DNA of 62,045 nucleotides from Halomonadaceae bacterium T82-2 (GTDB lineage Bacteria > Pseudomonadota > Gammaproteobacteria > Pseudomonadales > Halomonadaceae): the NCBI GenBank assembly GCA_001577635.1, contig LSBP01000016.1, forward strand, positions 1 to 62,045, in the 5' to 3' direction. Below the pieces are notes generated by a model, which was given only the letters and a program-made list of their open reading frames with translations, did not search any database and was not told where the DNA came from. This document shows positions 1 through 62,045 of this stretch, piece by piece. The position numbers and the translations under genes are program-made. How positions within the stretch are numbered: the stretch's first letter is position 1; the number at the start of each line of letters is the position of its first letter.

Positions 1-837
1 GAGCGCCGCGGGCAGCGGGAACACCGGGTTGATCGAGCTCATCTCGGCGTAGATCGGGATCGGCTCGGGGCGCGCCTGGGCGGTGGCGACCAGCGCCTGG
101 CCGCCGCGGCGCGAGCCGGTGAAGCCCACCGCCTTGATGCGCGGATCGGCGACCAGCGCCTGGCCGACCTCGATGTCGGCATCATAGAGCAGCGAGAACA
201 CGCCCTCGGGCAGGTGGCAGCGGGCCACCGCCTTCTGGATGGCCCGGCCCACCAGCTCGCTGGTACCCGGGTGGGCGGAGTGTGCCTTGACTACCACCGG
301 GCAGCCGGCGGCCAGCGCCGAGGCGGTGTCGCCGCCGGCCACCGAGAACGCCAGCGGGAAGTTGGAGGCGCCGAACACTGCCACCGGGCCCAGGGCGATG
401 TGGCGCTGGCGCAGGTCGGCCCGCGGCAGCGGCGCTCGTTCGGGCAGGGCCGGGTCGACGCGCACGTCGAGCCACTCGCCGGCGCGCACGACATTGGCGA
501 ACAGTCTGAGCTGCCCGCAGGTGCGGCCGCGCTCGCCCTCGATGCGCGGAATCGGCAGGCCCGACTCGTCGCTGGCGCGCTCGATCAGGCTATCGCCCAG
601 CGCCTCGATCTCCTCGGCGATGGTCTCGAGGAACACCGCGCGGTCCTCGAGCGACGTCTCGCGGTAGGCGTCGAACGCCGCGTCGGCGAGCTCGCAGGCC
701 CGCGCGACGTCGTCCGGGGTGCCGCCGGCATAGACCGGGTCCAGGCGCTGGTCGGACGCCGGATTGACGGCCTGGATCTCGCCGCGGGTGCCGCGCACGG
801 CCTGCTGGCCGATGAGTAGCTTGCCTTCCAGGGTCAT
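1..837 (-). CDS. 2-oxoglutarate semialdehyde dehydrogenase, N-terminal part (runs off the window edge)
   Basis: The first 279 residues of an aldehyde dehydrogenase read from an ATG at 837 with no stop before base 1. The N-terminus ([14 protein letters not shown]), [16 protein letters not shown] at the nucleotide-binding region and [13 protein letters not shown] match the NADP-dependent 2,5-dioxovalerate (alpha-ketoglutaric semialdehyde) dehydrogenase group, usually about 525 residues. It would oxidise the KdgD product to 2-oxoglutarate, the last step of the uronate/galactarate route encoded upstream at 1768-8498. The catalytic Cys lies outside the window. It follows the GntR regulator by 32 bases on the same strand. 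The family call is good; substrate specificity rests on context. Confidence 0.85.
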
Positions 838-869
838 GAACCTCTCCCTTGTCGATGAAGAATGAAAAG

Positions 870-1604
870 TCATTGGCGATAGGACGCATAGTTGTCGCGG
901 GCCCGCGTCAGGTGATAGCGCATGGCCTCGCGGGCCGCCTCGACCCGCCGCGCGAGGATGGCGTCGAGGATCTCCGCATGTTCCTCGCCGACCCGTTCGA
1001 GATACAGGCGTGTGGCCTCGACATCCAGATCGACATCCAGCAGCTTGGCCCGCGGAATCGCCCCCTGATCGAACTGCTCATAGAACGTGGCGAAAGCTGG
1101 ATTGTGCGTGGCACGGGCGATCGCGAAATGAAAGGCGAAATCCTCCTCGCGGGCCTGGGTATTGTGCCGGCATGCCTGCAGAAACGCCTGGTGGGTCGCC
1201 TCGAGACGCTGCCGGTCGTCGGTATCATGACGGGCCGCCGCCAGGGCCGCCGCTTCCGTTTCCAGCGTCAGGCGCAGTTCCAGGATATGCAGGATGTCCT
1301 CGACGGTAGTCAGGCTGATGCGCTTGGCCGGCAAGGCCTCGAGCGGCGCCGCACGCAGCACCCGAGTACCGATGCCCCGGCGCGTCTCGACCAGCCCCAA
1401 CGACTTGAGGTGGGTGATCGCCTCGCGGACCACGGTGCGGCTGACCCCGAACATTTCGCACAGGGCATTCTCCGGCGGCAGCTTGTCGCCGACGGCGATG
1501 CGTTCCTCGCCGATTAGCCGCTCCAGCTGCTTCGAGACCTGCCCCGAAAGGCTGCCCGATTGCGAGACACGCGAGACACCGAGCTGATTCATTGCTTGTT
1601 CCAT
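870..1604 (-). CDS. GntR-family transcriptional regulator, FadR/FCD type
   Basis: This 244-residue protein has an N-terminal winged helix (roughly residues 20-85, with [20 protein letters not shown] as the recognition region) and a C-terminal all-helical FCD ligand-binding domain. FCD metal/ligand positions are visible: the Asp and His of [27 protein letters not shown] and [12 protein letters not shown] regulators of this type usually repress sugar-acid genes and are released by a pathway intermediate. It lies inside the uronate gene row, between udh and the semialdehyde dehydrogenase, so it is the likely local regulator. A candidate operator sits at 8555-8572. An alternative start at 1592 (MNQLGVS) cannot be excluded. 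Confidence 0.85.
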
Positions 1605-1767
1605 TGCCTGTACCGGATTCCAACCCCTGTCATCGACTCTGCCCGACCCGACCGGAACGATTTTCCCGAATGCACAGGTCCGACGCCCCAGTATCGCATG
1701 TCAGGAACCTCCGCTGTTTCCCGTCGCCCGGGATTCATCGGCGTTCCTGACTCGCTCCCCGGTTTCT

Positions 1768-2568
1768 TCAGGCATCATCGGGATGCCCCGCCGCGGCGAA
1801 CTTGCCGCCCTGATAGACGACGGTCGGGTCCTGCGGGTCCAGTCCGGTGTCCCGGGCCTCGACCTGCGCGCGCCAGGGCTCGGAGCTGTCCCGAGGGCGC
1901 CAGCCGAGGAAGCTCGACTTGCGGTTGTCCCACCACGTCTCGCTGTTGTCCGAGACCCCGTAGATCACCGTATTGCCCAGCTTCGGCGTCCAGAAGGCGC
2001 GCTGCAGCAGGGCCACAAAATCATCGACGCTCATCCAGGTGGCCATCATCCGCGTGTCCGCGGGCTCGGGGAAACAGGAGCCGATGCGCACGCTCAGTGT
2101 CTCGACGCCGAACTTGTCGAAATACAGGCTCGCCAGATCCTCGCCGAAGCACTTGGAAACCCCATACAGCGAGTCGGGCCGGTGCGGCACTTCGGTGTCG
2201 AGGGTCTGCGTGCGCGGGTAGAAACCGATGGCGTGATTGGAGCTGGCGAACACGATGCGGGGCCGGCCGGCGTGACGGGCCGCCTCGTAGAGGTTGTACG
2301 TACCGACGATGTTGGCCTGCAGGATGCTCGTCCAGGGCTTCTCGACGGACATCCCGCCCAGATGAATGATCGCCTCGCAGCCGTCGACCAGCGAGTGCAC
2401 GGCCGATGCCTCGGCCAGATCGCAGGTCACGACTTCCTCGTGCTCGCCGAGGGGTTCCACCTCGACGATATCGGACACCCTTACCCGCCTTGCCAGGCGA
2501 TGCAGGTGCGGACGGATGGCCTTGCCGACGCCGCCGGCGGCTCCCGTGACAAGAATTCGCTCGAGCAT
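1768..2568 (-). CDS. udh: Uronate dehydrogenase (NAD-dependent)
   Basis: This is a 266-residue short-chain dehydrogenase/epimerase-fold protein with the Rossmann motif TGAAGGVGKAI at the N-terminus. The catalytic YxxxK occurs as YGVSKCFGED, together with SSNHAIGFYPR and the family signature RIGSCFPEPADTRMMATW. Uronate dehydrogenases (EC 1.1.1.203) oxidise galacturonate or glucuronate to the aldaric acid lactone, the first step of the oxidative pathway. The start at 2568 is chosen because AAGGAGG lies just upstream; a longer reading from 2610 has no such support. It follows gli by 54 bases in the operon. Confidence 0.9.
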   Translation of the reverse strand: MLERILVTGAAGGVGKAIRPHLHRLARRVRVSDIVEVEPLGEHEEVVTCDLAEASAVHSLVDGCEAIIHLGGMSVEKPWTSILQANIVGTYNLYEAARHAGRPRIVFASSNHAIGFYPRTQTLDTEVPHRPDSLYGVSKCFGEDLASLYFDKFGVETLSVRIGSCFPEPADTRMMATWMSVDDFVALLQRAFWTPKLGNTVIYGVSDNSETWWDNRKSSFLGWRPRDSSEPWRAQVEARDTGLDPQDPTVVYQGGKFAAAGHPDDA

Positions 2569-2622
2569 GTTTCCTCCTTGCAACTCGGTCAGGAAAGTGG
2601 CCGGCACCAACCGGCCGCCAGA

Positions 2623-3486
2623 TCATTCAAAGCCGTACAGTGCCGCCGGATTATCGACCAGGATCCGCTGCCGAGCCTCGGCATCGGCCCAGTCCAGCAG
2701 CACATCCAGCTGTTCGGCATCATCGGGATAATCGGCACGGGATACCCCGACGTGCGGCCAGTTGCTGCCCCAGATCACCCGTTCGGGTGCGTGGCGAATG
2801 ATCCGGCGGGCAATGGCGCCCACATCGGCGTAATCGGGGCCGCCCGTGACGCTCGCCTCGTAGCCGCCGCAGATCTTGAACCAGGCATTGCCGCGATCCA
2901 GCAGCCGAACGATGGCGTCGACACGGTAGTCGTCGGCGGGGACCGGTGGCATGAACTTGCCGATGTGATCGATGATGTAGTCGCCCTCGAGACGCTCGAG
3001 GCCGTCCAGGTACGCCTCCAGGTGACGGCCGTTGAACTGCACCATCAGGTGCCAGCCGAAGGGCCGGATAAGCCGCTCGACGGCGGGCATGTCGGCATGG
3101 GTGACGGCGCCGCCGGGCAGGTTCATGATGCGCGCACCGCGTACGCCTCTGGCGTGCCAGTCATCCAGCTGGGTCGACGTGGTCTCGGGCGAGACCGCCG
3201 CCACACCGCGGGCCGAATCGCCCAACCGGTCGAGCGAGTCCAGCAGGGCACCATTGTCGCGCTGATAGGCATTGGACTGGGTCACCACCACCCGTTCGAG
3301 TCCCAGACGGCGCTGAACCCGCCGATAGTCATCGACGGTACCCAGCTCGGCGATTCCGGGCCCGCCGGGCTGAGGCGCAAATCCCGGCGGATAGAGATGG
3401 ATATGGCAATCAGTCGCCCCGGCCGGCGTATTCAGCCTGGGCGGCGACCCGTCCAGGGGCCGGGTATTGGCGGGAATCTCGATCAC
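2623..3486 (-). CDS. gli: D-galactarolactone isomerase (amidohydrolase family)
   Basis: A 287-residue amidohydrolase-superfamily protein. The HxH metal motif is in TDCHIHLYPPG, another conserved His in IIDHIGKFMPP, and WGSNWPHVG lies near the C-terminus. It resembles the 2-pyrone-4,6-dicarboxylate hydrolase-like group that contains galactarolactone isomerase (EC 5.4.1.4), which interconverts the 1,5- and 1,4-lactones made by Udh. Adjacency to gci and udh supports that function over PDC hydrolase. The start is GTG at 3486, only two bases after the gci stop; AAGGAGG in the gci tail is well spaced for it. In some frames the ORF runs on antisense through gci, which is artefactual. Confidence 0.85.
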   Translation of the reverse strand: MIEIPANTRPLDGSPPRLNTPAGATDCHIHLYPPGFAPQPGGPGIAELGTVDDYRRVQRRLGLERVVVTQSNAYQRDNGALLDSLDRLGDSARGVAAVSPETTSTQLDDWHARGVRGARIMNLPGGAVTHADMPAVERLIRPFGWHLMVQFNGRHLEAYLDGLERLEGDYIIDHIGKFMPPVPADDYRVDAIVRLLDRGNAWFKICGGYEASVTGGPDYADVGAIARRIIRHAPERVIWGSNWPHVGVSRADYPDDAEQLDVLLDWADAEARQRILVDNPAALYGFE

Positions 3487-3488
3487 CG

Positions 3489-4625
3489 TCAGGCCTCCTT
3501 CAGCGCATACTGACGCAGCGCATCGCGGTTGACCTCGATGCCCAGCCCCGGGCCGTCGGGAATCGTGACCACACCCTTGACATGCTCGATGGGCGAGGTC
3601 ACCACCGCCTGACGGAAGGGGTTGCGGGTACGATCGAATTCCAGAATCGGCTCGATGGGCCGGCGCCGCGGCGGGTTGGGAGGCAATGCCGCCATGAACT
3701 GGAGACCCGCCGCAATGGCCACCGCCGTACCCCAGACGTGCGGTACCAGCCGCACGCCGTGCATGGCGGCCATGTCGACGACACGCCGGCTCTCGGAAAA
3801 CCCGCCGACGCCGCAGACATCCGGCTGGACGATATCCACCGCCCGGGCGGCCAGCGGCTCCTGCATGGCATAGCGGCCATGCCAGTTCTCGCCGCTGGCC
3901 ACCGGGATCGGCTGCCCCTGACGCACGGCGCGGTAGGTGTCGATCTGCTCGGGCAGCACCGGCTCCTCGAACCAGTCGACGCCGAGCTCGGCCGCACGCC
4001 GCCCCACCTCCAGCGCCTCGAGCAGGTCGTAGCCGTGATTGGCGTCGATCATCAGACGGCACTCGGGACCGATCGCCTCGCGGGCGGCGGCGATGACCGC
4101 CATATCTGCCTCGACCCCGAAGCCGATCTTGATCTTGACGCCATGGAAGCCTTCCCGGACATAGCCAGCCACCTCCTCGGCGACGTCCTGCACGCGATCG
4201 ACGCCATCGCGACGAAACGAACCGGTGGCATAGGCACGCACACTCTCCCGGAAGCGTCCGCCCAGCAGCTCCGAGACCGACGCCCCGTAGTGCTTGCCCT
4301 TGATATCCCACAGGGCGACGTCGATGCCGCTCAGCGCGGTTACAGTCAGCCCGCGCTGGCCCTGGTCGCGCAGCCGGTTGTAGAGCTCGAGCCACAGCTT
4401 CTCGGTCTCGAGCGGATTGCGGCCGATCAGGCCGGCCGCGTAAGTCGCAACGATCGCGGCGTTGGCCTTCGCCGGCCCCAGGCACTCGCCCCAGCCGACG
4501 GTACCGTCCTCGCAGACGATCTCGACGAGGCAGTGCTGGCGACGCTCGAAGCGCATCGAGGCGCTCTCGAAGGCCTGATCGAGCTTGTAGTCGAGGATAT
4601 GCGTGTTTACGGCGGCAATTTTCAT
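3489..4625 (-). CDS. gci: D-galactarolactone cycloisomerase (enolase superfamily)
   Basis: This 378-residue protein belongs to the mandelate racemase/muconate lactonizing subgroup. KIKIGFG supplies the catalytic KxK, and metal ligands are seen at LMIDANHGY, WFEEPVLPEQ and ASGENWHGR, with the late His in VPHVWGT. It closely resembles, from memory, the Agrobacterium Gci protein along its whole length (for example FESASMRFERR, DQGQRGLTVTALSGIDVALW). It opens galactaro-1,4-lactone to 3-deoxy-2-keto-hexarate (EC 5.5.1.27). The start at MKIAAV (4625) matches the family; seven upstream residues of the open frame are probably untranslated. It overlaps no neighbour and is tightly coupled to gli. Confidence 0.92.
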   Translation of the reverse strand: MKIAAVNTHILDYKLDQAFESASMRFERRQHCLVEIVCEDGTVGWGECLGPAKANAAIVATYAAGLIGRNPLETEKLWLELYNRLRDQGQRGLTVTALSGIDVALWDIKGKHYGASVSELLGGRFRESVRAYATGSFRRDGVDRVQDVAEEVAGYVREGFHGVKIKIGFGVEADMAVIAAAREAIGPECRLMIDANHGYDLLEALEVGRRAAELGVDWFEEPVLPEQIDTYRAVRQGQPIPVASGENWHGRYAMQEPLAARAVDIVQPDVCGVGGFSESRRVVDMAAMHGVRLVPHVWGTAVAIAAGLQFMAALPPNPPRRRPIEPILEFDRTRNPFRQAVVTSPIEHVKGVVTIPDGPGLGIEVNRDALRQYALKEA

Positions 4626-4656
4626 GGCACTCGAATTCCTGGTCATGAGTTACGGA

Positions 4657-5937
4657 TCAGCTCAGCATGTCGGGTAGCGTGAGGGAGATCGCCGGGATAT
4701 AGGTCACCAGCATCAGGACGGCGAACAGGGCCAGATAGAAGGGCCAGATCGTCTTGACCGCGTGCTCGATCTTGACCTTGCCGATCACGCTGCCCACGAA
4801 CAGGCAGGAACCGACCGGCGGGGTACACAGCCCCAGCCCCAGATTGATCATCATGATGATCCCGAACTGGATGGGGTCCATGCCGAACTGCTCGGCGACC
4901 GGCAGGAAGATCGGCGTGCAGATCAGGATCAGCGCTGCCATGTCCATGATCATGCCCAGCCCCAGCAGCAGCAGATTGAGCAGCAGCAGGATCACGTAGG
5001 GATTGTCGGAAATCTTCAGCAGCGTTTCGCTGAGCAGCTCCGGCACGCTGTACAGGGCCAGCAGATAGGAAAACGCCGAGGCGCAGCCCACCAGGATCAT
5101 CACCAGCGACGTCGTGCGCACCGCCTGATAGACCGCCTGCTTGAACGGCTCCCAGCGCAGTTCCCGATAGACCAGGCCGGTAATCACGATCGCGTAGATC
5201 GCCCCGAAGGCCCCGGACTCGGTCACGGTGAGAATGCCCGAGAGTACGCCGCCAACGATGATCACCGCGGTCAGCAGGCCCGGCAATGCGGCCGCAAAGC
5301 TGATGATCAGCGCCCGCCAACCCGGAAACGTTTCCCCCGAATAGCCCCGCTTGACCGCCACCACATAGGCGGCCACCGCCAGAGCCAGACACATCAGCAC
5401 ACCCGGCACGATGCCCGCAATGAACAGCTTGGTGACCGAGATCCCGCCCCCGGCGGCCACCGCATAGAGGATCATGTTGTGACTGGGCGGAATAACCACG
5501 CCGGCGATCGACGAGGTGACCGTCACGTTGACCGCATAGTCGCCGTCATAGCCCTTTTCCTTCATGACCGGAATCAGGATCGAACCCAGCGCCGAGGTAT
5601 CGGCAACCGCCGAGCCGGAGATACCCCCGAACAGCATCGAGGAGGTGACGTTGACCAGGCCGAGCCCGCCACGGACGCGCCCCACCGCCGCCGATGCCAG
5701 ACGCACCAGACGCGTGGAGATACCGCCATGGAGCATCAGCTCCCCGGCGAAGATGAAGAAGGGAATGGCCAGCAGCGAAAAGACCGAGATCCCGGAAAGA
5801 ATGCGCTGAAAGCCGACGAACAGGGGCAAGCCTTCGTGGATGAAGGTGACCACCGCCGCCAGTCCCACGGCAAAGGCTACGGGTGCACCGACGATCAACC
5901 CCAGAAAGAACACGCCGAAAAGAATTATCAGGCCCAT
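4657..5937 (-). CDS. dctM: TRAP transporter large permease (DctM type)
   Basis: A 426-residue hydrophobic protein with about twelve predicted membrane segments. It carries TRAP-L signatures such as GGISGSAVADTSALGSILIPVM and IPPSHNMILYAVAAGGGIS. It forms the ion-driven translocation subunit with DctQ and receives substrate from DctP. The start at 5937 has AGGAAGTG upstream, four bases after the dctQ stop. Its place between uptake and uronate genes makes uronates or aldarates the likely cargo; this is inferred from context only. Confidence 0.92.
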   Translation of the reverse strand: MGLIILFGVFFLGLIVGAPVAFAVGLAAVVTFIHEGLPLFVGFQRILSGISVFSLLAIPFFIFAGELMLHGGISTRLVRLASAAVGRVRGGLGLVNVTSSMLFGGISGSAVADTSALGSILIPVMKEKGYDGDYAVNVTVTSSIAGVVIPPSHNMILYAVAAGGGISVTKLFIAGIVPGVLMCLALAVAAYVVAVKRGYSGETFPGWRALIISFAAALPGLLTAVIIVGGVLSGILTVTESGAFGAIYAIVITGLVYRELRWEPFKQAVYQAVRTTSLVMILVGCASAFSYLLALYSVPELLSETLLKISDNPYVILLLLNLLLLGLGMIMDMAALILICTPIFLPVAEQFGMDPIQFGIIMMINLGLGLCTPPVGSCLFVGSVIGKVKIEHAVKTIWPFYLALFAVLMLVTYIPAISLTLPDMLS

Positions 5938-5941
5938 GATG

Positions 5942-6478
5942 TCACTTCCTCCCGTGCTGCATGAGACGCTGGACGATGCTGGTGCCGGAAAAAAGCACCA
6001 TCAGGGCCCCACAAATCGCCAGCGGTGCCGCACGCCAGCTTTCGGACAAACCGATCATGGGGATCGGGCGGCCGATGTTGTCCATGACCAGGATCCCGCC
6101 CTGCCAGGCCATGAAGGCGCCGAAGGTGATCACGAAGAGATCGGCGACATAGCGCATGATGTCGCGAGGTACGGCCGGCAGGCCTTCGCGGACGAAATCG
6201 ATGCTCAGGTGGGTATTCTTGCGTACGCCGGCGGCCGCCCCCAGGCAGGTGACATAGACGACGATCAACAGTGAGGACTGCTCCACCCATGTCGGCGTGT
6301 CGTTGAGAACGTAGCGGCCGAAAACCAGCCAGCCGAATGTAATGATCAAGAAAACCAGCAATACGCCCGAGACCATGATGCATAGATGGGCGATGCCATC
6401 CAGGAAATTGTCGAATGCCGACTGTGGCGTAGACGATTCCTCGCTCGGGTCACTCAATTGGTCGGAGTATGAGCTCAC
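5942..6478 (-). CDS. dctQ: TRAP transporter small permease (DctQ type)
   Basis: A 178-residue membrane protein with four hydrophobic segments and the DctQ hallmark of conserved polar/Trp residues (FGWLVFGRYVLNDTPTWVEQ). It partners DctM in the membrane. I chose the GTG at 6478 because AGAGGA lies about nine bases upstream. The longer frame begins at a TTG with no ribosome site and sits within the hairpin region. The N-terminal 35 residues (acidic, Ser-rich) precede the first membrane helix. Confidence 0.88.
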   Translation of the reverse strand: MSSYSDQLSDPSEESSTPQSAFDNFLDGIAHLCIMVSGVLLVFLIITFGWLVFGRYVLNDTPTWVEQSSLLIVVYVTCLGAAAGVRKNTHLSIDFVREGLPAVPRDIMRYVADLFVITFGAFMAWQGGILVMDNIGRPIPMIGLSESWRAAPLAICGALMVLFSGTSIVQRLMQHGRK

Positions 6479-6498
6479 GATATCCAATCCTCTCAAGA

Positions 6499-6526
6499 CG
6501 CCCCGGGCCAGGTTGTGCCCGGGGCG
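6499..6526 (-). terminator. Intercistronic hairpin between dctP and dctQ
   Basis: A perfect 10-bp GC stem (CGCCCCGGGC with its complement at 6517-6526) closes an eight-base loop. No strong U-tract follows on the minus strand. Such hairpins after binding-protein genes usually act as partial terminators or 3' stabilisers that raise DctP over the membrane subunits; that role is inferred. Confidence 0.6.
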
Positions 6527-6544
6527 CTTCGTGGGACTAACAGA

Positions 6545-7549
6545 TCACTTCTGCGCGGCTTGAATGTCCGTCACCAGCGATTCCAAATCCGGATTCTGCT
6601 TGATGAATTCATCGTAGATCGGCTGCATCTTGGCCTGGAACGCCGACTTGTCGTTCACCTTGTTGATCTTCACGCCGGAATCGAGAACCTTCTGCTTGCT
6701 CTTCTCGACACGCTTCTGCCACAGCTGACGCTGCTCCTTGGCGGCGTTCTCGGCAGCCTCACGTACGACCTTCTGGTCTTCGGCGGAAAGATCCTCCCAG
6801 CTGGACTTGGCGATGCACAGACACTCGGGCAGGATCAGGTGCTCGGTCAGCGAGTAGTACTTCGCCACCTCATAGTGGCCGCTGGACTCGTACGACGGGT
6901 AGTTGTTCTCGGCACCATCGATGACGCCGGTCTTGAGCGCCTGGTAGACGTCGCCATAGGGCATGGGCGTGGCGTTGCCGCCGAGCTCGTCGATCATCTG
7001 GACGTACAGGTCGTTGTTCATGACGCGGACCTTGAGCCCCTTGACGTCATCGGGCGTCTTCACCGGGTGATCGGTGTTGTAGAGGCTGCGGGCCCCGGAG
7101 CCGAACCAGGACAACGCGATCAGGTTTTTCTCGGCCAGCGCATCCGCGAAGCGATCACCGATCTCCCCGTCCATGATCCGGTACATGTCGTCCGGGCTCT
7201 TGAAGATGAATGGCAGCGAGAGCACGTTGGTGGCCGGCACGATCGGGCCCATCGGCCCCATGTTGAAGTTGGCGAAGTCCAGGGCGCCGTTGCGGGTCTG
7301 CTCGATGGCATCGGGCTGATCGCCGAGCACCGCATTGTTGTAGACCTTGGGCTCGATCCGGCCGTCGGTCTTCTTGGCGACTTCCTTGGCAAAGTCCTCC
7401 AGCGCAACGCTGTTCGGATAGCCCGGCGGATGAATGTTCCAGCCGCGCCATTGTTCCGCCTGGACTGGCGAGGCCATCAGAACCATCGCACCGCCCAGTG
7501 CAGCGAGAGAAAGCGTGCCCTTCATCTTGAGATTGTTGTGAATCGGCAT
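6545..7549 (-). CDS. dctP: TRAP transporter substrate-binding protein (DctP family)
   Basis: A 334-residue secreted binding protein with a signal peptide of about 31 residues (KMKGTLSLAALGGAMVLMASPVQA, cleaved after VQA). The family Arg region LKVRVMNNDLYVQMIDELG and GVIDGAENNYPSY are present. It captures the substrate in the periplasm for DctQM. The start at 7549 has AGGAG eight bases upstream. Family members beside uronate genes bind glucuronate or galacturonate; the ligand here is inferred from its neighbours. Confidence 0.92.
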   Translation of the reverse strand: MPIHNNLKMKGTLSLAALGGAMVLMASPVQAEQWRGWNIHPPGYPNSVALEDFAKEVAKKTDGRIEPKVYNNAVLGDQPDAIEQTRNGALDFANFNMGPMGPIVPATNVLSLPFIFKSPDDMYRIMDGEIGDRFADALAEKNLIALSWFGSGARSLYNTDHPVKTPDDVKGLKVRVMNNDLYVQMIDELGGNATPMPYGDVYQALKTGVIDGAENNYPSYESSGHYEVAKYYSLTEHLILPECLCIAKSSWEDLSAEDQKVVREAAENAAKEQRQLWQKRVEKSKQKVLDSGVKINKVNDKSAFQAKMQPIYDEFIKQNPDLESLVTDIQAAQK

Positions 7550-7580
7550 GTCATGACTCCTGTGGAAATGGACATTGTCG

Positions 7581-8498
7581 TTATTGCTGCCTGGCGATAT
7601 TCACCAGATCTTCGAGTTGCTTGCTTTCTTCCCGGGTCGGCATCACCAGCGGCGCACGAACACTGCCGGCGGATCTGCCGATGATGGTGGCTCCCTCCTT
7701 GATCAGACTGACCGCATAGCCTTTCCGACGGTCACGCAGGTTGACGAAAGGAATAAAAAAATCGTTGGTGAGCCTCTTTACTGTGGCGGAATCGCCCTGG
7801 CGCAACGCCCGATAGAACGTGACCGCCAGCTCCGGCACGAAGTTGAACACCGCCGACGAATAGGTATTCACCCCGATCGACAGGTAAGCCTCGGCGAAGA
7901 TCTCGGCGGTCGGCACACCGCCGACATAGACCAGCCGATCGCCGACCGTCTTGACGATCTTGTTGAGCAGCTGCATGTCGCCCTTGCCATCCTTCAGCCC
8001 GATCAGGTTCGGGCAGGCATCGGCCAGCTGCTGAACCGCTTCGGCCTCGAGCACACCATTGCCGCGGTTGTAGTAGATGACGTTGATCGAGGTCGAATCG
8101 CAGATTCGACGCGCGTACTCCACCAGGCCGTCCTGCGGACACTCGGTCAGATACGGCGGCATCAGCAGGATGCCATCCGCTCCGGCCTCTTCCGCCGCTT
8201 TCGCATAGGCCTGTCCCACGCCGACACTAAGACCGGCACTGGCGATGACCGGCAGCTTGCCCCCCACCGTCTCCACGGCGACGGTGACGATCTCGCGGAA
8301 CTCGTCGAGCGTCAGGTTGAAGAATTCCCCGGTCCCGCCGGCAACGAACACCGCCGACACCTCATGACTGACGAACCATTCCAGCCGCTGACGGTAGCTG
8401 TCGCGATCGAAATGCCCCTGCTCGTCGAAATCCGTCACGGGAAAGGAAAGCAGGCCATCGCCGACCGCCTGAATGACTGCGTCTCTGGAAAAATTCAC
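7581..8498 (-). CDS. kdgD: 5-dehydro-4-deoxyglucarate dehydratase
   Basis: A 305-residue (beta/alpha)8 aldolase-fold protein of the DapA superfamily. It has GGTGEFFNLTLDEF near the N-terminus, the conserved Tyr in VIYYNRGNGV and the Schiff-base Lys in LIGLKDGKGD. KdgD (EC 4.2.1.41) dehydrates and decarboxylates 5-keto-4-deoxyglucarate to 2-oxoglutarate semialdehyde, linking Gci to the dehydrogenase at 1-837. The start is GTG at 8498 with AGAGGG upstream; a 21-residue longer frame is basic and lacks a ribosome site. It is the first gene of the operon. Confidence 0.92.
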   Translation of the reverse strand: MNFSRDAVIQAVGDGLLSFPVTDFDEQGHFDRDSYRQRLEWFVSHEVSAVFVAGGTGEFFNLTLDEFREIVTVAVETVGGKLPVIASAGLSVGVGQAYAKAAEEAGADGILLMPPYLTECPQDGLVEYARRICDSTSINVIYYNRGNGVLEAEAVQQLADACPNLIGLKDGKGDMQLLNKIVKTVGDRLVYVGGVPTAEIFAEAYLSIGVNTYSSAVFNFVPELAVTFYRALRQGDSATVKRLTNDFFIPFVNLRDRRKGYAVSLIKEGATIIGRSAGSVRAPLVMPTREESKQLEDLVNIARQQ

Positions 8499-8554
8499 GG
8501 ATTGTCCCTCTTGCCCGACTCGTTGAAGGCGGCGTGACACGATGATCCGCCGAC

Positions 8555-8572
8555 TTGTCATACATCATACAA
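8555..8572. promoter_or_regulatory. Candidate GntR operator over the kdgD transcription start
   Basis: The 18-bp site has TTGT and ACAA arms ten bases apart (TTGTCATACATCATACAA). A second copy of the half-site TTGTCATAC lies inverted at 8598-8606. The site covers the expected start point of the promoter at 8578-8606. TTGT/ACAA arms are common in FadR-family operators; the link to the regulator at 870-1604 is inferred. Confidence 0.5.
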
Positions 8573-8577
8573 CTGCA

Positions 8578-8606
8578 AATCTAGAAGCCACTCAGCTGTA
8601 TGACAA
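8578..8606 (-). promoter_or_regulatory. Predicted sigma-70 promoter of the uronate operon
   Basis: Reading the minus strand, TTGTCA (8601-8606) is followed after exactly 17 bases by TAGATT (8578-8583). The match to consensus is five of six and four of six. The position is about 80 bases upstream of kdgD. Confidence 0.5.
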
Positions 8607-8624
8607 CATCGACCATGGTCGATG
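8607..8624. promoter_or_regulatory. Perfect 18-bp palindrome abutting the -35 element
   Basis: CATCGACCATGGTCGATG is fully self-complementary and ends one base before the predicted -35 hexamer. Its position suits an activator site for the kdgD operon. No protein can be assigned from sequence alone. Confidence 0.45.
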
Positions 8625-8754
8625 CAACGAAGGGTTAACGCCGAGCGAAAAAGGGCCAGCCACGCTCCATGGCGGCGGGAACAGCGCTGGACGAGGTGCG
8701 TTCACGACGGTCACGTCACCGCGCTAACGACGGCCGTCCGGTATCTCGCAAGCC

Positions 8755-9795
8755 TCAACGGGTGCCGCGCTCGGCCGTGCGGCTGGGCGGCTCGCCGAAA
8801 CGCGCCTGATAGGCGCGGGAAAAATGCGCCAGATGGGTGAAGCCGCTGGCCAGCGCCGCCTCGGTCACCCGGCAGCGACTGTCGGCGAGGATGCATCGCG
8901 CCTGATCGAGCCGCATGCCCAGGTAACACTGCTTGGGCGTCTCGCCGAACGCGGCGGTGAACAGCCGGGTCAGCTGACGCTGCGACTGCCCGACCAGCCG
9001 GCAGATCTCCGGAATCGGCAATGCCTGATCGAGATGGGTCTCCATGATGGCCAGCGCGCGCACCACCGCCCGGGGCAGGTTGTCCATGGCCCGCGCGCTT
9101 CCAACATCCCGCGCCTCCTCTTCACTGACCCGCTGATGCACCAGCTGGCGACCCACCGCATTGGCCAGGGCCGGCCCGTAGTCGTGCTCGATCCACTGCA
9201 GCATCATGTCGATGCCCGCCGCACCGCCGGACCCGGTCAGCCGCCGGTCGGCGAACTCGAAGCGCGCCTCGCTCACCGCGATGTGCGGAAACTCCTCGCG
9301 AAACGCCGGCACGCTCTCCCAGTGCAGCGCCACCCGCTGCTGCTCCAGCAGGCCCGCGCGCGCCAGAATGAAGGGCGCGGTATCCAGCCCGCCGACCCGG
9401 GCGCCGTGCGCTGCTGCCTGCCGCAGCACGGCACGCTCGGCGGCGGTCACCGTGGCCTCGGCCTCGTAGGAAGAGATCACCATCAGCAGCTCCCCCACCT
9501 CCGCCTCGCCCAGCGCGGCATCGACATCGATGCGCACCCCGTTGCTGGCCACGACCGCCTCGCCGTCCGCCGAGAGCAGCTGCCAGGCGAACAGCTCGCG
9601 GCCGAAACGGTTGGCGACCCGCAGCGGCTCGAGCAGGCAGAACAGGGTCAGCATGGAAAACTTGGGCACCAGCCATACGCTCACCGTATGTACCGCCTCG
9701 CCGGGTCGCGGGACCGGCGGCTGGTCGGGACGTGGATAGGGCCACTCCGGCATCATGGACTCGCTCATGGCCATAAAAATCAACCAAAAGGCCAT
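8755..9795 (-). CDS. GlxA-type AraC transcriptional regulator (DJ-1/PfpI domain plus AraC HTH)
   Basis: A protein of about 346 residues with an N-terminal GATase1-like domain (VSVWLVPKFSMLTLFCLLEPLRVANR) and a C-terminal double helix-turn-helix of AraC type (ILADSRCRVTEAALASGFTHLAHFSRAYQARFGEPP). Pseudomonas ArgR and several betaine/carnitine regulators share this architecture. It is divergent from the dioxygenase operon starting at 9893 with a 98-bp shared upstream region, so it is the likely activator of that operon. The exact start is uncertain: in-frame ATGs also occur at 9774 and 9768, and none has a clear ribosome site. Confidence 0.85.
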   Translation of the reverse strand: MAFWLIFMAMSESMMPEWPYPRPDQPPVPRPGEAVHTVSVWLVPKFSMLTLFCLLEPLRVANRFGRELFAWQLLSADGEAVVASNGVRIDVDAALGEAEVGELLMVISSYEAEATVTAAERAVLRQAAAHGARVGGLDTAPFILARAGLLEQQRVALHWESVPAFREEFPHIAVSEARFEFADRRLTGSGGAAGIDMMLQWIEHDYGPALANAVGRQLVHQRVSEEEARDVGSARAMDNLPRAVVRALAIMETHLDQALPIPEICRLVGQSQRQLTRLFTAAFGETPKQCYLGMRLDQARCILADSRCRVTEAALASGFTHLAHFSRAYQARFGEPPSRTAERGTR

Positions 9796-9892
9796 TTATT
9801 GCAAATTCGCTGTGCCCCAAGCCCCTAGGGTAGATAAAGCGGCGGCGCCCGAGGCGCTCGTCGTCACTTCATCGTCGTAGAGAGAATCGTCC

Positions 9893-11053
9893 ATGTCCCC
9901 AGCCGCCGAGATCGAACTCAAGGATGACGGCCGACAGCTGGCCCTGCGCCTGGCGGGCCGCGAACAGCAGCTTGCCGCCCTCTGGCTGCGCGAACGGGCG
10001 CCGGATGCCGACACCCTCGACCCGCGCACGGGGCAGCGCCTGATCGAGGCCGCCCGGTTGCCGCTGGATCTCCACGCGACCCGGGCCCGTATCGACGGCG
10101 ACCGCCTCGCGGTGCAGTTCAGCGACGGCCATCGCGCCAGCTTTCCGCTCGCCGACCTGCTCGCGCAGACGACGCCCGACCGCGACATCGACGACGGCCT
10201 GACGCTGTGGGATGCGACGCTCGAGACGCTGCCCCGGGCCGATTTCGCGGCCGCCTGCGATGACGACGGCGCGCTGCTCGCCATGCTCGAGGCCCTGCAT
10301 CGCCATGGCTTCGTCAAGGTCGAGGGCGTCCCGCTCACCGAGGACGGCATGCAGCCGCTGATCGACCGCATCGGTCCGCTGCGTCGCACCAACTGGGGCG
10401 GCATCGCCGACGTCAAGTCGGTGGCCGACGCCTACGACCTGACCATGACCCGGCGCGGGCTCGAGCCGCATACCGACAACCCCTATCGCGACCCGATCCC
10501 CGGCTACATCTGGCTGCACTGCCTGAGCAACGCCGCCGAGGGCGGCGACAGCACGCTCGCCGACGGCTTCATGGCGGCACGACGCCTGCGCGACGAGGCG
10601 CCCGAGCACTTCGAGTGCCTGACCCGGCTGTCACCGACCTTTCGCTACACCGATGCCACCACCGATCTGGAGAGCGAAGGCCCGCTGATCGAGCTCGACA
10701 GCCATGGCCGCCTGGCCCGGGTGCGCTACTCCAACCGCACCGAACGCATCGACGCCCACGCCCCCGAGCTGCTGGCGCGCTACTACGCCGCGCGCCAGCA
10801 CTTCTACCGGCTGATCACCTCGGATGCCTTGACCGTGCACCTCAAGCTGGCGCCCGGCGAGATGCTGATCATGGACAACTACCGCCTGCTTCACGGGCGG
10901 ACCGCCTACCAGCTGGACGGCGGGGTACGTCACCTTCGCCAAGGCTACGTCGACCGCGACAGCACTGCCAGCCGCCGCCGTGTCCTGCGTGCCCGGCTGA
11001 CCGCCGGCACCGCCGAGACGCCGACCGCCACCACCCGGGGAGCCATCTCATGA
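9893..11053 (+). CDS. BBOX/TmpA-like Fe(II)/2-oxoglutarate dioxygenase
   Basis: A 386-residue protein with a GBBH-like N-terminal domain (about 1-90) followed by a TauD/BBOX jelly-roll. The iron triad is visible as H193-x-D195 (EPHTDNPYRDP) and H334 (LLHGRTAY), with Arg346/349 in RHLRQGYVDRD for 2-oxoglutarate. Relatives hydroxylate gamma-butyrobetaine, trimethyllysine or, for TmpA, trimethylaminoethylphosphonate. The three Cys that bind zinc in BBOX are absent (WLRERAPDADTLDP). It overlaps the next gene by four bases (ATGA), and HD partners beside such enzymes point to the TmpA role. The substrate is unproven. Confidence 0.85.
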   Translation: MSPAAEIELKDDGRQLALRLAGREQQLAALWLRERAPDADTLDPRTGQRLIEAARLPLDLHATRARIDGDRLAVQFSDGHRASFPLADLLAQTTPDRDIDDGLTLWDATLETLPRADFAAACDDDGALLAMLEALHRHGFVKVEGVPLTEDGMQPLIDRIGPLRRTNWGGIADVKSVADAYDLTMTRRGLEPHTDNPYRDPIPGYIWLHCLSNAAEGGDSTLADGFMAARRLRDEAPEHFECLTRLSPTFRYTDATTDLESEGPLIELDSHGRLARVRYSNRTERIDAHAPELLARYYAARQHFYRLITSDALTVHLKLAPGEMLIMDNYRLLHGRTAYQLDGGVRHLRQGYVDRDSTASRRRVLRARLTAGTAETPTATTRGAIS

Positions 11054-11631
11054 ACCAGGCCCGCTTCACCCGTTTCGCGGAAAGCACCCACGCCGACTGG
11101 GCGATCATCGACGCCCACTTCCAGCGTTACCAGAACGATGTCGCCCGCCGGGTGCTCGAGCACCTGCGGCGACTCGAGGGGGATACCCACGGCTATCCCG
11201 TCGACCGTTATACCCACAGCCTGCAGACCGCGACCCGCGCGCTCGACGCCGGTGCCGACGAGGAGACCGTGGTCTGTGCGCTGCTCCATGACATCGGCGA
11301 CGACCTGGCCCCGGCCAACCACGCCGAGATCGCCGCGGCGATCCTCGCGCCCTACGTCGATCCGCTCAACGTGTGGATGATCCGCCACCACGAGCTGTTT
11401 CAGGGGTATCATTACCGCGCCTTCTACGGCCTCGACCCGCAGGCCCGCGAGGCGTATCGCGATCACCCGGCCTATGCGCGCACCGTGCGCTTCTGCGACG
11501 AGTGGGACCAGCGCGCCTTCGATCCCAACTACCCGACGCGGCCGCTCGAGGACTTCGTGCCGATGGTCGAGCGCCTCTTCGCGCGCACGCCCTTCGGCGA
11601 AACCCTGACCGTCAAGGCCCCCGACGCATGA
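11050..11631 (+). CDS. HD-domain protein, probable TmpB/PhnZ-like diiron oxygenase
   Basis: A 193-residue HD-fold protein. The putative metal ligands are H56 (DRYTHSLQT), H80-D81 (ALLHDIGDD), H91 (ANHAEI), H113/H114 (IRHHELF) and D153 (FCDEWDQ). This six-ligand H...HD...H...H...D set is that of mixed-valent diiron oxygenases such as MIOX, PhnZ and TmpB, rather than a minimal phosphohydrolase. The H-to-HD spacing of 24 equals that remembered for PhnZ. TmpB oxidatively cleaves the hydroxylated product of TmpA, and translational coupling to a TmpA-like gene supports that pairing. It overlaps the following decarboxylase gene by four bases. Confidence 0.75.
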   Translation: MNQARFTRFAESTHADWAIIDAHFQRYQNDVARRVLEHLRRLEGDTHGYPVDRYTHSLQTATRALDAGADEETVVCALLHDIGDDLAPANHAEIAAAILAPYVDPLNVWMIRHHELFQGYHYRAFYGLDPQAREAYRDHPAYARTVRFCDEWDQRAFDPNYPTRPLEDFVPMVERLFARTPFGETLTVKAPDA

Positions 11632-13223
11632 CCACCTGTGCCCAGTACCTGATCGACCGACTCGTGGCCCACGGCATCGACACCGTGTTCGGCATTCCCG
11701 GCGTGCATACCGTGGAACTCTACCGCGGCCTGCCGGACAGCCCGCTGCGCCACGTCACCCCGCGCCACGAACAGGGCGCCGGCTTCATGGCCGACGGCTA
11801 CGCCCGCGCCACCGGCCGACCCGCGGCCTGCTTCATCATCAGCGGCCCGGGGATGACCAACATCGCCACCGCCATGGCCCAGGCCCTGGCCGACTCGGTG
11901 CCCATGCTGGTGATCTCCAGCGTCAACCACCGCAACACCCTGGGTCGCGGCCAGGGGCGCCTGCACGAACTGCCCGACCAGCGGGCCACCCTCGCCGGGG
12001 TCAGCGTGTTCAGCCACACCCTGCAGACGCCGGAGGCCCTGCCCGAGGTGCTGGGGCGCGCCTTCGCGATCTTCGCCGGCGCCCGCCCCGGCCCGGTGCA
12101 CATCGAGATTCCGCTCGACGTGATGGCCCTGCCTGCCCCCGACCACCCGCCCCGCGTCACCGAGGTCTTCGCCCCCGCCGCGCCGGACGCCGCACTGGCC
12201 CGCGCCGCGGACTGGCTGACCGCCGCCGAGCGGCCCCTGGTGCTGCTCGGCGGTGGCTGCGCGGACGCCGCCGAGCCGCTGCGCGACCTGGTCGAACGCC
12301 TCGACGCCCCGACCATGACCACCATCAACGCCAGGGGCGTGCTGGGGCTCGCCCACCCGCTGGATCTCGGCGCCTGCGCCAGCCTGCCGGCGGGCCGCGA
12401 GCTGGCCCGCGACGCCGACGTGATCCTGGCGCTGGGCACCGAGCTCGGCGAGACCGACTACGATCTGGTCTTCGACGAGGGCTTCCGGCTCACCGGGCGG
12501 CTGATCCGGGTCGACATCGACGCCCAGCAGCTGGCTCGCAACCAGGCCCCCGACCTGGCGCTGCTCGCCGACGCCGGCGAAGTGGCCCGGGAGCTGTGCG
12601 CCCGTCTGCCCGTCCCGGCAGCGCGCCGGGGCGCCGAGCGTGCCGCCCGCGTCAGGTCAGCCCTGGCGCTGCGCGATGCGGCGGACGTGGCGCCCTACAC
12701 CGCGCTGCTCGACACCCTGCGCGAGGCGCTGCCCGACGCCACCCTCGTCGGCGACTCCACCGGGGCGGTCTACGCCGGCAATTTCGTGGTCGACATGCCC
12801 GCACCACGCCGCTGGTTCAATGCCGCCACCGGCTACGGCACCCTCGGCTACGGCCTGCCCGCGGCGCTGGGTGCCGCGCTGGCCGTGCCCGAGCGTCCGG
12901 TGGTCGCGCTGGTCGGCGACGGCGGGCTGATGTTCACCCTCGGCGAGCTGGCCACCGCCCGTGACGCCGGCGTGCCGCTGATCGTGGTGGTCTGGAACAA
13001 TGACGGCTACGGCGAGATTCGCCGCTACATGGACGCCAGTGCCGTGACGCGGCTGGGGGTCGACCTGCCGGCGCCGGACCTGGTCGGCCTGGCCGAGAGC
13101 TTCGGCTGCCATGGCCGGCGCCTGACCACACCGGCGGCGCTGCATGAAGCACTGGCGACCGCCCGGCATGCCGACCGGCCCACGCTGATCGAGATCGATG
13201 CCGACGCCTGGCAGGGCGTCTGA
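11628..13223 (+). CDS. aruI: Thiamine-diphosphate 2-oxo acid decarboxylase, AruI-like (5-guanidino-2-oxopentanoate decarboxylase)
   Basis: A 531-residue ThDP enzyme with the usual three domains. The activating Glu48 is in RHEQGAGFMADGYARATG and the ThDP/Mg motif starts at VGDGGLMFTLGEL and ends at WNNDGYGEI. The N-terminus (DTVFGIPGVHTVELYRGLP) and the surrounding blocks closely match Pseudomonas AruI, as remembered. AruI decarboxylates 2-ketoarginine to 4-guanidinobutyraldehyde. An aruH homologue follows 31 bases downstream, as a matched transaminase/decarboxylase pair. Other 2-keto acids with a cationic side chain are possible substrates. Confidence 0.82.
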   Translation: MTTCAQYLIDRLVAHGIDTVFGIPGVHTVELYRGLPDSPLRHVTPRHEQGAGFMADGYARATGRPAACFIISGPGMTNIATAMAQALADSVPMLVISSVNHRNTLGRGQGRLHELPDQRATLAGVSVFSHTLQTPEALPEVLGRAFAIFAGARPGPVHIEIPLDVMALPAPDHPPRVTEVFAPAAPDAALARAADWLTAAERPLVLLGGGCADAAEPLRDLVERLDAPTMTTINARGVLGLAHPLDLGACASLPAGRELARDADVILALGTELGETDYDLVFDEGFRLTGRLIRVDIDAQQLARNQAPDLALLADAGEVARELCARLPVPAARRGAERAARVRSALALRDAADVAPYTALLDTLREALPDATLVGDSTGAVYAGNFVVDMPAPRRWFNAATGYGTLGYGLPAALGAALAVPERPVVALVGDGGLMFTLGELATARDAGVPLIVVVWNNDGYGEIRRYMDASAVTRLGVDLPAPDLVGLAESFGCHGRRLTTPAALHEALATARHADRPTLIEIDADAWQGV

Positions 13224-13254
13224 CGGATTCGCCCGCTTTCCTCAAGGAGCCGAC

Positions 13255-14451
13255 ATGCACTACTCCCGACTCACCGAACGCATCGCCGGCGACGGCGCCG
13301 CCGCCTGGAACATCCACTACCGGGCGCTCGAACGCCGGGCGCGCGGCGACGACGTCATCATCCTCTCGGTGGGCGACCCGGACTTCACCACGCCCGAGCC
13401 GATCGTCGAGAGCGCGGTGACCAGCCTGCGCGGCGGGGCCACCCACTATGCCGACGTGCAGGGCAAGCAGCGCCTTCGTGAACTGATCGCCGACACCCAC
13501 CGCCGTCAGGGCGGCGCGGCGACGACCACCGCCGCCAACGTCGCGGTGATGGCCGGCGCCCAGTGCGGCCTCTACGCCGTGGCCCAGTGCGTGCTCGAGC
13601 CGGGCGATGAGGTGCTGGTCCCCGAGCCGATGTATGTCACCTACGAGGCGGCCCTGCAGGCCGCCGGCGCCCGCCTGGTGCGCGTACCGCTGCGTGCCGG
13701 GAACGCCTTCCAGCCGGACCCGGCCGAGTTCGCCGCGGCGGTGACGCCGCGTACCCGGGCGATGCTGCTCAACAGCCCCCACAACCCCACCGGGCAGATC
13801 CTCGGCCGCGAGCATTGGGAGGCCCTGGCCGCGCTGTGCCGCGAACACGACCTGTGGCTGCTGTCCGACGAGGTCTACGCCTCGCTGATCTTCGACGCGG
13901 CCCACCAGTGTCCCGATGCGCTGCCCGGCATGGCCGAGCGCACCGCGGTGATCAGCAGCCTGTCGAAGTCCCATGCCATGACCGGCTGGCGGCTGGGTTG
14001 GGTGATCGGCCCCGAGACGCTGATCGGCCACCTGTCCAACCTGGCGCTGTGCATGCTCTACGGCAGCCCGGACTTCATCCAGAATGCCGCCTGCGAGGCG
14101 CTGGCCCATCCTCCGGCCGAGCTCGCCGCCATGCGCGAGACCTACCGGGCGCGGCGCGATACCGTCTTCTCGGCCCTCGCCGACAGCGCGGCACTCGATG
14201 TGCTGCGCCCCGAAGCCGGCATGTTCATGATGGTCGACATCCGCCGCACCGGCCTGTCCGCGGCGGACTTCGCCGACCGCCTGCTCGAGGAACACGGCGT
14301 CTCGGTGCTCTCGGGCGAGGCCTTCGGCCCCTCGGCCGCCGGCTTTGTGCGGCTCAGCCTGACGGTCGACGCCGAGCGACTGCGCGAGGCCTGCCGGCGC
14401 CTGGAACACTGCGCCGCGTCCTGCCTGGCGACAGCGACCGTGCAGGACTGA
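13255..14451 (+). CDS. aruH: Arginine:pyruvate transaminase-like aminotransferase (AruH)
   Basis: A 398-residue fold-type I aminotransferase. The PLP Lys is in SSLSKSHAMTGWRLGW, the Asp in LLSDEVYASL and the substrate carboxylate Arg in GFVRLSLTVD. The N-terminus (RIAGDGAAAWNIHYRALERR) and ALCMLYGSPDFIQNAACEAL match Pseudomonas AruH very closely by memory. It would convert arginine and pyruvate to 2-ketoarginine and alanine, feeding AruI. The start at 13255 has AAGGAG upstream. Specificity for arginine versus another cationic amino acid is not settled by sequence. Confidence 0.87.
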   Translation: MHYSRLTERIAGDGAAAWNIHYRALERRARGDDVIILSVGDPDFTTPEPIVESAVTSLRGGATHYADVQGKQRLRELIADTHRRQGGAATTTAANVAVMAGAQCGLYAVAQCVLEPGDEVLVPEPMYVTYEAALQAAGARLVRVPLRAGNAFQPDPAEFAAAVTPRTRAMLLNSPHNPTGQILGREHWEALAALCREHDLWLLSDEVYASLIFDAAHQCPDALPGMAERTAVISSLSKSHAMTGWRLGWVIGPETLIGHLSNLALCMLYGSPDFIQNAACEALAHPPAELAAMRETYRARRDTVFSALADSAALDVLRPEAGMFMMVDIRRTGLSAADFADRLLEEHGVSVLSGEAFGPSAAGFVRLSLTVDAERLREACRRLEHCAASCLATATVQD

Positions 14452-14466
14452 ACGACAACGACACGG

Positions 14467-14499
14467 GCGGCCCCTCGAGCGCCATGCGCCCGGGGCCGC
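14467..14499 (+). terminator. GC-rich hairpin after aruH
   Basis: GCGGCCCC pairs with GGGGCCGC at 14492-14499 across a 17-base loop. Only GATCTTTCC follows, so it is more likely a partial terminator separating the enzyme genes from the transporter genes than a full stop. Confidence 0.45.
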
Positions 14500-14561
14500 G
14501 ATCTTTCCACCGGACCCAGGAGGGGTATGGCCAGCACGACACTCCACCCCCGAAATCGCCC

Positions 14562-15341
14562 ATGACCCATCACATCGACAACAACGCTCCGGCCGTCGAG
14601 ACGCGCCATCTGGTCAAGCGCTACGGCGAGCTGGAGGTCCTCAAGGACATCTCGCTGACCGTGAACGAAGGCAGCGTGGTCTCGATCATCGGCTCCAGCG
14701 GTTCCGGCAAGAGCACCCTGCTGCGCTGCATGAACCTGCTCGAGCGCCCCGACGGCGGCCGGTTGACCATCGCCGGCGAAACCCTGGACTTCGGCAGCGG
14801 GGGACGCGATGCCGGCCTCGACCGGCGCCGACTGCAGCAGCTGCGTGCCCGGGTCAGCATGGTCTTCCAGCAGTTCAACCTCTGGCCCCACCTCACCGTG
14901 CTCGGCAACGTCATCGAGGCCCCGCTACGCGTGCGCGGCCTGCGCCGCCGCGAGGCCGTGGCGATCGGCGAGCACTACCTGGAACGGGTGGGGCTCGCCG
15001 ACAAGCGCGACCAGTACCCTGCCTATCTTTCCGGCGGCCAGCAGCAGCGCGTGGCGATCGCCCGGGCACTGGCCATGGAGCCGCGCGTGCTGCTGTTCGA
15101 CGAGCCCACCTCGGCCCTCGACCCGGAACTGGTCAGCGAGGTGCTCGGCGTGATCCGCGGGCTCGCCGACGAGGGCCGTACCATGCTGCTGGTCACCCAC
15201 GAGATGCGCTTCGCGCGCGACGTCTCCCATCAGGTGGTGTTCCTCCACCAGGGGCTCGTCGAGGAGACCGGCACCTCGCGCGAGGTGTTCGAGAACGCCG
15301 CCAGCGAGCGCTGCCGGCAGTTCGTCGCCGGCGCGGCATGA
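14562..15341 (+). CDS. Polar amino-acid ABC transporter, ATP-binding protein
   Basis: A 259-residue ABC ATPase with Walker A GSSGSGKST, Q-loop VFQQFNLWPH, signature YLSGGQQQRVAIARAL, Walker B VLLFDEPTSALD and the H-loop in LVTHEMRFA. It belongs to the GlnQ/HisP class and energises the two permeases at 16291-17737. The ribosome site is weak. Arginine-like or other cationic amino compounds are the expected cargo from context. Confidence 0.92.
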   Translation: MTHHIDNNAPAVETRHLVKRYGELEVLKDISLTVNEGSVVSIIGSSGSGKSTLLRCMNLLERPDGGRLTIAGETLDFGSGGRDAGLDRRRLQQLRARVSMVFQQFNLWPHLTVLGNVIEAPLRVRGLRRREAVAIGEHYLERVGLADKRDQYPAYLSGGQQQRVAIARALAMEPRVLLFDEPTSALDPELVSEVLGVIRGLADEGRTMLLVTHEMRFARDVSHQVVFLHQGLVEETGTSREVFENAASERCRQFVAGAA

Positions 15342-15374
15342 CTTCGCGCAATGCCCGACGGCATTGCCTTTCTT

Positions 15375-15390
15375 CGGGCCCGAGGGCCCG
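15375..15390 (+). terminator. Short intercistronic hairpin before the binding-protein gene
   Basis: CGGGCCCGAGGGCCCG forms a very GC-rich stem with a two- to four-base loop between the ATPase and binding-protein genes. No U-tract follows. A processing or attenuation role is inferred. Confidence 0.35.
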
Positions 15391-15412
15391 CGACAACAAT
15401 GATGGGGAAACC

Positions 15413-16201
15413 ATGATGACCAAGATCCTGACCCGAAGCCTGATCCATACCGCCGGCATCGCTGCCCTGGCGCTATCCGCCACCACGGCCCTGGCCGCCG
15501 AGCCGCTCAAGATCGGCATCTCGGCGGAACCCTACCCGCCGTTCACCTACAAGGACGCCGACGGCAGCTGGACCGGCTTCGAGGTGGAGCTCGGCCAGGC
15601 TTTGTGCGATCAGATGCAGGCCGACTGCGCGATCACGCCGACCGGCTGGAGCGGCATCTTCCCGGCACTCGACAGCGGCAAGATCGACATGATCATGAAT
15701 TCCCTGTCGATCACCGACAAGCGCAAGCGGGTCATCGACTTCACCGACCCGTACTACTACACCCCGGCGGCCTACGTCACCGCCAAGGACAGTGACCTGC
15801 AGATTCCCGACGGGCTCGACGGCAAGATCCTCGGCGTGCAGGGCTCGACCACCAACGCCACCTTCGCACGTCGCAAGCTCGCCGACACCGGCGTCGAGCT
15901 GAAGATCTACGACCGCCAGGAGCAGGCCAACCGCGACCTGCTGGCCGGCCGCGTCGACGCCATTCTCGCCGACAAGATCGCCATGACCGAGTTCGTCAAG
16001 CGCGACGAGGCACAGGGCTACGAGATCCGCGCCACCGCGCCCCACGACCCGGCCTTCGGCGAGGGAGTGGGCATCGGCCTGCGCCAGGAAGACGACGCCC
16101 TGCGCAAGAAGCTCAACACCGCCATCGCCAGCGTGCTCGAGAACGGCCAATGTGCCGAACTTTCGCGGAAATATTTCAATACCGACATCTGCAGCGACTG
16201 A
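15413..16201 (+). CDS. Amino-acid ABC transporter substrate-binding protein
   Basis: A 262-residue periplasmic binding protein of SBP_bac_3 type. It has a signal peptide of about 25 residues ending ATTALAAEPLK and the fold signature GFEVELGQALCDQM. The ligand-contact regions are SGIFPALDSGKIDMIMNSLSI and VIDFTDPYYYTPAA. The start is the ATG at 15413 with GGGGAAA upstream; the preceding in-frame residues belong to the untranslated leader. The acidic pocket residues typical of LAO/HisJ-type cationic ligand binding are plausible but not provable here. Confidence 0.9.
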   Translation: MMTKILTRSLIHTAGIAALALSATTALAAEPLKIGISAEPYPPFTYKDADGSWTGFEVELGQALCDQMQADCAITPTGWSGIFPALDSGKIDMIMNSLSITDKRKRVIDFTDPYYYTPAAYVTAKDSDLQIPDGLDGKILGVQGSTTNATFARRKLADTGVELKIYDRQEQANRDLLAGRVDAILADKIAMTEFVKRDEAQGYEIRATAPHDPAFGEGVGIGLRQEDDALRKKLNTAIASVLENGQCAELSRKYFNTDICSD

Positions 16202-16234
16202 AGATCGCCGCCGGAGCCGCGCTCCCCGGCGAAC

Positions 16235-16264
16235 GGCCCGCCCGCCAGTGAATGGCGGCGGGCC
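16235..16264 (+). terminator. Hairpin after the binding-protein gene
   Basis: GGCCCGCC...TGGC pairs with GCCA...GGCGGGCC in an inverted repeat with one bulge and a short loop, followed by CCTCTTC. A hairpin at this place in ABC operons usually lowers permease expression relative to the binding protein. Confidence 0.5.
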
Positions 16265-16290
16265 CCTCTTCATCGACCAAGGCTGCAACC

Positions 16291-16995
16291 ATGTCTAGCT
16301 ATCAGAATGCCGGGCTGCTCGACTGGGCGGCCCCGATCCTGCACGGCGCCCTGGTGACCCTCGAGATCGCCCTGCTGGCCTACGCCATCGGCCTCGCCCT
16401 GGGGCTGCTGGGCGCCGGCACTCGACTCAGCGCCTGGCCGCCACTGCGTGCCCTGGGGACGCTCTACTCCACCCTGGTGCGCGCCGTCCCCGAACTGCTG
16501 CTGATCATCCTGCTCTACTACGCCGGCACCCAGGCACTCAATGCCCTGCTGAACGCCCTGGGTGACGACACCCATGTCGAGATCGGCGGCTTCGTCTGTG
16601 CGGTCGGCGTGCTGGCCTTCGTCCAGGGCGCCTACATGACCGAGGTGTTCCGGGGCGCCATCCTGGCCATCCCCCGCGGCCAGCTGGAGGCCGCCGATGC
16701 CTACGGCTTCACCCGCTGGACGCGCTTTCATCGCATCGTGGTGCCCGCCATGCTGCCCAATGCCCTGCCGGGGATGTCCAACCTGTGGCTGATTCTGGTG
16801 AAGGACACCGCGCTGATCAGTGTGGTGGGCTTCGAGGAGCTGTTCTTCACCGCCCAGCAGGCGGCGGCCAGCACCCGCGACTACTTTGTCTTCTACGCCG
16901 CCGCCGGCGCGCTCTATCTGGTGATGACGCTGGGCTCCAACGCCCTCTTCGCCCGGGCGGAGCGCCACGTACGCCGCGGCCAGCCGGGCCTCTAG
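16291..16995 (+). CDS. Amino-acid ABC transporter permease (first subunit)
   Basis: A 234-residue inner-membrane protein of the HisM/GlnP class. It has about five hydrophobic segments and the EAA loop GQLEAADAYGFTRWTRFHRIVVPAMLPNALPG. The motif VRAVPELLLIILLYY is typical of polar amino-acid importers. The start at 16291 (MSSYQN) is preferred over the longer frame, which runs through the hairpin. Confidence 0.9.
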   Translation: MSSYQNAGLLDWAAPILHGALVTLEIALLAYAIGLALGLLGAGTRLSAWPPLRALGTLYSTLVRAVPELLLIILLYYAGTQALNALLNALGDDTHVEIGGFVCAVGVLAFVQGAYMTEVFRGAILAIPRGQLEAADAYGFTRWTRFHRIVVPAMLPNALPGMSNLWLILVKDTALISVVGFEELFFTAQQAAASTRDYFVFYAAAGALYLVMTLGSNALFARAERHVRRGQPGL

Positions 16996-17005
16996 GAGGG
17001 CATCG

Positions 17006-17737
17006 ATGGACTTTTCCTGGCTTTCCGACCCCTTCTACCAGCAGTACCTGTGGACGGGCTTCGTCAATACTCTGTGGCTGGTGGCGGTCTCCGGCACGCT
17101 GGGCCTGGCGCTGGCCGTCGCTTTGGCCCTGGCGCAGATCCAGGGGCCGCGCCCGCTGGCGATGCTGGTGCGCGGCTTCACCACGGTGATCCGCGGTACC
17201 CCCCTGCTGGTCCAGCTGTTCTTCTTCTACGACGGCGTGGGCCGCCTGCTGCCAGAAATCCCCGGCGTTCGCGACAGTCTGATCTGGCCGCTGCTGCGCG
17301 ATCCCTTCTTCTACGGCGCGCTGACCTTCACCATCAGCGTCGGCGCCTACACCGGCGAGGTAATCCGCGGCGCCCTGCTCAGCGTGCCCGACGGTGAACT
17401 GGCCGCCGGCCGCGCCTTCGGCCTGAGCCACTGGCAGATTCTCCATCGGCTGTGGCTGCCCCGCGCCCTCCAGCTTTGCCTGCCCACGCTGACCGGCGAG
17501 GCGATCCTGTTGCTCAAGTCAGTGCCGCTGGTCTCGACCATCGCCATGATGGACCTGCTCAAGGCGGCCAACCTGGTACGCGACGAGACCTTCCTGGTCT
17601 ACGAGCCGCTACTGCTGATCGCCGGCATCTACATCGCCCTGACGCTGATTCTCACCGGCGTGATGCGCCTCATCGAACACCGATTCCCGGGCGCGCGACC
17701 GGCGGCGACTCGTCGCCGGCGCCTGCTGCCCGGCTAG
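17006..17737 (+). CDS. Amino-acid ABC transporter permease (second subunit)
   Basis: A 243-residue HisQ-class permease with VIRGTPLLVQLFFFYDG and the EAA-like loop DGELAAGRAFGLSHWQILHRLWLPRAL that contacts the ATPase. It starts ten bases after the first permease, with AGGAGGG as a strong ribosome site. The tail is Arg-rich (RPAATRRRRLLPG). It completes the importer encoded from 14562. Confidence 0.9.
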   Translation: MDFSWLSDPFYQQYLWTGFVNTLWLVAVSGTLGLALAVALALAQIQGPRPLAMLVRGFTTVIRGTPLLVQLFFFYDGVGRLLPEIPGVRDSLIWPLLRDPFFYGALTFTISVGAYTGEVIRGALLSVPDGELAAGRAFGLSHWQILHRLWLPRALQLCLPTLTGEAILLLKSVPLVSTIAMMDLLKAANLVRDETFLVYEPLLLIAGIYIALTLILTGVMRLIEHRFPGARPAATRRRRLLPG

Positions 17738-17751
17738 TCATGGAGCCCGAG

Positions 17752-19197
17752 ATGTCTGACCTTTGCCACCAGTTCATCGATGGCCGCTGGGTGCCCAGCC
17801 GGGCCACTCGGCGCCTGACGATCATCGATCCCTATCGCGAAACCCTCCTGGGACATGTCACCGCCGGCGATACCCGCGACGTCGAGGCCGCGGTTGCTGC
17901 GGCACGCCATGCCCTGCCCGCGTGGCGGGAGCGCCCCGGCAGCGAGCGCGCCGCCTATCTCGACGCCCTGGCCAATGCCCTGGCCGACCGCCATGCCGGT
18001 CTCGCGGAAACCATCGCCCGCAACGGCGGCAAGCCCCTCGGCGAAGCCGCCATCGACGTCGATGACGCCGTCGCCTGTTACCGTTACTACGCCACACAGG
18101 CGCGGTGCCTGGATGCCCGCCAGGGCGAGGTCGTGCCGATCGAGGCCGACGGCCTCCAGGCGCACTGCTATTACGACCCGGTTGGTGTGGCCGGCCTGAT
18201 CACGCCCTGGAACTTCCCTCTGGTGACCGGCGCCTGGAAACTCGCCCCGGCACTGGCCGCCGGCTGCACGGTGGTCTTCAAGCCGTCCGAGGTCGTGCCG
18301 CTGCCCGAGCAGGCGATCGCCGAGATCGCCGAAGCGATCGCCCTGCCGCCCGGCGTGCTCAACCTGGTCAACGGCGATGCCGAGGGGGTGGGCATCCCGC
18401 TCAGCCGCCATCCCGGCATCGACAAGCTCTCCTTCACCGGCAGCAACCGCGCCGGCGAGGCCGTCATGCGCGCGGCCGCCACGGGCACGCGCAACCTCTC
18501 CCTGGAACTGGGCGGCAAGTCCCCGATCCTGGTGCTCGACGACGCCGATGTCGAACAGGCCGCCGACCTGGTGATGAACGGCCTGTTCTTCAATGCCGGG
18601 CAGATGTGCTCGGCCACCTCGCGCCTGCTGGTCCATCGCTCGCTCGCCGAACCGCTTCACGACGCCCTGGCGAGCCGTATCGACGCCCTGGTGCTCGGCG
18701 ACCCGCTTGAGAGCTCGACAACGCTCGGTCCCCAGGTCAGCGATCGTCAGCAGGAGCGGGTCATGCAATATCTGGCCATCGCCCGGGAGGAAGGCCTCAC
18801 GGCGGTACGTGATCCTCACCATCGTGACCTGCCCGGGCACGGCTACTTCATCGCGCCGACGCTCTATCGCGACGTCCCCGTCACCAGCCGGCTCTGGCGC
18901 GAGGAGATCTTCGGTCCGGTGCTCTGTACGCGATCGGTGGATGATGACGTCGAGGCGATCGCGCTGGCCAACGACAGCGACTTCGGCCTCGCCGCCAGCG
19001 TGGTCGGCGGTGACGCCGAGCGCGCCACCGCGGTCGCTCGTCGCCTGGAAGCCGGCAATGTGTGGATCAACACCGACCAGATCGCCCCGCCTCAGGCCGC
19101 GTGGGGCGGCGTCAAGCGCAGTGGCCTCGGCCGCGAGCTGGGCCCTCTGGGACTGGCCGCCTATCAGGAGATCAAGCACCTCACAAGGGCAGGCTGA
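17752..19197 (+). CDS. Aldehyde dehydrogenase, betaine-aldehyde/KauB-like
   Basis: A 481-residue NAD(P) aldehyde dehydrogenase with catalytic Cys286 in FNAGQMCSAT and general base Glu252 in SLELGGKSP. It also has TPWNFPLVTGAWKLAPALA and SFTGSNRAGEAV. It ends the operon and would suit the AruI product: KauB-type enzymes oxidise 4-guanidinobutyraldehyde in the Pseudomonas transaminase pathway. Betaine aldehyde is the main alternative. I chose ATG 17752 because GGAG precedes it by six bases; ATG 17740 lies upstream in frame. Confidence 0.88.
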   Translation: MSDLCHQFIDGRWVPSRATRRLTIIDPYRETLLGHVTAGDTRDVEAAVAAARHALPAWRERPGSERAAYLDALANALADRHAGLAETIARNGGKPLGEAAIDVDDAVACYRYYATQARCLDARQGEVVPIEADGLQAHCYYDPVGVAGLITPWNFPLVTGAWKLAPALAAGCTVVFKPSEVVPLPEQAIAEIAEAIALPPGVLNLVNGDAEGVGIPLSRHPGIDKLSFTGSNRAGEAVMRAAATGTRNLSLELGGKSPILVLDDADVEQAADLVMNGLFFNAGQMCSATSRLLVHRSLAEPLHDALASRIDALVLGDPLESSTTLGPQVSDRQQERVMQYLAIAREEGLTAVRDPHHRDLPGHGYFIAPTLYRDVPVTSRLWREEIFGPVLCTRSVDDDVEAIALANDSDFGLAASVVGGDAERATAVARRLEAGNVWINTDQIAPPQAAWGGVKRSGLGRELGPLGLAAYQEIKHLTRAG

Positions 19198-19267
19198 ACG
19201 CTTCCGGAAACCGTCGCGGTTCGCGTTTACCCGGATATGCGCAATGCCCCGTGCGTTTCGGACAAAC

Positions 19268-19750
19268 CTAGTCGAAATCGGCCGGATGGCGAAACGCCTT
19301 GAGTTCGGCACAACCGGCCGCCCAGACCTCGGCTTCCAGGGCGGCGATGGCCGCGGTGGGCATGGGCAGCGAGCTGCGCCGGTCGCCCTCCACCAGGCGA
19401 CCGGTCAGCGCACCGACCAGCGGCATGTGGCTGACCAGCAGCACCGGCGTCTCGTCGGCGGCCTGCTGCAGCCAGTCGATGACCGGCTCGACCGGGTCAT
19501 CGGGCGTGATGATCTCGAGCGTCTCCACCGCCACGCCGAGCCGCTCGGCGACGATGGCAGCGGTCTGCCGGGCACGCCGGTAGGGGCTGGCGACGAGTCG
19601 CACCCTCCGGCGCTGCGGCTCGTCCAGCGAGCCGGCCAGCCAGTCGGCCATGCGCGTCACTTCGGCACGCCCCTCGGCGGTCAACTCGCGGGCGGCATCT
19701 GGGCTTCCCGGCGCAGCCTGCCCGTGGCGCATGATCCACAGCATCGACAT
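19268..19750 (-). CDS. sixA: Phosphohistidine phosphatase SixA
   Basis: A 160-residue histidine-phosphatase-fold protein with the catalytic RHG motif (LWIMRHGQAAPG), the second Arg in ASPYRRARQTA and the late His in LLVSHMPLVG. SixA removes phosphate from phosphohistidine proteins such as PtsO/NPr or HPt domains. It overlaps the gpsA stop by one base and has AGGAGGGG upstream, so the two are cotranscribed. The operon converges with the aldehyde dehydrogenase at 17752-19197. Confidence 0.9.
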   Translation of the reverse strand: MSMLWIMRHGQAAPGSPDAARELTAEGRAEVTRMADWLAGSLDEPQRRRVRLVASPYRRARQTAAIVAERLGVAVETLEIITPDDPVEPVIDWLQQAADETPVLLVSHMPLVGALTGRLVEGDRRSSLPMPTAAIAALEAEVWAAGCAELKAFRHPADFD

Positions 19751-20814
19751 CACGGCCCCTCCTGCTGTTCGCGCTTGGCCTGCACGACCGACTCCCGGGA
19801 CAGCGTGAACTCGACATCGCTGCTCTGCTCGTTACGCATCAGCAGGCGCGCCATGTCGCGCGCCGGCACCTGGTTGAACAGCACCTGATAGAGCCCCTCG
19901 CACAGCGGCATGTAGATCCCTTCGGCGCGGGCCTTGTCACGCACCAGACTGACGGTGTTGACCCCCTCGGCCACCTGACCCAGCGCGGCGACCGCTTCGT
20001 CCAGGGTTCGACCTTCACCCAGGGCGAAACCCACGCGGTAGTTGCGTGACAGCTTCGAGGAGCAGGTCACAATCAGATCGCCGACCCCGGCCAGCCCCAG
20101 GAAGGTCATGGGGTTGGCACCCAGCGCGACGGCGAAGCGGCTCATCTCGGCCAGCGCGCGGGTCATCAGCATGCTGCGCGTGTTCTCGCCCATGCCCAGA
20201 GCGGCGGCCATGCCGGCGGCGATGGCATAGATGTTCTTGAGCGCACCGCCCAGCTCCACGCCGTAACGATCGTTGCTGGCATAGACGCGGAAGTAGTCGC
20301 AGCCCAGTGCCGTCTGCACCCGAGCCCGCGTCAGCGCGTCGTCGCTGGCCACTACCGTCGCCGTCAGCTGCCTGTCGGCAATCTCGGACGCCAGATTGGG
20401 GCCGGAGAGCACGCCGATGTGAGCGAAGCCGGTCTCCTCCTCGAGGATCTGGCTCATCAGCTTGAAGCCATCCGCCTGGATGCCCTTGGTGGTGCTGACC
20501 AGGATCTGCTCGGGACGCAGCCAGGGGCGTGCCTGGCGGACCACCTCGGGAAACGCCTTGGAAGGGATGGCCACGAAGACCAGCTCCGCGCCGTCGAGCA
20601 CGGCGGCCAGGTCGGTATCGGCCACCACATTGGCGTTGATGGTGAAATCCGGCAGATATCGTGTATTGCGATGCTCACGATTGATGGTGGATACCAGCTC
20701 GGCATCGCGCAGCCACTGGCGGACCCGGGCGCCGTTGTCGGCGGCGATGCTGGCCAGCGCCGTGCCGAAACTGCCACCACCCAGTACCGCCACCTTGAGG
20801 CTCTCGTCGCTCAT
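19750..20814 (-). CDS. gpsA: Glycerol-3-phosphate dehydrogenase [NAD(P)+]
   Basis: A 354-residue cytosolic enzyme with the N-terminal nucleotide motif [14 protein letters not shown]. It has [19 protein letters not shown], the catalytic Lys region [17 protein letters not shown] and GVGDLIVTC. It reduces dihydroxyacetone phosphate to sn-glycerol-3-phosphate for phospholipids. The length is slightly above the usual 330-340 through a C-terminal extension ([23 protein letters not shown]). Confidence 0.95.
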
Positions 20815-20856
20815 CCTCGCTTCCTAGCTGCCACGTTTAGTCGCCCTCATTGTAAC

Positions 20857-20881
20857 GAAAAACGCCCCCTGGCGGGGGCGT
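20857..20881 (-). terminator. Rho-independent terminator of pntAB
   Basis: On the minus strand an 8-bp GC stem (ACGCCCCC with GGGGGCGT, loop GCCA) is followed directly by TTTTT. It lies just past the pntB stop and upstream of gpsA. Confidence 0.85.
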
Positions 20882-20896
20882 CGAGCGAGCGGGGTG

Positions 20897-22339
20897 CTAG
20901 TCGATCAACGGCACGAGGCTGTCGATACTGGAGCGGGCATCGCCATAGAGCATCCGGGTGTTCTCCTTGTAGAACAGCGGGTTCTCGATGCCGGAGTAGC
21001 CCGTGCCCTGGCCACGCTTGCAGACGAAGACCTGCTTGGACTCCCAGACCCGCAGCACCGGCATGCCGGCGATCGGGCTGTTGGGGTCTTCCTGGGCGGC
21101 CGGGTTGACGATGTCGTTGGAGCCGATGACGATCACCACGTCGGTCTCGGCGAAATCGTCGTTGATCTCGTCCATCTCCATGACGATGTCGTAGGGCACC
21201 CGGGCCTCGGCGAGCAGTACGTTCATGTGCCCCGGCAGGCGTCCGGCAACCGGGTGGATGCCAAAGCGGACCTCCTTGCCGGCGGCACGCAGCTTGCGGG
21301 TCAGCTCACTGACCGCGTTCTGCGCCTGCGCCACCGCCATGCCGTAGCCCGGCACGATGATCACGCTGTCGGCGTCGTTGAGGGCGCTGGCCACGCCGCC
21401 CACGTCGATCGACACCATCTCGCCCTCGATTTCCGCGGCCGGCCCCTGGGTGGCGCCGAAGCCACCGAGAATCACGCTGACGAAGTTGCGGTTCATCGCC
21501 TTGCACATGATGTAGGAGAGGATGGCACCGGAGGAGCCCACCAGTGCGCCGGTGACAATCAGCAGGTCATTGGAGAGCGTGAAGCCGATTGCCGCCGCCG
21601 CCCAGCCGGAATAGCTGTTGAGCATCGACACCACCACCGGCATGTCGGCGCCGCCGATGCCCATGATCAGGTGATAGCCGATGAAGAAGGCCAGCAGCGC
21701 GATCAGCAGCAGCGTCCAGAAGCCGCCGCCGTTGAGGTAGACGATCGCCAGCAGCAGTGAAACCAGCGCCGCCCCGCCGTTGAGCCAGTGCCCGCCCGGC
21801 AGCTTGTGCGGCTTGCTATTGATCTTGCCGGCCAGCTTGCCGAAGGCCACCACCGAGCCGGTGAAGGTCACCGCACCGATGAAGATGCCCAGCACGGCTT
21901 CCACCTGCAGGAAGGCCAGTTCCGCCGACGTCTTGTGGGCCAGCAGGGCGGCGAAGGCGGAAAGCTGGTCGCTGCCCTGATCGGCGAGCTGCATGGCCAG
22001 CACCCGGCGCCGCTCGAGGTCGGCATTGAAGCCGACGAACACCGCGGCCAGGCCGACGAAGCTGTGCAGTGCCGCCACCAGCTGCGGCATTTCGGTCATC
22101 TCGACCTTGCGAGCCAGGTAGGCACCGATCAGCGCCCCGATCAGCATCATCGGCAGCATCCACCAGTAGCCGCCGATGCCCGGCCCCAGGGCCGTGAAGA
22201 CGACCCCGATCGCCATGCCGACGATGCCGTACCACACCGCCCGCTTGGCCTTCTCCTGGTTGCTCAGCCCTCCCAGCGAGAGGATGAACAGTACACTTGC
22301 CGCAATCGCCGCGGCAGACACGAATTCTTGTCCCATCAT
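20897..22339 (-). CDS. pntB: NAD(P) transhydrogenase subunit beta
   Basis: A 480-residue protein: an N-terminal membrane part of about nine helices (to about residue 270) and a C-terminal NADP(H)-binding domain III with [15 protein letters not shown] and [22 protein letters not shown]. With PntA it uses the proton gradient to transfer hydride from NADH to NADP+. It starts 19 bases after pntA. ATGs at 22339 and 22336 are equally possible. Confidence 0.96.
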
Positions 22340-22358
22340 GATCTCGTTTCTCCGCCGC

Positions 22359-23930
22359 TCAGGATTTCTGGAACATCGCCAGCATCCGGCGTGTCACCAG
22401 GAAGCCGCCCACGATGTTGATGCTCGCGATCAGCACCGAGATACCGGCCAGCAGGCCGACCAGGATACTGCTCGAGCCGATCTGCAGGATCGCCCCCAGG
22501 ATGATGATGCCGGAGATGGCGTTGGTGACGGCCATCAGCGGTGTATGCAGCGAGTGGCTGACGTTCCAGATCACCTGGAAGCCGACGAAGCATGACAGCG
22601 CGAAGACGATGAAGTGCTGCATGAAGGAGGCCGGCGCGACCAGTCCCAGCAGCCACATCACCACACCGCCGGCGACGAGCAGCGCCACCTGACGCTTGGT
22701 CTGGGCAAGGAAGGCGGCATGCTCGGCGGCCTTCTTCTCCTCCGGCGTCGGCTCCTTGACCTTTGGCTTCGGCTGGGTGGCACCGATGGCCTTGACCTTG
22801 GGCGGCGGCGGCGGGAAGGTGATCTCGCCCTGATGGGTCACGGTGGTGCCGCGGATCACGTCGTCCTCCATGTCATGCTGGAGCACCCCGTCCTTGTCAG
22901 GCGTCAGGTCGGTCAGCATGTGGCGGACGTTGGTGGCATAGAGCAGCGAGGCCTGGGTCGCCATCCGCGAGGGGAAGTCGGTGTAGCCGACGATGACCAC
23001 ACCGTTGTCGGTGACGATGCGCTCGTCGGGCACGGTGAGATCGCAGTTGCCGCCCTTCTCGGCCGCCAGATCGACAATCACCGAGCCGGGCTTCATCGCC
23101 TGCACCATGTCCTCGAGCCACAGCTTGGGCGCCGGCTTGCCGGGGATCAGCGCGGTGGTGATGACGATGTCCACCTCGGCGGCCTGTTCGCGAAACAGCG
23201 CCAGCTGCTTTTCGCGGAACTCGGGGCTGGAAGGCTTGGCGTAACCGCCGCTCTCGGCGCCGTCCTGGCTCTCGTCGAAGTCGAGGAACAGGAACTCGGC
23301 ACCCATGGATTCGATCTGCTCGGCCACCTCGGGGCGTACATCGAAGGCCCGCACCACCGCCCCCAGACTGGTCGCCGTACCGATGGCGGCGAGCCCCGCC
23401 ACCCCGGCACCGACCACCAGTACCTTGGCCGGCGGTACCTTGCCCGCCGCCGTCACCTGGCCGGTGAAGAAGCGGCCGAACTGGTTGCCCGCCTCGATCA
23501 CCGCCCGGTAGCCGGCGATATTGGCGGTGGACGACAGGGCATCCATTTTCTGGGCCCGCGAGATGCGTGGCACCATGTCCATGGCAACGACCGTGGCGCC
23601 GCTGTCCTTGCAGCGCTCGAGCATGGCCTCGTTCTGGGCCGGCCAGAAGAACGAGATCAGCGTCTGGTCGTCCCGCAGCCGCCCGGCCTCTTCCTCGGTC
23701 GGTTCACGCACCTTGATGACCACATCCGACGCCTGCCACAGCGCCTCGGCACCTTCCACAACCTCGACGCCCACATTGCGATAGGCCGCGTCGTCGAAGC
23801 CGGCGGCTGTACCGGCCCCGGCTTCGATGAGGCACTCATGGCCGAGCTTCTGAATGTGCTGGGCGCTTTCGGGCGTCAGCGCGACTCGCGCCTCTCCCGG
23901 CCTGACTTCCCTGGGTGCACCGACTTTCAT
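22359..23930 (-). CDS. pntA: NAD(P) transhydrogenase subunit alpha
   Basis: A 523-residue single-chain PntA. The NAD-binding domain I (about 1-385) has [23 protein letters not shown], followed by a Pro/Lys linker ([22 protein letters not shown]) and four membrane helices near the C-terminus. Unlike organisms with split pntAA/pntAB genes, both parts are fused, as in enteric bacteria. The first of two genes, it is preceded by the AT-rich leader at 23931-24369. Confidence 0.96.
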
Positions 23931-24369
23931 GATGCGCTTCCCTCCCCTTGACGATAATGAGCACGCCGGCCTGCTCGACTCGCGCGGCTAGGCGCAGGGC
24001 GACCACAGTGGCACTTGCCATCCGGCCGATCGTTCATCGTGATTGATCCCTTGTCGAATTCCTGGCGTGTCTTCCAAAAAACGTCGCCGCTCTATCTCGC
24101 CACGACGTGGCATGACCTCGGTGAAAGCGTTTTTTGGCAGCGACTTTTTCCAGTCTTTTGGCAAACGCTGAAAAGATCAACAACCTTGTTAAAAAAATCC
24201 ATCATAATCATGGGTTTATGGCACTCATAACGCAGCCATTATGCACAATATATAAAACAAGCCATTGATTTATATGGAAAAACGGGAAAATTTACACCTC
24301 GCTTTTTACTTATGATCGGCATAAGTCATCCATTATTTACGCCATCACCTCAACCAGGTCGACGCACCC
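23931..24369. other. AT-rich intergenic region upstream of pntA
   Basis: About 440 bases without a supportable gene. Bases 24050-24340 are strikingly AT-rich against the GC-rich surroundings, with runs such as TTAAAAAAAT and CAATATATAAAA. An inverted repeat AGCGTTT/AAACGCT (24126-24132 and 24163-24169) encloses a smaller GACT/AGTC hairpin, forming a possible structured pntAB leader on the minus strand. The longest ATG-started frames are under 20 codons. Confidence 0.6.
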
Positions 24370-24969
24370 TCAGCAGCGACGAAGCACTTCGGAAACACTC
24401 ACTTCATCGACCCCTTCCGTGACCATCAATGCCACGCCCATGTCATGAACCGTCTCGGCCTGCCAGATGTGACCGCGTCGATCGATCAGGTCAAAATCGG
24501 CACAGGCATCCCCGACGGCCATCACGGAGAAGCTCAAGCTGGTGGCATGACATGCCGTGGCACCGACACTGCGCGCCGTACCCATGCCGGCAATGACCAG
24601 CCGCGAAACACCGTGGCGATGCAGCCAGGTTTCCAGCCCGGTCCCCACGAAACCACTTTCGGCATGCCGGCTCAGGACGCGCTCGCCCGGCAGCGGGTCG
24701 GCACACGCCAGCGGCTGCTCGAGATGGGACGAGGGTCGGCCAGTGTAGATACTCGGCGGGGAAAAGCGGTGCAGGTGCACGACGAGGCCATCACCACTGC
24801 GCCAGCAGGACAGCAGCGCGGCGACTTGCGCCTCGAGATCCGGATTGCTGCGACGGCGCGAACGAACGAAGGCATCCGCCCTGTGCTGGAAGTCGATCAG
24901 CAACAGAGCCGTACCGCTGTCGCGCGCGTCGGCAGGACGATGGAAGACGGTACGGGACGCGACGGGCAT
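24370..24969 (-). CDS. Isochorismatase-fold protein lacking the usual catalytic residues
   Basis: A 199-residue Rossmann-like hydrolase. The first catalytic Asp is present (D26 in ALLLIDFQHRADAF). The general Lys of the family is replaced around R101 (VLSRHAESGFVGTGLE). The nucleophile motif T-D-x-C-V reads T131-A-R-S134-V, so Ser occupies the Cys position and Ala the Asp. Family members hydrolyse amides or vinyl ethers such as nicotinamide or isochorismate; this one may be a Ser variant, a binding protein or a pseudoenzyme. The start at 24969 has AGGAG seven bases upstream; longer frames begin at 24993 or 25002. No operon partner. Confidence 0.75.
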   Translation of the reverse strand: MPVASRTVFHRPADARDSGTALLLIDFQHRADAFVRSRRRSNPDLEAQVAALLSCWRSGDGLVVHLHRFSPPSIYTGRPSSHLEQPLACADPLPGERVLSRHAESGFVGTGLETWLHRHGVSRLVIAGMGTARSVGATACHATSLSFSVMAVGDACADFDLIDRRGHIWQAETVHDMGVALMVTEGVDEVSVSEVLRRC

Positions 24970-25077
24970 GGCCGGACTCCTGTCGAGCGACATGGCGTTC
25001 ACTCAGCATAGGCGTCCAGCCTGTGTTCTGCGCGGACTCGATGGGGCGGCCCCGTGTCTACCCGTTCGAGGGCCGTG

Positions 25078-26547
25078 TCACGAAGAGCAGGACAGCACCA
25101 CCGGCGGGGCGTTTCGTGGCGGCGGACTCGTCCAGTCCTCCGCACCGTCCTCGTGGGGCACGAAGGGCGCGGCCAGGCGCTCGCGCAGCCGCCGGAGCGG
25201 GCCCGGGTCGCCGGCTTCGGCCGCGGCGATGACCTGCTGAAGTGGCCGATGACGCAGGATGTAGCAGGGATTGACGGCATCCATGGCCCGCTGGCGTGCC
25301 TCGGCATCCCGTGACTCGCCCTCGAGACGCGCCCGGTAGGCCTCTAGCCAGGCAACCAGCGCATCATCATCCGCGGGAACCTCCAGGTGCGCCGCCAGCC
25401 GGAGACGCGAGTCGTCATCCCCCCGGTAGGCACCCAATGCGCGAAACGCCGAGTGGAAATCGGCCTCGTGACGCGCCAGCAGGGCCAGCCAGTCCGCCGC
25501 CAGGGTGGCATCGTCATCCCGGCACTCGGCCAGTCCCAGACGCGCACGCATTCGGCATGCATAGGCCGAATCCAGCGCCGGTTCGAAGGCATCGAGCCGG
25601 TCACGCAACCGATCGGCATCGACCAGCGGGGTCAGCGACTGGGCCAGCACCATCAGGTTCCACAGCGCCACGCCCGGCTGACGATCATAGGCATAGCGCC
25701 CTTCGGCATCGGTGTGATTGGGCGTCCAGCCGGGCCTGAAACGCTCCTGGAAGGCATAGGGGCCGTAGTCCAGGGTCAGGCCGAGCAGCGACATGTTGTC
25801 GGTGTTCATCACCCCGTGCACAAAGCCATAGGCCTGCCAGCCGGCGACCATCTCGGCGGTGCGCGCGACGACATCGGCGAACAGCGCCTCGGCCGGATTC
25901 CCGGCCTCGGCCAGTGCCGGACGATGGCGCTCGATGACATGCTGCACAAGCCGGCGCATGCCCTCCACGTCCCCCTGCTGGTAGAGCCATTCGACATGCC
26001 CGAAGCGGGCATGGCTGGGCGCCAAGCGCATCAGGGTGGCCCCCGGCTCGACCCGCTCGCGCATCACCCGCTCACCGTTGACCGCCACGGCCAGGGCCGT
26101 GGTGGTGGGAATGCCCAGCCCCTGCATGGCCTCGCCGGCCAGGTACTCGCGGATCGAGGAGCGCAGCACCGCTCGCCCGTCGCCGAAACGCGAGAAAGGC
26201 GTCTGGCCGGCGCCCTTGAGATGCAGGTCGACCGGCCCCTGCCGGGTCATCGCCTCGCCCAGCAACAGCCCGCGGCCATCGCCGAGCGCCGGATTGTAGG
26301 TGCCGAACTGGTGGCCGGTATACTTCTGGGCGATCGGGCGCATGCCCGGCAGCAGGTCACGACCGGCCAACAATGCCGCCAGTCGCTCCGGCTCGACCGA
26401 CGCCGGATCGAGATCGAGCTGGGCGGCGCCCAGCGGACTGAGGTCGAGCACGTGCGTGTCGCGCCAGGCAGTGGGCGCCACCTCGCGGTAGAACGCCTCG
26501 GGGAGGCGCGCCCAGCTGTTGTCGAAACGCAGGTCATCGAGGCTCAT
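25078..26547 (-). CDS. selO: Protein adenylyltransferase SelO (YdiU/UPF0061)
   Basis: A 489-residue pseudokinase-fold AMPylator. Conserved blocks include LKGAGQTPFSRFGDGRAVLR with the ATP-binding Lys, HGVMNTDNMSLLGLTLDYGP with the metal Asp, and the C-terminal SCSS tail whose Cys (Sec in eukaryotes) is redox-active. SelO transfers AMP from ATP to Ser/Thr/Tyr of target proteins under oxidative stress. The start is taken as MSLDDLRFDN (26547), as in homologues; ATG 26556 is an alternative. It is monocistronic. Confidence 0.93.
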   Translation of the reverse strand: MSLDDLRFDNSWARLPEAFYREVAPTAWRDTHVLDLSPLGAAQLDLDPASVEPERLAALLAGRDLLPGMRPIAQKYTGHQFGTYNPALGDGRGLLLGEAMTRQGPVDLHLKGAGQTPFSRFGDGRAVLRSSIREYLAGEAMQGLGIPTTTALAVAVNGERVMRERVEPGATLMRLAPSHARFGHVEWLYQQGDVEGMRRLVQHVIERHRPALAEAGNPAEALFADVVARTAEMVAGWQAYGFVHGVMNTDNMSLLGLTLDYGPYAFQERFRPGWTPNHTDAEGRYAYDRQPGVALWNLMVLAQSLTPLVDADRLRDRLDAFEPALDSAYACRMRARLGLAECRDDDATLAADWLALLARHEADFHSAFRALGAYRGDDDSRLRLAAHLEVPADDDALVAWLEAYRARLEGESRDAEARQRAMDAVNPCYILRHRPLQQVIAAAEAGDPGPLRRLRERLAAPFVPHEDGAEDWTSPPPRNAPPVVLSCSS

Positions 26548-26632
26548 GGTGGTCATCCCGGTCGGCGAGCATTTACATCCACTGTAATCATCGGTTCCAG
26601 GCAGGTAAAACCATCGACGGCCCGGAAACGAC

Positions 26633-26664
26633 AAACCCGCTCGCCGTGGCCGGCGAGCGGGTTT
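26633..26664 (-). terminator. Terminator downstream of htpG
   Basis: A perfect 14-bp stem (AAACCCGCTCGCCG) with a four-base loop and terminal GGGTTTGTCG on the minus strand, 22 bases past the htpG stop. Confidence 0.85.
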
Positions 26665-26686
26665 CGGGTGCAGCGGTGCGCAGTCG

Positions 26687-28585
26687 TCAGGCAGTCAGCA
26701 GGCTGTTGAGCCGCTTGACATAGGCCGCCGGGTCATCCAGATGGCCGCCCTCGGCGATGATCGCCTGATCCAGCAGGATGTGCGCCAGATCGGCAAAGCC
26801 CTCGCCGTCGGTGCCTTCCAGCCGGTTCACCAGCGAGTGCTCGGGATTGAGCTCAAGGATCGGCTTGACCTCGGGCATCGGCTGGCCGGCGGCCTCCATG
26901 ATGCGACGCATCTGGAAGCCCATCTCGTGCTCGGAGAGCACCACGCAGGCCGGTGAGTCGGTCAAGCGATGGGTCACGCGGACCTCCTGAACACTGTCGC
27001 CCAGCGCCTCCTTGACGCGCTTGACCAGGTCCTCCTTGGCCTTGGCGGTCTCTTCCTGAGCCTGCTTTTCTTCCTCGTCCTCGATCTCGCCGAGGTCCAG
27101 GTCGCCCTTGGCCACGTCGGCGAAGGCCTTGCCGTCGTATTCGGTGAGGTGGCTCATCAGCCACTCGTCGATGCGATCGTGGAGCAGCAGCACCTCGACG
27201 CCCTTCTTGCGGAAGATCTCCAGATGCGGGCTGTTGCGGGCCGCATTGAAGCCATCGGCGACGATGTAGTAGATCTTCTGCTGGCCTTCCTTCATGCGCA
27301 ACACGTAGTCGGCCAGCGACTGGTCCTGCACCGCGGTGTCGGTATGCGTGGTCGAGAAGCGCAGCAGCTCGCTGATCTTGTCGCGGTTGGCAAAGTCTTC
27401 CGCCGGGCCTTCCTTGAGCACGCTGCCGAAGGTGTTCCAGAACGTCTGGTAGGCGTCCTTGTCCTTGGCCAGCTTCTTGAGCATGTCCAGGGCACGCTTG
27501 GTCAGCGCCGACTTCATCTTGTCGACCTGCGGGTCCTTCTGCAGCAGCTCGCGGGAGACGTTCAGCGACAGATCCTTGGTGTCGACCACCCCCTTGATGA
27601 AGCGCAGGTAGAGCGGCAGGAACTGTTCGGCGTCATCCATGATGAACACACGCTGCACATACAGGCGCACGCCGCGGGCGCCGTCACGCTCGTAGAGGTC
27701 GAACGGCGCGCGCTCCGGCACGTAGAGCAGGCTGGTGTACTCGAGCTTGCCCTCGACCTTGTTGTGACTCCAGGTCAGCGGATCGCTGAAATCATGGGCG
27801 ATGTGCTTGTAGAACGCCTTGTATTCGTCGTCGCTGACCTCGCTCTTGGGCCTCACCCACAGTGCCTGGGCTTCGTTGACGGTCTCCCAGGTAGTGACCT
27901 CGCTGCCCTCGATCTCGTTGCCGTCGTCGTCCTTGGCGGTCTCGGTCTTGGGCATGCGCACCGGCACGTCGATATGGTCCGAGTACTTGCGCACCAGGTT
28001 GCGCAGCCGGAAGTCGTCGGCGAACTCGCCGGCATCCTCCTTGAGGTGCAGGATGATCTCGGTGCCACGCTCGGGCTTGTCGACGTCGGCGACGGTGAAC
28101 TCGCCCTCGCCCTTCGAGCGCCATTCGACACCGCTGTCGCTGCCGGCACGGCGCGTGCGCACGGTCACCTCGTCGGCGACGATGAAGGCGGAATAGAAGC
28201 CCACCCCGAACTGGCCGATCAGCTTGGCATCCTTCTGCTGCTCGCCGGAGAGCTGCTTGAGGAACTCGGCGGTACCGCTCTTGGCGATGGTGCCGAGATT
28301 GGCGACGACGTCATCGCGGGTCATGCCGATGCCGTTGTCGCGCACCGTCACCGTGTTGTTGTCGGCGTCATGCTCGATCTCGATGCGCAGGTCACTGTCG
28401 CCCTCGTAGAGCGCGTCGTTGTTCAACGCCGCGTAGCGCAGCTTGTCCGTGGCGTCGGCCGCGTTGGAAATCAGCTCGCGCAGGAATATCTCCCGGTTGG
28501 AATACAGGGAGTGGATCATCAGATGGAGCAGTTGCTTGACTTCCGTCTGGAAGCCGAGCGTTTCTTCATGGGTGGCGGTGGTCAT
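26687..28585 (-). CDS. htpG: Molecular chaperone HtpG (Hsp90)
   Basis: A 632-residue Hsp90. The GHKL ATPase N-domain shows [28 protein letters not shown] and [12 protein letters not shown] middle domain with the catalytic Arg region (LNVSRELLQ) and a C-terminal dimerisation domain follow. Start ATG 28585 gives the length expected from E. coli (624). The ORF extends upstream through the promoter and the palindromic repeat, which are not coding. A sigma-32 promoter is seen at 28627-28654. Confidence 0.97.
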
Positions 28586-28626
28586 GGATTCAAGCCCCTC
28601 ATGGTGTGTAGAACGTGACACCGCCG

Positions 28627-28654
28627 ATATGGGGCTAGTTCGAGCGTTTTCAAG
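28627..28654 (-). promoter_or_regulatory. Sigma-32 heat-shock promoter of htpG
   Basis: On the minus strand CTTGAAA (28648-28654) is separated by exactly 13 bases from CCCCATAT (28627-28634), the classic RpoH consensus. It lies about 42 bases before the htpG start codon. Confidence 0.9.
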
Positions 28655-28755
28655 CACCTGAGTCGAAACCGGGCCCAATGGCCCGATCGCTGGCCGCAAC
28701 GAACCGATCCGGCGCCGTTCAGAACGTATTTCCAAACCCCGTTGATGATGGGCGT

Positions 28756-28848
28756 CGGTGGCAAGGCGAAGCGAGGGTCCTTTGCCATGGATGGCAAAGG
28801 TAGCGCCCAGGGAGGGGTTTACAGCGCCCTCGCAAAGCCTTGCCACCG
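28756..28848. repeat. 93-bp nested palindromic element
   Basis: Three inverted repeats are nested. Outer arms CGGTGGCAAGGC/GCCTTGCCACCG are at 28756-28767 and 28837-28848. Middle arms GCGAGGG/CCCTCGC are at 28771-28777 and 28827-28833. A perfect inner hairpin CCTTTGCCAT/ATGGCAAAGG is at 28779-28800. AGCGCCC also occurs twice (28802-28808 and 28823-28829). It fills the space between htpG and the DUF1232 gene. The form resembles REP/BIME-type intergenic repeats; copy number cannot be judged here. Confidence 0.75.
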
Positions 28849-28886
28849 AGAAAGCCCATCCTGTCCACCGGTTATGAAAGAAACTC

Positions 28887-29216
28887 TTAGCGCGCCGCGG
28901 GCGGCCCCTCGCCCTTCCAGCGCCGGTAGTCGGCCAGCGCGGTATCGACCCGGGTCAGCAGCCAGCCGACGATCACCACGTCGTCGACCAGGCCGACCAC
29001 CAGCAGCACGTCGGGAATCAGATCCAGCGGCGAGACCAGATAGGCTGCCGCCAGCGCCATCCAGCCGAAGGCCGGCCAGGGCACAGGGCGGTAGCGACCG
29101 CTCACCACGTCACGGCACATCGGCACGAACAGCCGCATGGCACGGGCGATAGCCGTCAGGGCGCGACGACGCTTTCTGAGGGTGGCGGCGATGCCGCCGG
29201 CCTTGAAAAGGGCCAT
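28887..29216 (-). CDS. DUF1232 (YkvA-family) membrane protein
   Basis: A 109-residue protein with a basic N-terminus and the DUF1232 signature [25 protein letters not shown], which forms two membrane-associated segments. The biochemical role of this family is not established. It diverges from slt across about 100 bases. Confidence 0.85.
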
Positions 29217-29317
29217 GATTGCTCCTGTCGTAAGCCGACGACACTACTCAAGGCCGTCGCTATGGGCGAGGATGAGACAGACTGCAACCGATAGGCAAGC
29301 CCGAGGAGGAGCCGGCG

Positions 29318-31261
29318 ATGCCCCTTCGAATCCCCCGTCACGGCCTCGCGCTGTTGAGCGCCCTGCTGATCAGCCTGCCGGCTGTGGCCGACGAAGCCGA
29401 CGACCAAGCCCTGCGCGAGGCGCTGGACGCCGCCCGTGCCCACCAGTGGAATCGTGTCGACGATACGGCCATCGACGATCACGTCCTTGCCGGTTACATC
29501 GACTATCATCGCCTCCGCGGCCAATTGCCCGACGCGCTACCGGCGACCGTCAATGCCTTCATCACCCGGCATGCCGATTCGCCGCTGTCGACCTGGATGC
29601 GCGGCGTGGCCGAAGTCGCTTACGGCAAGGCCGGACGCTTCGACGCGCTGCTGGCGGTGAGCGACGGCGAGCCGCGCGGCGTGATTCGCCGCTGCTACTA
29701 CTACACTGCGCTGCTCGACAAGGCCCCCGAAAAGGCGGCCGAGGGCGGCCGAGATTTGTGGTTGACCGGCCACTCTCAGCCCGGCGAGTGCGACACCCTG
29801 TTCAACACCCTGCGCGCACGTGGCGAGATCGGCGGTGTTCAGGTCTGGCAGCGCCTGCTGCTTGCCTGGGAAAACGGCGAGACCGGGCTGATGCGCTATC
29901 TGGAGCGCCAGCTGCCCGCCGGCTGGGGCGACGCCAAGGGCGCACTGGAGCGGCTGCGCAAGGACTATGCGGCGATCACCCGGATACCGCGCGATATCGG
30001 CCACGAGGGCGCCAGCGGCCCGCTGTTCGCCGCCGCCATGCACCAGTTCACGCGGGCCGACACGGAGGCGGCGCTGGAAGCCTGGCGCAAGATCGCGCCG
30101 CACCTCGACCTCGCCACCCGGCAGCGTCAGGCGATCGAGCGCGACCTGGCCTTCTATTCGATGGTGCGCGAGGTGGACAATAATCGCGGCTGGGTCGACC
30201 AGGTACTTCCCGACCTCGCCGACAGCGACCTGCTGGAACTGCGGGTACGCCGGGCACTGGCCGAGCGTGACTGGCAGGGAGTCATCGACTGGGTACACGC
30301 CATGCCCGACGACCCACGCCAGGACGCCCGCTGGCAATACTGGCTGGGCCGCGCCCTGTCAGAACTCGGCGATCGGCAGACTGCCCACAAGGCCTACGCC
30401 GCCGCTGCCGAACAGCGCAGCTTCTACGGCTTCGCCGCCGCCGACCGGATCGGCCAGCCCTATGACCTGAACCTGCGCCGGGCGACGTTCAACGCCGCCT
30501 ATCGTCAGCAGGTCGCCGGCTGGCCGGTCATCCAGCGTGTCGAGGCACTGATGCGTATCGGCGAGCCGGGGCTGGCGCGCAGCGAATGGTACTTCGCCTC
30601 ACGCCGTGCCGATACCGACAAGGCCAACGCCATGGCCGACTACGCCATGCAGCAGGGCTGGTATGCGCTGGCGGTGCAGACCACCATCCTCGCCCGCGAG
30701 TGGGATGCGCTGGCATGGCGCTTCCCGCTGGCCTACCGCGACGCCTTCCAGCGCTGGGGGCAGCGCCTCGACGTCGACCCCTATCTGCTGATGGGGATCG
30801 CCCGACGCGAGAGCGCCTTCAACCCTCGGGCCCAGTCCTCGGTCGGCGCACGCGGCCTGATGCAGCTGATGCCCGCCACCGCGCGTCATGTCAGCGCCCG
30901 CGCCAACGTCGAGCCTCCCGCTGCCGGGAAGCTGTTCGATCCGGCAGTCAATATTCGTCTGGGTAGCCATTATGTGCGCGAGATGCTCGATCGCTACCGT
31001 GGCAACCGGCTGGCCGCCGTGGCCGCCTACAACGCCGGCCCCAGCCGCGTCGACCGCTGGCTGCGCGATGCACCAGAGGACTTCGACCTGTTCATCGAGA
31101 GCATCCCCTATCACGAGACCCGGGCCTATGTGCAGGCGGTGCTCACCTACCGGGTGATCTTCGCCAGCCTCGCCAACGGCGGCGATACCAGCAAGATCGC
31201 GCTGCTGGCCGACGGCGAACGCCAGTCACGCTACGATGCCTCGCTGCTGGCCAGTAACTGA
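29318..31261 (+). CDS. slt: Soluble lytic murein transglycosylase
   Basis: A 647-residue periplasmic enzyme with a signal peptide (ALLSALLISLPAVADEAD), a long alpha-superhelical U-domain to about residue 470 and a C-terminal goose-lysozyme-like domain. Catalytic Glu498 is in ARRESAFNPRAQSSVGARGL, followed by MQLMPATA and AAYNAGPSRVDRWL. It cleaves the MurNAc-GlcNAc bond to give 1,6-anhydro ends during wall turnover. GAGGAGGAG precedes the start. Confidence 0.94.
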   Translation: MPLRIPRHGLALLSALLISLPAVADEADDQALREALDAARAHQWNRVDDTAIDDHVLAGYIDYHRLRGQLPDALPATVNAFITRHADSPLSTWMRGVAEVAYGKAGRFDALLAVSDGEPRGVIRRCYYYTALLDKAPEKAAEGGRDLWLTGHSQPGECDTLFNTLRARGEIGGVQVWQRLLLAWENGETGLMRYLERQLPAGWGDAKGALERLRKDYAAITRIPRDIGHEGASGPLFAAAMHQFTRADTEAALEAWRKIAPHLDLATRQRQAIERDLAFYSMVREVDNNRGWVDQVLPDLADSDLLELRVRRALAERDWQGVIDWVHAMPDDPRQDARWQYWLGRALSELGDRQTAHKAYAAAAEQRSFYGFAAADRIGQPYDLNLRRATFNAAYRQQVAGWPVIQRVEALMRIGEPGLARSEWYFASRRADTDKANAMADYAMQQGWYALAVQTTILAREWDALAWRFPLAYRDAFQRWGQRLDVDPYLLMGIARRESAFNPRAQSSVGARGLMQLMPATARHVSARANVEPPAAGKLFDPAVNIRLGSHYVREMLDRYRGNRLAAVAAYNAGPSRVDRWLRDAPEDFDLFIESIPYHETRAYVQAVLTYRVIFASLANGGDTSKIALLADGERQSRYDASLLASN

Positions 31262-31270
31262 ACCGTTTCC

Positions 31271-31296
31271 AGGCGCCTCCCACAGGACAGGCGCCT
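31271..31296 (+). terminator. Terminator of slt
   Basis: AGGCGCC pairs with GGCGCCT across a 12-base loop, followed by TCCCTT, just after the slt stop. Confidence 0.6.
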
Positions 31297-31309
31297 TCCC
31301 TTAAAAACA

Positions 31310-31337
31310 ACGGGGGCGGCCATCTGGCCGCCCCCGT
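31310..31337 (-). terminator. Terminator of the THX gene
   Basis: On the minus strand a 12-bp stem (ACGGGGGCGGCC with its complement) is followed by TGTTTTTAAG, 20 bases after the THX stop codon. Confidence 0.85.
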
Positions 31338-31357
31338 GTCATTCCGTGCCTCGGCTG

Positions 31358-31471
31358 TCAGTAACCGACCTGCCGATAGCGCTGTGCCTTGCGGCGTGAC
31401 TGCGGCCGCCGGCGTCCATAGCTGCCGTTGGCGACCTTGCCGCGCCGTGAGCGGATATCTCCCTTGGCCAT
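31358..31471 (-). CDS. 30S ribosomal protein THX family (37 residues)
   Basis: A very short, highly basic protein, MAKGDIRSRRGKVANGSYG followed by RRRPQSRRKAQRYRQVGY. It fits the gammaproteobacterial THX pattern (M-x-KGD, RGK, GSYG, basic tail). THX inserts into a cavity at the top of the 30S head. AGGAGGTGACAG precedes the ATG at ideal spacing and a strong terminator follows, so this is a real monocistronic gene despite its size. It lies between the convergent slt gene and deaD. Confidence 0.88.
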   Translation of the reverse strand: MAKGDIRSRRGKVANGSYGRRRPQSRRKAQRYRQVGY

Positions 31472-31566
31472 CTGTCACCTCCTGTTGCGGAATGGGTCAA
31501 TGCGGATGCGACGCTGGCAGTGTGGGAAACAGGCGGCGCCGCGGTCAAGTCGACCGCGGCCCGGCC

Positions 31567-33276
31567 TCAGGCCCGTGAACGACGGCGCACCGGCGCGTCG
31601 TCGTCATTACGGCGGCGTGACGCCCGTTCCGGCGCACCGTTGTCCTCGGCAATCTCCAGGGGCCGGCCGGCGACCCGTGCCCGGGCCATCTTGGCCAGGA
31701 TCGAGGTCGGCAGGGAGCTGGGCAGCTCGACCACGGAGAAGGCGTTGCGAATATCGATGCGACCGATGCGGCCCCCTTCGATACCGCCCTCGTTGGCCAG
31801 CGCGCCCACCAGCTGGCCGGGCTTGATGCCGTCGCGATGGCCCACGGCGACCCGATAACGCGTCATGCCTTCCGAGGGCGTACGCTCACGGCGACGCGGC
31901 GGCTTGCCGTCGCGACCACCGTCACGACCCGCGCCCTTGGCGGCACCCGGCTTGGGCAGACGTCCGATCGGCGCCTCGTCGGCACGGGCCAGGCTGGCAA
32001 AGGCACAGGCCAGCTCCAGCGGATCATGACCTTCCGCGGCCAGCCGTTCGACCAGGCTGCGCTGCTCACCGGTATCGCCGGTCAGCGTGCCCAGCACCCG
32101 TTCGCGGAAGCGTTCGTCACGATGGGCACGGATCGTCGCTTCATCGGGAAGCTCGGTCTCGGTCATCGCCTGACCGGTGGCCTGCTCCAGCCAGCGCACC
32201 TTGCGGGTCTCGCGGAAGCCGGCAAAGGTCACCGCCACCCCGGAACGCCCGGCACGCCCGGTCCGCCCGATGCGGTGGGTGTAGGCCTCGCTGTCCTGCG
32301 GCAGATCGTAGTTGAACACATGGGTGATCCGCGGCACGTCGAGGCCGCGCGCCGCCACGTCGGTGGCCACCAGCACATCGACCTTGCCCTTCTTGAGGCG
32401 GGCCACGGTGCGTTCGCGCAGGCTCTGGTCCAGGTCGCCGGACAGCGCCGCCGCATTGAAGCCACGCGCCGTCAGCTGGTCCACGACGGTGGTACAAGCC
32501 GCACGGGTCCGCACGAAGACGATGGCGGCATCCACCGGCTCGACCTCGAGCAGGCGCGACAGAGCCTCGACCTTGCCGGCACCGTCGATGCGCACCAGAC
32601 GCTGTTCAATGTTCTCGCCGGTGGTGACCCGCGATTCGATGGCCACCTTGACCGGGTCGACCAAGTAGCGGTTGACGATACGTTCGATCTCTGCCGGCAA
32701 CGTGGCCGAGAAGAACACGCGCTGAGCGGTGGTCGGAGTGTCGGCCACCACGCGCTTGACGTCGTCGATGAAGCCCATGCGCAGCATCTCGTCGGCCTCG
32801 TCGAGCACCAGCGCATTGAGACCGGTGAGCTTGAGGCTGCCGCGATCGAGGTGATCGATCACGCGGCCCGGCGTACCCACCACGACGTGGGCGCCACGCT
32901 TGAGGGCGCTGAGCTGTTCGCGGTAGTCCTGGCCGCCACACAGGCTGGCGACCTCCAGGCCCTGGAGGTTCTGGCCGTACTTGCCGAACGAGACCGCCAC
33001 CTGCTGGGCGAGCTCACGGGTCGGCGCCAGCACCAGCACCTGCGGTTCGCGACGCGACAGATCGAGGCGCGAGAGCAACGGCAGGGCAAAGGCCGCCGTC
33101 TTGCCGGTACCGGTCTGGGCCTGGCCCAGCATGTCACGGCCTTCCAGCAGGGCCGGGATGGTCTGCGCCTGAATCGGCGAGGGAGTTTCGTAGCCCAGGG
33201 TTTCCAGCGCGGAAAGAACGGCGGGCACGAGTGCCAGGTCGCCGAAACTCGGCGAGGCAACGGAAGTCAGGGTCAT
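31567..33276 (-). CDS. deaD: DEAD-box ATP-dependent RNA helicase DeaD/CsdA
   Basis: A 569-residue helicase. Motifs in order are Q-motif region SPIQAQTIPALL, Walker A AQTGTGKT, PTRELAQQ, TPGRVIDH, DEAD in LVLDEADEMLRM, SAT in FFSATLP, ARGLDVPR and HRIGRTGRAG. A C-terminal DbpA-type RNA-binding fold (YRVAVGHRDGIKPGQLVGAL) and a basic RR/DDD tail follow. It unwinds structured RNA in ribosome assembly, mRNA decay and cold adaptation. A basic GAGRDGGRDGKPPRRRE linker precedes the RNA-binding domain. Confidence 0.94.
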   Translation of the reverse strand: MTLTSVASPSFGDLALVPAVLSALETLGYETPSPIQAQTIPALLEGRDMLGQAQTGTGKTAAFALPLLSRLDLSRREPQVLVLAPTRELAQQVAVSFGKYGQNLQGLEVASLCGGQDYREQLSALKRGAHVVVGTPGRVIDHLDRGSLKLTGLNALVLDEADEMLRMGFIDDVKRVVADTPTTAQRVFFSATLPAEIERIVNRYLVDPVKVAIESRVTTGENIEQRLVRIDGAGKVEALSRLLEVEPVDAAIVFVRTRAACTTVVDQLTARGFNAAALSGDLDQSLRERTVARLKKGKVDVLVATDVAARGLDVPRITHVFNYDLPQDSEAYTHRIGRTGRAGRSGVAVTFAGFRETRKVRWLEQATGQAMTETELPDEATIRAHRDERFRERVLGTLTGDTGEQRSLVERLAAEGHDPLELACAFASLARADEAPIGRLPKPGAAKGAGRDGGRDGKPPRRRERTPSEGMTRYRVAVGHRDGIKPGQLVGALANEGGIEGGRIGRIDIRNAFSVVELPSSLPTSILAKMARARVAGRPLEIAEDNGAPERASRRRNDDDAPVRRRSRA

Positions 33277-33713
33277 ATCACACCTTGCATGGCCGGCATG
33301 GAGGCCGGCAGAAAATGTCGTGGTGCCCTGCCCTTCTCATCGCCATGACGGGACGGCGGCATATGACACGGCACCAGGTCGCTCTGCCGCAGCATTCAGT
33401 GCCGCGGCTCACTCCTGCTCCTGCTCGACCGCCGTCTTCGACGGCACGAACAGTGTGGCGACCTCTTCACGCCGGCCGGTTCATCGGCGCCGGCAATCCA
33501 TCAATCAAGGCTCCCGGGCGCGGTGCATCACTATGGCGCACGACTGGGCGCCCGGTGTTGGAGTCACGTCATTGTCCGCCTTGCAGGCAGGACAAATCAC
33601 CGGGATGGAGGGGTCAACACAGGCGAGGAAGCGCCATGCTACCATCGTCGAGGGTATATTGCCTATGTCTTTTTACCGGCCCGCTTCACCACGGGCCCAG
33701 ATCGGAGCCTGCC
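33277..33713. other. Intergenic region between deaD and yaiI
   Basis: About 437 bases hold the divergent upstream regions of deaD and the UPF0178 gene. Next to deaD lies a GCCGGCATGGAGGCCGGC hairpin (33291-33308), a candidate leader structure. I see no supportable gene; open frames here lack ribosome sites and recognisable content. Confidence 0.5.
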
Positions 33714-34163
33714 ATGCCAACCCTGTGGGTCGATGCCGATGCCTGCCCGCGTGCCGCGCGCGACATCGTGATCCGTGCCGCCGAACGCACCCGAACACCG
33801 GCCTGGCTGGTGGCCAACCACGCCCTGCCGTTACCGCCATCGCGCTGGGCCAAGGGGCTATCGGTGGCCAGCGGCCTGGACGCTGCCGACGACGAGATCG
33901 TGCGCCGACTCGAACCCGGTGACCTGCTGGTCACGTCGGATCTGCCGCTGGCCATGGAGGCCCTCGACAAGGGTGCCGCGGTGATGACCTCCCGGGGTGA
34001 GCCGCTGACCGCCGACAACATCCGCTCGCGCGTGCAGATGCGTGACTTCATGGAAACCCTGCGTGCCAGCGGCGAACACACCGGCGGCCCCAAGGGCTAC
34101 TCGGACGCCGACCGTCGCGAGTTTGCCAACGCCCTGGACCGCTGGCTGTCCAGGAATCGCTGA
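33714..34163 (+). CDS. yaiI: YaiI/YqxD family protein (UPF0178)
   Basis: A 149-residue protein starting MPTLWVDADACPRAARD, with VTSDLPLAMEALDKGAAVMTSRGE, the family's PIN-like acidic core, and [24 protein letters not shown] at the end. Its function is not established. The last 38 codons are repeated immediately downstream (34209-34322). The start at 33714 follows GGAG; the longer open frame upstream is non-coding. Confidence 0.92.
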   Translation: MPTLWVDADACPRAARDIVIRAAERTRTPAWLVANHALPLPPSRWAKGLSVASGLDAADDEIVRRLEPGDLLVTSDLPLAMEALDKGAAVMTSRGEPLTADNIRSRVQMRDFMETLRASGEHTGGPKGYSDADRREFANALDRWLSRNR

Positions 34164-34208
34164 CACAGCACCCGGCATCTGCTGCAGATGCGTCCGACAT
34201 GGTTTGGC

Positions 34209-34322
34209 ATGGAAACCCTGCGTGCCAGCGGCGAGCACACCGGTGGCCCCAAGGGCTACACGGACGCCGACCGTCGCGAGTTTGCCAACGCCCTGGACCG
34301 CTGGCTGGCCAGACACTGCTGA
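34209..34322 (+). pseudogene. Duplicated 3' end of yaiI
   Basis: A second copy of the final 38 codons of yaiI ([20 protein letters not shown] onward, ending in RWLARHC and stop), offset by 159 bases from the first. Identity is high, with changes scattered and clustered at the last codons. The preceding TGCAGATGCGT is repeated as well at offset 150, showing a 9-base insertion. It has no ribosome site, so it is probably an untranslated duplication remnant. Confidence 0.85.
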
Positions 34323-34329
34323 ACCGGCG

Positions 34330-35334
34330 TCACGCCTTTTCGCGAACGCCCTTCCCCGGCAGCCGTTCACGATCATGGGGCCGGTCGAGCTCGAGCAGCG
34401 GCCCCCAGGGCACGATCCGGGTGGGATTGATGGTGCCGTGGCTGTAGTAGTAGTGGCGCTTGATATGATCCAGGTCTACCGTCTCGGCGATGCCCGGCCA
34501 CTGGTAGAGCTCGCGCAGATAGTTGGAGAGATTCGGGTAATCCTCGATGCGCCGCAGGTTGCATTTGAAGTGGCCATGATAGACCGCGTCGAAGCGCACC
34601 AGCGTGGTAAACAGGCGGATATCGGCCTCGGTCAGCCACTCGCCGGCCAGATAGCGCCGCTCGGCGAGACGGGCTTCCATGCGATCCAGCGCCTCGAACA
34701 GCGCGGTGACGTGTTTCTCGTAGACAGCCTGCTCGGTGGCGAACCCTGACTTGTAGACGCCGTTGTTGACGTGGTCGTAGACATCGGCATTGACGGCATC
34801 GATGGTGTCGCGCAGGTCCGACGGATAGAAATCCAGCCGATTGCTGGTGAGATGATCGAAGGCGTCGTTGAAGATCCGCACCAGATCGGCGGACTCGTTG
34901 TTGACGATGCGCCGCTCCCGCTTGTCCCACAGCGCCGGCACCGTGACCCGGCCGGTATAGTGCGGGTCGGTCAGGGTATACAGCTGATGATGGTATTCGA
35001 CACCGTTAAGCGGATCGCCGCTCGAGCCTTCGTGGGTATTGTAGGTCCAGCCGTTCTCGAGCATCAGCGGACTGGTATGAGACACGCCGATCAGCCCCTC
35101 GAGCTGCTTGAGCTTGCGCAGGATCAGGGCGCGATGGGCCCACGGACAGGCCAGCGAGACATACAGATGAAAGCGGTCACCGGCCGCCTCGATACCGGGC
35201 TGCCCATCGGGCCCCGGGCTGCCATCACGGGTGACCCAGTCACGCAACTTGGCGGATTCGCGCACGAACTCGCCACCATGCGACTTAGTGTCGTACCACT
35301 GATCGTGCCAGCGACCGTCGATCAATAGACCCAT
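34330..35334 (-). CDS. yqjG: Glutathionyl-hydroquinone reductase (YqjG/ECM4-type GST)
   Basis: A 334-residue Xi-class glutathione transferase with catalytic Cys63 in YVSLACPWAHRALI, the GSH-site residues VPALWDKRERRIVNNESADLVR and the C-terminal YYYSHGTINPTRIVPWGP. It reduces glutathionyl-hydroquinones and protects against quinones. The start at 35334 has AGGAGAAG upstream; the longer frame adds 18 residues without support. Its neighbours are a LysR regulator and pirin, as in the enteric yqjG-yhaJ-yhaK region. Confidence 0.92.
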   Translation of the reverse strand: MGLLIDGRWHDQWYDTKSHGGEFVRESAKLRDWVTRDGSPGPDGQPGIEAAGDRFHLYVSLACPWAHRALILRKLKQLEGLIGVSHTSPLMLENGWTYNTHEGSSGDPLNGVEYHHQLYTLTDPHYTGRVTVPALWDKRERRIVNNESADLVRIFNDAFDHLTSNRLDFYPSDLRDTIDAVNADVYDHVNNGVYKSGFATEQAVYEKHVTALFEALDRMEARLAERRYLAGEWLTEADIRLFTTLVRFDAVYHGHFKCNLRRIEDYPNLSNYLRELYQWPGIAETVDLDHIKRHYYYSHGTINPTRIVPWGPLLELDRPHDRERLPGKGVREKA

Positions 35335-35362
35335 GCTCTTCTCCTCGCGTTGGCGAATGGTT

Positions 35363-36322
35363 TCACGGTGAGGATAAGTCGATTTCATCGACGTTGCTGC
35401 GCATTATTTGGGCCTGTTCATTCGACTCATTCGAACGAGAGCCATCCTGGACCGCCTGATGAAGCGCCCGCGCCATGGCATGCGTCGCCGGCCCGGCACG
35501 ATCGCGGTCCTGGAAAATCAGGTGGACCGGCACCTCGCGCACGCCACCGACCGCCAGTGGCAGCGGGGCAAGACGTCCGCTCTCGAGCGCCTCACGAATG
35601 CGCGTCTCCGGCAGCCAGGCGAATCCCAGCCCCCGCTCCAGCATGTCCAGTGATGTGGCCAGATGGCTGACGGTCCACCGCTGTTCGGCCTTAAGCCAGC
35701 CGGCGTCCATCGACTGGCGCAGGCCCGAGTCACGCACCACCAGTTGCCGGTACTGGGTGAGATCGCGCAGATCCAGCGTGCGCCCGAGCCGGTGCAGAGG
35801 ATGCGCGGGGTGCGCCACGGCGATGAAGCGCAGTGTCGCCAGCGCTTCGCCCAGGAATCCCTGAGCCGCCAGCCCCGAGACCACCAGATCGGCACGGCGA
35901 TCGTAGAGCATCTCCACGCCGCCATTGAGGACCGTCTCGTGCAGCTGGACCCGCACGTGGGGGTACTCGCCGGAGAACTGCTGCAGGGCCTCGGCCAGCG
36001 CATCGGGCGGAAAGACCTGATCGACAGCCAGTGAGACTTCCGCTTCCAGCCCGGTCGCCAGGCTCGCCGCCACATCCTCGATTGCCGCAGCGCTCTCGAT
36101 CAGCTGCCGGGCGCGGCGCAGCAACATCTCGCCGGCCTCGGTGAGGCGGACATGACGCCCTGCCGGTTCGAGCAGCGCCACTCCCAGCTGGGTCTCCAGC
36201 TTGTGCACGGCGTGATTGAGCGTCGACGGACTCTTGTGAATGACCTCGGCGGCGCGAGCGAAGCCCCCATGATCGACGACCGCCGCCAGCATCTGCCATT
36301 GGGCCAGGGTGACGCGTGACAT
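35363..36322 (-). CDS. LysR-type regulator, YhaJ-like
   Basis: A 319-residue LysR protein: winged helix at the N-terminus (LAAVVDHGGFARAAEVIHKS, LETQLGVALLEPAGRHVRLT) and a two-lobed effector domain from about residue 90. It is divergent from pirin (36426) and upstream of yqjG on the same strand. By position it corresponds to E. coli YhaJ, a sensor of quinone-like aromatics. Start ATG 36322 has GAGGAAAA upstream. Confidence 0.87.
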   Translation of the reverse strand: MSRVTLAQWQMLAAVVDHGGFARAAEVIHKSPSTLNHAVHKLETQLGVALLEPAGRHVRLTEAGEMLLRRARQLIESAAAIEDVAASLATGLEAEVSLAVDQVFPPDALAEALQQFSGEYPHVRVQLHETVLNGGVEMLYDRRADLVVSGLAAQGFLGEALATLRFIAVAHPAHPLHRLGRTLDLRDLTQYRQLVVRDSGLRQSMDAGWLKAEQRWTVSHLATSLDMLERGLGFAWLPETRIREALESGRLAPLPLAVGGVREVPVHLIFQDRDRAGPATHAMARALHQAVQDGSRSNESNEQAQIMRSNVDEIDLSSP

Positions 36323-36425
36323 TTCGTTTTCCTCGAATGGTATCGGCAAAACTATGCGCTTAACCTTCGAAAAAATCGTCCTAGAATCGAAGGGAGTCAA
36401 GCAACGACCTGTTCAGGAGTTCCCG

Positions 36426-37271
36426 ATGACTGCTCGCACTATCGACCACCTCGTCGCCAGCCACCCCAGCCAGGACGGCGACGGCGTCAAGATCTCGCGC
36501 ATCCATGACTTCGGTGGCGGGCTCGATCCCTTCCTGATGCTCGACGAACTGGGGTCAGACCAGCCGGATGACTATATCGGCGGCTTTCCGCCTCATCCGC
36601 ATCGCGGGCTGCAGACACTGACTTACGTGGTACACGGCGGCCTGACCCACGAGGATCACCTGGGCCACCGCAGCACCATCGGCGCCGGCGACGCCCAGTG
36701 GATGCACACCGGACGCGGCATTATTCACTCGGAAATGCCGCTGACCGATAGCCACGGCCTGCACGCCTTCCAGCTGTGGATCAACCTGCCGGCCCGGGAC
36801 AAGCTCAGCCCGCCCACCTACCGCGATGTCCGCCAGGCCGAGATGCCGCGTCTCGACGCCGACGGCGTCGTGCTCACGGCCTTGGGCGGCACCTGGCAGG
36901 CTGCCGGGCATGAGGCGCTTGCGGGCCCGCTCGATACGCTGGCCGGCGACGCCGGCGTCGCGCACCTCACACTGACGCCGGGCGCCGGCATCACGCTCGA
37001 GACCGACGCCCCCACGCTGCTGGTCTATGTCTTCTCGGGGGCGATCAGCGTGGCGGGAAAAACCATCGGGGCGCGTCAGCTGGCCCGACTGGGCGACGGT
37101 GAGGCCGTGACCCTGGAGAGTGACACCGATAGCCAGGCGCTGCTGCTGAGCGGCCGGCCTCACGGCGAGCCCATCGCCCATTACGGCCCCTTCGTGATGA
37201 ACACCCGGGAAGAACTCGACCAGGCCCTGCGCGACTACCGCGACGGTACTTTCGCCTCACCGACAGCCTGA
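36426..37271 (+). CDS. Pirin family protein (quercetin dioxygenase-like)
   Basis: A 281-residue bicupin. The N-terminal metal site is visible as the His pair in FPPHPHRGLQTLTY, His in GGLTHEDHLGH and Glu in HTGRGIIHSEMP. Pirins of this type cleave flavonols in vitro or act as redox sensors. CAGGAGTT precedes the ATG. The bidirectional promoter shared with the LysR gene suggests control by it. Confidence 0.9.
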   Translation: MTARTIDHLVASHPSQDGDGVKISRIHDFGGGLDPFLMLDELGSDQPDDYIGGFPPHPHRGLQTLTYVVHGGLTHEDHLGHRSTIGAGDAQWMHTGRGIIHSEMPLTDSHGLHAFQLWINLPARDKLSPPTYRDVRQAEMPRLDADGVVLTALGGTWQAAGHEALAGPLDTLAGDAGVAHLTLTPGAGITLETDAPTLLVYVFSGAISVAGKTIGARQLARLGDGEAVTLESDTDSQALLLSGRPHGEPIAHYGPFVMNTREELDQALRDYRDGTFASPTA

Positions 37272-37490
37272 GCGGGTTTCATGTCCCCGGCAGACGCTCT
37301 ACATTAAGATGCGCCAGTGAGTAACTCGGGGACGAGTTCAGGCACAGGACGTAATCATGGAGTAACGTCATGTAGCCGTTAATACTGGGTTTAATAGTCT
37401 GTATGCTTATACAGGCTAGGCATGCCGTATGGCATGGGGTAAGGTGCATTCGTTTTTTATATCCACCGATATGCACCCAGGCCCCTGTTT

Positions 37491-39173
37491 ATGTTGCGGA
37501 TCCTCAATTCGCTGCCCCGCATGCACAAGTTGCTGCTGTTTCCCGTTGCCACGATGGTCACCGTGCTGGGCGCGCACAAGATTCTTGCCGCACTCGACGA
37601 CAGCGAACCCACGGTCGCGTCGGCCAGCATCGCACTGCCTCTCGATACGTCCCCCGGCGCCGAAGCCCAACTGGTCAGCGACGCCCACCCGCTGAGCAAT
37701 GCCATCCATACCGCCTCGGCGGCCATCGGCAAGGAGATCCCCCTCTCCGAACTCGCGCCACAGGGCGTCGTCGACATCGATTTCATCAATCAGGCTCACG
37801 CGGATACATCATTCTCGCTGCCGCCAACGCTGGAGGTCGAGCCGGCCCTGGCGGTCGCCGGCTCCGCGACCGCCCCTGCCAACGCCCTGCAAGTGGCCGA
37901 TGGCGCCGTGCTGGCCTCGCTGCAGATCAGCGGCACCGACCAGCCGACGGATGGCAGCGACCTGGACGTCTTCTCTTCCGACCCGCTGGTGCTGGACGAT
38001 GGCGACGTGGACCTCGCCAACGAACTGGCCGCCAAGGAAGTCTTCGTCCCGCAGTGGGAAACCTATACCGTACAGCCCGGCGACACCTTTGCGGTGATGG
38101 CCGAACGTACTTTCGGGCTGGGGTACCGCGAGGTCCTGAACCTGCTCGACACCCTGCCCGACAAGACGGTACTCACCCGCTGGCGCGTGGGTGACAACAT
38201 CGACTTCCAGCTCGACCAGGACGGCCACCTGCTCGCCCTGCGCGTCATGAAGGACCCGCGCAGCGGCTATCTGATCAAGCGTGATGCCCCCGACGCCACC
38301 TTCGCCGTATCCGATATCCAGAAGGCGACGGAGGCGACCCAGCGCCTGTTCGCCGGCACCGTCAATGGCAGCTTCGCCGGCTCGGCAGCCGCGACCGGCC
38401 TCTCCAGCGGTGACGTCGCCGAGCTCACCAACCTGCTGGCGAAGAAGATCAACTTCCGTCGCGTCACCCGGCGTGGCGATCATTTCCAGGTGCTGGTCGA
38501 GTCCGACATGATCGACGGCAAGGCGATGGATTCACGGATTCTCGCCGCTCACTACGAAGGCCAGCGCACCGACCTGACCGTGGTGCGCAACGATGAGGAC
38601 GACCGTTTCTACACGCCGGACGGCCACAGCCTCGACCCGGCCTTCAACCGCTATCCCTTCAAGGGGCATTACCGGATCAGTTCCTCCTTCAACCTGCGCC
38701 GCGTCAACCCGGTGACCAAGCGTGTCTCGCCCCACTACGGCACCGACTTCGCCATGCCCCGGGGCACCCCGGTGCGCGCCCCCGCCGACGGCCGCGTGGT
38801 CAAGGCCGCCTATCAGCGCGGCGGCGCCGGAAACTATCTGGTGATTCGCCAGGACAACGGCTACAAGACCCGCTACATGCACCTTTCCAAGAAACTGGTC
38901 AAGGAAGGCGATCGGGTGAAGATGGGCCAGCGCATCGCCCTGTCAGGCAACACCGGGCGCAGCACCGGCCCTCACCTGCATTACGAGATCATGGTCAACA
39001 ATCGCCCGGTCGACGCCATGCGCGTCAAGTTGCCCGAGAGCAAGAACCTCTCCGGCAAGGCTCTGGCGGCCTTCAAGCAACAGGCGAAGCCGTTGCTGGC
39101 CAAGCTCGAGGACGACAGCAACACCCAGATCGCCAAGCTGGATGCCGATACGCTCAAGTCCGATGGCTCCTGA
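37491..39173 (+). CDS. mepM: Murein DD-endopeptidase, M23 family (MepM-like)
   Basis: A 560-residue protein with an N-terminal membrane anchor (LLLFPVATMVTVLGAHKIL), an acidic low-complexity stretch to about residue 190 and a LysM/OapA-like region (TYTVQPGDTFAVMAERTFG). A LytM domain follows, with zinc ligands H415 and D419 (HYGTDFAMP) and H497 in HLHYE (H495 catalytic). It cleaves D-Ala-mDAP cross-links for wall expansion. The acidic inserted region makes it longer than E. coli MepM (440). A 220-base upstream region precedes it. Confidence 0.93.
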   Translation: MLRILNSLPRMHKLLLFPVATMVTVLGAHKILAALDDSEPTVASASIALPLDTSPGAEAQLVSDAHPLSNAIHTASAAIGKEIPLSELAPQGVVDIDFINQAHADTSFSLPPTLEVEPALAVAGSATAPANALQVADGAVLASLQISGTDQPTDGSDLDVFSSDPLVLDDGDVDLANELAAKEVFVPQWETYTVQPGDTFAVMAERTFGLGYREVLNLLDTLPDKTVLTRWRVGDNIDFQLDQDGHLLALRVMKDPRSGYLIKRDAPDATFAVSDIQKATEATQRLFAGTVNGSFAGSAAATGLSSGDVAELTNLLAKKINFRRVTRRGDHFQVLVESDMIDGKAMDSRILAAHYEGQRTDLTVVRNDEDDRFYTPDGHSLDPAFNRYPFKGHYRISSSFNLRRVNPVTKRVSPHYGTDFAMPRGTPVRAPADGRVVKAAYQRGGAGNYLVIRQDNGYKTRYMHLSKKLVKEGDRVKMGQRIALSGNTGRSTGPHLHYEIMVNNRPVDAMRVKLPESKNLSGKALAAFKQQAKPLLAKLEDDSNTQIAKLDADTLKSDGS

Positions 39174-39200
39174 CCCCTTCTGACCTGGCCGCTCCCATCA

Positions 39201-39222
39201 CGACCCCGCCTCGGCGGGGTCG
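39201..39222 (+). terminator. Rho-independent terminator of mepM
   Basis: CGACCCCGC pairs with GCGGGGTCG over a four-base loop, followed by CGTTGTTTTTG. Confidence 0.9.
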
Positions 39223-39325
39223 CGTTGTTTTTGCACCGCGGAGTCCATCGTCTCTCGTTGTAGGGTTGTACCCGGCTGCCAGTCGCGCGCTAGGATGGCC
39301 GTTCACTCAACCGTGGAGGTTAGGC

Positions 39326-39802
39326 ATGGCCATTTCCATCGGCGACAAGCTGCCCGACATCACCCTCAAGACCAACGGCGCCAACGGTCCCGAAGACCTT
39401 TCGACCGGCGACCTCTTTGCTGGCAAGCGCGTCGTGCTGTTTGCGGTTCCCGGCGCCTTTACACCGGGCTGCTCCAACACTCACATGCCCGGCTTCGTGA
39501 TCAAGGCCGACGAGATCCTCGCCAGGGGCGTCGACACCATCGCCTGCATGGCGGTCAATGATGCCTTCGTACTGGATGCCTGGCAGAAGGACCAGAACGC
39601 CGAGCGGATCACCATGCTCGCCGACGGCAATGCCGAGTTCACCCGGGCACTGGGACTGGAGCTGGACGCCAGCGGCGGCGGCATGGGCATTCGCAGCAAA
39701 CGCTTCGCCCTGATTGCCGACGACGGCGTCGTCACCTACCTGGGCGTCGATTCCAAGGGCGTCGACCAGAGCAGCGCGGAGACAGTGCTGGGCCAGCTCT
39801 GA
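39326..39802 (+). CDS. Peroxiredoxin, Prx5/hybrid type
   Basis: A 158-residue thioredoxin-fold peroxidase with peroxidatic Cys49 in PGAFTPGCSNTHMPGF and GMGIRSKRFALIADDG. It reduces hydrogen and alkyl peroxides, recycled by glutathione/glutaredoxin or thioredoxin. GGAGG precedes the start ideally. A second Cys lies in TIACMAVND (about residue 73). Confidence 0.93.
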   Translation: MAISIGDKLPDITLKTNGANGPEDLSTGDLFAGKRVVLFAVPGAFTPGCSNTHMPGFVIKADEILARGVDTIACMAVNDAFVLDAWQKDQNAERITMLADGNAEFTRALGLELDASGGGMGIRSKRFALIADDGVVTYLGVDSKGVDQSSAETVLGQL

Positions 39803-39819
39803 CGCCAGCCCCCCTTCAC

Positions 39820-39842
39820 GGTCGCGGCCTCCTGCCGCGACC
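39820..39842 (+). terminator. Terminator of the peroxiredoxin gene
   Basis: GGTCGCGG pairs with CCGCGACC across seven bases, followed by GCTTGCTTCCC, 18 bases after the stop. Confidence 0.65.
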
Positions 39843-40056
39843 GCTTGCTTCCCTCCGATGTCACGCCCGCGAGCCAGACGTGCGCTTGCCAAGTTCCTTC
39901 GTGGCACGCAACCCTTTCATCATCAACGACTTCCGAGACGCATTCCGTCGATCCTCGACTACGCTGAAAAGGATGGCCATCACCCGGTCGCAACGCAGGA
40001 CCGGTTAGGCAACCAGGGTGCCCATCCGACACAACGCACAACAACGAGGTAGAGCA

Positions 40057-40908
40057 ATGACGTTCCCAGGACTCGAGACACGACAACTAGCGACCGGCCT
40101 GATCCTTGCGCTCGGCCTTGCCGGCGCGGCGAGCTCCCAGGCCGCCGACACCTATACCGTCGGCGTGGAGGCCTCCTTCCCGCCCTGGGCCTACGTGGAA
40201 GGCGGCGACTACAAGGGGATCGCCATCGATGCCATGGAGAAGATCGCCGAGGATCAGGGGCTCGACATCGAGTTCAAGGACCTGCCCTTCCCGTCGCTGA
40301 TTCCCGCCCTGTCCGCCGAGAAGATCGACATTCTCGCCACCGGCCTGACGGTGACCGAGCAGCGCGCCAAGGTCATCGACTTCACCGTGCCCTGGTGGGA
40401 GACCAATGACGTCATCGTGGTGCCCAAGGACTCGGACCTGAACGTCTTCACCGCCGTGTGCTGCGGCGCCACCGTCGGCGTCCAGGGCGGCTCCTCCCAG
40501 AAGGCGTGGATGGAAGACAACGTCACCAACTCCGACATCGACGTCAACCTGAAGAGCTACGACAGCTATGTCACCGCCATCACCGACATGCTCAACGGGC
40601 GGATCTCGGCGGTCGATGTCGACGACACCTCGGCGCAGGAATACATCAACGAAGGCCGTCCGGTGAAGATCGCCGGCAAGATCTTCATCCGTGCCCCCCT
40701 GGCCCTGGCGGTCAGCAAGGGCGACCCCCAGGGGCTGCTGGCAAAACTCAACCAGGGCATCGTCAACCTGGCCGAGTCCGGCGAGTGGGCCACCATCGTG
40801 CACAACTACATTCCCGGCGTGACAGTGCCGTCCGTGCCCGGCAATATGCCCGAGTACGTCGACACCTACCGTAAGCCGGTCGCCGGCCTGCCCGACCTGG
40901 GCAACTGA
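40057..40908 (+). CDS. Amino-acid-type ABC transporter substrate-binding protein
   Basis: A 283-residue SBP_bac_3 protein with a signal peptide ending AGAASSQAADTYTV, then VGVEASFPPWAYVEGGDYKG and ALSAEKIDILATGLTVTEQR. An unusual Cys pair occurs in FTAVCCGATVGVQGG. Ligand not assignable: polar amino acids or compatible solutes such as ectoine are possible. The longer frame begins 13 residues upstream without a ribosome site. It leads a four-gene importer ending at 43114. Confidence 0.9.
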   Translation: MTFPGLETRQLATGLILALGLAGAASSQAADTYTVGVEASFPPWAYVEGGDYKGIAIDAMEKIAEDQGLDIEFKDLPFPSLIPALSAEKIDILATGLTVTEQRAKVIDFTVPWWETNDVIVVPKDSDLNVFTAVCCGATVGVQGGSSQKAWMEDNVTNSDIDVNLKSYDSYVTAITDMLNGRISAVDVDDTSAQEYINEGRPVKIAGKIFIRAPLALAVSKGDPQGLLAKLNQGIVNLAESGEWATIVHNYIPGVTVPSVPGNMPEYVDTYRKPVAGLPDLGN

Positions 40909-41004
40909 TTCCTGCCACTTCCTGCATGCGGACCGTGCCGGCCAACCCTACAGGGTGGCCGGCCGGGCCGGGCTCTTCACTCGCGCATTCGATCAGGCAA
41001 CGGC

Positions 41005-41679
41005 ATGGACATCTACGACGTTCTTCTCCGGGATTTTCCCTTTCTGCTCAAGGGGCTGGGCGTGGCCCTGGTACTCCTGGCCGCGCTTCTGGCGCTGGGC
41101 TTCGTGATCGGGCTGACGATCTGTCTGATCCAGCTCTACGGCCCCCGCACCCGCTTCGTGCAATAGCCGCTCAAGGTCTACGAGCGCATCTTTCGCGGCG
41201 TGCCGATCATCATCATGCTGTTCATCTTCTACTACGGCCTGGCGGGCATCTTCGACATCTCGTCGTTCGCGGCCGCCATCCTGGCCCTGGGTTTTCGCTC
41301 CGGCGCCTACCAGTCCCAGATCTTCCGCAGCGCCTTCCAGTCGATCCCCGCCGGCCAGATGACCGCAGCACGTGCCAGCGGCATGACCCTGACCCAGGCG
41401 ATTCGCTGGATCCTGTTCCCCCAGGCGATCCGCCATGCCATCGGCCCCTGGACCAACGAGTTCTCCTCGGAGATCAAGGAAACCTCGCTGGCCTACGTGA
41501 TCGGGGTCGTCGAGCTCACCAGACAGGCCCACTACATCATCACCAGTACCCAGGGCAATGTGCTGACCGTGTTCGCGGTAGTGGCCCTGCTCTATTTCAT
41601 CGTCAACAAGGCCGGCAACAGCGGCCTGTACTGGCTGGAAGCCAGACTCGCCGTCCCCGGCTTCGAAAAACGTCAATAA
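41005..41679 (+). pseudogene. Amino-acid ABC transporter permease interrupted by an amber codon
   Basis: The frame reads MDIYDVLLRDFPFLLKGLGV and on through a first membrane helix. It then meets TAG at 41164-41166 (codon 54) where family members usually have Trp (RFVQ-stop-PLKVYERIFRGVP). The remaining 170 codons stay open and carry the permease EAA loop (GQMTAARASGMTLTQAIRW). A single TGG-to-TAG change explains it. Either the gene is freshly inactivated or the amber is read through. An internal ATG at 41200 would give only a truncated product. Confidence 0.85.
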
Positions 41680-41697
41680 CCGACAGGATTTTCTTCC

Positions 41698-42438
41698 ATG
41701 GCTGATGTTCCCGTGCTGCGTGTCGATGATATTCACAAGCGCTATGGCGACAACGAAGTGCTCAAGGGCATCTCCCTGACCCTCGAGCGTGGCGCGACCA
41801 AGGTGCTGATCGGCCCCTCGGGGTCCGGCAAGAGCACCCTGCTGCGCTGCATCAACCACCTCAACAAGCCGGACCGGGGCACCATCGAGCTCGACGGCCA
41901 GCGCATCACCGACGCCAACATCGACCGGATGCGGGCGCAGATCGGCTTTGTCTTCCAGGACTTCAACCTCTTCTCGCACCTGACGGTGCTCGACAATGTG
42001 CGCATCTGTCAGCTGAAGGTGAAGCGCCTGTCCCACGAGGAGGCGACGCGCCGTGCCCACGAGGAGCTCGAACGGGTGGGGCTGGGCGACAAGGCCGGCG
42101 CCTACCCGGCGGAACTCTCCGGCGGCCAGCAGCAGCGGGTCTCGATCGCCCGGGCGCTGGCCATGGATCCCATGCTCATGCTCTTCGACGAACCCACCTC
42201 GGCGCTCGACCCGGAGCTCACCGGCGAGGTCGTCAAGGTCATGCAGCAGCTGGCCGACGACGGCATGACCATGCTGGTGGTCTCGCACGAAATGGGCTTC
42301 GCGCGCCAGGCCGCCGACGAGATCATCTTCATGGAAGGCGGCTACATCATCGAGCAGGGGCCGCCGGACGTGCTGTTCTCGACGCCGGCGCAGGAGCGCA
42401 CCAGAGCCTTTCTCAACGTCATTGCCGAGCACGGGTGA
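41698..42438 (+). CDS. Amino-acid ABC transporter ATP-binding protein
   Basis: A 246-residue GlnQ-class ATPase with Walker A GPSGSGKST, FVFQDFNLFSHLTV, signature ELSGGQQQRVSIARAL, Walker B MLMLFDEPTSALD and the switch His in VVSHEMGFA. It is encoded between the two permease genes, 18 bases after the interrupted one. Confidence 0.93.
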   Translation: MADVPVLRVDDIHKRYGDNEVLKGISLTLERGATKVLIGPSGSGKSTLLRCINHLNKPDRGTIELDGQRITDANIDRMRAQIGFVFQDFNLFSHLTVLDNVRICQLKVKRLSHEEATRRAHEELERVGLGDKAGAYPAELSGGQQQRVSIARALAMDPMLMLFDEPTSALDPELTGEVVKVMQQLADDGMTMLVVSHEMGFARQAADEIIFMEGGYIIEQGPPDVLFSTPAQERTRAFLNVIAEHG

Positions 42439-42442
42439 GCCC

Positions 42443-43114
42443 ATGACCGACTTCCTCCAGTTCAGCATCGAGCAGCTTCCGGAACTGCTCAAGGGTGTGC
42501 CGATCACCCTGTCGCTGTGGATCATCGCCATCGTGCTGGGCTTCTTCATCGGCCTGGCGCTGGCCTGGGCCCGGGTCTACGGCAACCGTTTCTGGTATGC
42601 CCTGAGCACCGCCTACGTGGAGCTGTTCCGCGGCACGCCGATGCTGGTACAGATGTTCTTCATCTACCTGGGCCTGCCCCAGATCGGCATCGTCTTCGAC
42701 GCCTTCACCTCCGCGGTGATCGCCATCACGCTCAACAGCGCCGCCTACCAGGCCGAGTACTTTCGCGGCTCGGTCCTCTCGGTGCCGCGCGGCCAGATGG
42801 TCGCGGCCCGGGCCTGCGGCATGAGCCAGTGGCAGGCCATCCGCTACATCGTGCTGCCCCAGGCACTGCGGCGGGTGCTGCCGCAGTGGTCGAACGAGGC
42901 CATCATCGAGCTCAAGTTCACCTCGATCGCCTACACCATCGGCGTCGTGGAGATCACCGCACGGGCCTCCGACATCGGCTCGCGGACCCTGGAGTTCTTC
43001 CAGATCTTCCTGCTGGCCGGGTTCATCTACCTGGCGCTCACCTCCAGCGTGGCCAGCTTCCTCAACTGGGTGGAGCGCCGTTATTACGTGCCCGGAGTGA
43101 CCCATGCCGGCTGA
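42443..43114 (+). CDS. Amino-acid ABC transporter permease (intact)
   Basis: A 223-residue permease with LFRGTPMLVQMFFIYLGLPQ and EAA loop RGQMVAARACGMSQWQAIRYIVLPQAL. It starts at MTDFLQF just after the ATPase stop. As the partner permease is interrupted, the complex may be non-functional unless the amber is suppressed. Confidence 0.92.
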   Translation: MTDFLQFSIEQLPELLKGVPITLSLWIIAIVLGFFIGLALAWARVYGNRFWYALSTAYVELFRGTPMLVQMFFIYLGLPQIGIVFDAFTSAVIAITLNSAAYQAEYFRGSVLSVPRGQMVAARACGMSQWQAIRYIVLPQALRRVLPQWSNEAIIELKFTSIAYTIGVVEITARASDIGSRTLEFFQIFLLAGFIYLALTSSVASFLNWVERRYYVPGVTHAG

Positions 43115-43176
43115 GGCGACTGCAACCCCGCCGCCGACATGGTACAACGAGGCGTTTCTCGATCCGGACGAGCCCC

Positions 43177-43560
43177 ATGACGCGTACGCGACACGCCACC
43201 CCGACCTTCCAGCTGCGCCTGGCTGCCGAGAAGGACGTGGTCATCGGCCCCGGCAAGGCCGACCTGCTCGAGGCGATCGAGCGCCACGGCTCGATCGCCT
43301 CGAGCAGCCGCGAGCTGGGCATGAGCTACAAGAAGGCCTGGCAGCTCATCGAGACCATGAACCGTCACTTCACCGCCCCGCTGATCGACACCCAGACGGG
43401 CGGCAACCAGCGCGGCGGTGCCAGCCTGACGCCGCTGGGCCGCGAGGTGCTCGCCCACTACCGGGCGCTGGAACGCCGGCTGAGCCCGGACGACAACCCC
43501 GATGCGCGCGCCCTGCTCGACTGCCTGGGTCGCCGGCCGGCGACCGACTGGACCGACTGA
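43177..43560 (+). CDS. Short ModE-like winged-helix regulator without a molybdate-binding domain
   Basis: A 127-residue protein matching the ModE/LysR-like DNA-binding domain: VVIGPGKADLLEAIERHGSI and SSRELGMSYKKAWQLIETMN, then GGASLTPLGREVLAHYRALE. The Mop/TOBE repeats that bind molybdate in full ModE (about 260 residues) are absent. It precedes modABC and a ModE-type site at 43609-43632, so it probably controls them. How it senses molybdate is unclear. Confidence 0.85.
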   Translation: MTRTRHATPTFQLRLAAEKDVVIGPGKADLLEAIERHGSIASSSRELGMSYKKAWQLIETMNRHFTAPLIDTQTGGNQRGGASLTPLGREVLAHYRALERRLSPDDNPDARALLDCLGRRPATDWTD

Positions 43561-43608
43561 GAGTCCCGGCGCCTTGGCATGGCTCCACCGCCATGGCTAT
43601 AGTGTCTC

Positions 43609-43632
43609 CGCTATACCCACGCAAACATAGCG
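43609..43632. promoter_or_regulatory. ModE-type operator upstream of modA
   Basis: CGCTAT and ATAGCG arms are 12 bases apart. The spacing equals that of the E. coli mod operator as I recall it (CGTTAT-N12-ATAACG), with one symmetric change per arm. It lies ten bases before modA. Confidence 0.75.
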
Positions 43633-43641
43633 GGAACCCTC

Positions 43642-44457
43642 ATGCATGGAACGCCCCTGTCCGGTCTGTCGTCGCGTACCGCCACCTGTCTTCTGGGCCT
43701 GGCGGCACTGCTGCTTGCCACCCTCTCCCCGGCACAGGCGGCGGCGCCCCGGGTCACGATCTTCGCCGCCGCCTCGCTGACCGATGCCCTCGATGCGGCG
43801 ATCGCCGACTACGAGGCCGACCATGACGTCGATATCGTGCCGGTGTATGCCGCCTCCTCCACCGCGGCGCGGCAGATTGCCCACGGCGCCCCGGCGGAGC
43901 TGTACTTCTCGGCCAACGAGCAGTGGATGGACTGGCTGGCGAGCCAGGACGTGACGCTGGCCGAGCGCACGGACCTGCTGAACAACCGCCTGGTGCTGGT
44001 GGCCGCTCCCGGGACGTCGCTCGACGCCTTCACCCCGGGCGCGGGCCGGCCGATCCGCGCGCTGCTCGACGACGACCAGCGCCTGGCGGTGGGCAACCCC
44101 GACCACGTGCCCGCCGGCATCTATGCCCGGCAGGCACTCGAGTCGCTGGGCGAGTGGCAGGCCCTGGAGCCGCGGCTGGCCCGGGCCGACAACGTGCGAG
44201 CCGCGCTGGCGCTGGTCGAACGCGGCGAGGCACCGCTGGGCATCGTCTACCGGACCGATGCCCGGGCCAGCGACAAGGTGCATCAGCTAGGCACGTTTCC
44301 CGCCGACGGCCACACGCCCATCACCTACCCGCTGGCCCTAGTCGACCCGCCCGCCAGCGACGCCGCACGGGCGTTCCGCGACTGGCTGACCGGCCGCGAG
44401 GCGATGGCCGTCTTCGAGCGATTCGGCTTCTCGCCGGCGGCCGCCGGCACACCCTGA
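43642..44457 (+). CDS. modA: Molybdate ABC transporter substrate-binding protein
   Basis: A 271-residue periplasmic protein with a signal peptide ending SPAQAAAPRVTIF. It has FAAASLTDALDAAIADYEAD, the oxyanion-binding loop YAASSTAARQIAHGAPAELY and AIYARQALESLG-type features (GIYARQALESLGEW). It captures molybdate or tungstate. The operator at 43609-43632 overlaps its likely promoter. Confidence 0.92.
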   Translation: MHGTPLSGLSSRTATCLLGLAALLLATLSPAQAAAPRVTIFAAASLTDALDAAIADYEADHDVDIVPVYAASSTAARQIAHGAPAELYFSANEQWMDWLASQDVTLAERTDLLNNRLVLVAAPGTSLDAFTPGAGRPIRALLDDDQRLAVGNPDHVPAGIYARQALESLGEWQALEPRLARADNVRAALALVERGEAPLGIVYRTDARASDKVHQLGTFPADGHTPITYPLALVDPPASDAARAFRDWLTGREAMAVFERFGFSPAAAGTP

Positions 44458-44464
44458 CGCGGTC

Positions 44465-45160
44465 ATGCTCTCGGCCGCCGAATGGCAGACCATCGCCATC
44501 AGCCTCAAGGTCGCCGGCACCGCCGTCGCCGGCATCCTGCCGCCCGGCGTGGCCGTGGCCTGGCTGATGGCCCGGCACGACTTCCGCGGCAAGGCCCTGC
44601 TCGACGGGGTGCTGCATCTGCCGCTGGTGCTGCCCCCCGTGGTGGTCGGCTACCTGCTGCTGCTGGCGCTGGGGCGCCAGGGCTGGCTGGGCCACTGGCT
44701 GGATCGCCTCTTCGGCATCACGCTGCCGTTCACCTGGCAGGGCGCGGCGGTCGCCGGCGGCGTCATGGCCTTTCCGCTGCTGGTGCGTGCCGTGCGCCTC
44801 TCGCTCGAGGCCGTGGACGTCAAGCTGGAGGCCGCCGCCAGCACCTTGGGCGCCGGCCGCTGGCGGGTCTTCTTCACCATCACCCTGCCGCTGGCCTTTC
44901 CGGGACTGGTGACCGGCAGCCTGCTGGCCTTCGCCCGGGCCCTCTCGGAATTCGGGGCCACCATCACCTTCGCCGCCAACATTCCCGGCCAGACGCGCAC
45001 CCTGCCGCTGGCGCTGTACACCCTGATCCAGACCCCCGGCCGGGAAGCCGCGGCCGCCCGGCTCTGCGCCCTGTCGATCGCCATCGCCATGCTGTCGCTG
45101 CTGGTCTCGGAGTGGCTGGCACGGCGGGCGCGACACCGGCTTCAGGAACGCGATGGCTGA
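44465..45160 (+). CDS. modB: Molybdate ABC transporter permease
   Basis: A 231-residue inner-membrane protein with five to six helices and the EAA loop EAAASTLGAGRWRVFFTITLPLAFPGL. ALSEFGATITFAANIPGQTRTLPLALY is diagnostic for ModB. It begins seven bases after modA and overlaps modC by eight bases. Confidence 0.95.
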   Translation: MLSAAEWQTIAISLKVAGTAVAGILPPGVAVAWLMARHDFRGKALLDGVLHLPLVLPPVVVGYLLLLALGRQGWLGHWLDRLFGITLPFTWQGAAVAGGVMAFPLLVRAVRLSLEAVDVKLEAAASTLGAGRWRVFFTITLPLAFPGLVTGSLLAFARALSEFGATITFAANIPGQTRTLPLALYTLIQTPGREAAAARLCALSIAIAMLSLLVSEWLARRARHRLQERDG

Positions 45161-46271
45161 CTCGGAGCCCCGAACGATGCCGAACGCCAACCATGACGGC
45201 CTGCACCTCGACATCCGCAAGCGCCAGGGCGCCTTCCTGACCGAGGCCGCCCTGTCCACGCCCGGGCGCGGCGTCACCGCCCTGTTCGGCCCCTCGGGCA
45301 GCGGCAAGACGACCCTGCTGCGCCTGATCGCCGGTCTCGATCGCCCGGACGCCGGGGTCGTCCGCCTGGGCGACGAGACCCTCAGCGACGCCCGAACCGG
45401 CCGCCACGTCCCGCCGCATCGGCGGCGTCTCGGCGTGGTCTTCCAGGAGGCGCGGCTGTTTCCGCACTACCGGGTCCGCGGCAACCTGACCTACGGCATG
45501 CCCGCCGGTGGCGCCGCGAACTTCGATGACCTGGTCGCGCTGCTGGGCATCGGCAAGCTGCTGGAGCGTTTCCCGGCCACCCTGTCCGGCGGCGAAGCCC
45601 GCCGCGTGGCCATCGGCCGGGCCCTGCTCAGTCAGCCGCGCCTGCTGCTGATGGACGAGCCGCTGACCGGGCTGGACGGGGCGCGCAAGCAGGAACTGCT
45701 GCACTACATCGCCCGCCTGACCCGCCGCATCGACATCCCGGTAATCTACGTGAGCCACGATCCCGAGGAGCTGGTCAGCATCGCCGATCGACTGGTGCTG
45801 CTCGACCAGGGCCGCGTACTGACCGCGGGCCCTCTCGACGAGGTGCTCACCCGCCTGGAGTTCAGCGACGCGCTCGGCGGCTTCGATGCCGTGTCGCTGC
45901 TCACCGCGCGTCTCGAGGCCCACGATACCGCCTATGGGCTGACCCGGCTGCGGCTCGCCGACGGTCAGCCGCTCGTCGTTCCCGCGATCGACCGACGCCC
46001 CGGCGACAGCGTGCGCCTGCGCGTGCCGGTGCGGGACATCACCCTGGCCCTGGGTACGCCGGCACCCACCAGCGACCTCAACCGGCTCGAGGTGGTCATC
46101 GAACGCATCGCCCGCTCGACGACCGACGCCGCCACGGTGGATGTCGGCCTGCGGCTCGGCGAGGCGCGCCTGCGGGCCCGGCTGACCCGCCATGCCTGCC
46201 ATGCCCTGGGGCTGCGGGAAGGCATGGCGGCGATCGCCGTGGTGCGCAATATCACGCCGGCCGCCGGCTAG
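45153..46271 (+). CDS. modC: Molybdate ABC transporter ATP-binding protein
   Basis: A 372-residue ABC ATPase with Walker A GPSGSGKTTLLRLIAGL, Q-loop VFQEARLFPHY, signature TLSGGEARRVAIGRAL (GGE in place of GGQ, normal for ModC) and Walker B LLLMDEPLTGLD. A C-terminal TOBE/Mop domain from about 290 holds the trans-inhibition site for molybdate. It could supply the molybdate sensing that the short regulator lacks. ATG 45153 has AGGAA upstream; ATG 45177 is an alternative. Confidence 0.95.
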   Translation: MADSEPRTMPNANHDGLHLDIRKRQGAFLTEAALSTPGRGVTALFGPSGSGKTTLLRLIAGLDRPDAGVVRLGDETLSDARTGRHVPPHRRRLGVVFQEARLFPHYRVRGNLTYGMPAGGAANFDDLVALLGIGKLLERFPATLSGGEARRVAIGRALLSQPRLLLMDEPLTGLDGARKQELLHYIARLTRRIDIPVIYVSHDPEELVSIADRLVLLDQGRVLTAGPLDEVLTRLEFSDALGGFDAVSLLTARLEAHDTAYGLTRLRLADGQPLVVPAIDRRPGDSVRLRVPVRDITLALGTPAPTSDLNRLEVVIERIARSTTDAATVDVGLRLGEARLRARLTRHACHALGLREGMAAIAVVRNITPAAG

Positions 46272-46302
46272 GAGCGCGGGAAGCGGCGGTCAGGAAGGCG
46301 CG

Positions 46303-47856
<1,554 letters not shown>

Positions 47857-47920
47857 GGACCCGGGAACCTCGAAAGACGGCGACGATGGGGAAATACGCG
47901 TCACGACGGCGTGACTCATG

Positions 47921-47938
47921 TGTAACGATAAACTGACA
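47921..47938. promoter_or_regulatory. Candidate TyrR/PhhR box 1
   Basis: TGTAACGATAAACTGACA resembles TGTAAA-N6-TTTACA (nine of twelve conserved positions). It lies near the phhR start codon in the phhR-phhA divergent region. Confidence 0.45.
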
Positions 47939-48004
47939 CCCGGCTCGCCGTCGATCGATGCAATCCGGGTTTTTACCGTCCGGCCGCCCCCCGCGGCCAT
48001 CCCT

Positions 48005-48022
48005 TGTCACACTTTCTTGACA
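48005..48022. promoter_or_regulatory. Candidate TyrR/PhhR box 2
   Basis: TGTCACACTTTCTTGACA has TGT and ACA ends 12 bases apart with a symmetric TGTCA/TTGACA pattern. It lies about 120 bases before phhA and 149 bases before phhR. Confidence 0.45.
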
Positions 48023-48139
48023 GAGAACCGGCGCGCCCTGCGTCGGCGCCGCGCATCGCCCCCTGCCGCCGCTCATCGGGGCCGCCTAAGCTAGGAGTCA
48101 TTCTCCCCGACAATGACAACCTGCAACCGGGAGCCCACG

Positions 48140-48937
48140 ATGGCAAAGCAGACAAAATATCAGGCCCATCATCCCGATACCGACGGCATCATCCACTACA
48201 GCGATACCGAGAACGCCACCTGGCAGACCCTGATGGAGCGTCAGATGGCGATCATCGAAGGACGCGTCTGTCAGGAATACCTGGACGGCCTGGAACGCCT
48301 GGCCCTGCCCATGGAGCGCATTCCGCAACTGGCCGACGTCGACCGGGTGCTGCAGGCGACGACCGGCTGGCGCACCGCACCGGTCCCGGCGCTGATCCCC
48401 TTCAACACCTTCTTCGAACTGCTCGCGAACCGGCGCTTCCCGGTGGCCACCTTCATTCGCACGCCCGAGGAGCTCGACTACCTCCAGGAACCGGACATCT
48501 TCCACGAGATCTTCGGCCACTGCCCGATGCTCACCAACCCGGCGTTTGCCGAGTTCACCGAGACCTACGGCAAGCTGGGGCTGGCCGCGAGCAAGGAGGA
48601 ACGCGTCTACCTGGCGCGCCTGTACTGGATGACCGTCGAGTTCGGCCTGGTCGACACGCCCCGGGGACGGCGCATCTACGGCGGGGGCATCATCTCCTCG
48701 CCCAGGGAGACCTTCCACGCGCTCTCCGACGTGCCGGCCCATCATCCCTTCGACCCGCTCGACGCCCTGCGCACCCCCTATCGGATCGACATCCTGCAGC
48801 CGCTCTACTACGTCATCGACGGCCTCGAGACCCTGCACGACCTGGCCGGCCGCGACATCATGGCGCTGGTCCGCGAGGCCATGACACTGGGGCTGTATGC
48901 GCCCACCTTCGAACCCAGGCAGGCCGCGGGCGCCTGA
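48140..48937 (+). CDS. phhA: Phenylalanine 4-monooxygenase
   Basis: A 265-residue monomeric aromatic amino-acid hydroxylase with iron ligands H122 and H127 (IFHEIFGHCP) and E167 (WMTVEFGLVD). It hydroxylates phenylalanine to tyrosine with tetrahydropterin and O2. GGGAG precedes the start. It is the first gene of phhABC and lies under PhhR control by position. Confidence 0.97.
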   Translation: MAKQTKYQAHHPDTDGIIHYSDTENATWQTLMERQMAIIEGRVCQEYLDGLERLALPMERIPQLADVDRVLQATTGWRTAPVPALIPFNTFFELLANRRFPVATFIRTPEELDYLQEPDIFHEIFGHCPMLTNPAFAEFTETYGKLGLAASKEERVYLARLYWMTVEFGLVDTPRGRRIYGGGIISSPRETFHALSDVPAHHPFDPLDALRTPYRIDILQPLYYVIDGLETLHDLAGRDIMALVREAMTLGLYAPTFEPRQAAGA

Positions 48938-48989
48938 CAGGCGCCACCTGCCATGACTACCCTGAAGACAACAAGCCACGGAGTTGAAG

Positions 48990-49346
48990 ATGAGCCAGCT
49001 TTCCGAACAAGCCTGTGAAGCCTGCAGCTGGGATGCCCCCCTGGTGACCGACAGCGAGATCGAGCAGCTCAAGCCGTCGCTCCCCGACTGGCAGATCCTC
49101 GAGCGCGATGGCATCATGCAACTGGAGCGCGTCTTCACGTTTCGCAACTTCAAGCAGGCCCTGGCGTTCACCAACCAGATCGGTGAACTGGCAGAACAGG
49201 CCGGTCATCATCCGGCGCTGCTGACCGAGTGGGGCAAGGTCACGGTGACCTGGTGGTCCCACGCGATCAAGGGTCTGCACAGGAACGACTTCATCCTAGC
49301 CGCCAGAACCGACGAGGTAGCAAAGTCCAATGTTCGAGCAGATTGA
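48990..49346 (+). CDS. phhB: Pterin-4-alpha-carbinolamine dehydratase
   Basis: A 118-residue PCD/DCoH protein with the active-site block [25 protein letters not shown]. It recycles the carbinolamine made by PhhA. ATG 48990 has GGAG upstream. Its last 17 bases overlap the next gene, an indication of translational coupling. Confidence 0.95.
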
Positions 49347-50520
49347 GCGGGTCCCCGGGGATGCCATCCTCGGGCTGATCGATGCCTTCAAGAAGGACTC
49401 CAATCCGCAGAAGGTCGACCTGGGGGTCGGCGTGTATCGGGACGAGCAAGGCAACACCCCGATCCTGCGTTCCGTCAAGGAGGCCGAGGCGCGGCTGCTG
49501 AAGAACGAGACCACCAAGAGCTACATCGGCTCCCACGGCGACCCGCGCTACGGCAAGGCCATCCTGTCGCTGGTGCTGGGCGAGGACTCGCCGGTACTGG
49601 CCGCCAACCGGGCCAGCGCCACCCAGTCTCCCGGCGGAACCGGCGCGCTGCGCCTGGCGGCGGACTTCATCAAGACCCAGCTGCCCGGCAAGCGCATCTG
49701 GGTCTCCGACCCCACCTGGCCCAACCACTTGGGCATCTTCCATGCCGCCGACGTCGAGCTGCACAAGTATCCCTACGTCGATGCCGACAATCGCCTGGAT
49801 TTCGACGGCATGCTCGCCGCCCTCCAGGAGATCCCCGAGGGCGACGTGGTACTGCTGCACGCCTGCTGCCACAACCCGTCCGGCTTCGACCTGACCCAGG
49901 ATCAGTGGAAGCAGGTCCTCGAGGTGGTCAAGGCGCGCCGGCTGCTGCCGCTGATCGACTTCGCCTACCAGGGCTTCGGCGACGGCCTCGACGAGGATGC
50001 CTACGGCGTGCGCCTGTTCGCCGAGAACCTCGACGAGCTGCTGATCACCAGCTCCTGCTCGAAGAACTTCGGCATCTACCGCGAGCGCACCGGCTGCCTG
50101 ATCGCCATCGCCAGGGACAGCGAGCAGATGGAAAACGTCCGCTCGCAGTTCGCCATCGTCGCCCGCGAGAACTACTCCAATCCGCCCGCCCATGGTGGTT
50201 CGGTGGTGATCGAGATCCTCGAATCCGCCGAACTGGCCGCCCAGTGGCGCGAGGAAGTCGCCGAGATGCGCAACCGCATCAACGGCCTGCGCCGCGACTT
50301 CGTCGAGGCCCTCAAGCCTCACGGCCTGGACGAGCGCTTCGCCTTCATCGCCGAGCAGCGCGGCATGTTCTCCTACACCGGCCTGTCCGGCGAGCAGGTG
50401 GATCGCCTGCGCGACGAGTACAGCATCTACATGGTGCGTTCCGGTCGCGCCAACGTCGCCGGCCTGGTCAACGACAACCTGCCCTACGTCGCCAAGGCCA
50501 TCGCCGACGTCGTGAAGTGA
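49330..50520 (+). CDS. phhC: Aromatic amino-acid aminotransferase (AspC/TyrB family)
   Basis: A 396-residue class I aminotransferase with PLP Lys in [15 protein letters not shown], Asp in [13 protein letters not shown] and substrate Arg in [11 protein letters not shown]. In this operon it would transaminate tyrosine to 4-hydroxyphenylpyruvate. Aspartate activity is possible. It starts inside phhB and is followed by a terminator at 50557. Confidence 0.92.
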
Positions 50521-50556
50521 CAGTCGTGACGTGAAGCAGGCACCGCCTGAAGTCCT

Positions 50557-50583
50557 CGAACGCCCGGCCCCACCGGGCGTTCG
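50557..50583 (+). terminator. Terminator after phhABC
   Basis: CGAACGCCCGG pairs with CCGGGCGTTCG over a five-base loop, followed by TCGTTGG. Confidence 0.75.
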
Positions 50584-50602
50584 TCGTTGGAGTCCGTGAG
50601 CA

Positions 50603-50867
50603 TGGCGTCATCGCGCATCAGCGTCGTCGGTGCCGGTGTCACCGGTCTGAGCACCGCCCTGGCCCTGCACGAGGACGGCCACGACGTGCGCGTGGTCGAT
50701 CCCGCCCGCGGCTGGGGCCGACCGAGGTCGACGGGCTGTGGGTGAACGCCGGGCAAGGGGCGCTGGGCTGGACCCTGGCGCCGGGCTCGGCCTGGGCCCT
50801 GAGCCGGGCCCTGGCGGGGGACGAGACGGCACTGGCGGCGTTTCGCGCCAGCGCCCCGTCGCGCTGA
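50603..50867 (+). pseudogene. Internally deleted D-amino-acid dehydrogenase (DadA-like) remnant
   Basis: The first 36 or so codons give an intact FAD-binding start (SSRISVVGAGVTGLSTALAL, HEDGHDVRVVDPARGWG). The sequence then jumps frame into a typical DadA C-terminus (LGPTEVDGLWVNAGQGALGW, TLAPGSAWALSRALAG) and ends at TGA 50865. A full DadA is about 415 residues, so around 330 codons are missing and the two halves are out of frame. It lies directly downstream of phhC. Confidence 0.85.
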
Positions 50868-50876
50868 GGGGCGGCG

Positions 50877-51464
50877 TCAGGGCGTGTCGCCGCTGCCGTC
50901 CTTCGTGGCGCCACCGTCCGTGCCCGTATCGGGCACGTCGAGCGCCTGCTGAGACTTGACGTCCTGGTGCTGGGCCTGCTCGAACTGCTGGTTGATCTCG
51001 CGCTCGGCTTCCTTGAAGCGCCGTTCGGTTTCCTTGAGCGCCTGATCGACCTCGTTCTGGGTGTTGTCCCAGCCACTGGTCGCCGTGACTTGATCCGTCC
51101 CGGTAGCGGCCGGGGTATCGACGGCGGCCGCGCTGCCATCGCCCGCGGCGGGAGTCGCCGTTTCCCCTGCGCCGCCGGACTGCTTGGCCGATGGCTCGGC
51201 GTTGCTGCCGGTCGACGGCGTCTTGCCGTCCCGGGCGTCCCGGGTCGTCGTTGCCGAGGCCGCGGCCGTATCGTCACGCGCCGTGCGTGATACGCCGTCG
51301 CTCGTGGCACTGTCGCCACCCGACTGCATGGACGACGACTGTGTGGTGGACGTGGCGTCGCCCTGCTGCCCCGACGCTTGCGAGGCGTCGTCGTCACCGT
51401 TACAGGCCACCAGGCCCAGCGCCAGTACCGTGACGGCCAGGGTCCTCCAGGGCGTCTTGGGCAT
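50877..51464 (-). CDS. Low-complexity lipoprotein with C-terminal coiled coil
   Basis: A 195-residue protein with a lipoprotein signal (VTVLALGLVAC, lipid-modified Cys21) followed by an extended Ser/Thr/Ala/Gly/Asp-rich stretch to about 130. A charged helix (EVDQALKETERRFKEAEREI) with heptad-like pattern follows, then a Gly/Asp tail. No family recognised. The form suggests an outer-membrane tether or periplasmic spacer. AAGGAG precedes the ATG. Confidence 0.8.
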   Translation of the reverse strand: MPKTPWRTLAVTVLALGLVACNGDDDASQASGQQGDATSTTQSSSMQSGGDSATSDGVSRTARDDTAAASATTTRDARDGKTPSTGSNAEPSAKQSGGAGETATPAAGDGSAAAVDTPAATGTDQVTATSGWDNTQNEVDQALKETERRFKEAEREINQQFEQAQHQDVKSQQALDVPDTGTDGGATKDGSGDTP

Positions 51465-51536
51465 TCCGATCTCCTTGCATTGACGGGATTCAGGTTCGCG
51501 CTATTGCAGCAAACACCCCCTGACGGCGCAAGGCGT

Positions 51537-51974
51537 TCATCGCCCCACGTCCTCGTTCCAGACTTCCGGATGACGGGCGATGAAAGTCGCCATCAGTTCC
51601 CGGCAGGTCGGATCGTCGAGCACCTCGAGCGTGACGCCACACTCCCGCAGATGCGTCTCGTCGCCGAGGAAGGTGCGGTTCTCGCCGATCACCACCCGCG
51701 GGATACCGTAGAGCAGGATGGCCCCACTGCACATCGGGCACGGCGACAGCGTGGTGTAGAGCACCGACCGGCGATAGACGGCGCCGGGTAGACGACCGGC
51801 ATTTTCCAGTGCATCCATCTCGCCGTGCAGGACCACGCTGCCCCGCTGCTGGCGGCGATTGTGGCCGCGGCCGATGATGCGGTCGTCGTGCACCAGCACC
51901 GAGCCGATGGGGACGCCCCCTTCCGCGAGTCCCTGGCGAGCCTCGTCGATCGCCGCCTGCATGAAGCTGTCCAT
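51537..51974 (-). CDS. Nucleoside/cytosine deaminase-like zinc protein
   Basis: A 145-residue CDA-superfamily protein with zinc ligand His and catalytic Glu in LHGEMDALENAG and the Cys pair in LSPCPMCSGAILLYGIPRV. It resembles yeast-type cytosine deaminases and guanine/tRNA adenosine deaminase relatives. The substrate cannot be set by sequence; free cytosine or a nucleoside is likely. The start at 51974 has GGAGAG upstream. Confidence 0.85.
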   Translation of the reverse strand: MDSFMQAAIDEARQGLAEGGVPIGSVLVHDDRIIGRGHNRRQQRGSVVLHGEMDALENAGRLPGAVYRRSVLYTTLSPCPMCSGAILLYGIPRVVIGENRTFLGDETHLRECGVTLEVLDDPTCRELMATFIARHPEVWNEDVGR

Positions 51975-52008
51975 GATTCTCTCCGTTGCGGGAATGCCTG
52001 TCGCGACG

Positions 52009-52932
52009 TCAGCCGGCCCCGGCGAGCAGATCGCTGCCGTCGGGCATCGCCAGCTTCACCGCCCGGGATTCGAGCGTCACCTCGAAGCGGCGCAGATGGC
52101 GCGGCTCGCCATCCAGGTTGAGCGGGAAGGCGTCGCGGCTGGTGAAGGTCAGGTCGGGCGTGCGGATCGTGCGCACGAACTCGCCGTCGCGAGGCAGCTG
52201 CTCGATTTCATGCAGCAGCTGACGCATCTCGCTCAGCGAGGCGAAATGCCGAACCACCAGCACGTCCAGCAGCCCGTCGTCGAGCTTGGCGCCGGGGGCC
52301 AGGCACTGGCCGCCCCCGGCCTGCCGACCATTGCCGATCGCCAGCAGGAACAGTGGCGTCTCCAGGGACTCGCCCGCCCACTCGAGACGCCCCTGATAAG
52401 GCTGATAGTGCCAGGCCTTGAGCATGCCCATCAGCGAATAGGCGCCACCGCCGAGCAGGCGCTTGAGCGCCACCGGGGTCGACGTGGTGATCTCCGCCCC
52501 GAAGCCGCCGGTGGCCATGTTGATGAAACAGTCCTCGCCCAGGCGGGCCACATCGACTCCATGGCCATTCGCGGTCAGGGCGAGCGACAGCGCCGGCTCC
52601 GCATCAAGAGGCAGGCCGAGGCCATTGGCGAAATCATTGGCACTGCCCAGCGGCAGGATCCCCAGCGTCGGGCGCCGTGGCACATCCAATGCCATCAGCC
52701 CTGCGACCACCTCGTTGACGGTACCGTCACCGCCGCCGGCGATGAGCCTCGACACGCCGGTCTCGGCCGCCTCGCGGACCAGGCGAATCGCATCGCCGGC
52801 CTCCCAGGTCACACGCACGTCCAGGGAGTGACCCTGATCGCGCATGGCCTGAACGGCGTCGCGGACATCGGGAAGCTGCGCCGCCTTGCCGTTGAGGATC
52901 AAGCGGGCCTGCGGCGCCTCGGGCTGAACCAT
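52009..52932 (-). CDS. Lipid kinase, YegS/DAGK family
   Basis: A 307-residue protein with the diacylglycerol-kinase catalytic fold: LILNGKAAQ at the N-terminus, IAGGGDGTVNEVVAGL (nucleotide loop), LPLGSANDFANGLGLP and the C-terminal lobe LNLDGEPRH. YegS-type enzymes phosphorylate phosphatidylglycerol or diacylglycerol. Start ATG 52932 follows AAGGAAG. Confidence 0.92.
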   Translation of the reverse strand: MVQPEAPQARLILNGKAAQLPDVRDAVQAMRDQGHSLDVRVTWEAGDAIRLVREAAETGVSRLIAGGGDGTVNEVVAGLMALDVPRRPTLGILPLGSANDFANGLGLPLDAEPALSLALTANGHGVDVARLGEDCFINMATGGFGAEITTSTPVALKRLLGGGAYSLMGMLKAWHYQPYQGRLEWAGESLETPLFLLAIGNGRQAGGGQCLAPGAKLDDGLLDVLVVRHFASLSEMRQLLHEIEQLPRDGEFVRTIRTPDLTFTSRDAFPLNLDGEPRHLRRFEVTLESRAVKLAMPDGSDLLAGAG

Positions 52933-53008
52933 GCTTGGTCTTCCTTGTGCATTCCATTGACCGCTATACCATCGCCCCTCCACGCGCCCCTCGCAAGTCT
53001 CGAGCCAC

Positions 53009-54196
53009 TCACGTCGGGCGGGAGCCCCTGTCGGTCACCAGCAACAGGGCTACCGGCAGGCTCGCCATGAAGGCCAGCGCCACCTGAAGGGGCAGTGATG
53101 TGGCCAGCACCAGGCTGGCCAGCACCGCGCCGCCGCCCAGCTGCAGCGCCCCCAGCAGCGCCGCCGCCGTGCCGGCCAGGTCACGAAACGCTTCCAGCGC
53201 CAGGCTGGAGGCCGCCCCGAGGGTCAGCGAAAAGCCCACCGACAGAATGGCCACCGGCCCCATGAACGCCACCACCGACAACGGCAGAGCCCATGCGGCC
53301 AGCCCCTGCAACCCGCCGGCCAGCAGCACCACCCTCAAACCGAGCCGCACGGTGTGCCGCCGCCCCAGGCAATGAATGACCCGCGGGGCCAGGAAAAAGG
53401 TCGCGATATTGACCAGCGCATTGCCACCGAAGCAGGCAGCGAAGGCCAGCTCGCTCAGCCCCAGGCGCTCGACCAGCAGCACCGGGGCCGCCGAGACATA
53501 GATCAGGATCGCCGCCATGCACACCCCGGCCGTACCGGCGTAGCGCAGGAAGCGCCGCTCGCCGAGCACGCGACGATAGCGCGCGAGCCGGTACAGGGGG
53601 CGCGGAACCTCGGCATCTCGCGGGCGGGTTTCCCCGAATGTCGCGAACGCCGTCACCAGCAGCAGCAGCGCGAACAGGGCCATGAAGGCAAAGTTGCTGC
53701 GCCAGCCGAGCTGCACGGCCAGTACGCCACCGACCACCGGCGCCAGCGCCGGAATCAGGCACAACGAACCGTTCAGATAGCTGTAGAGCCGGGCACCTTC
53801 GGCGGGCGTGTACAGGTCGCGCACCGCGGCAAAGGCCACCGTGGTGGCAGCGCAGGCTCCCAGCCCCTGCAGCACTCGCGAGACGTACAACGGCGCCAGT
53901 GAGGTCGCGCTCATGGCCAGCAGCGCGCCCAGGCCATAGAGCAGCGCGCCCAGCAGCAGCGCGGGTCGGCGGCCGAAGCGGTCGGTCAGGGGGCCGACCA
54001 GAACCTGCCCGAGGCCCACGCTGAACAACAGCAGCGTGATGGTGATCTGCAGCGCCGAGGATGGCTGCCCCAGATCACGGGCCATGACCGGCAGCGAGGG
54101 CAGGTAGATGTCGATTGCCAGCGGGGTCAGCATGACGGCGGCGACCAGCAGCGCCAGCCGTACGGTGGAGGTCGGAACGGGGACGTCTCGGGACAT
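53009..54196 (-). CDS. Bcr/CflA-family multidrug efflux MFS transporter
   Basis: A 395-residue, 12-helix protein with the family N-terminus (TPLAIDIYLPSLPVMARDL), MFS motif A (GPLTDRFGRRPALL) and RVLQGLGACAATTVAFAAVRDL. It exports drugs such as chloramphenicol, bicyclomycin or cysteine. ATG 54196 has TGGAG upstream; the 21-residue longer reading is unlikely. Confidence 0.92.
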   Translation of the reverse strand: MSRDVPVPTSTVRLALLVAAVMLTPLAIDIYLPSLPVMARDLGQPSSALQITITLLLFSVGLGQVLVGPLTDRFGRRPALLLGALLYGLGALLAMSATSLAPLYVSRVLQGLGACAATTVAFAAVRDLYTPAEGARLYSYLNGSLCLIPALAPVVGGVLAVQLGWRSNFAFMALFALLLLVTAFATFGETRPRDAEVPRPLYRLARYRRVLGERRFLRYAGTAGVCMAAILIYVSAAPVLLVERLGLSELAFAACFGGNALVNIATFFLAPRVIHCLGRRHTVRLGLRVVLLAGGLQGLAAWALPLSVVAFMGPVAILSVGFSLTLGAASSLALEAFRDLAGTAAALLGALQLGGGAVLASLVLATSLPLQVALAFMASLPVALLLVTDRGSRPT

Positions 54197-54255
54197 GCAG
54201 GCTCCAGGTGTCGGCAGGCGCCTACTGTAACGTTCGTCCCGGCCGGCGCAAGGAC

Positions 54256-54954
54256 TCACTGCCCGGCGGGCGACAGCTGGAATTCGAGCACCTTCTCCTC
54301 GGAATGACGCAGATGGGCCGCCAGACGCTCGAGATTGCGCTTGTCGTGGGTCTGCAACACCATGTGGTAGTGAAACAGCGTACCGTGTTCACTCAGTCGG
54401 TAGCTCATGGTCTGGATCGTGCAGTCGAAGTCGCCGATCTGGCGACGAATCGTCGCCTCGTCGGGCACGTGGCTGATCGGATAGCTCTGGACATGGTCGG
54501 CGTAGTACTCGGCCGGCAGATGCTGCTCGACCCAGCGGAACAGTGACAGGGTCAGCAACGTGCCCACCGTGACCAGCACCGCCGGCATCATGAAGCCCAC
54601 TCCGAACAGGATGCCCAGCGCCGAGGTCATCCAGATCGAGGCTGCCGTGGTCAGACCGTGAACATTGAGCCCCTCCTTGAAGATCACCCCCGCGCCGAGA
54701 AAGCCGATCCCGGTCATGATGCCCTGGGCCATACGGGTCGGGTCCGTCCGAACGGTGTCTTCAGGAAGACTGGCATCCAGCCACTGCCACTGGTGGGTGG
54801 TCACCAGCATCAGCAATGCCGAGGCCACGCAGACCAGGGCATGCGTGCGAAAGCCCGCCGGACGGCCGTGAAAGCTGCGCTCCAGCCCGATCAGGCTGCC
54901 GGCCAGCCAGGCCGAGCCCAGATTGACGAGAATGACCAGCACACCGTCCTGCAT
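54256..54954 (-). CDS. MgtC/SapB family protein
   Basis: A 232-residue membrane protein with four to five helices, the conserved GSLIGLERSFHGRPAGFRTHALV and MTGIGFLGAGVIFKEGLNVHGLTTAASIW. A soluble C-terminal ACT-like domain follows. MgtC modulates Mg homeostasis and F-ATPase in pathogens; here it is a general stress membrane protein. AAGGAGG precedes ATG 54954. It diverges from the FNT gene. Confidence 0.9.
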   Translation of the reverse strand: MQDGVLVILVNLGSAWLAGSLIGLERSFHGRPAGFRTHALVCVASALLMLVTTHQWQWLDASLPEDTVRTDPTRMAQGIMTGIGFLGAGVIFKEGLNVHGLTTAASIWMTSALGILFGVGFMMPAVLVTVGTLLTLSLFRWVEQHLPAEYYADHVQSYPISHVPDEATIRRQIGDFDCTIQTMSYRLSEHGTLFHYHMVLQTHDKRNLERLAAHLRHSEEKVLEFQLSPAGQ

Positions 54955-55081
54955 CGTCGCCTCCTTCTTCTGCCTGCCATTGTTTTCAAGAATAGCTGAA
55001 ATGCCCGACCCGCCGGCTTGCAGCCGGCCGGACAATCGCCCAGAGTCAGGACGTTACGCTCATCGCGACAAGGAGGCTCGC

Positions 55082-55900
55082 GTGACTCCATCAGGATCCA
55101 CGACACCACCCGGCAATACCCAGGAACTCGACGACCGGCATCTGCCCTCTCAGGCCGCCGCCGTTCACGAAACCATTCGCGCCGATGGCGAGAAGGAGCT
55201 GACCCGCACCGCCTCGGCGCTGTTCTGGTCGGCGCTGGCCGCCGGCCTGTCGATGAGTTTCTCCATGCTGGCCAAGGGGCTGCTCGCCGCCCACTTGCCG
55301 GACAGTGACATCGCCTACCTGGTGGCCTCGCTGGGCTACACGGTCGGCTTTCTGGTGGTGATTCTCGCCCGGCAGCAGCTGTTCACCGAAAACACTGTCA
55401 CCGCCGTACTGCCGCTGATGAGCCAGCCGGGAACGACCAAGCTGTTTTGTCTGCTGCGGCTATGGAGCGTGGTGCTGATCGGCAATCTGGTGGGCACCGC
55501 GATCTCGGCCTACGCCATCGTCACCATGCCGCTGTTCGACGGCGAGACGCACCAGATCTTTCTCGGGCTCGGGCATCATGTGCTGGAAAACGGGCTCGGC
55601 GAGATGTTCGCCAAGGGCGTGGTCGCCGGCTGGATGATCGCCACCATGGTCTGGCTGATTCCCGCCGCCGGGCCGGCCAAGATCTGGGTCATCCTCATCG
55701 TCACCTATCTGGTGGCAATCGGCGGTTTCACCCACATCATCGCCGGTTCCACCGAGGTGATGTATCTGGTGTTCGCGGGCCAGGCTTCCTTCGGCGAATA
55801 CCTGTTCAACTTCGTCCTGCCGGTGCTGGCCGGCAACGTGGTGGGCGGTACCTTCATCTTCGCGCTGATCAGCCACGCCCAGATCCGCAGCGACGGCTGA
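55082..55900 (+). CDS. Formate/nitrite transporter family channel (YfdC-like)
   Basis: A 272-residue FNT pentamer-type protein with six membrane segments, starting at a GTG with AAGGAGG ideally upstream. A charged N-terminal extension (DDRHLPSQAAAVHETIRADG) precedes LFWSALAAGLSMSFSMLAKG, which is typical of the YfdC subgroup; AIGGFTHIIAGSTEVMYLV and NVVGGTFIFALISHAQI follow. Cargo is unknown. The 3' end is partly duplicated (55888-55916). Confidence 0.88.
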   Translation: MTPSGSTTPPGNTQELDDRHLPSQAAAVHETIRADGEKELTRTASALFWSALAAGLSMSFSMLAKGLLAAHLPDSDIAYLVASLGYTVGFLVVILARQQLFTENTVTAVLPLMSQPGTTKLFCLLRLWSVVLIGNLVGTAISAYAIVTMPLFDGETHQIFLGLGHHVLENGLGEMFAKGVVAGWMIATMVWLIPAAGPAKIWVILIVTYLVAIGGFTHIIAGSTEVMYLVFAGQASFGEYLFNFVLPVLAGNVVGGTFIFALISHAQIRSDG

Positions 55901-55916
55901 CCACAGCGACGGCTGA
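55888..55916 (+). repeat. 16-bp tandem duplication at the end of the FNT gene
   Basis: CAGCGACGGCTGA occurs at 55888-55900 (ending with the stop codon) and again at 55904-55916. Replication slippage is the likely cause; the second copy is not translated. Confidence 0.8.
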
Positions 55917-55920
55917 ACGC

Positions 55921-55951
55921 GAAGACGGCCGCCGGGATGGCGGCCGTCTTC
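55921..55951. terminator. Bidirectional terminator between FNT gene and leuA
   Basis: A perfect 13-bp stem (GAAGACGGCCGCC) over a five-base loop lies in the convergent space. Neither side has a long U-tract. Confidence 0.75.
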
Positions 55952-55968
55952 CTCAATCACGGCAAGTG

Positions 55969-57654
55969 TCAGGCGGTTGCCGTCTCGTCGGGGGCATCCT
56001 CGGCGACCGTCGCCCCAGCCCGGTTGAGCGCCGAGAGCACCGCCTTGAGCGAGGCGCTGACGGTATCACCGTCCTCGGCCAGGCCGCAGACCCGCTGCCC
56101 GTCGACATTCAGCTGGACGAAGGCGATGGCGCTGGCATCGCTGCCCTCGCCGAGGGCATGCTCGCCGTAATCGACCACACTGACCGTCTGTCCGCTGTGG
56201 CGCTGCCAGGCATCCATGAAGGCCGAGATGACGCCATTGCCCTCGCCCTCCAGCTGCAGCCGGCGGGTGCCTTCGCCGAGGGTCGCCTGGAGCCGTTCGG
56301 CGCCGTCGCGATCCAGCCGGTAGCCCTGCAGGTTCAGCGGCGCCGCCGCGACGAAGGTGTCCATCAGGATGTCGCGGATCTGCTCGCTGGAAAGCTCGCC
56401 GGTGACCTGTTCGCTGGCCTGCTGGACGTGGGGCGCCAGCTCCAGCGTCATCCAGCGCGGCAGGCTGATGCCGAAGTCCCGCTCGAGCAAAAAGGCCATG
56501 CCGCCCTTGCCCGACTGGCTGTTGACCCGGATCACCGCCTGATAGTCGCGGCCCAGATCCCTCGGATCGACGGGCAGATAGGCGACCTGCCAGGGCTCTT
56601 CGTCGTCCTGCTTGCGCAGGCACTTGCGAATCGCGTCCTGATGACTGCCGGAAAACGCCGTGTAGACCAGCTCGCCGACCCAGGGATGGCGCGGGTGCAA
56701 CGGCAGGCCGGTGCATTCGGTGCAGACCTGGATGATCTCGTCGGGGTTGGACAGGTCGAGCTCGGGATCGATGCCCTGGCTGTAGAGGTTCATGCCCAGG
56801 GTGACGATGTCCATGTTGCCGGTGCGCTCGCCGTTGCCGAGCAGGGTGCCCTCGACCCGGTCGGCGCCGGCCAGCAGGCCCAGCTCGGCCGCCGCGGCCG
56901 CCCCGCCGCGATCGTTGTGGGTATGCAGCGAGATGATCGCACCGTCCCGATTCTTCAGGTGGGTGACGAAGTACTCGATCATGTCGGCGAAGTGATTGAC
57001 CGGCCCCACCTCGACGGTCGCCGGCAGGTTGAGGATGCAGGGACGCTCGGGCGTCGGCTGCCAGACATCCATCACCGCCTCGCAGATTTCCACCGCGTAA
57101 TCGAGCTCGGTACTGGTGAAACTTTCCGGTGAGTACTGGAAGCGCCACTCGGTCTGCGGATAGCGCGCGGCGTATTCCTGCACCCAGCGTGCGCCCTGCA
57201 CGGCGATCGCGGTCACGCCGTCGCGGTCCTGTTCGAAGACGCGCTCACGCTGCACCGTCGAAGTGGAGTTGTAGACGTGCACGATCGCCTGCTTCACGCC
57301 CTCCAGCGCCTCGTAGGTACGGGCGATCAGCGGCTCGCGGGCCTGCACCAGGACCTGAATGGTGACATCATCGGGAATCTGGTCCGCTTCGATCAGCCAG
57401 CGCACGAAATCGTAGTCCGGCTGGCTGGCGGCGGGAAAGCCGACCTCGATCTCCTTGAGGCCGACCTTGACCAGCAGCGCCCACAGGCGTTTCTTCTGTT
57501 CGACGCTCATCGGCTCCAGCAGCGCCTGGTTGCCGTCGCGCAGGTCGACGCTGGCCCAGATCGGGGCACGGGTCAGAGTGCGTGACGGCCACTGGCGCTG
57601 GGCGAGCGGCACCGGCGTGGCCGGCGTGTACTTGCGATGGTCGAACGAAGCCAT
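55969..57654 (-). CDS. leuA: 2-isopropylmalate synthase (LeuA type 2)
   Basis: A 561-residue enzyme with the catalytic [11 protein letters not shown], metal-binding [11 protein letters not shown] and a C-terminal leucine-sensing regulatory domain from about residue 430 ([20 protein letters not shown]). It condenses acetyl-CoA and 2-oxoisovalerate in the first step of leucine synthesis. The group (about 560 residues) is the actinobacterial/yeast-like type rather than the enteric one (523). The start at 57654 fits MASFDHRKY; the long frame beyond it is the divergent promoter region. It is transcribed away from an Lrp regulator. Confidence 0.94.
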
Positions 57655-57935
57655 GGGGGTATCCTGTCGATCGTGAAAGCGTGGGAGAAAGCGGCATGGG
57701 CGGCGCTGCTCGGGTTCCCGCGGTCGGGTCGACGATTCAGGGGAACGGGGCCGGCCCTTGTGAGGCGTGCGGCCCGTTTTCGAAACTTCCGGACGGTGAG
57801 CCGGACATCGCTTGTGGCGACAGGAACAGCATATGCCCAGACGCGAGGCAATGGATTGCGAATGCGTTGCCGCTTCGCAATGAAATCGGCATAAAATGCC
57901 AATTCGAAAAGAAATTTCGGCAGAAAATTCCCGAC
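57655..57935. promoter_or_regulatory. Divergent leuA/Lrp control region
   Basis: About 280 bases between the two start codons. The Lrp-proximal part is AT-rich, with a small palindrome GGCATAAAATGCC (57888-57900). On the leuA side a GGGCCGGCCC hairpin (57748-57757 region) is followed by no U-tract. No convincing leader peptide rich in Leu codons was found. Confidence 0.4.
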
Positions 57936-58424
57936 ATGACGAAACAGCCCGCACCATTGGCCCTGGATCGCTACGATCGACACATCCTCGAGATCCTGCA
58001 GCGTGAAGGGCGCATCAGCAATCAGGAACTCGCCGACCGCATCGGGCTTTCGCCCTCGCCCTGCCTGCGCCGCGTCCGCGCCCTCGAGGAAAGCGGACTG
58101 ATCGTCGGCTACCGGGCCCGGGTCGACAGCCGTCGGCTGGGCTATAGCCTGACGGCACTGTTGCACATCTCCATGGACCGGCACACGCCGGAGCGCTTCG
58201 CCAACTTCGAGGCCCAGGTCGCCGCCCTGCCCCAGGTGCAGGAATGTCTGCTGATCACGGGCCAGGAGGCCGACTACCAGCTCAAGGTGGTGGTGCGCGA
58301 CATGGACGACTACCAGAACCTGCTGCTCAACTGCATCACCCGCATCGAGGGCGTCAGCGGTGCGCACTCCAGCTTCGTGCTGCGCCGGGTGATCGACGAC
58401 ACGGTGCTGCCGGCGCCGGACTGA
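57936..58424 (+). CDS. Lrp/AsnC-family transcriptional regulator
   Basis: A 162-residue protein with an N-terminal helix-turn-helix ([26 protein letters not shown]) and C-terminal RAM/ACT-like domain ([32 protein letters not shown]). It is divergent from leuA, so regulation of leuA or itself by leucine or another amino acid is plausible. It lies 97 bases before the monooxygenase gene. Confidence 0.9.
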
Positions 58425-58521
58425 GGCCACCGCGCCATGCCCCTCGCCGGCGGAAGATGCTATCGTCGGCGACTCATCCATCGACACCCGATTCGCCGGG
58501 TATCCGCACAGGGAGAGCGCC

Positions 58522-58869
58522 ATGTCCTCGAAGGTCTATTGCATCGCCAGCTTCAAGCCCAGGCCCGGCCGGGAGGATGCCGTCTTTCGTGCCCTGCAGG
58601 CACTGGAGCCCAACGCCCACCGCGAGGACGGCTGCCTGCGCTATACCGTGACCCGCCACGTCGACAATCCCTTCGCCCGGGGCACGAGCTATCCGATCGT
58701 CTTCCACGAAGTCTGGGCCGACCGTGCGGCGTTCGAAGCCCACTGCCAGCGCGCGGAGATCCGCCACTTCTTCGCTACCCATCTGGAAGCCGAGGACGGC
58801 GACATCGAGGACGCCAACGTCTGCGTCTATACCGACGAGCCGACCGACTTCGACGCCCCCATGCTCTGA
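58522..58869 (+). CDS. Antibiotic biosynthesis monooxygenase (ABM) domain protein
   Basis: A 115-residue ferredoxin-like alpha/beta protein with YCIASFKPRPGREDAVFRAL, the family LEPNAHREDGCLRYTV and FHEVWADRAAFEAHCQRAEI. Such small dimeric enzymes oxidise quinones or act in heme and polyketide chemistry; here the substrate is unknown. AGGGAG precedes the start. Confidence 0.85.
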   Translation: MSSKVYCIASFKPRPGREDAVFRALQALEPNAHREDGCLRYTVTRHVDNPFARGTSYPIVFHEVWADRAAFEAHCQRAEIRHFFATHLEAEDGDIEDANVCVYTDEPTDFDAPML

Positions 58870-58884
58870 CATCGCGTACCGCCC

Positions 58885-59412
58885 ATGCTCCATGGTTCCC
58901 GGCAATGGCTGACCGGGATCGGCACCGCCCACGGTCATGCCTCGCTGCATCTCGGCCGGACTCGGCTGACCCTGAGACCGGCGACCCCCGCCGATCTGGC
59001 GGACGTGGAGCAGTTGGTCCACGACAACATGCGCCCCTACCTGACTGACCAGGGGCTGAGCTGGAACAGCGAGCAGTTCCGCCGACGCTTTCAGGAAGCG
59101 GACAATGCCTGCCTGGTGTCGTCAGCGGCCCTGGTGGCCTTCCTGTCGCTCCTTCATGCCGACGACCACCTCCATGTGCGCGAACTGCAGGTGAGCACCG
59201 ACTTTCGTGGGCAGGGTGTCGGCACCTGGCTGATCCGCCATGCGGAGGCGCTGGCCGGTGAACACGGGCACAAGCCATTGCGCCTGAATGTGATGAAACA
59301 CAACCCGGCGCTCCGGCTCTATCGCCGCCTGGGCTTTCGGGTGACAGCGGAAACCCCGGGAGGGCTGGTCATGGAGAAGCGCCTCGATACAACCGGGCAC
59401 CCCACCCTTTAG
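58885..59412 (+). CDS. GNAT-family N-acetyltransferase
   Basis: A 175-residue acetyltransferase with the acetyl-CoA loop STDFRGQGVGTWLIRHAEAL and LNVMKHNPALRLYRRLGF. Target not known. It begins 16 bases after the ABM gene and may be cotranscribed. The N-terminal 20 residues before RLTLRPATPAD are unusual, so an internal start is possible. Confidence 0.85.
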   Translation: MLHGSRQWLTGIGTAHGHASLHLGRTRLTLRPATPADLADVEQLVHDNMRPYLTDQGLSWNSEQFRRRFQEADNACLVSSAALVAFLSLLHADDHLHVRELQVSTDFRGQGVGTWLIRHAEALAGEHGHKPLRLNVMKHNPALRLYRRLGFRVTAETPGGLVMEKRLDTTGHPTL

Positions 59413-59488
59413 TCGGCTTACAATAGCTCCTGGCGGAGCGACTCAGCCTGAGTCCTCCCTTGTGTTCTGATCACTGAACGGAGGTTCC

Positions 59489-60652
59489 ATGGAGGCTACC
59501 ACCGCCGCCACACCCCGCACCCAACCCGGCCGTCTGACCGGCATGAGCTGGGCGCACTTTCTCAACGACGGCGCCGCCAACTACCTGCCGGGCGTGCTGC
59601 CGGCGATCCTGGTATCTCTCAACCTGTCGGTGGCACTGGCCGGCACGATCATGGCGGCCCTGTTGATGGGCCAGGCCCTGCAGCCGCTGGTGGGGCTGCT
59701 CGCCGATCGGGTGGGCGGCCGGGTGATGGTCGCCCTGGGGCTCGCCGGTTCGTCGCTGGGCGGCGCGCTGGTCGGCTTCACCTCCGATGTCTGGGCGCTG
59801 CTGGGTGTGCTCGTGCTGATCGGCGTCTCCAACTCCTTCTTCCACCCGCAGGCCCTGGCGGGCGTGCGCCGGCTGGGCGGCGACAAGCCCGGCACGGCAA
59901 TGTCGATCTTCCTGGTCGGCGGCGAGGTGGGACGCGGCGTGTGGCCGGCCATCGCCAGCTGGGTCGTCGTCCAGTGGGGGCTGGAATACCTGTGGGTGCT
60001 CGCCCTGCCCGCGCTGCTGACTCTGCCGTTTCTGCTGCAGTGGGCGCCCAGCCTGCCGCCCCGCGACAGCGACGCGGCCCCGATCCAGTGGCGACGCCAC
60101 ACCGGTCCGCTGACCCGCCTGGTGGCCTTCTCGACCCTGCGCTCGCTGATGATCTTCTCGGTGGTGACCTTCGTGCCGCTGATGTGGACACAGGCCGGCG
60201 GCTCGCTGACCACCGGTGCCAGCTTCATTACCGTGATGCTGGTCATCGGCGTGATCGGTAACGTCGGCGGCGGCCATCTCTCGGATCGCGTGGGACGCCG
60301 CCCGCTGATGCTCGCGGCGATGGCCGTCTCCGTGGTGATGCTGGCTGCCTTCCTGCTGGCCGACGGTCTGTGGCTGTGGATCGCCCTGGGCGTGCTCGGC
60401 ATCTGCCTGTTCTCGACGCTGCCGCTGAGCATCCTGATTGCCCAGGACATCCTGCCGGAGAATCGTTCCCTGGGCTCGGGCATGGCGCTCGGGCTGTCCA
60501 ACGGACTGGCGGCACTGGGTGTCATGGCCCTGGGGCCGGTCGCTGCCGAATGGGGCGCGACGGCGCCCCTGTGGGTGGCGCTTGCAGGCGGCGTCGTCAC
60601 GGTTCCCCTGGCACTGGGGCTGCCGGAGCATCCCCGCGCCGAGTCCCGCTAA
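59489..60652 (+). CDS. MFS efflux transporter (fosmidomycin-resistance Fsr-like)
   Basis: A 387-residue membrane protein of about 12 helices starting MSWAHFLNDGAANYLPGVLPAIL after a short hydrophilic head. Motif-like regions GLLADRVGGRVMVALGL and LIGVSNSFFHPQALAGVRRLGG are typical of the Fsr group (HD-type FHP loop). It exports fosmidomycin-like or aromatic compounds. ACGGAGG precedes ATG 59489. Confidence 0.88.
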   Translation: MEATTAATPRTQPGRLTGMSWAHFLNDGAANYLPGVLPAILVSLNLSVALAGTIMAALLMGQALQPLVGLLADRVGGRVMVALGLAGSSLGGALVGFTSDVWALLGVLVLIGVSNSFFHPQALAGVRRLGGDKPGTAMSIFLVGGEVGRGVWPAIASWVVVQWGLEYLWVLALPALLTLPFLLQWAPSLPPRDSDAAPIQWRRHTGPLTRLVAFSTLRSLMIFSVVTFVPLMWTQAGGSLTTGASFITVMLVIGVIGNVGGGHLSDRVGRRPLMLAAMAVSVVMLAAFLLADGLWLWIALGVLGICLFSTLPLSILIAQDILPENRSLGSGMALGLSNGLAALGVMALGPVAAEWGATAPLWVALAGGVVTVPLALGLPEHPRAESR

Positions 60653-60768
60653 CCGTCGTCACCCCGACCGCGCTACACTCGACCCATTCATCCGCCCCTG
60701 CCTGAACGGGGCGGCGTAGCGATCACGCGCGCAGCCTCATGGGTGGCGCCGTTTCGGGGGGAGTCGTC

Positions 60769-61392
60769 ATGAAGGACCATCACGGCAAACGTCTCGCCGT
60801 TCTGGGTTGTGCAACGTTTCTCGGTCTGGCCGGCCTGACCGCGCCGCCGGCCCGGGCGGACACCACGCTGGCCGGCAAGGCCGAGCACAAGGCGAGGATA
60901 CTCGAGCAGATCGCCGCCGAGTCCGGCGATGCACCGTCGCCCGACACCGCGCGCATCACGCCGAGCGGCGCCCAGGCCGTCGATCCGCAAGGCGCCGCAC
61001 CGCTCGATGACCCGCTCACCTGTCTGGCCCGCACCCTCTACTGGGAAGCCCGCGGCACCTCGGCCCGGGAAATGGGCGCCGTGGCCAGCGTGGTACTGAA
61101 CCGGCTCGCCGATGCGCGCTTCCCCGGCACCGTCTGCGGCGTGGTACTCCAGGGCTCCGAGCAGGGCCGTTGCCAGTTTTCCTGGTGGTGTGATGGACGC
61201 GCCGACGACGCCGGCGAGAGTGATGCCTATCGACATGCCAAGGAAGTCGCCCGCCGCGCCCTCAACGGCCAGACACGGGACGTCACACATGGGGCGCTCT
61301 ACTTTCATCACCGGGGCATCTCGCCACGCTGGGCCAGCCGCTTCGAGCGCACCCTGACCTCCGGCGACTTCGTGTTCTACCGGCCCGAGTGA
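60769..61392 (+). CDS. Cell-wall hydrolase, SleB-like
   Basis: A 207-residue secreted protein with a signal peptide (VLGCATFLGLAGLTAPPARA) and the SleB catalytic domain from about residue 85: LARTLYWEARGTSAREMGAVASVVLNR, CQFSWWCDG and HGALYFHH. SleB-type enzymes are lytic glycosidases, named from spore cortex hydrolysis but common in non-sporulating proteobacteria for wall turnover. GGAG precedes ATG 60769. Confidence 0.9.
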   Translation: MKDHHGKRLAVLGCATFLGLAGLTAPPARADTTLAGKAEHKARILEQIAAESGDAPSPDTARITPSGAQAVDPQGAAPLDDPLTCLARTLYWEARGTSAREMGAVASVVLNRLADARFPGTVCGVVLQGSEQGRCQFSWWCDGRADDAGESDAYRHAKEVARRALNGQTRDVTHGALYFHHRGISPRWASRFERTLTSGDFVFYRPE

Positions 61393-61415
61393 CCCCGTCA
61401 CGTCGGCAAGAACGA

Positions 61416-61444
61416 CAGACGCCGCGGGATCACCGCGGCGTCTG
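61416..61444. terminator. Terminator after the SleB-like gene
   Basis: CAGACGCCGCGG pairs with CCGCGGCGTCTG over a five-base loop. It lies between convergent genes, followed by GCGTTTCG on the plus strand. Confidence 0.7.
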
Positions 61445-61461
61445 GCGTTTCGACCACTGAC

Positions 61462-61671
61462 TCAGGCGTAGGTATTGATCTGCGTACCGACGCTGCCGGA
61501 GGTCGCCAGCTTGTTGTCGCCCTGCTGCGGAGATACCGACTCCATGAGCTGGGAGACGTGAGAGGACTGCGTGTCCAGCGACTCCTTGAGCAGGCTCATC
61601 TGGTTCTGCTGGCCGGCATTGTACTGCTGCAATGCCGAGGCCATGCCGCTCATCGCACTGATGGAATCCAT
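61462..61671 (-). CDS. YjfB-like small motility-type protein
   Basis: A 69-residue protein (MDSISAMSGMASALQQYNA onward) with a helix-rich, Gln/Ser-rich sequence and SQLMESV in the middle. It matches the YjfB 'putative motility protein' family, known in Bacillus and many proteobacteria; function not established. ATG 61671 has GAGGT six bases upstream; ATG 61677 is possible. Confidence 0.75.
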   Translation of the reverse strand: MDSISAMSGMASALQQYNAGQQNQMSLLKESLDTQSSHVSQLMESVSPQQGDNKLATSGSVGTQINTYA

Positions 61672-61875
61672 GCGCATACCTCGCTGTGTGAAGGGGTGAA
61701 TTTTGACGCTAGCACCCTTGATATCGGCCGAGCCACGAAAACCTTGGGCGAGGATACGAAACTCCTACACAAGCGCTGACTCCGTGAATACCCTCATCAC
61801 AACTCACGTTCATCGGCTCGCGAGACAGCCTCGCAGGGCTTACCATACCGGCTGCACCCGCCATCGATGGTACCC

Positions 61876-61950
61876 ATGAAATATATTGGAGCCCATGTCA
61901 GCGCCGCCGGCGGCCCTGACCAGGCCATTCGTCGCGCCCACGCCCTGGGT
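61876..61950 (+). pseudogene. nfo: Endonuclease IV gene interrupted after codon 25
   Basis: MKYIGAHVSAAGGPDQAIRR followed by AHALG is the N-terminus of endonuclease IV (AP endonuclease, base-excision repair). Homologues continue with ATAFALFTKN. Here the reading turns to EVDPIH and stop at the point where insertion-sequence-like DNA begins. The remainder of the gene may lie beyond the window if the element is inserted. Confidence 0.8.
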
Positions 61951-62045
61951 GAAGTGGACCCCATTCACTGAACCACCTGACAGGCGAGCTAAGCTCTGAC
62001 CGGGTTGTCATCAGGCGTCAGGCCGCCTGGATCAGTGGTTGATCG
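61950..62045 (-). mobile_element. End of an insertion sequence within nfo (partial)
   Basis: Foreign sequence starts TGAAGTGGACCCCATTCACT at 61950, with the TG start and CCCC-bearing terminus common in IS3-family ends. On the minus strand an open frame (GGLTPDDNPVRA then TAG at 61992-61994) enters from the right and ends about 40 bases before the terminus, as a transposase 3' end would. Family assignment is tentative because the window ends here. Confidence 0.65.

Follow-up and report, generated by a model that had tools for sequence, protein, structure and literature searches.

The window analyzed here, a stretch of 62,045 nucleotides from Halomonadaceae bacterium T82-2 that lies near Modicisalibacter tunisiensis, harbors an operon in which genes for a TmpA-like dioxygenase and an HD-domain protein are joined to an AruI/AruH-type amino acid module (Table 1). 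This grouping is beyond chance, being kept in many Halomonadaceae and, in rearranged form, in another family. We propose that the operon is catabolic for a cationic basic amino acid, with N6-trimethyllysine (TML) the leading candidate at less than even confidence, and that the oxygenase pair would bring about an alpha-oxidation to gamma-butyrobetaine (GBB). The cluster in these salt-loving bacteria may thus be a new bacterial entry into carnitine breakdown. All ten genes that an earlier note had described between positions 8755 and 19197 are present at those coordinates, and both of its ATGA overlaps were found, at 11050 and 11628.

TABLE 1 Features of the operon and its divergent regulator gene
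Feature	Position	Strand	Remarks
GlxA/GbdR-type AraC-family regulator, divergent	8755..9795	-	Domains DJ-1_PfpI and HTH_18
Divergent intergenic region	9796..9892		97 bases; putative promoter region
TmpA-like/BBOX-family Fe(II)/2-oxoglutarate dioxygenase (TauD/GBBH-like)	9893..11053	+	Cation cage altered; anchor N281-R282 kept
HD-domain protein, PhnZ/TmpB fold (predicted), separate family	11050..11631	+	Predicted mixed-valent diiron oxygenase
AruI-like ThDP-dependent 2-oxoacid decarboxylase	11628..13223	+	
AruH-like class I/II PLP aminotransferase	13255..14451	+	
Polar amino acid ABC transporter ATPase, HisP-like	14565..15341	+	
Periplasmic binding protein, Lys/Arg/Orn/His type	15413..16201	+	
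ABC permease, HisQ/ArtQ type	16288..16995	+	
ABC permease, HisM/ArtM type	17006..17737	+	
Aldehyde dehydrogenase	17740..19197	+	Relatives are betaine-aldehyde/aminobutyraldehyde dehydrogenases; scores below cut-offs

Among 48 loci related to the window, four (L068, L069, L070, and L072) match no other window gene and were excluded. In the remaining 44, the dioxygenase gene is present in 43, aruH in 37, and aruI in 26, and the aldehyde dehydrogenase gene is a variable member (7/44). Across 201 Halomonadaceae genomes, at least 56 of the 85 window-type HD loci, defined as matches at ≥69% identity, have aruI no more than 6 kb away; genome lists and genus counts for co-occurrence were compiled by hand. 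Seven other aruI genomes were found in the class, of which two (G735 and G842, from another family) carry the same set of genes rearranged, and five have no oxygenase pair beside aruI. The linkage in Halomonadaceae and the recurrence in G735/G842 support the earlier suggestion of one functional unit; the linkage of the oxygenase/HD pair to the aruIH pair, whose lack was to count against that suggestion, is conserved, though not total.

The HD protein constitutes a distinct family, as judged by sequence comparison. Its identification as TmpB is rejected, as it scores 36.4 bits against a cut-off of 300 bits (NCBIfam TmpB) and lacks, by alignment, the YxxE substrate loop of TmpB/PhnZ (PMC8177086, in part); T46 occupies the position of the loop Y and Y49 that of the loop E. 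It also falls below the NCBIfam Phn-HD cut-off (42.9 versus 214.6 bits). The diiron-type ligands H56/H80/D81/H91/H114/D153 are invariant in 60 of 60 HD sequences in an alignment of a diverse set that includes 59 hand-picked relatives. At E ≤ 0.01, the PDB matches of a family profile are confined to TmpB and PhnZ, and a Foldseek search of the PDB with the AF2 model (pLDDT, 95.2) gave ten matches at E ≤ 1e-3, all TmpB/PhnZ chains (TMq, 0.64 to 0.67). With no hydrolase in either set of matches, an ordinary phosphohydrolase is rejected. The H...HD...H...H...D pattern and the PhnZ/TmpB-like predicted fold point to membership in the HD mixed-valent diiron oxygenase superfamily.

A sample of 398 genomes from the phylum includes 59 with HD relatives (E ≤ 1e-20). 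Of 76 loci with HD relatives, 15, including 4 window-type loci, have a TauD-type 2-oxoglutarate (2OG) oxygenase next to the HD gene, and 5 have a member of a PhyH-type group there, with PhyH identity tested in 2 of these 5. The TauD and PhyH types are unrelated to each other. According to passages of a review, PhnZ and TmpB act downstream of 2OG hydroxylases, and the HD oxygenases named are MIOX, PhnZ, and TmpB (PMC8177086); NCBIfam also lists a PhnZ-like hydroxymethylphosphonate dioxygenase. An HD family with these ligands and this predicted fold, lying in part beside unrelated types of 2OG hydroxylase, could extend the chemistry from C-P to other bonds. An HD enzyme that cleaves an alpha-hydroxy acid does not appear in the literature passages on HD oxygenases, which counts against alpha-oxidation.

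The dioxygenase exceeds the TmpA cut-off (NCBIfam NF049936; 439.5 versus 400 bits) and falls below that of gamma-butyrobetaine dioxygenase (NCBIfam TIGR02409; 264.9 versus 414.75 bits). We take W168, A172, M185, and Y352 to be the positions of the BBOX cation cage. In the alignment, which leaves out the misframed L158 row, all 22 readable members have W168, A172, and M185 in place of the Y, F, and F/Y of TmpA rows L166/L161. Because three cage positions differ, a trimethylammonium cage is not supported, which argues against TML. As for the phosphonate anchor of TmpA (N187, N287, and R288; PMC9296572, in part), N287 and R288 align with N281 and R282, and N187 is replaced by D182. The operon resembles TmpA/TmpB and PhnY/PhnZ in its adjacent genes for a 2OG hydroxylase and then an HD diiron protein, and in HD ligands and predicted fold; it differs in that its HD protein is of another family without the YxxE loop, the dioxygenase cage is altered, and an amino acid module is joined to the pair.

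A GBB-hydroxylase-type gene is present in 80 of 81 Halomonadaceae genomes with a window-type HD gene versus 5 of 120 without, and the association holds within genera (CMH z 8.95; genus-labelled genomes, four genera). The gene lies within 12 kb of 56 of the 85 HD loci and inside 28 of the 44 related loci; the co-occurrence is partly physical linkage and partly shared descent. Its name is putative, as the best NCBIfam match of the query (L026) is gamma-butyrobetaine dioxygenase below the cut-off (323.4 versus 414.75 bits). A carnitine-dehydrogenase homolog was found in 7 of 7 genomes queried, and in 6, all cluster bearing, it lies beside BKACE and thioesterase homologs; the sole queried genome without the cluster, G768, also has one, at 50% identity, so this survey is not a controlled test. 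BKACE is the only one of these three names checked in Pfam, and the other two are presumed from sequence. An OpuAC/choline-binding-type protein is encoded in 41 of the 44 related loci but not in the window's own operon, and proteins of a similar kind also adjoin BBOX homologs. Pseudomonas loci that break down single quaternary amines carry dedicated binding proteins of this kind (PMC12442406, in part). The GBB hydroxylase/carnitine dehydrogenase/BKACE route shares with the operon a GlxA-type regulator and a BBOX-family enzyme, whereas the operon dioxygenase is a separate paralog that has different cage residues and is paired with an HD protein.

In the pathway that we tentatively favor, TML would be imported by the Lys/Arg-type ABC transporter and transaminated by the AruH-like enzyme, and the AruI-like enzyme would decarboxylate the resulting oxoacid to 5-trimethylammonio-pentanal, which an aldehyde dehydrogenase would oxidize to 5-trimethylammonio-valerate (delta-valerobetaine). 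The dioxygenase would hydroxylate delta-valerobetaine at the carbon adjoining the carboxylate, and the HD protein, as a mixed-valent diiron oxygenase, would cleave C1-C2 oxidatively, in sum an alpha-oxidation that removes one carbon and yields GBB. GBB could then enter the GBB hydroxylase/carnitine dehydrogenase/BKACE/thioesterase route to glycine betaine. Delta-valerobetaine is also formed from TML by DavB/DavA, a lysine monooxygenase and an amidase (PMC11773067, in part), in place of which the operon would use a transaminase, a decarboxylase, and a dehydrogenase. For this pathway speak the HD ligands and fold, the 2OG-oxygenase neighbors, the OpuAC-type protein, the GBB-hydroxylase-type co-occurrence, and a separate ureohydrolase-linked aruI. 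Against it stand the ureohydrolase and DDAH genes near AruI relatives and the G735 cluster, the incomplete occurrence of aruI and of the aldehyde dehydrogenase gene, the lack of the OpuAC-type protein in the window operon, and the five aruI genomes without the pair. With greater reserve, we consider it possible that a further HD diiron oxygenase family and a 2OG hydroxylase together perform alpha-oxidation of carboxylates, by 2-hydroxylation and then O2-dependent C1-C2 cleavage, and so lead from TML through delta-valerobetaine and GBB to carnitine, unlike the eukaryotic route.

The strongest alternative, which we consider rather unlikely, is an idea of the earlier note extended here to N-methylarginines. 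AruH, AruI, and KauB form the arginine transaminase pathway, which the operon resembles in its transaminase, ThDP decarboxylase, aldehyde dehydrogenase, and basic amino acid importer. (Methyl)arginine would be transaminated, decarboxylated, and oxidized to (methyl)guanidinobutyrate, which the dioxygenase would hydroxylate and the HD protein cleave, replacing guanidinobutyrase. The AruI-like enzyme exceeds the cut-off for 5-guanidino-2-oxopentanoate decarboxylase (NCBIfam NF005712; 802.5 versus 500 bits), its phylogenetic neighbors sit with ureohydrolase- and DDAH-type genes (tree read without support values), and the altered dioxygenase cage also fits. Guanidinobutyrase, noted earlier as absent, is missing from the entire assembly as well: PF00491 has 0 matches there and does match in 9 of 14 control genomes. 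A DDAH-like gene, which has DDAH as its top PDB match and scores under the NCBIfam dimethylargininase cut-off, adjoins the G735 cluster; another comes immediately after aruI in G768, where the oxygenase pair is lacking at that site; and at L098 an HD relative adjoins aruI within a ureohydrolase cluster. However, the gene in G735 is encoded on the other strand and converges on the ABC genes, and one query, run without a control and hence weak, found no DDAH in the window genome. Since NF005712 is a subfamily model and ureohydrolase-linked copies are 62 to 67% identical, the cut-off does not fix the AruI substrate.

Of 56 genomes in which aruI is HD linked, at least 43 have a further aruI among the matches listed. 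Nineteen other copies were hand-picked among 94 listed aruI matches not near HD (an extra stretch, L185, is oxygenase linked), and 16 of them adjoin an agmatinase-type ureohydrolase gene, including 6 of the 8 from genomes that also have an HD-linked aruI; the label rests on L098 (NCBIfam agmatinase, 206.8 versus 174.3 bits), and guanidinobutyrase activity is putative. Because this separate aruI usually lies beside a ureohydrolase gene, and because the oxygenase pair tracks the GBB-hydroxylase-type gene, for which, as for the OpuAC-type protein, a guanidino substrate gives no reason, the route from arginine to 4-guanidinobutyrate is not favored. The operon further departs from AruH/AruI/KauB in its added oxygenase pair and a genome without ureohydrolase. 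The note's other suggestion, a methylated cationic amino acid, appears to fit better.

Six of 531 AruI positions separate 26 oxygenase-linked sequences from 20 others, which include L180 and L183, both without an adjoining ureohydrolase gene; A400 and R445 are common to L158/L159 but also to L164, a locus without such a cluster, and these differences are suggestive at most. For the aminotransferase, NCBIfam gave 82 matches, of which the best 25 all score below their cut-offs (the top one being GntC, 304 versus 415 bits) and include no curated arginine-pyruvate transaminase model; "AruH-like" denotes similarity only. The earlier description of the operon is confirmed, with corrections as to the HD protein, the AruH-like enzyme, and the variable aldehyde dehydrogenase gene.

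It is unlikely that the pair acts on the same class of betaines by other chemistry, either C3 hydroxylation (homocarnitine-like) with C2-C3 cleavage or conversion of a substrate of another length, such as beta-alanine betaine to glycine betaine. TmpA and BBOX hydroxylate a position two atoms from the nitrogen. Mammalian BBOX makes 3-hydroxy-delta-valerobetaine (PMC11773067, in part), and L054 includes a gene for a GhrA-like 2-hydroxyacid dehydrogenase that scores below its cut-off, but the near-constant GBB-hydroxylase-type gene is left without an account.

Quite unlikely is that the core (regulator, dioxygenase, HD protein, and OpuAC-type protein) degrades an imported betaine alone, with the ABC/AruH/AruI/aldehyde dehydrogenase module being either a separate and dispensable source of substrate or an unrelated pathway with common regulation. 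aruI is absent from 18 of the 44 loci, including all 11 from Salinicola, where the core also lacks the ABC genes; 10 of these 11 have an AruH-like gene, whereas in Kushneria both aruI and aruH are missing from the locus. Against this, the modules are joined again in G735/G842, with AruI of a different clade (branch support not inspected).

TmpA/TmpB convert trimethylaminoethylphosphonate (TMAEP) to glycine betaine, and a TMAEP pathway with a divergent TmpB, although the TmpA cut-off is exceeded and the N/R anchor kept (PMC9296572, in part), is very improbable given the HD score and missing loop, a recognizably different true TmpA-TmpB pair at L166 (590.6 and 350.1 bits), and a transaminase, decarboxylase, and amino acid importer that would be superfluous.

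No title on a TmpA-like/HD/aruIH operon was found in the open-licence literature, judged mostly by title. If TML is the substrate, the operon would provide a defined bacterial route from TML and delta-valerobetaine, which has been called a microbiome-generated obesogen (PMC11773067, in part), to carnitine, testable in culturable halophiles.

Rfam gave 0 riboswitch matches across window positions 5000-24000. Comparison of the periplasmic binding protein narrows its ligand to the Lys/Arg/His type, which does not fix the substrate. The regulator scores below the GbdR cut-off (NCBIfam NF052371; 225.7 versus 480 bits), and its gene is divergent from the cluster in 42 of the 44 related loci.

The ten-gene layout described in the earlier note was confirmed in the window gene table, and both ATGA overlaps that it named were found in the sequence; 97 bases separate the divergent regulator from the operon. 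In family scans, the regulator is of the GlxA/GbdR type, with a score under the GbdR cut-off, and the dioxygenase is TauD/GBBH-like and exceeds the TmpA cut-off. The AruI-like product is a ThDP enzyme above the 5-guanidino-2-oxopentanoate decarboxylase cut-off, the AruH-like product is a class I/II aminotransferase, the ABC genes encode a polar amino acid transporter with a Lys/Arg/Orn-type binding protein, and the last gene encodes an aldehyde dehydrogenase.

Positions of features in the window and in related loci
Sequence	Positions	Strand	Feature
Window	4657-8561	-	Adjoins the operon; genes resembling, by eye, those of a TRAP transporter and of a dihydrodipicolinate-synthase-family enzyme, perhaps for sugar acid catabolism
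Window	8755-19197	- (regulator), + (others)	Operon region
Window	11050	+	ATGA overlap (dioxygenase/HD/aruI genes)
Window	11628	+	ATGA overlap (dioxygenase/HD/aruI genes)
Window	19268-19753	opposite to operon	Next gene downstream
L073, P. aeruginosa plasmid pF045_1	10872-16829		Run of consecutively annotated genes for a dioxygenase, an HD protein, a choline-type binding protein, a choline dehydrogenase, and an aldehyde dehydrogenase
L159, genome G735	3307-4074		DDAH-like gene adjoining the cluster
L160, genome G768	11113-11871		DDAH-like gene directly 3' of aruI; no oxygenase pair there

The earlier view of the first two enzymes as a TmpA/TmpB-like pair stands in part: the dioxygenase is TmpA by score, but it does not have the TmpA cage. 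The motif TNWGG(I/V)AD...DLTMT is common to 22/22 readable members of its clade. Compared with TmpA and BBOX, using what we take to be the names of the BBOX cage residues, three cage positions in this clade have become W, A, and M, the last cage tyrosine and the Asn-Arg anchor are retained, and Asp occupies the position of TmpA N187. The cation end of the dioxygenase has been reshaped, and a longer substrate and another cation are both possible. The dioxygenase of plasmid pF045_1 retains aromatic residues at the cage positions.

The identification of the HD protein as TmpB was rejected on two findings, a score far under both the TmpB and PhnZ cut-offs and the absence, in the alignment, of the YxxE loop of PhnZ/TmpB from the window protein. 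H56, H80, D81, H91, H114, and D153 are invariant in 60 HD members, and R53 is nearly so; these ligands form the H...HD...H...H...D pattern that PMC8177086 gives for MIOX, PhnZ, and TmpB. TmpB and PhnZ were the only PDB matches of the HD profile at E≤0.01, and their chains were the only structure matches of the predicted AF2 model (pLDDT 95.2, from 53 sequences) at E≤1e-3. As in TmpA/TmpB and PhnY/PhnZ, the two enzymes would work as a hydroxylase and HD pair, and here the pair is joined to an AruH/AruI-like module. We found no title in the open-licence literature searched that reports a TmpA-like/HD/aruIH operon.

The HD protein as a query identified 48 related loci, 4 of which had no match to other window genes and were left out. 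The remaining 44 (L025 to L067 and L071) are nearly all from Halomonadaceae, with one from Saccharospirillum (L044). At set identity thresholds, the dioxygenase is present in 43/44 loci (L046, the exception, is truncated by a contig end). With it and the HD gene, the stable core comprises the regulator (42 loci), an OpuAC-type binding protein (41), and aruH (37). Less frequent are the four ABC genes (27 loci), aruI (26), a class II aldolase (14), and the aldehyde dehydrogenase (7). A GBB (gamma-butyrobetaine)-hydroxylase-type paralogue occurs in 28 loci, and homologues of carnitine dehydrogenase, BKACE, and thioesterase occur in 17. L025, the closest relative of the window, is among the three loci without the OpuAC-type protein; in the window, aruI and aruH lie too close together to accommodate it. 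In Salinicola (L050, L056, L057, L059, L060, and L062 to L066), an aruH orthologue is kept with the dioxygenase, HD, and OpuAC-type genes in loci that have neither aruI nor the ABC genes.

Among 320 other sampled genomes of the class, AruI (E≤1e-130) was found in 7 and the dioxygenase (E≤1e-60) in 4. Two genomes of one distant family, G735 and G842, are on both lists, and in them aruH, aruI, HD, dioxygenase, GlxA regulator, and ABC genes are clustered in an order and orientation different from those of the window (in G842, all but the end of the ABC genes falls outside the contig). In trees read without support values, their AruI falls in a clade separate from that of Halomonadaceae, and their HD proteins fall in another part of the HD tree. 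The occurrence of the same gene set in two lineages and two arrangements argues for a single function. The other five aruI loci have no oxygenase pair alongside, and the other two dioxygenases (G768 and G773) adjoin a TmpB-like gene; the locus L166 passes both the TmpA and TmpB cut-offs.

A quaternary ammonium substrate is suggested by co-occurrence. In 201 Halomonadaceae genomes, window-type HD (≥69% identity) and the GBB-hydroxylase-type gene (E≤1e-90 to the L026 query) were both present in 80, HD alone in 1, the gene alone in 5, and neither in 115 (Fisher 9e-49, a value inflated by shared descent; z = 8.95 within four genera). Because the L026 query scores 323.4 bits against gamma-butyrobetaine dioxygenase, below the cut-off of 414.75, we infer its GBB hydroxylase activity from best match and context. 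In the window genome, this gene lies apart from the operon, on contig C41, and C4 carries the homologues of carnitine dehydrogenase, BKACE, and thioesterase. Homologues of carnitine dehydrogenase (72%) and BBOX (41%) are found in G735 and G842, and one of carnitine dehydrogenase (50%) in G768, which lacks the cluster. The OpuAC-type protein groups with choline and betaine binding proteins, with scores under their NCBIfam cut-offs.

N6-Trimethyllysine (TML) fits the basic amino acid importer, the AruH/AruI chemistry, and the link to GBB. The AruH-like, AruI-like, and aldehyde dehydrogenase enzymes would convert TML to delta-valerobetaine, which is GBB plus one carbon. That carbon would then be removed by the hydroxylase/HD oxygenase pair, through TmpA/TmpB-like action on a carboxylate rather than a phosphonate, to give GBB. 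We propose this route tentatively, as one that could well be wrong. It accounts for the make-up of the operon and for its co-occurrence with the GBB-hydroxylase-type gene; it leaves unexplained the altered cage, the DDAH-like gene adjoining the G735 cluster, and how the oxo acid is processed in those 10 Salinicola loci that have aruH but no aruI. The DDAH-like neighbors in G735 and G768 hint at methylarginine catabolism by AruH/AruI clusters.

Arginine, the type of substrate first favored for the operon, is disfavored because many relatives have a second aruI, mostly in a ureohydrolase block. Another aruI was listed in at least 43 of at least 56 genomes with HD-linked aruI among the 201; 16/19 of the other copies examined share a block with an agmatinase-type ureohydrolase, in most cases together with permease and aldehyde dehydrogenase genes, presumably the expected arginine route. 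The whole window genome has no ureohydrolase. On contig 9 of G176 (L098), a ureohydrolase/permease pair and aruI flank an HD relative (49% to the window HD), and no gene nearby was recognized as a 2OG oxygenase.

HD relatives occur in 59/398 sampled genomes of the phylum. Their 76 loci include 15 with a TauD-type dioxygenase nearby (4 of window type) and 8 with class II aldolase/adducin-type genes close by (L071, L074, L076, L079, L121, L133, L135, and L142); many of the remainder, among those listed, had no informative neighbor by eye. A PhyH-type 2OG oxygenase group directly precedes the HD relative in 5 (L143, L144, L145, L156, and L157; 2/5 checked in Pfam), possibly another hydroxylase/HD pathway. 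In L150 and L151, the HD gene is flanked by BKACE and a carnitine dehydrogenase homologue, a setting that looks like a carnitine operon.
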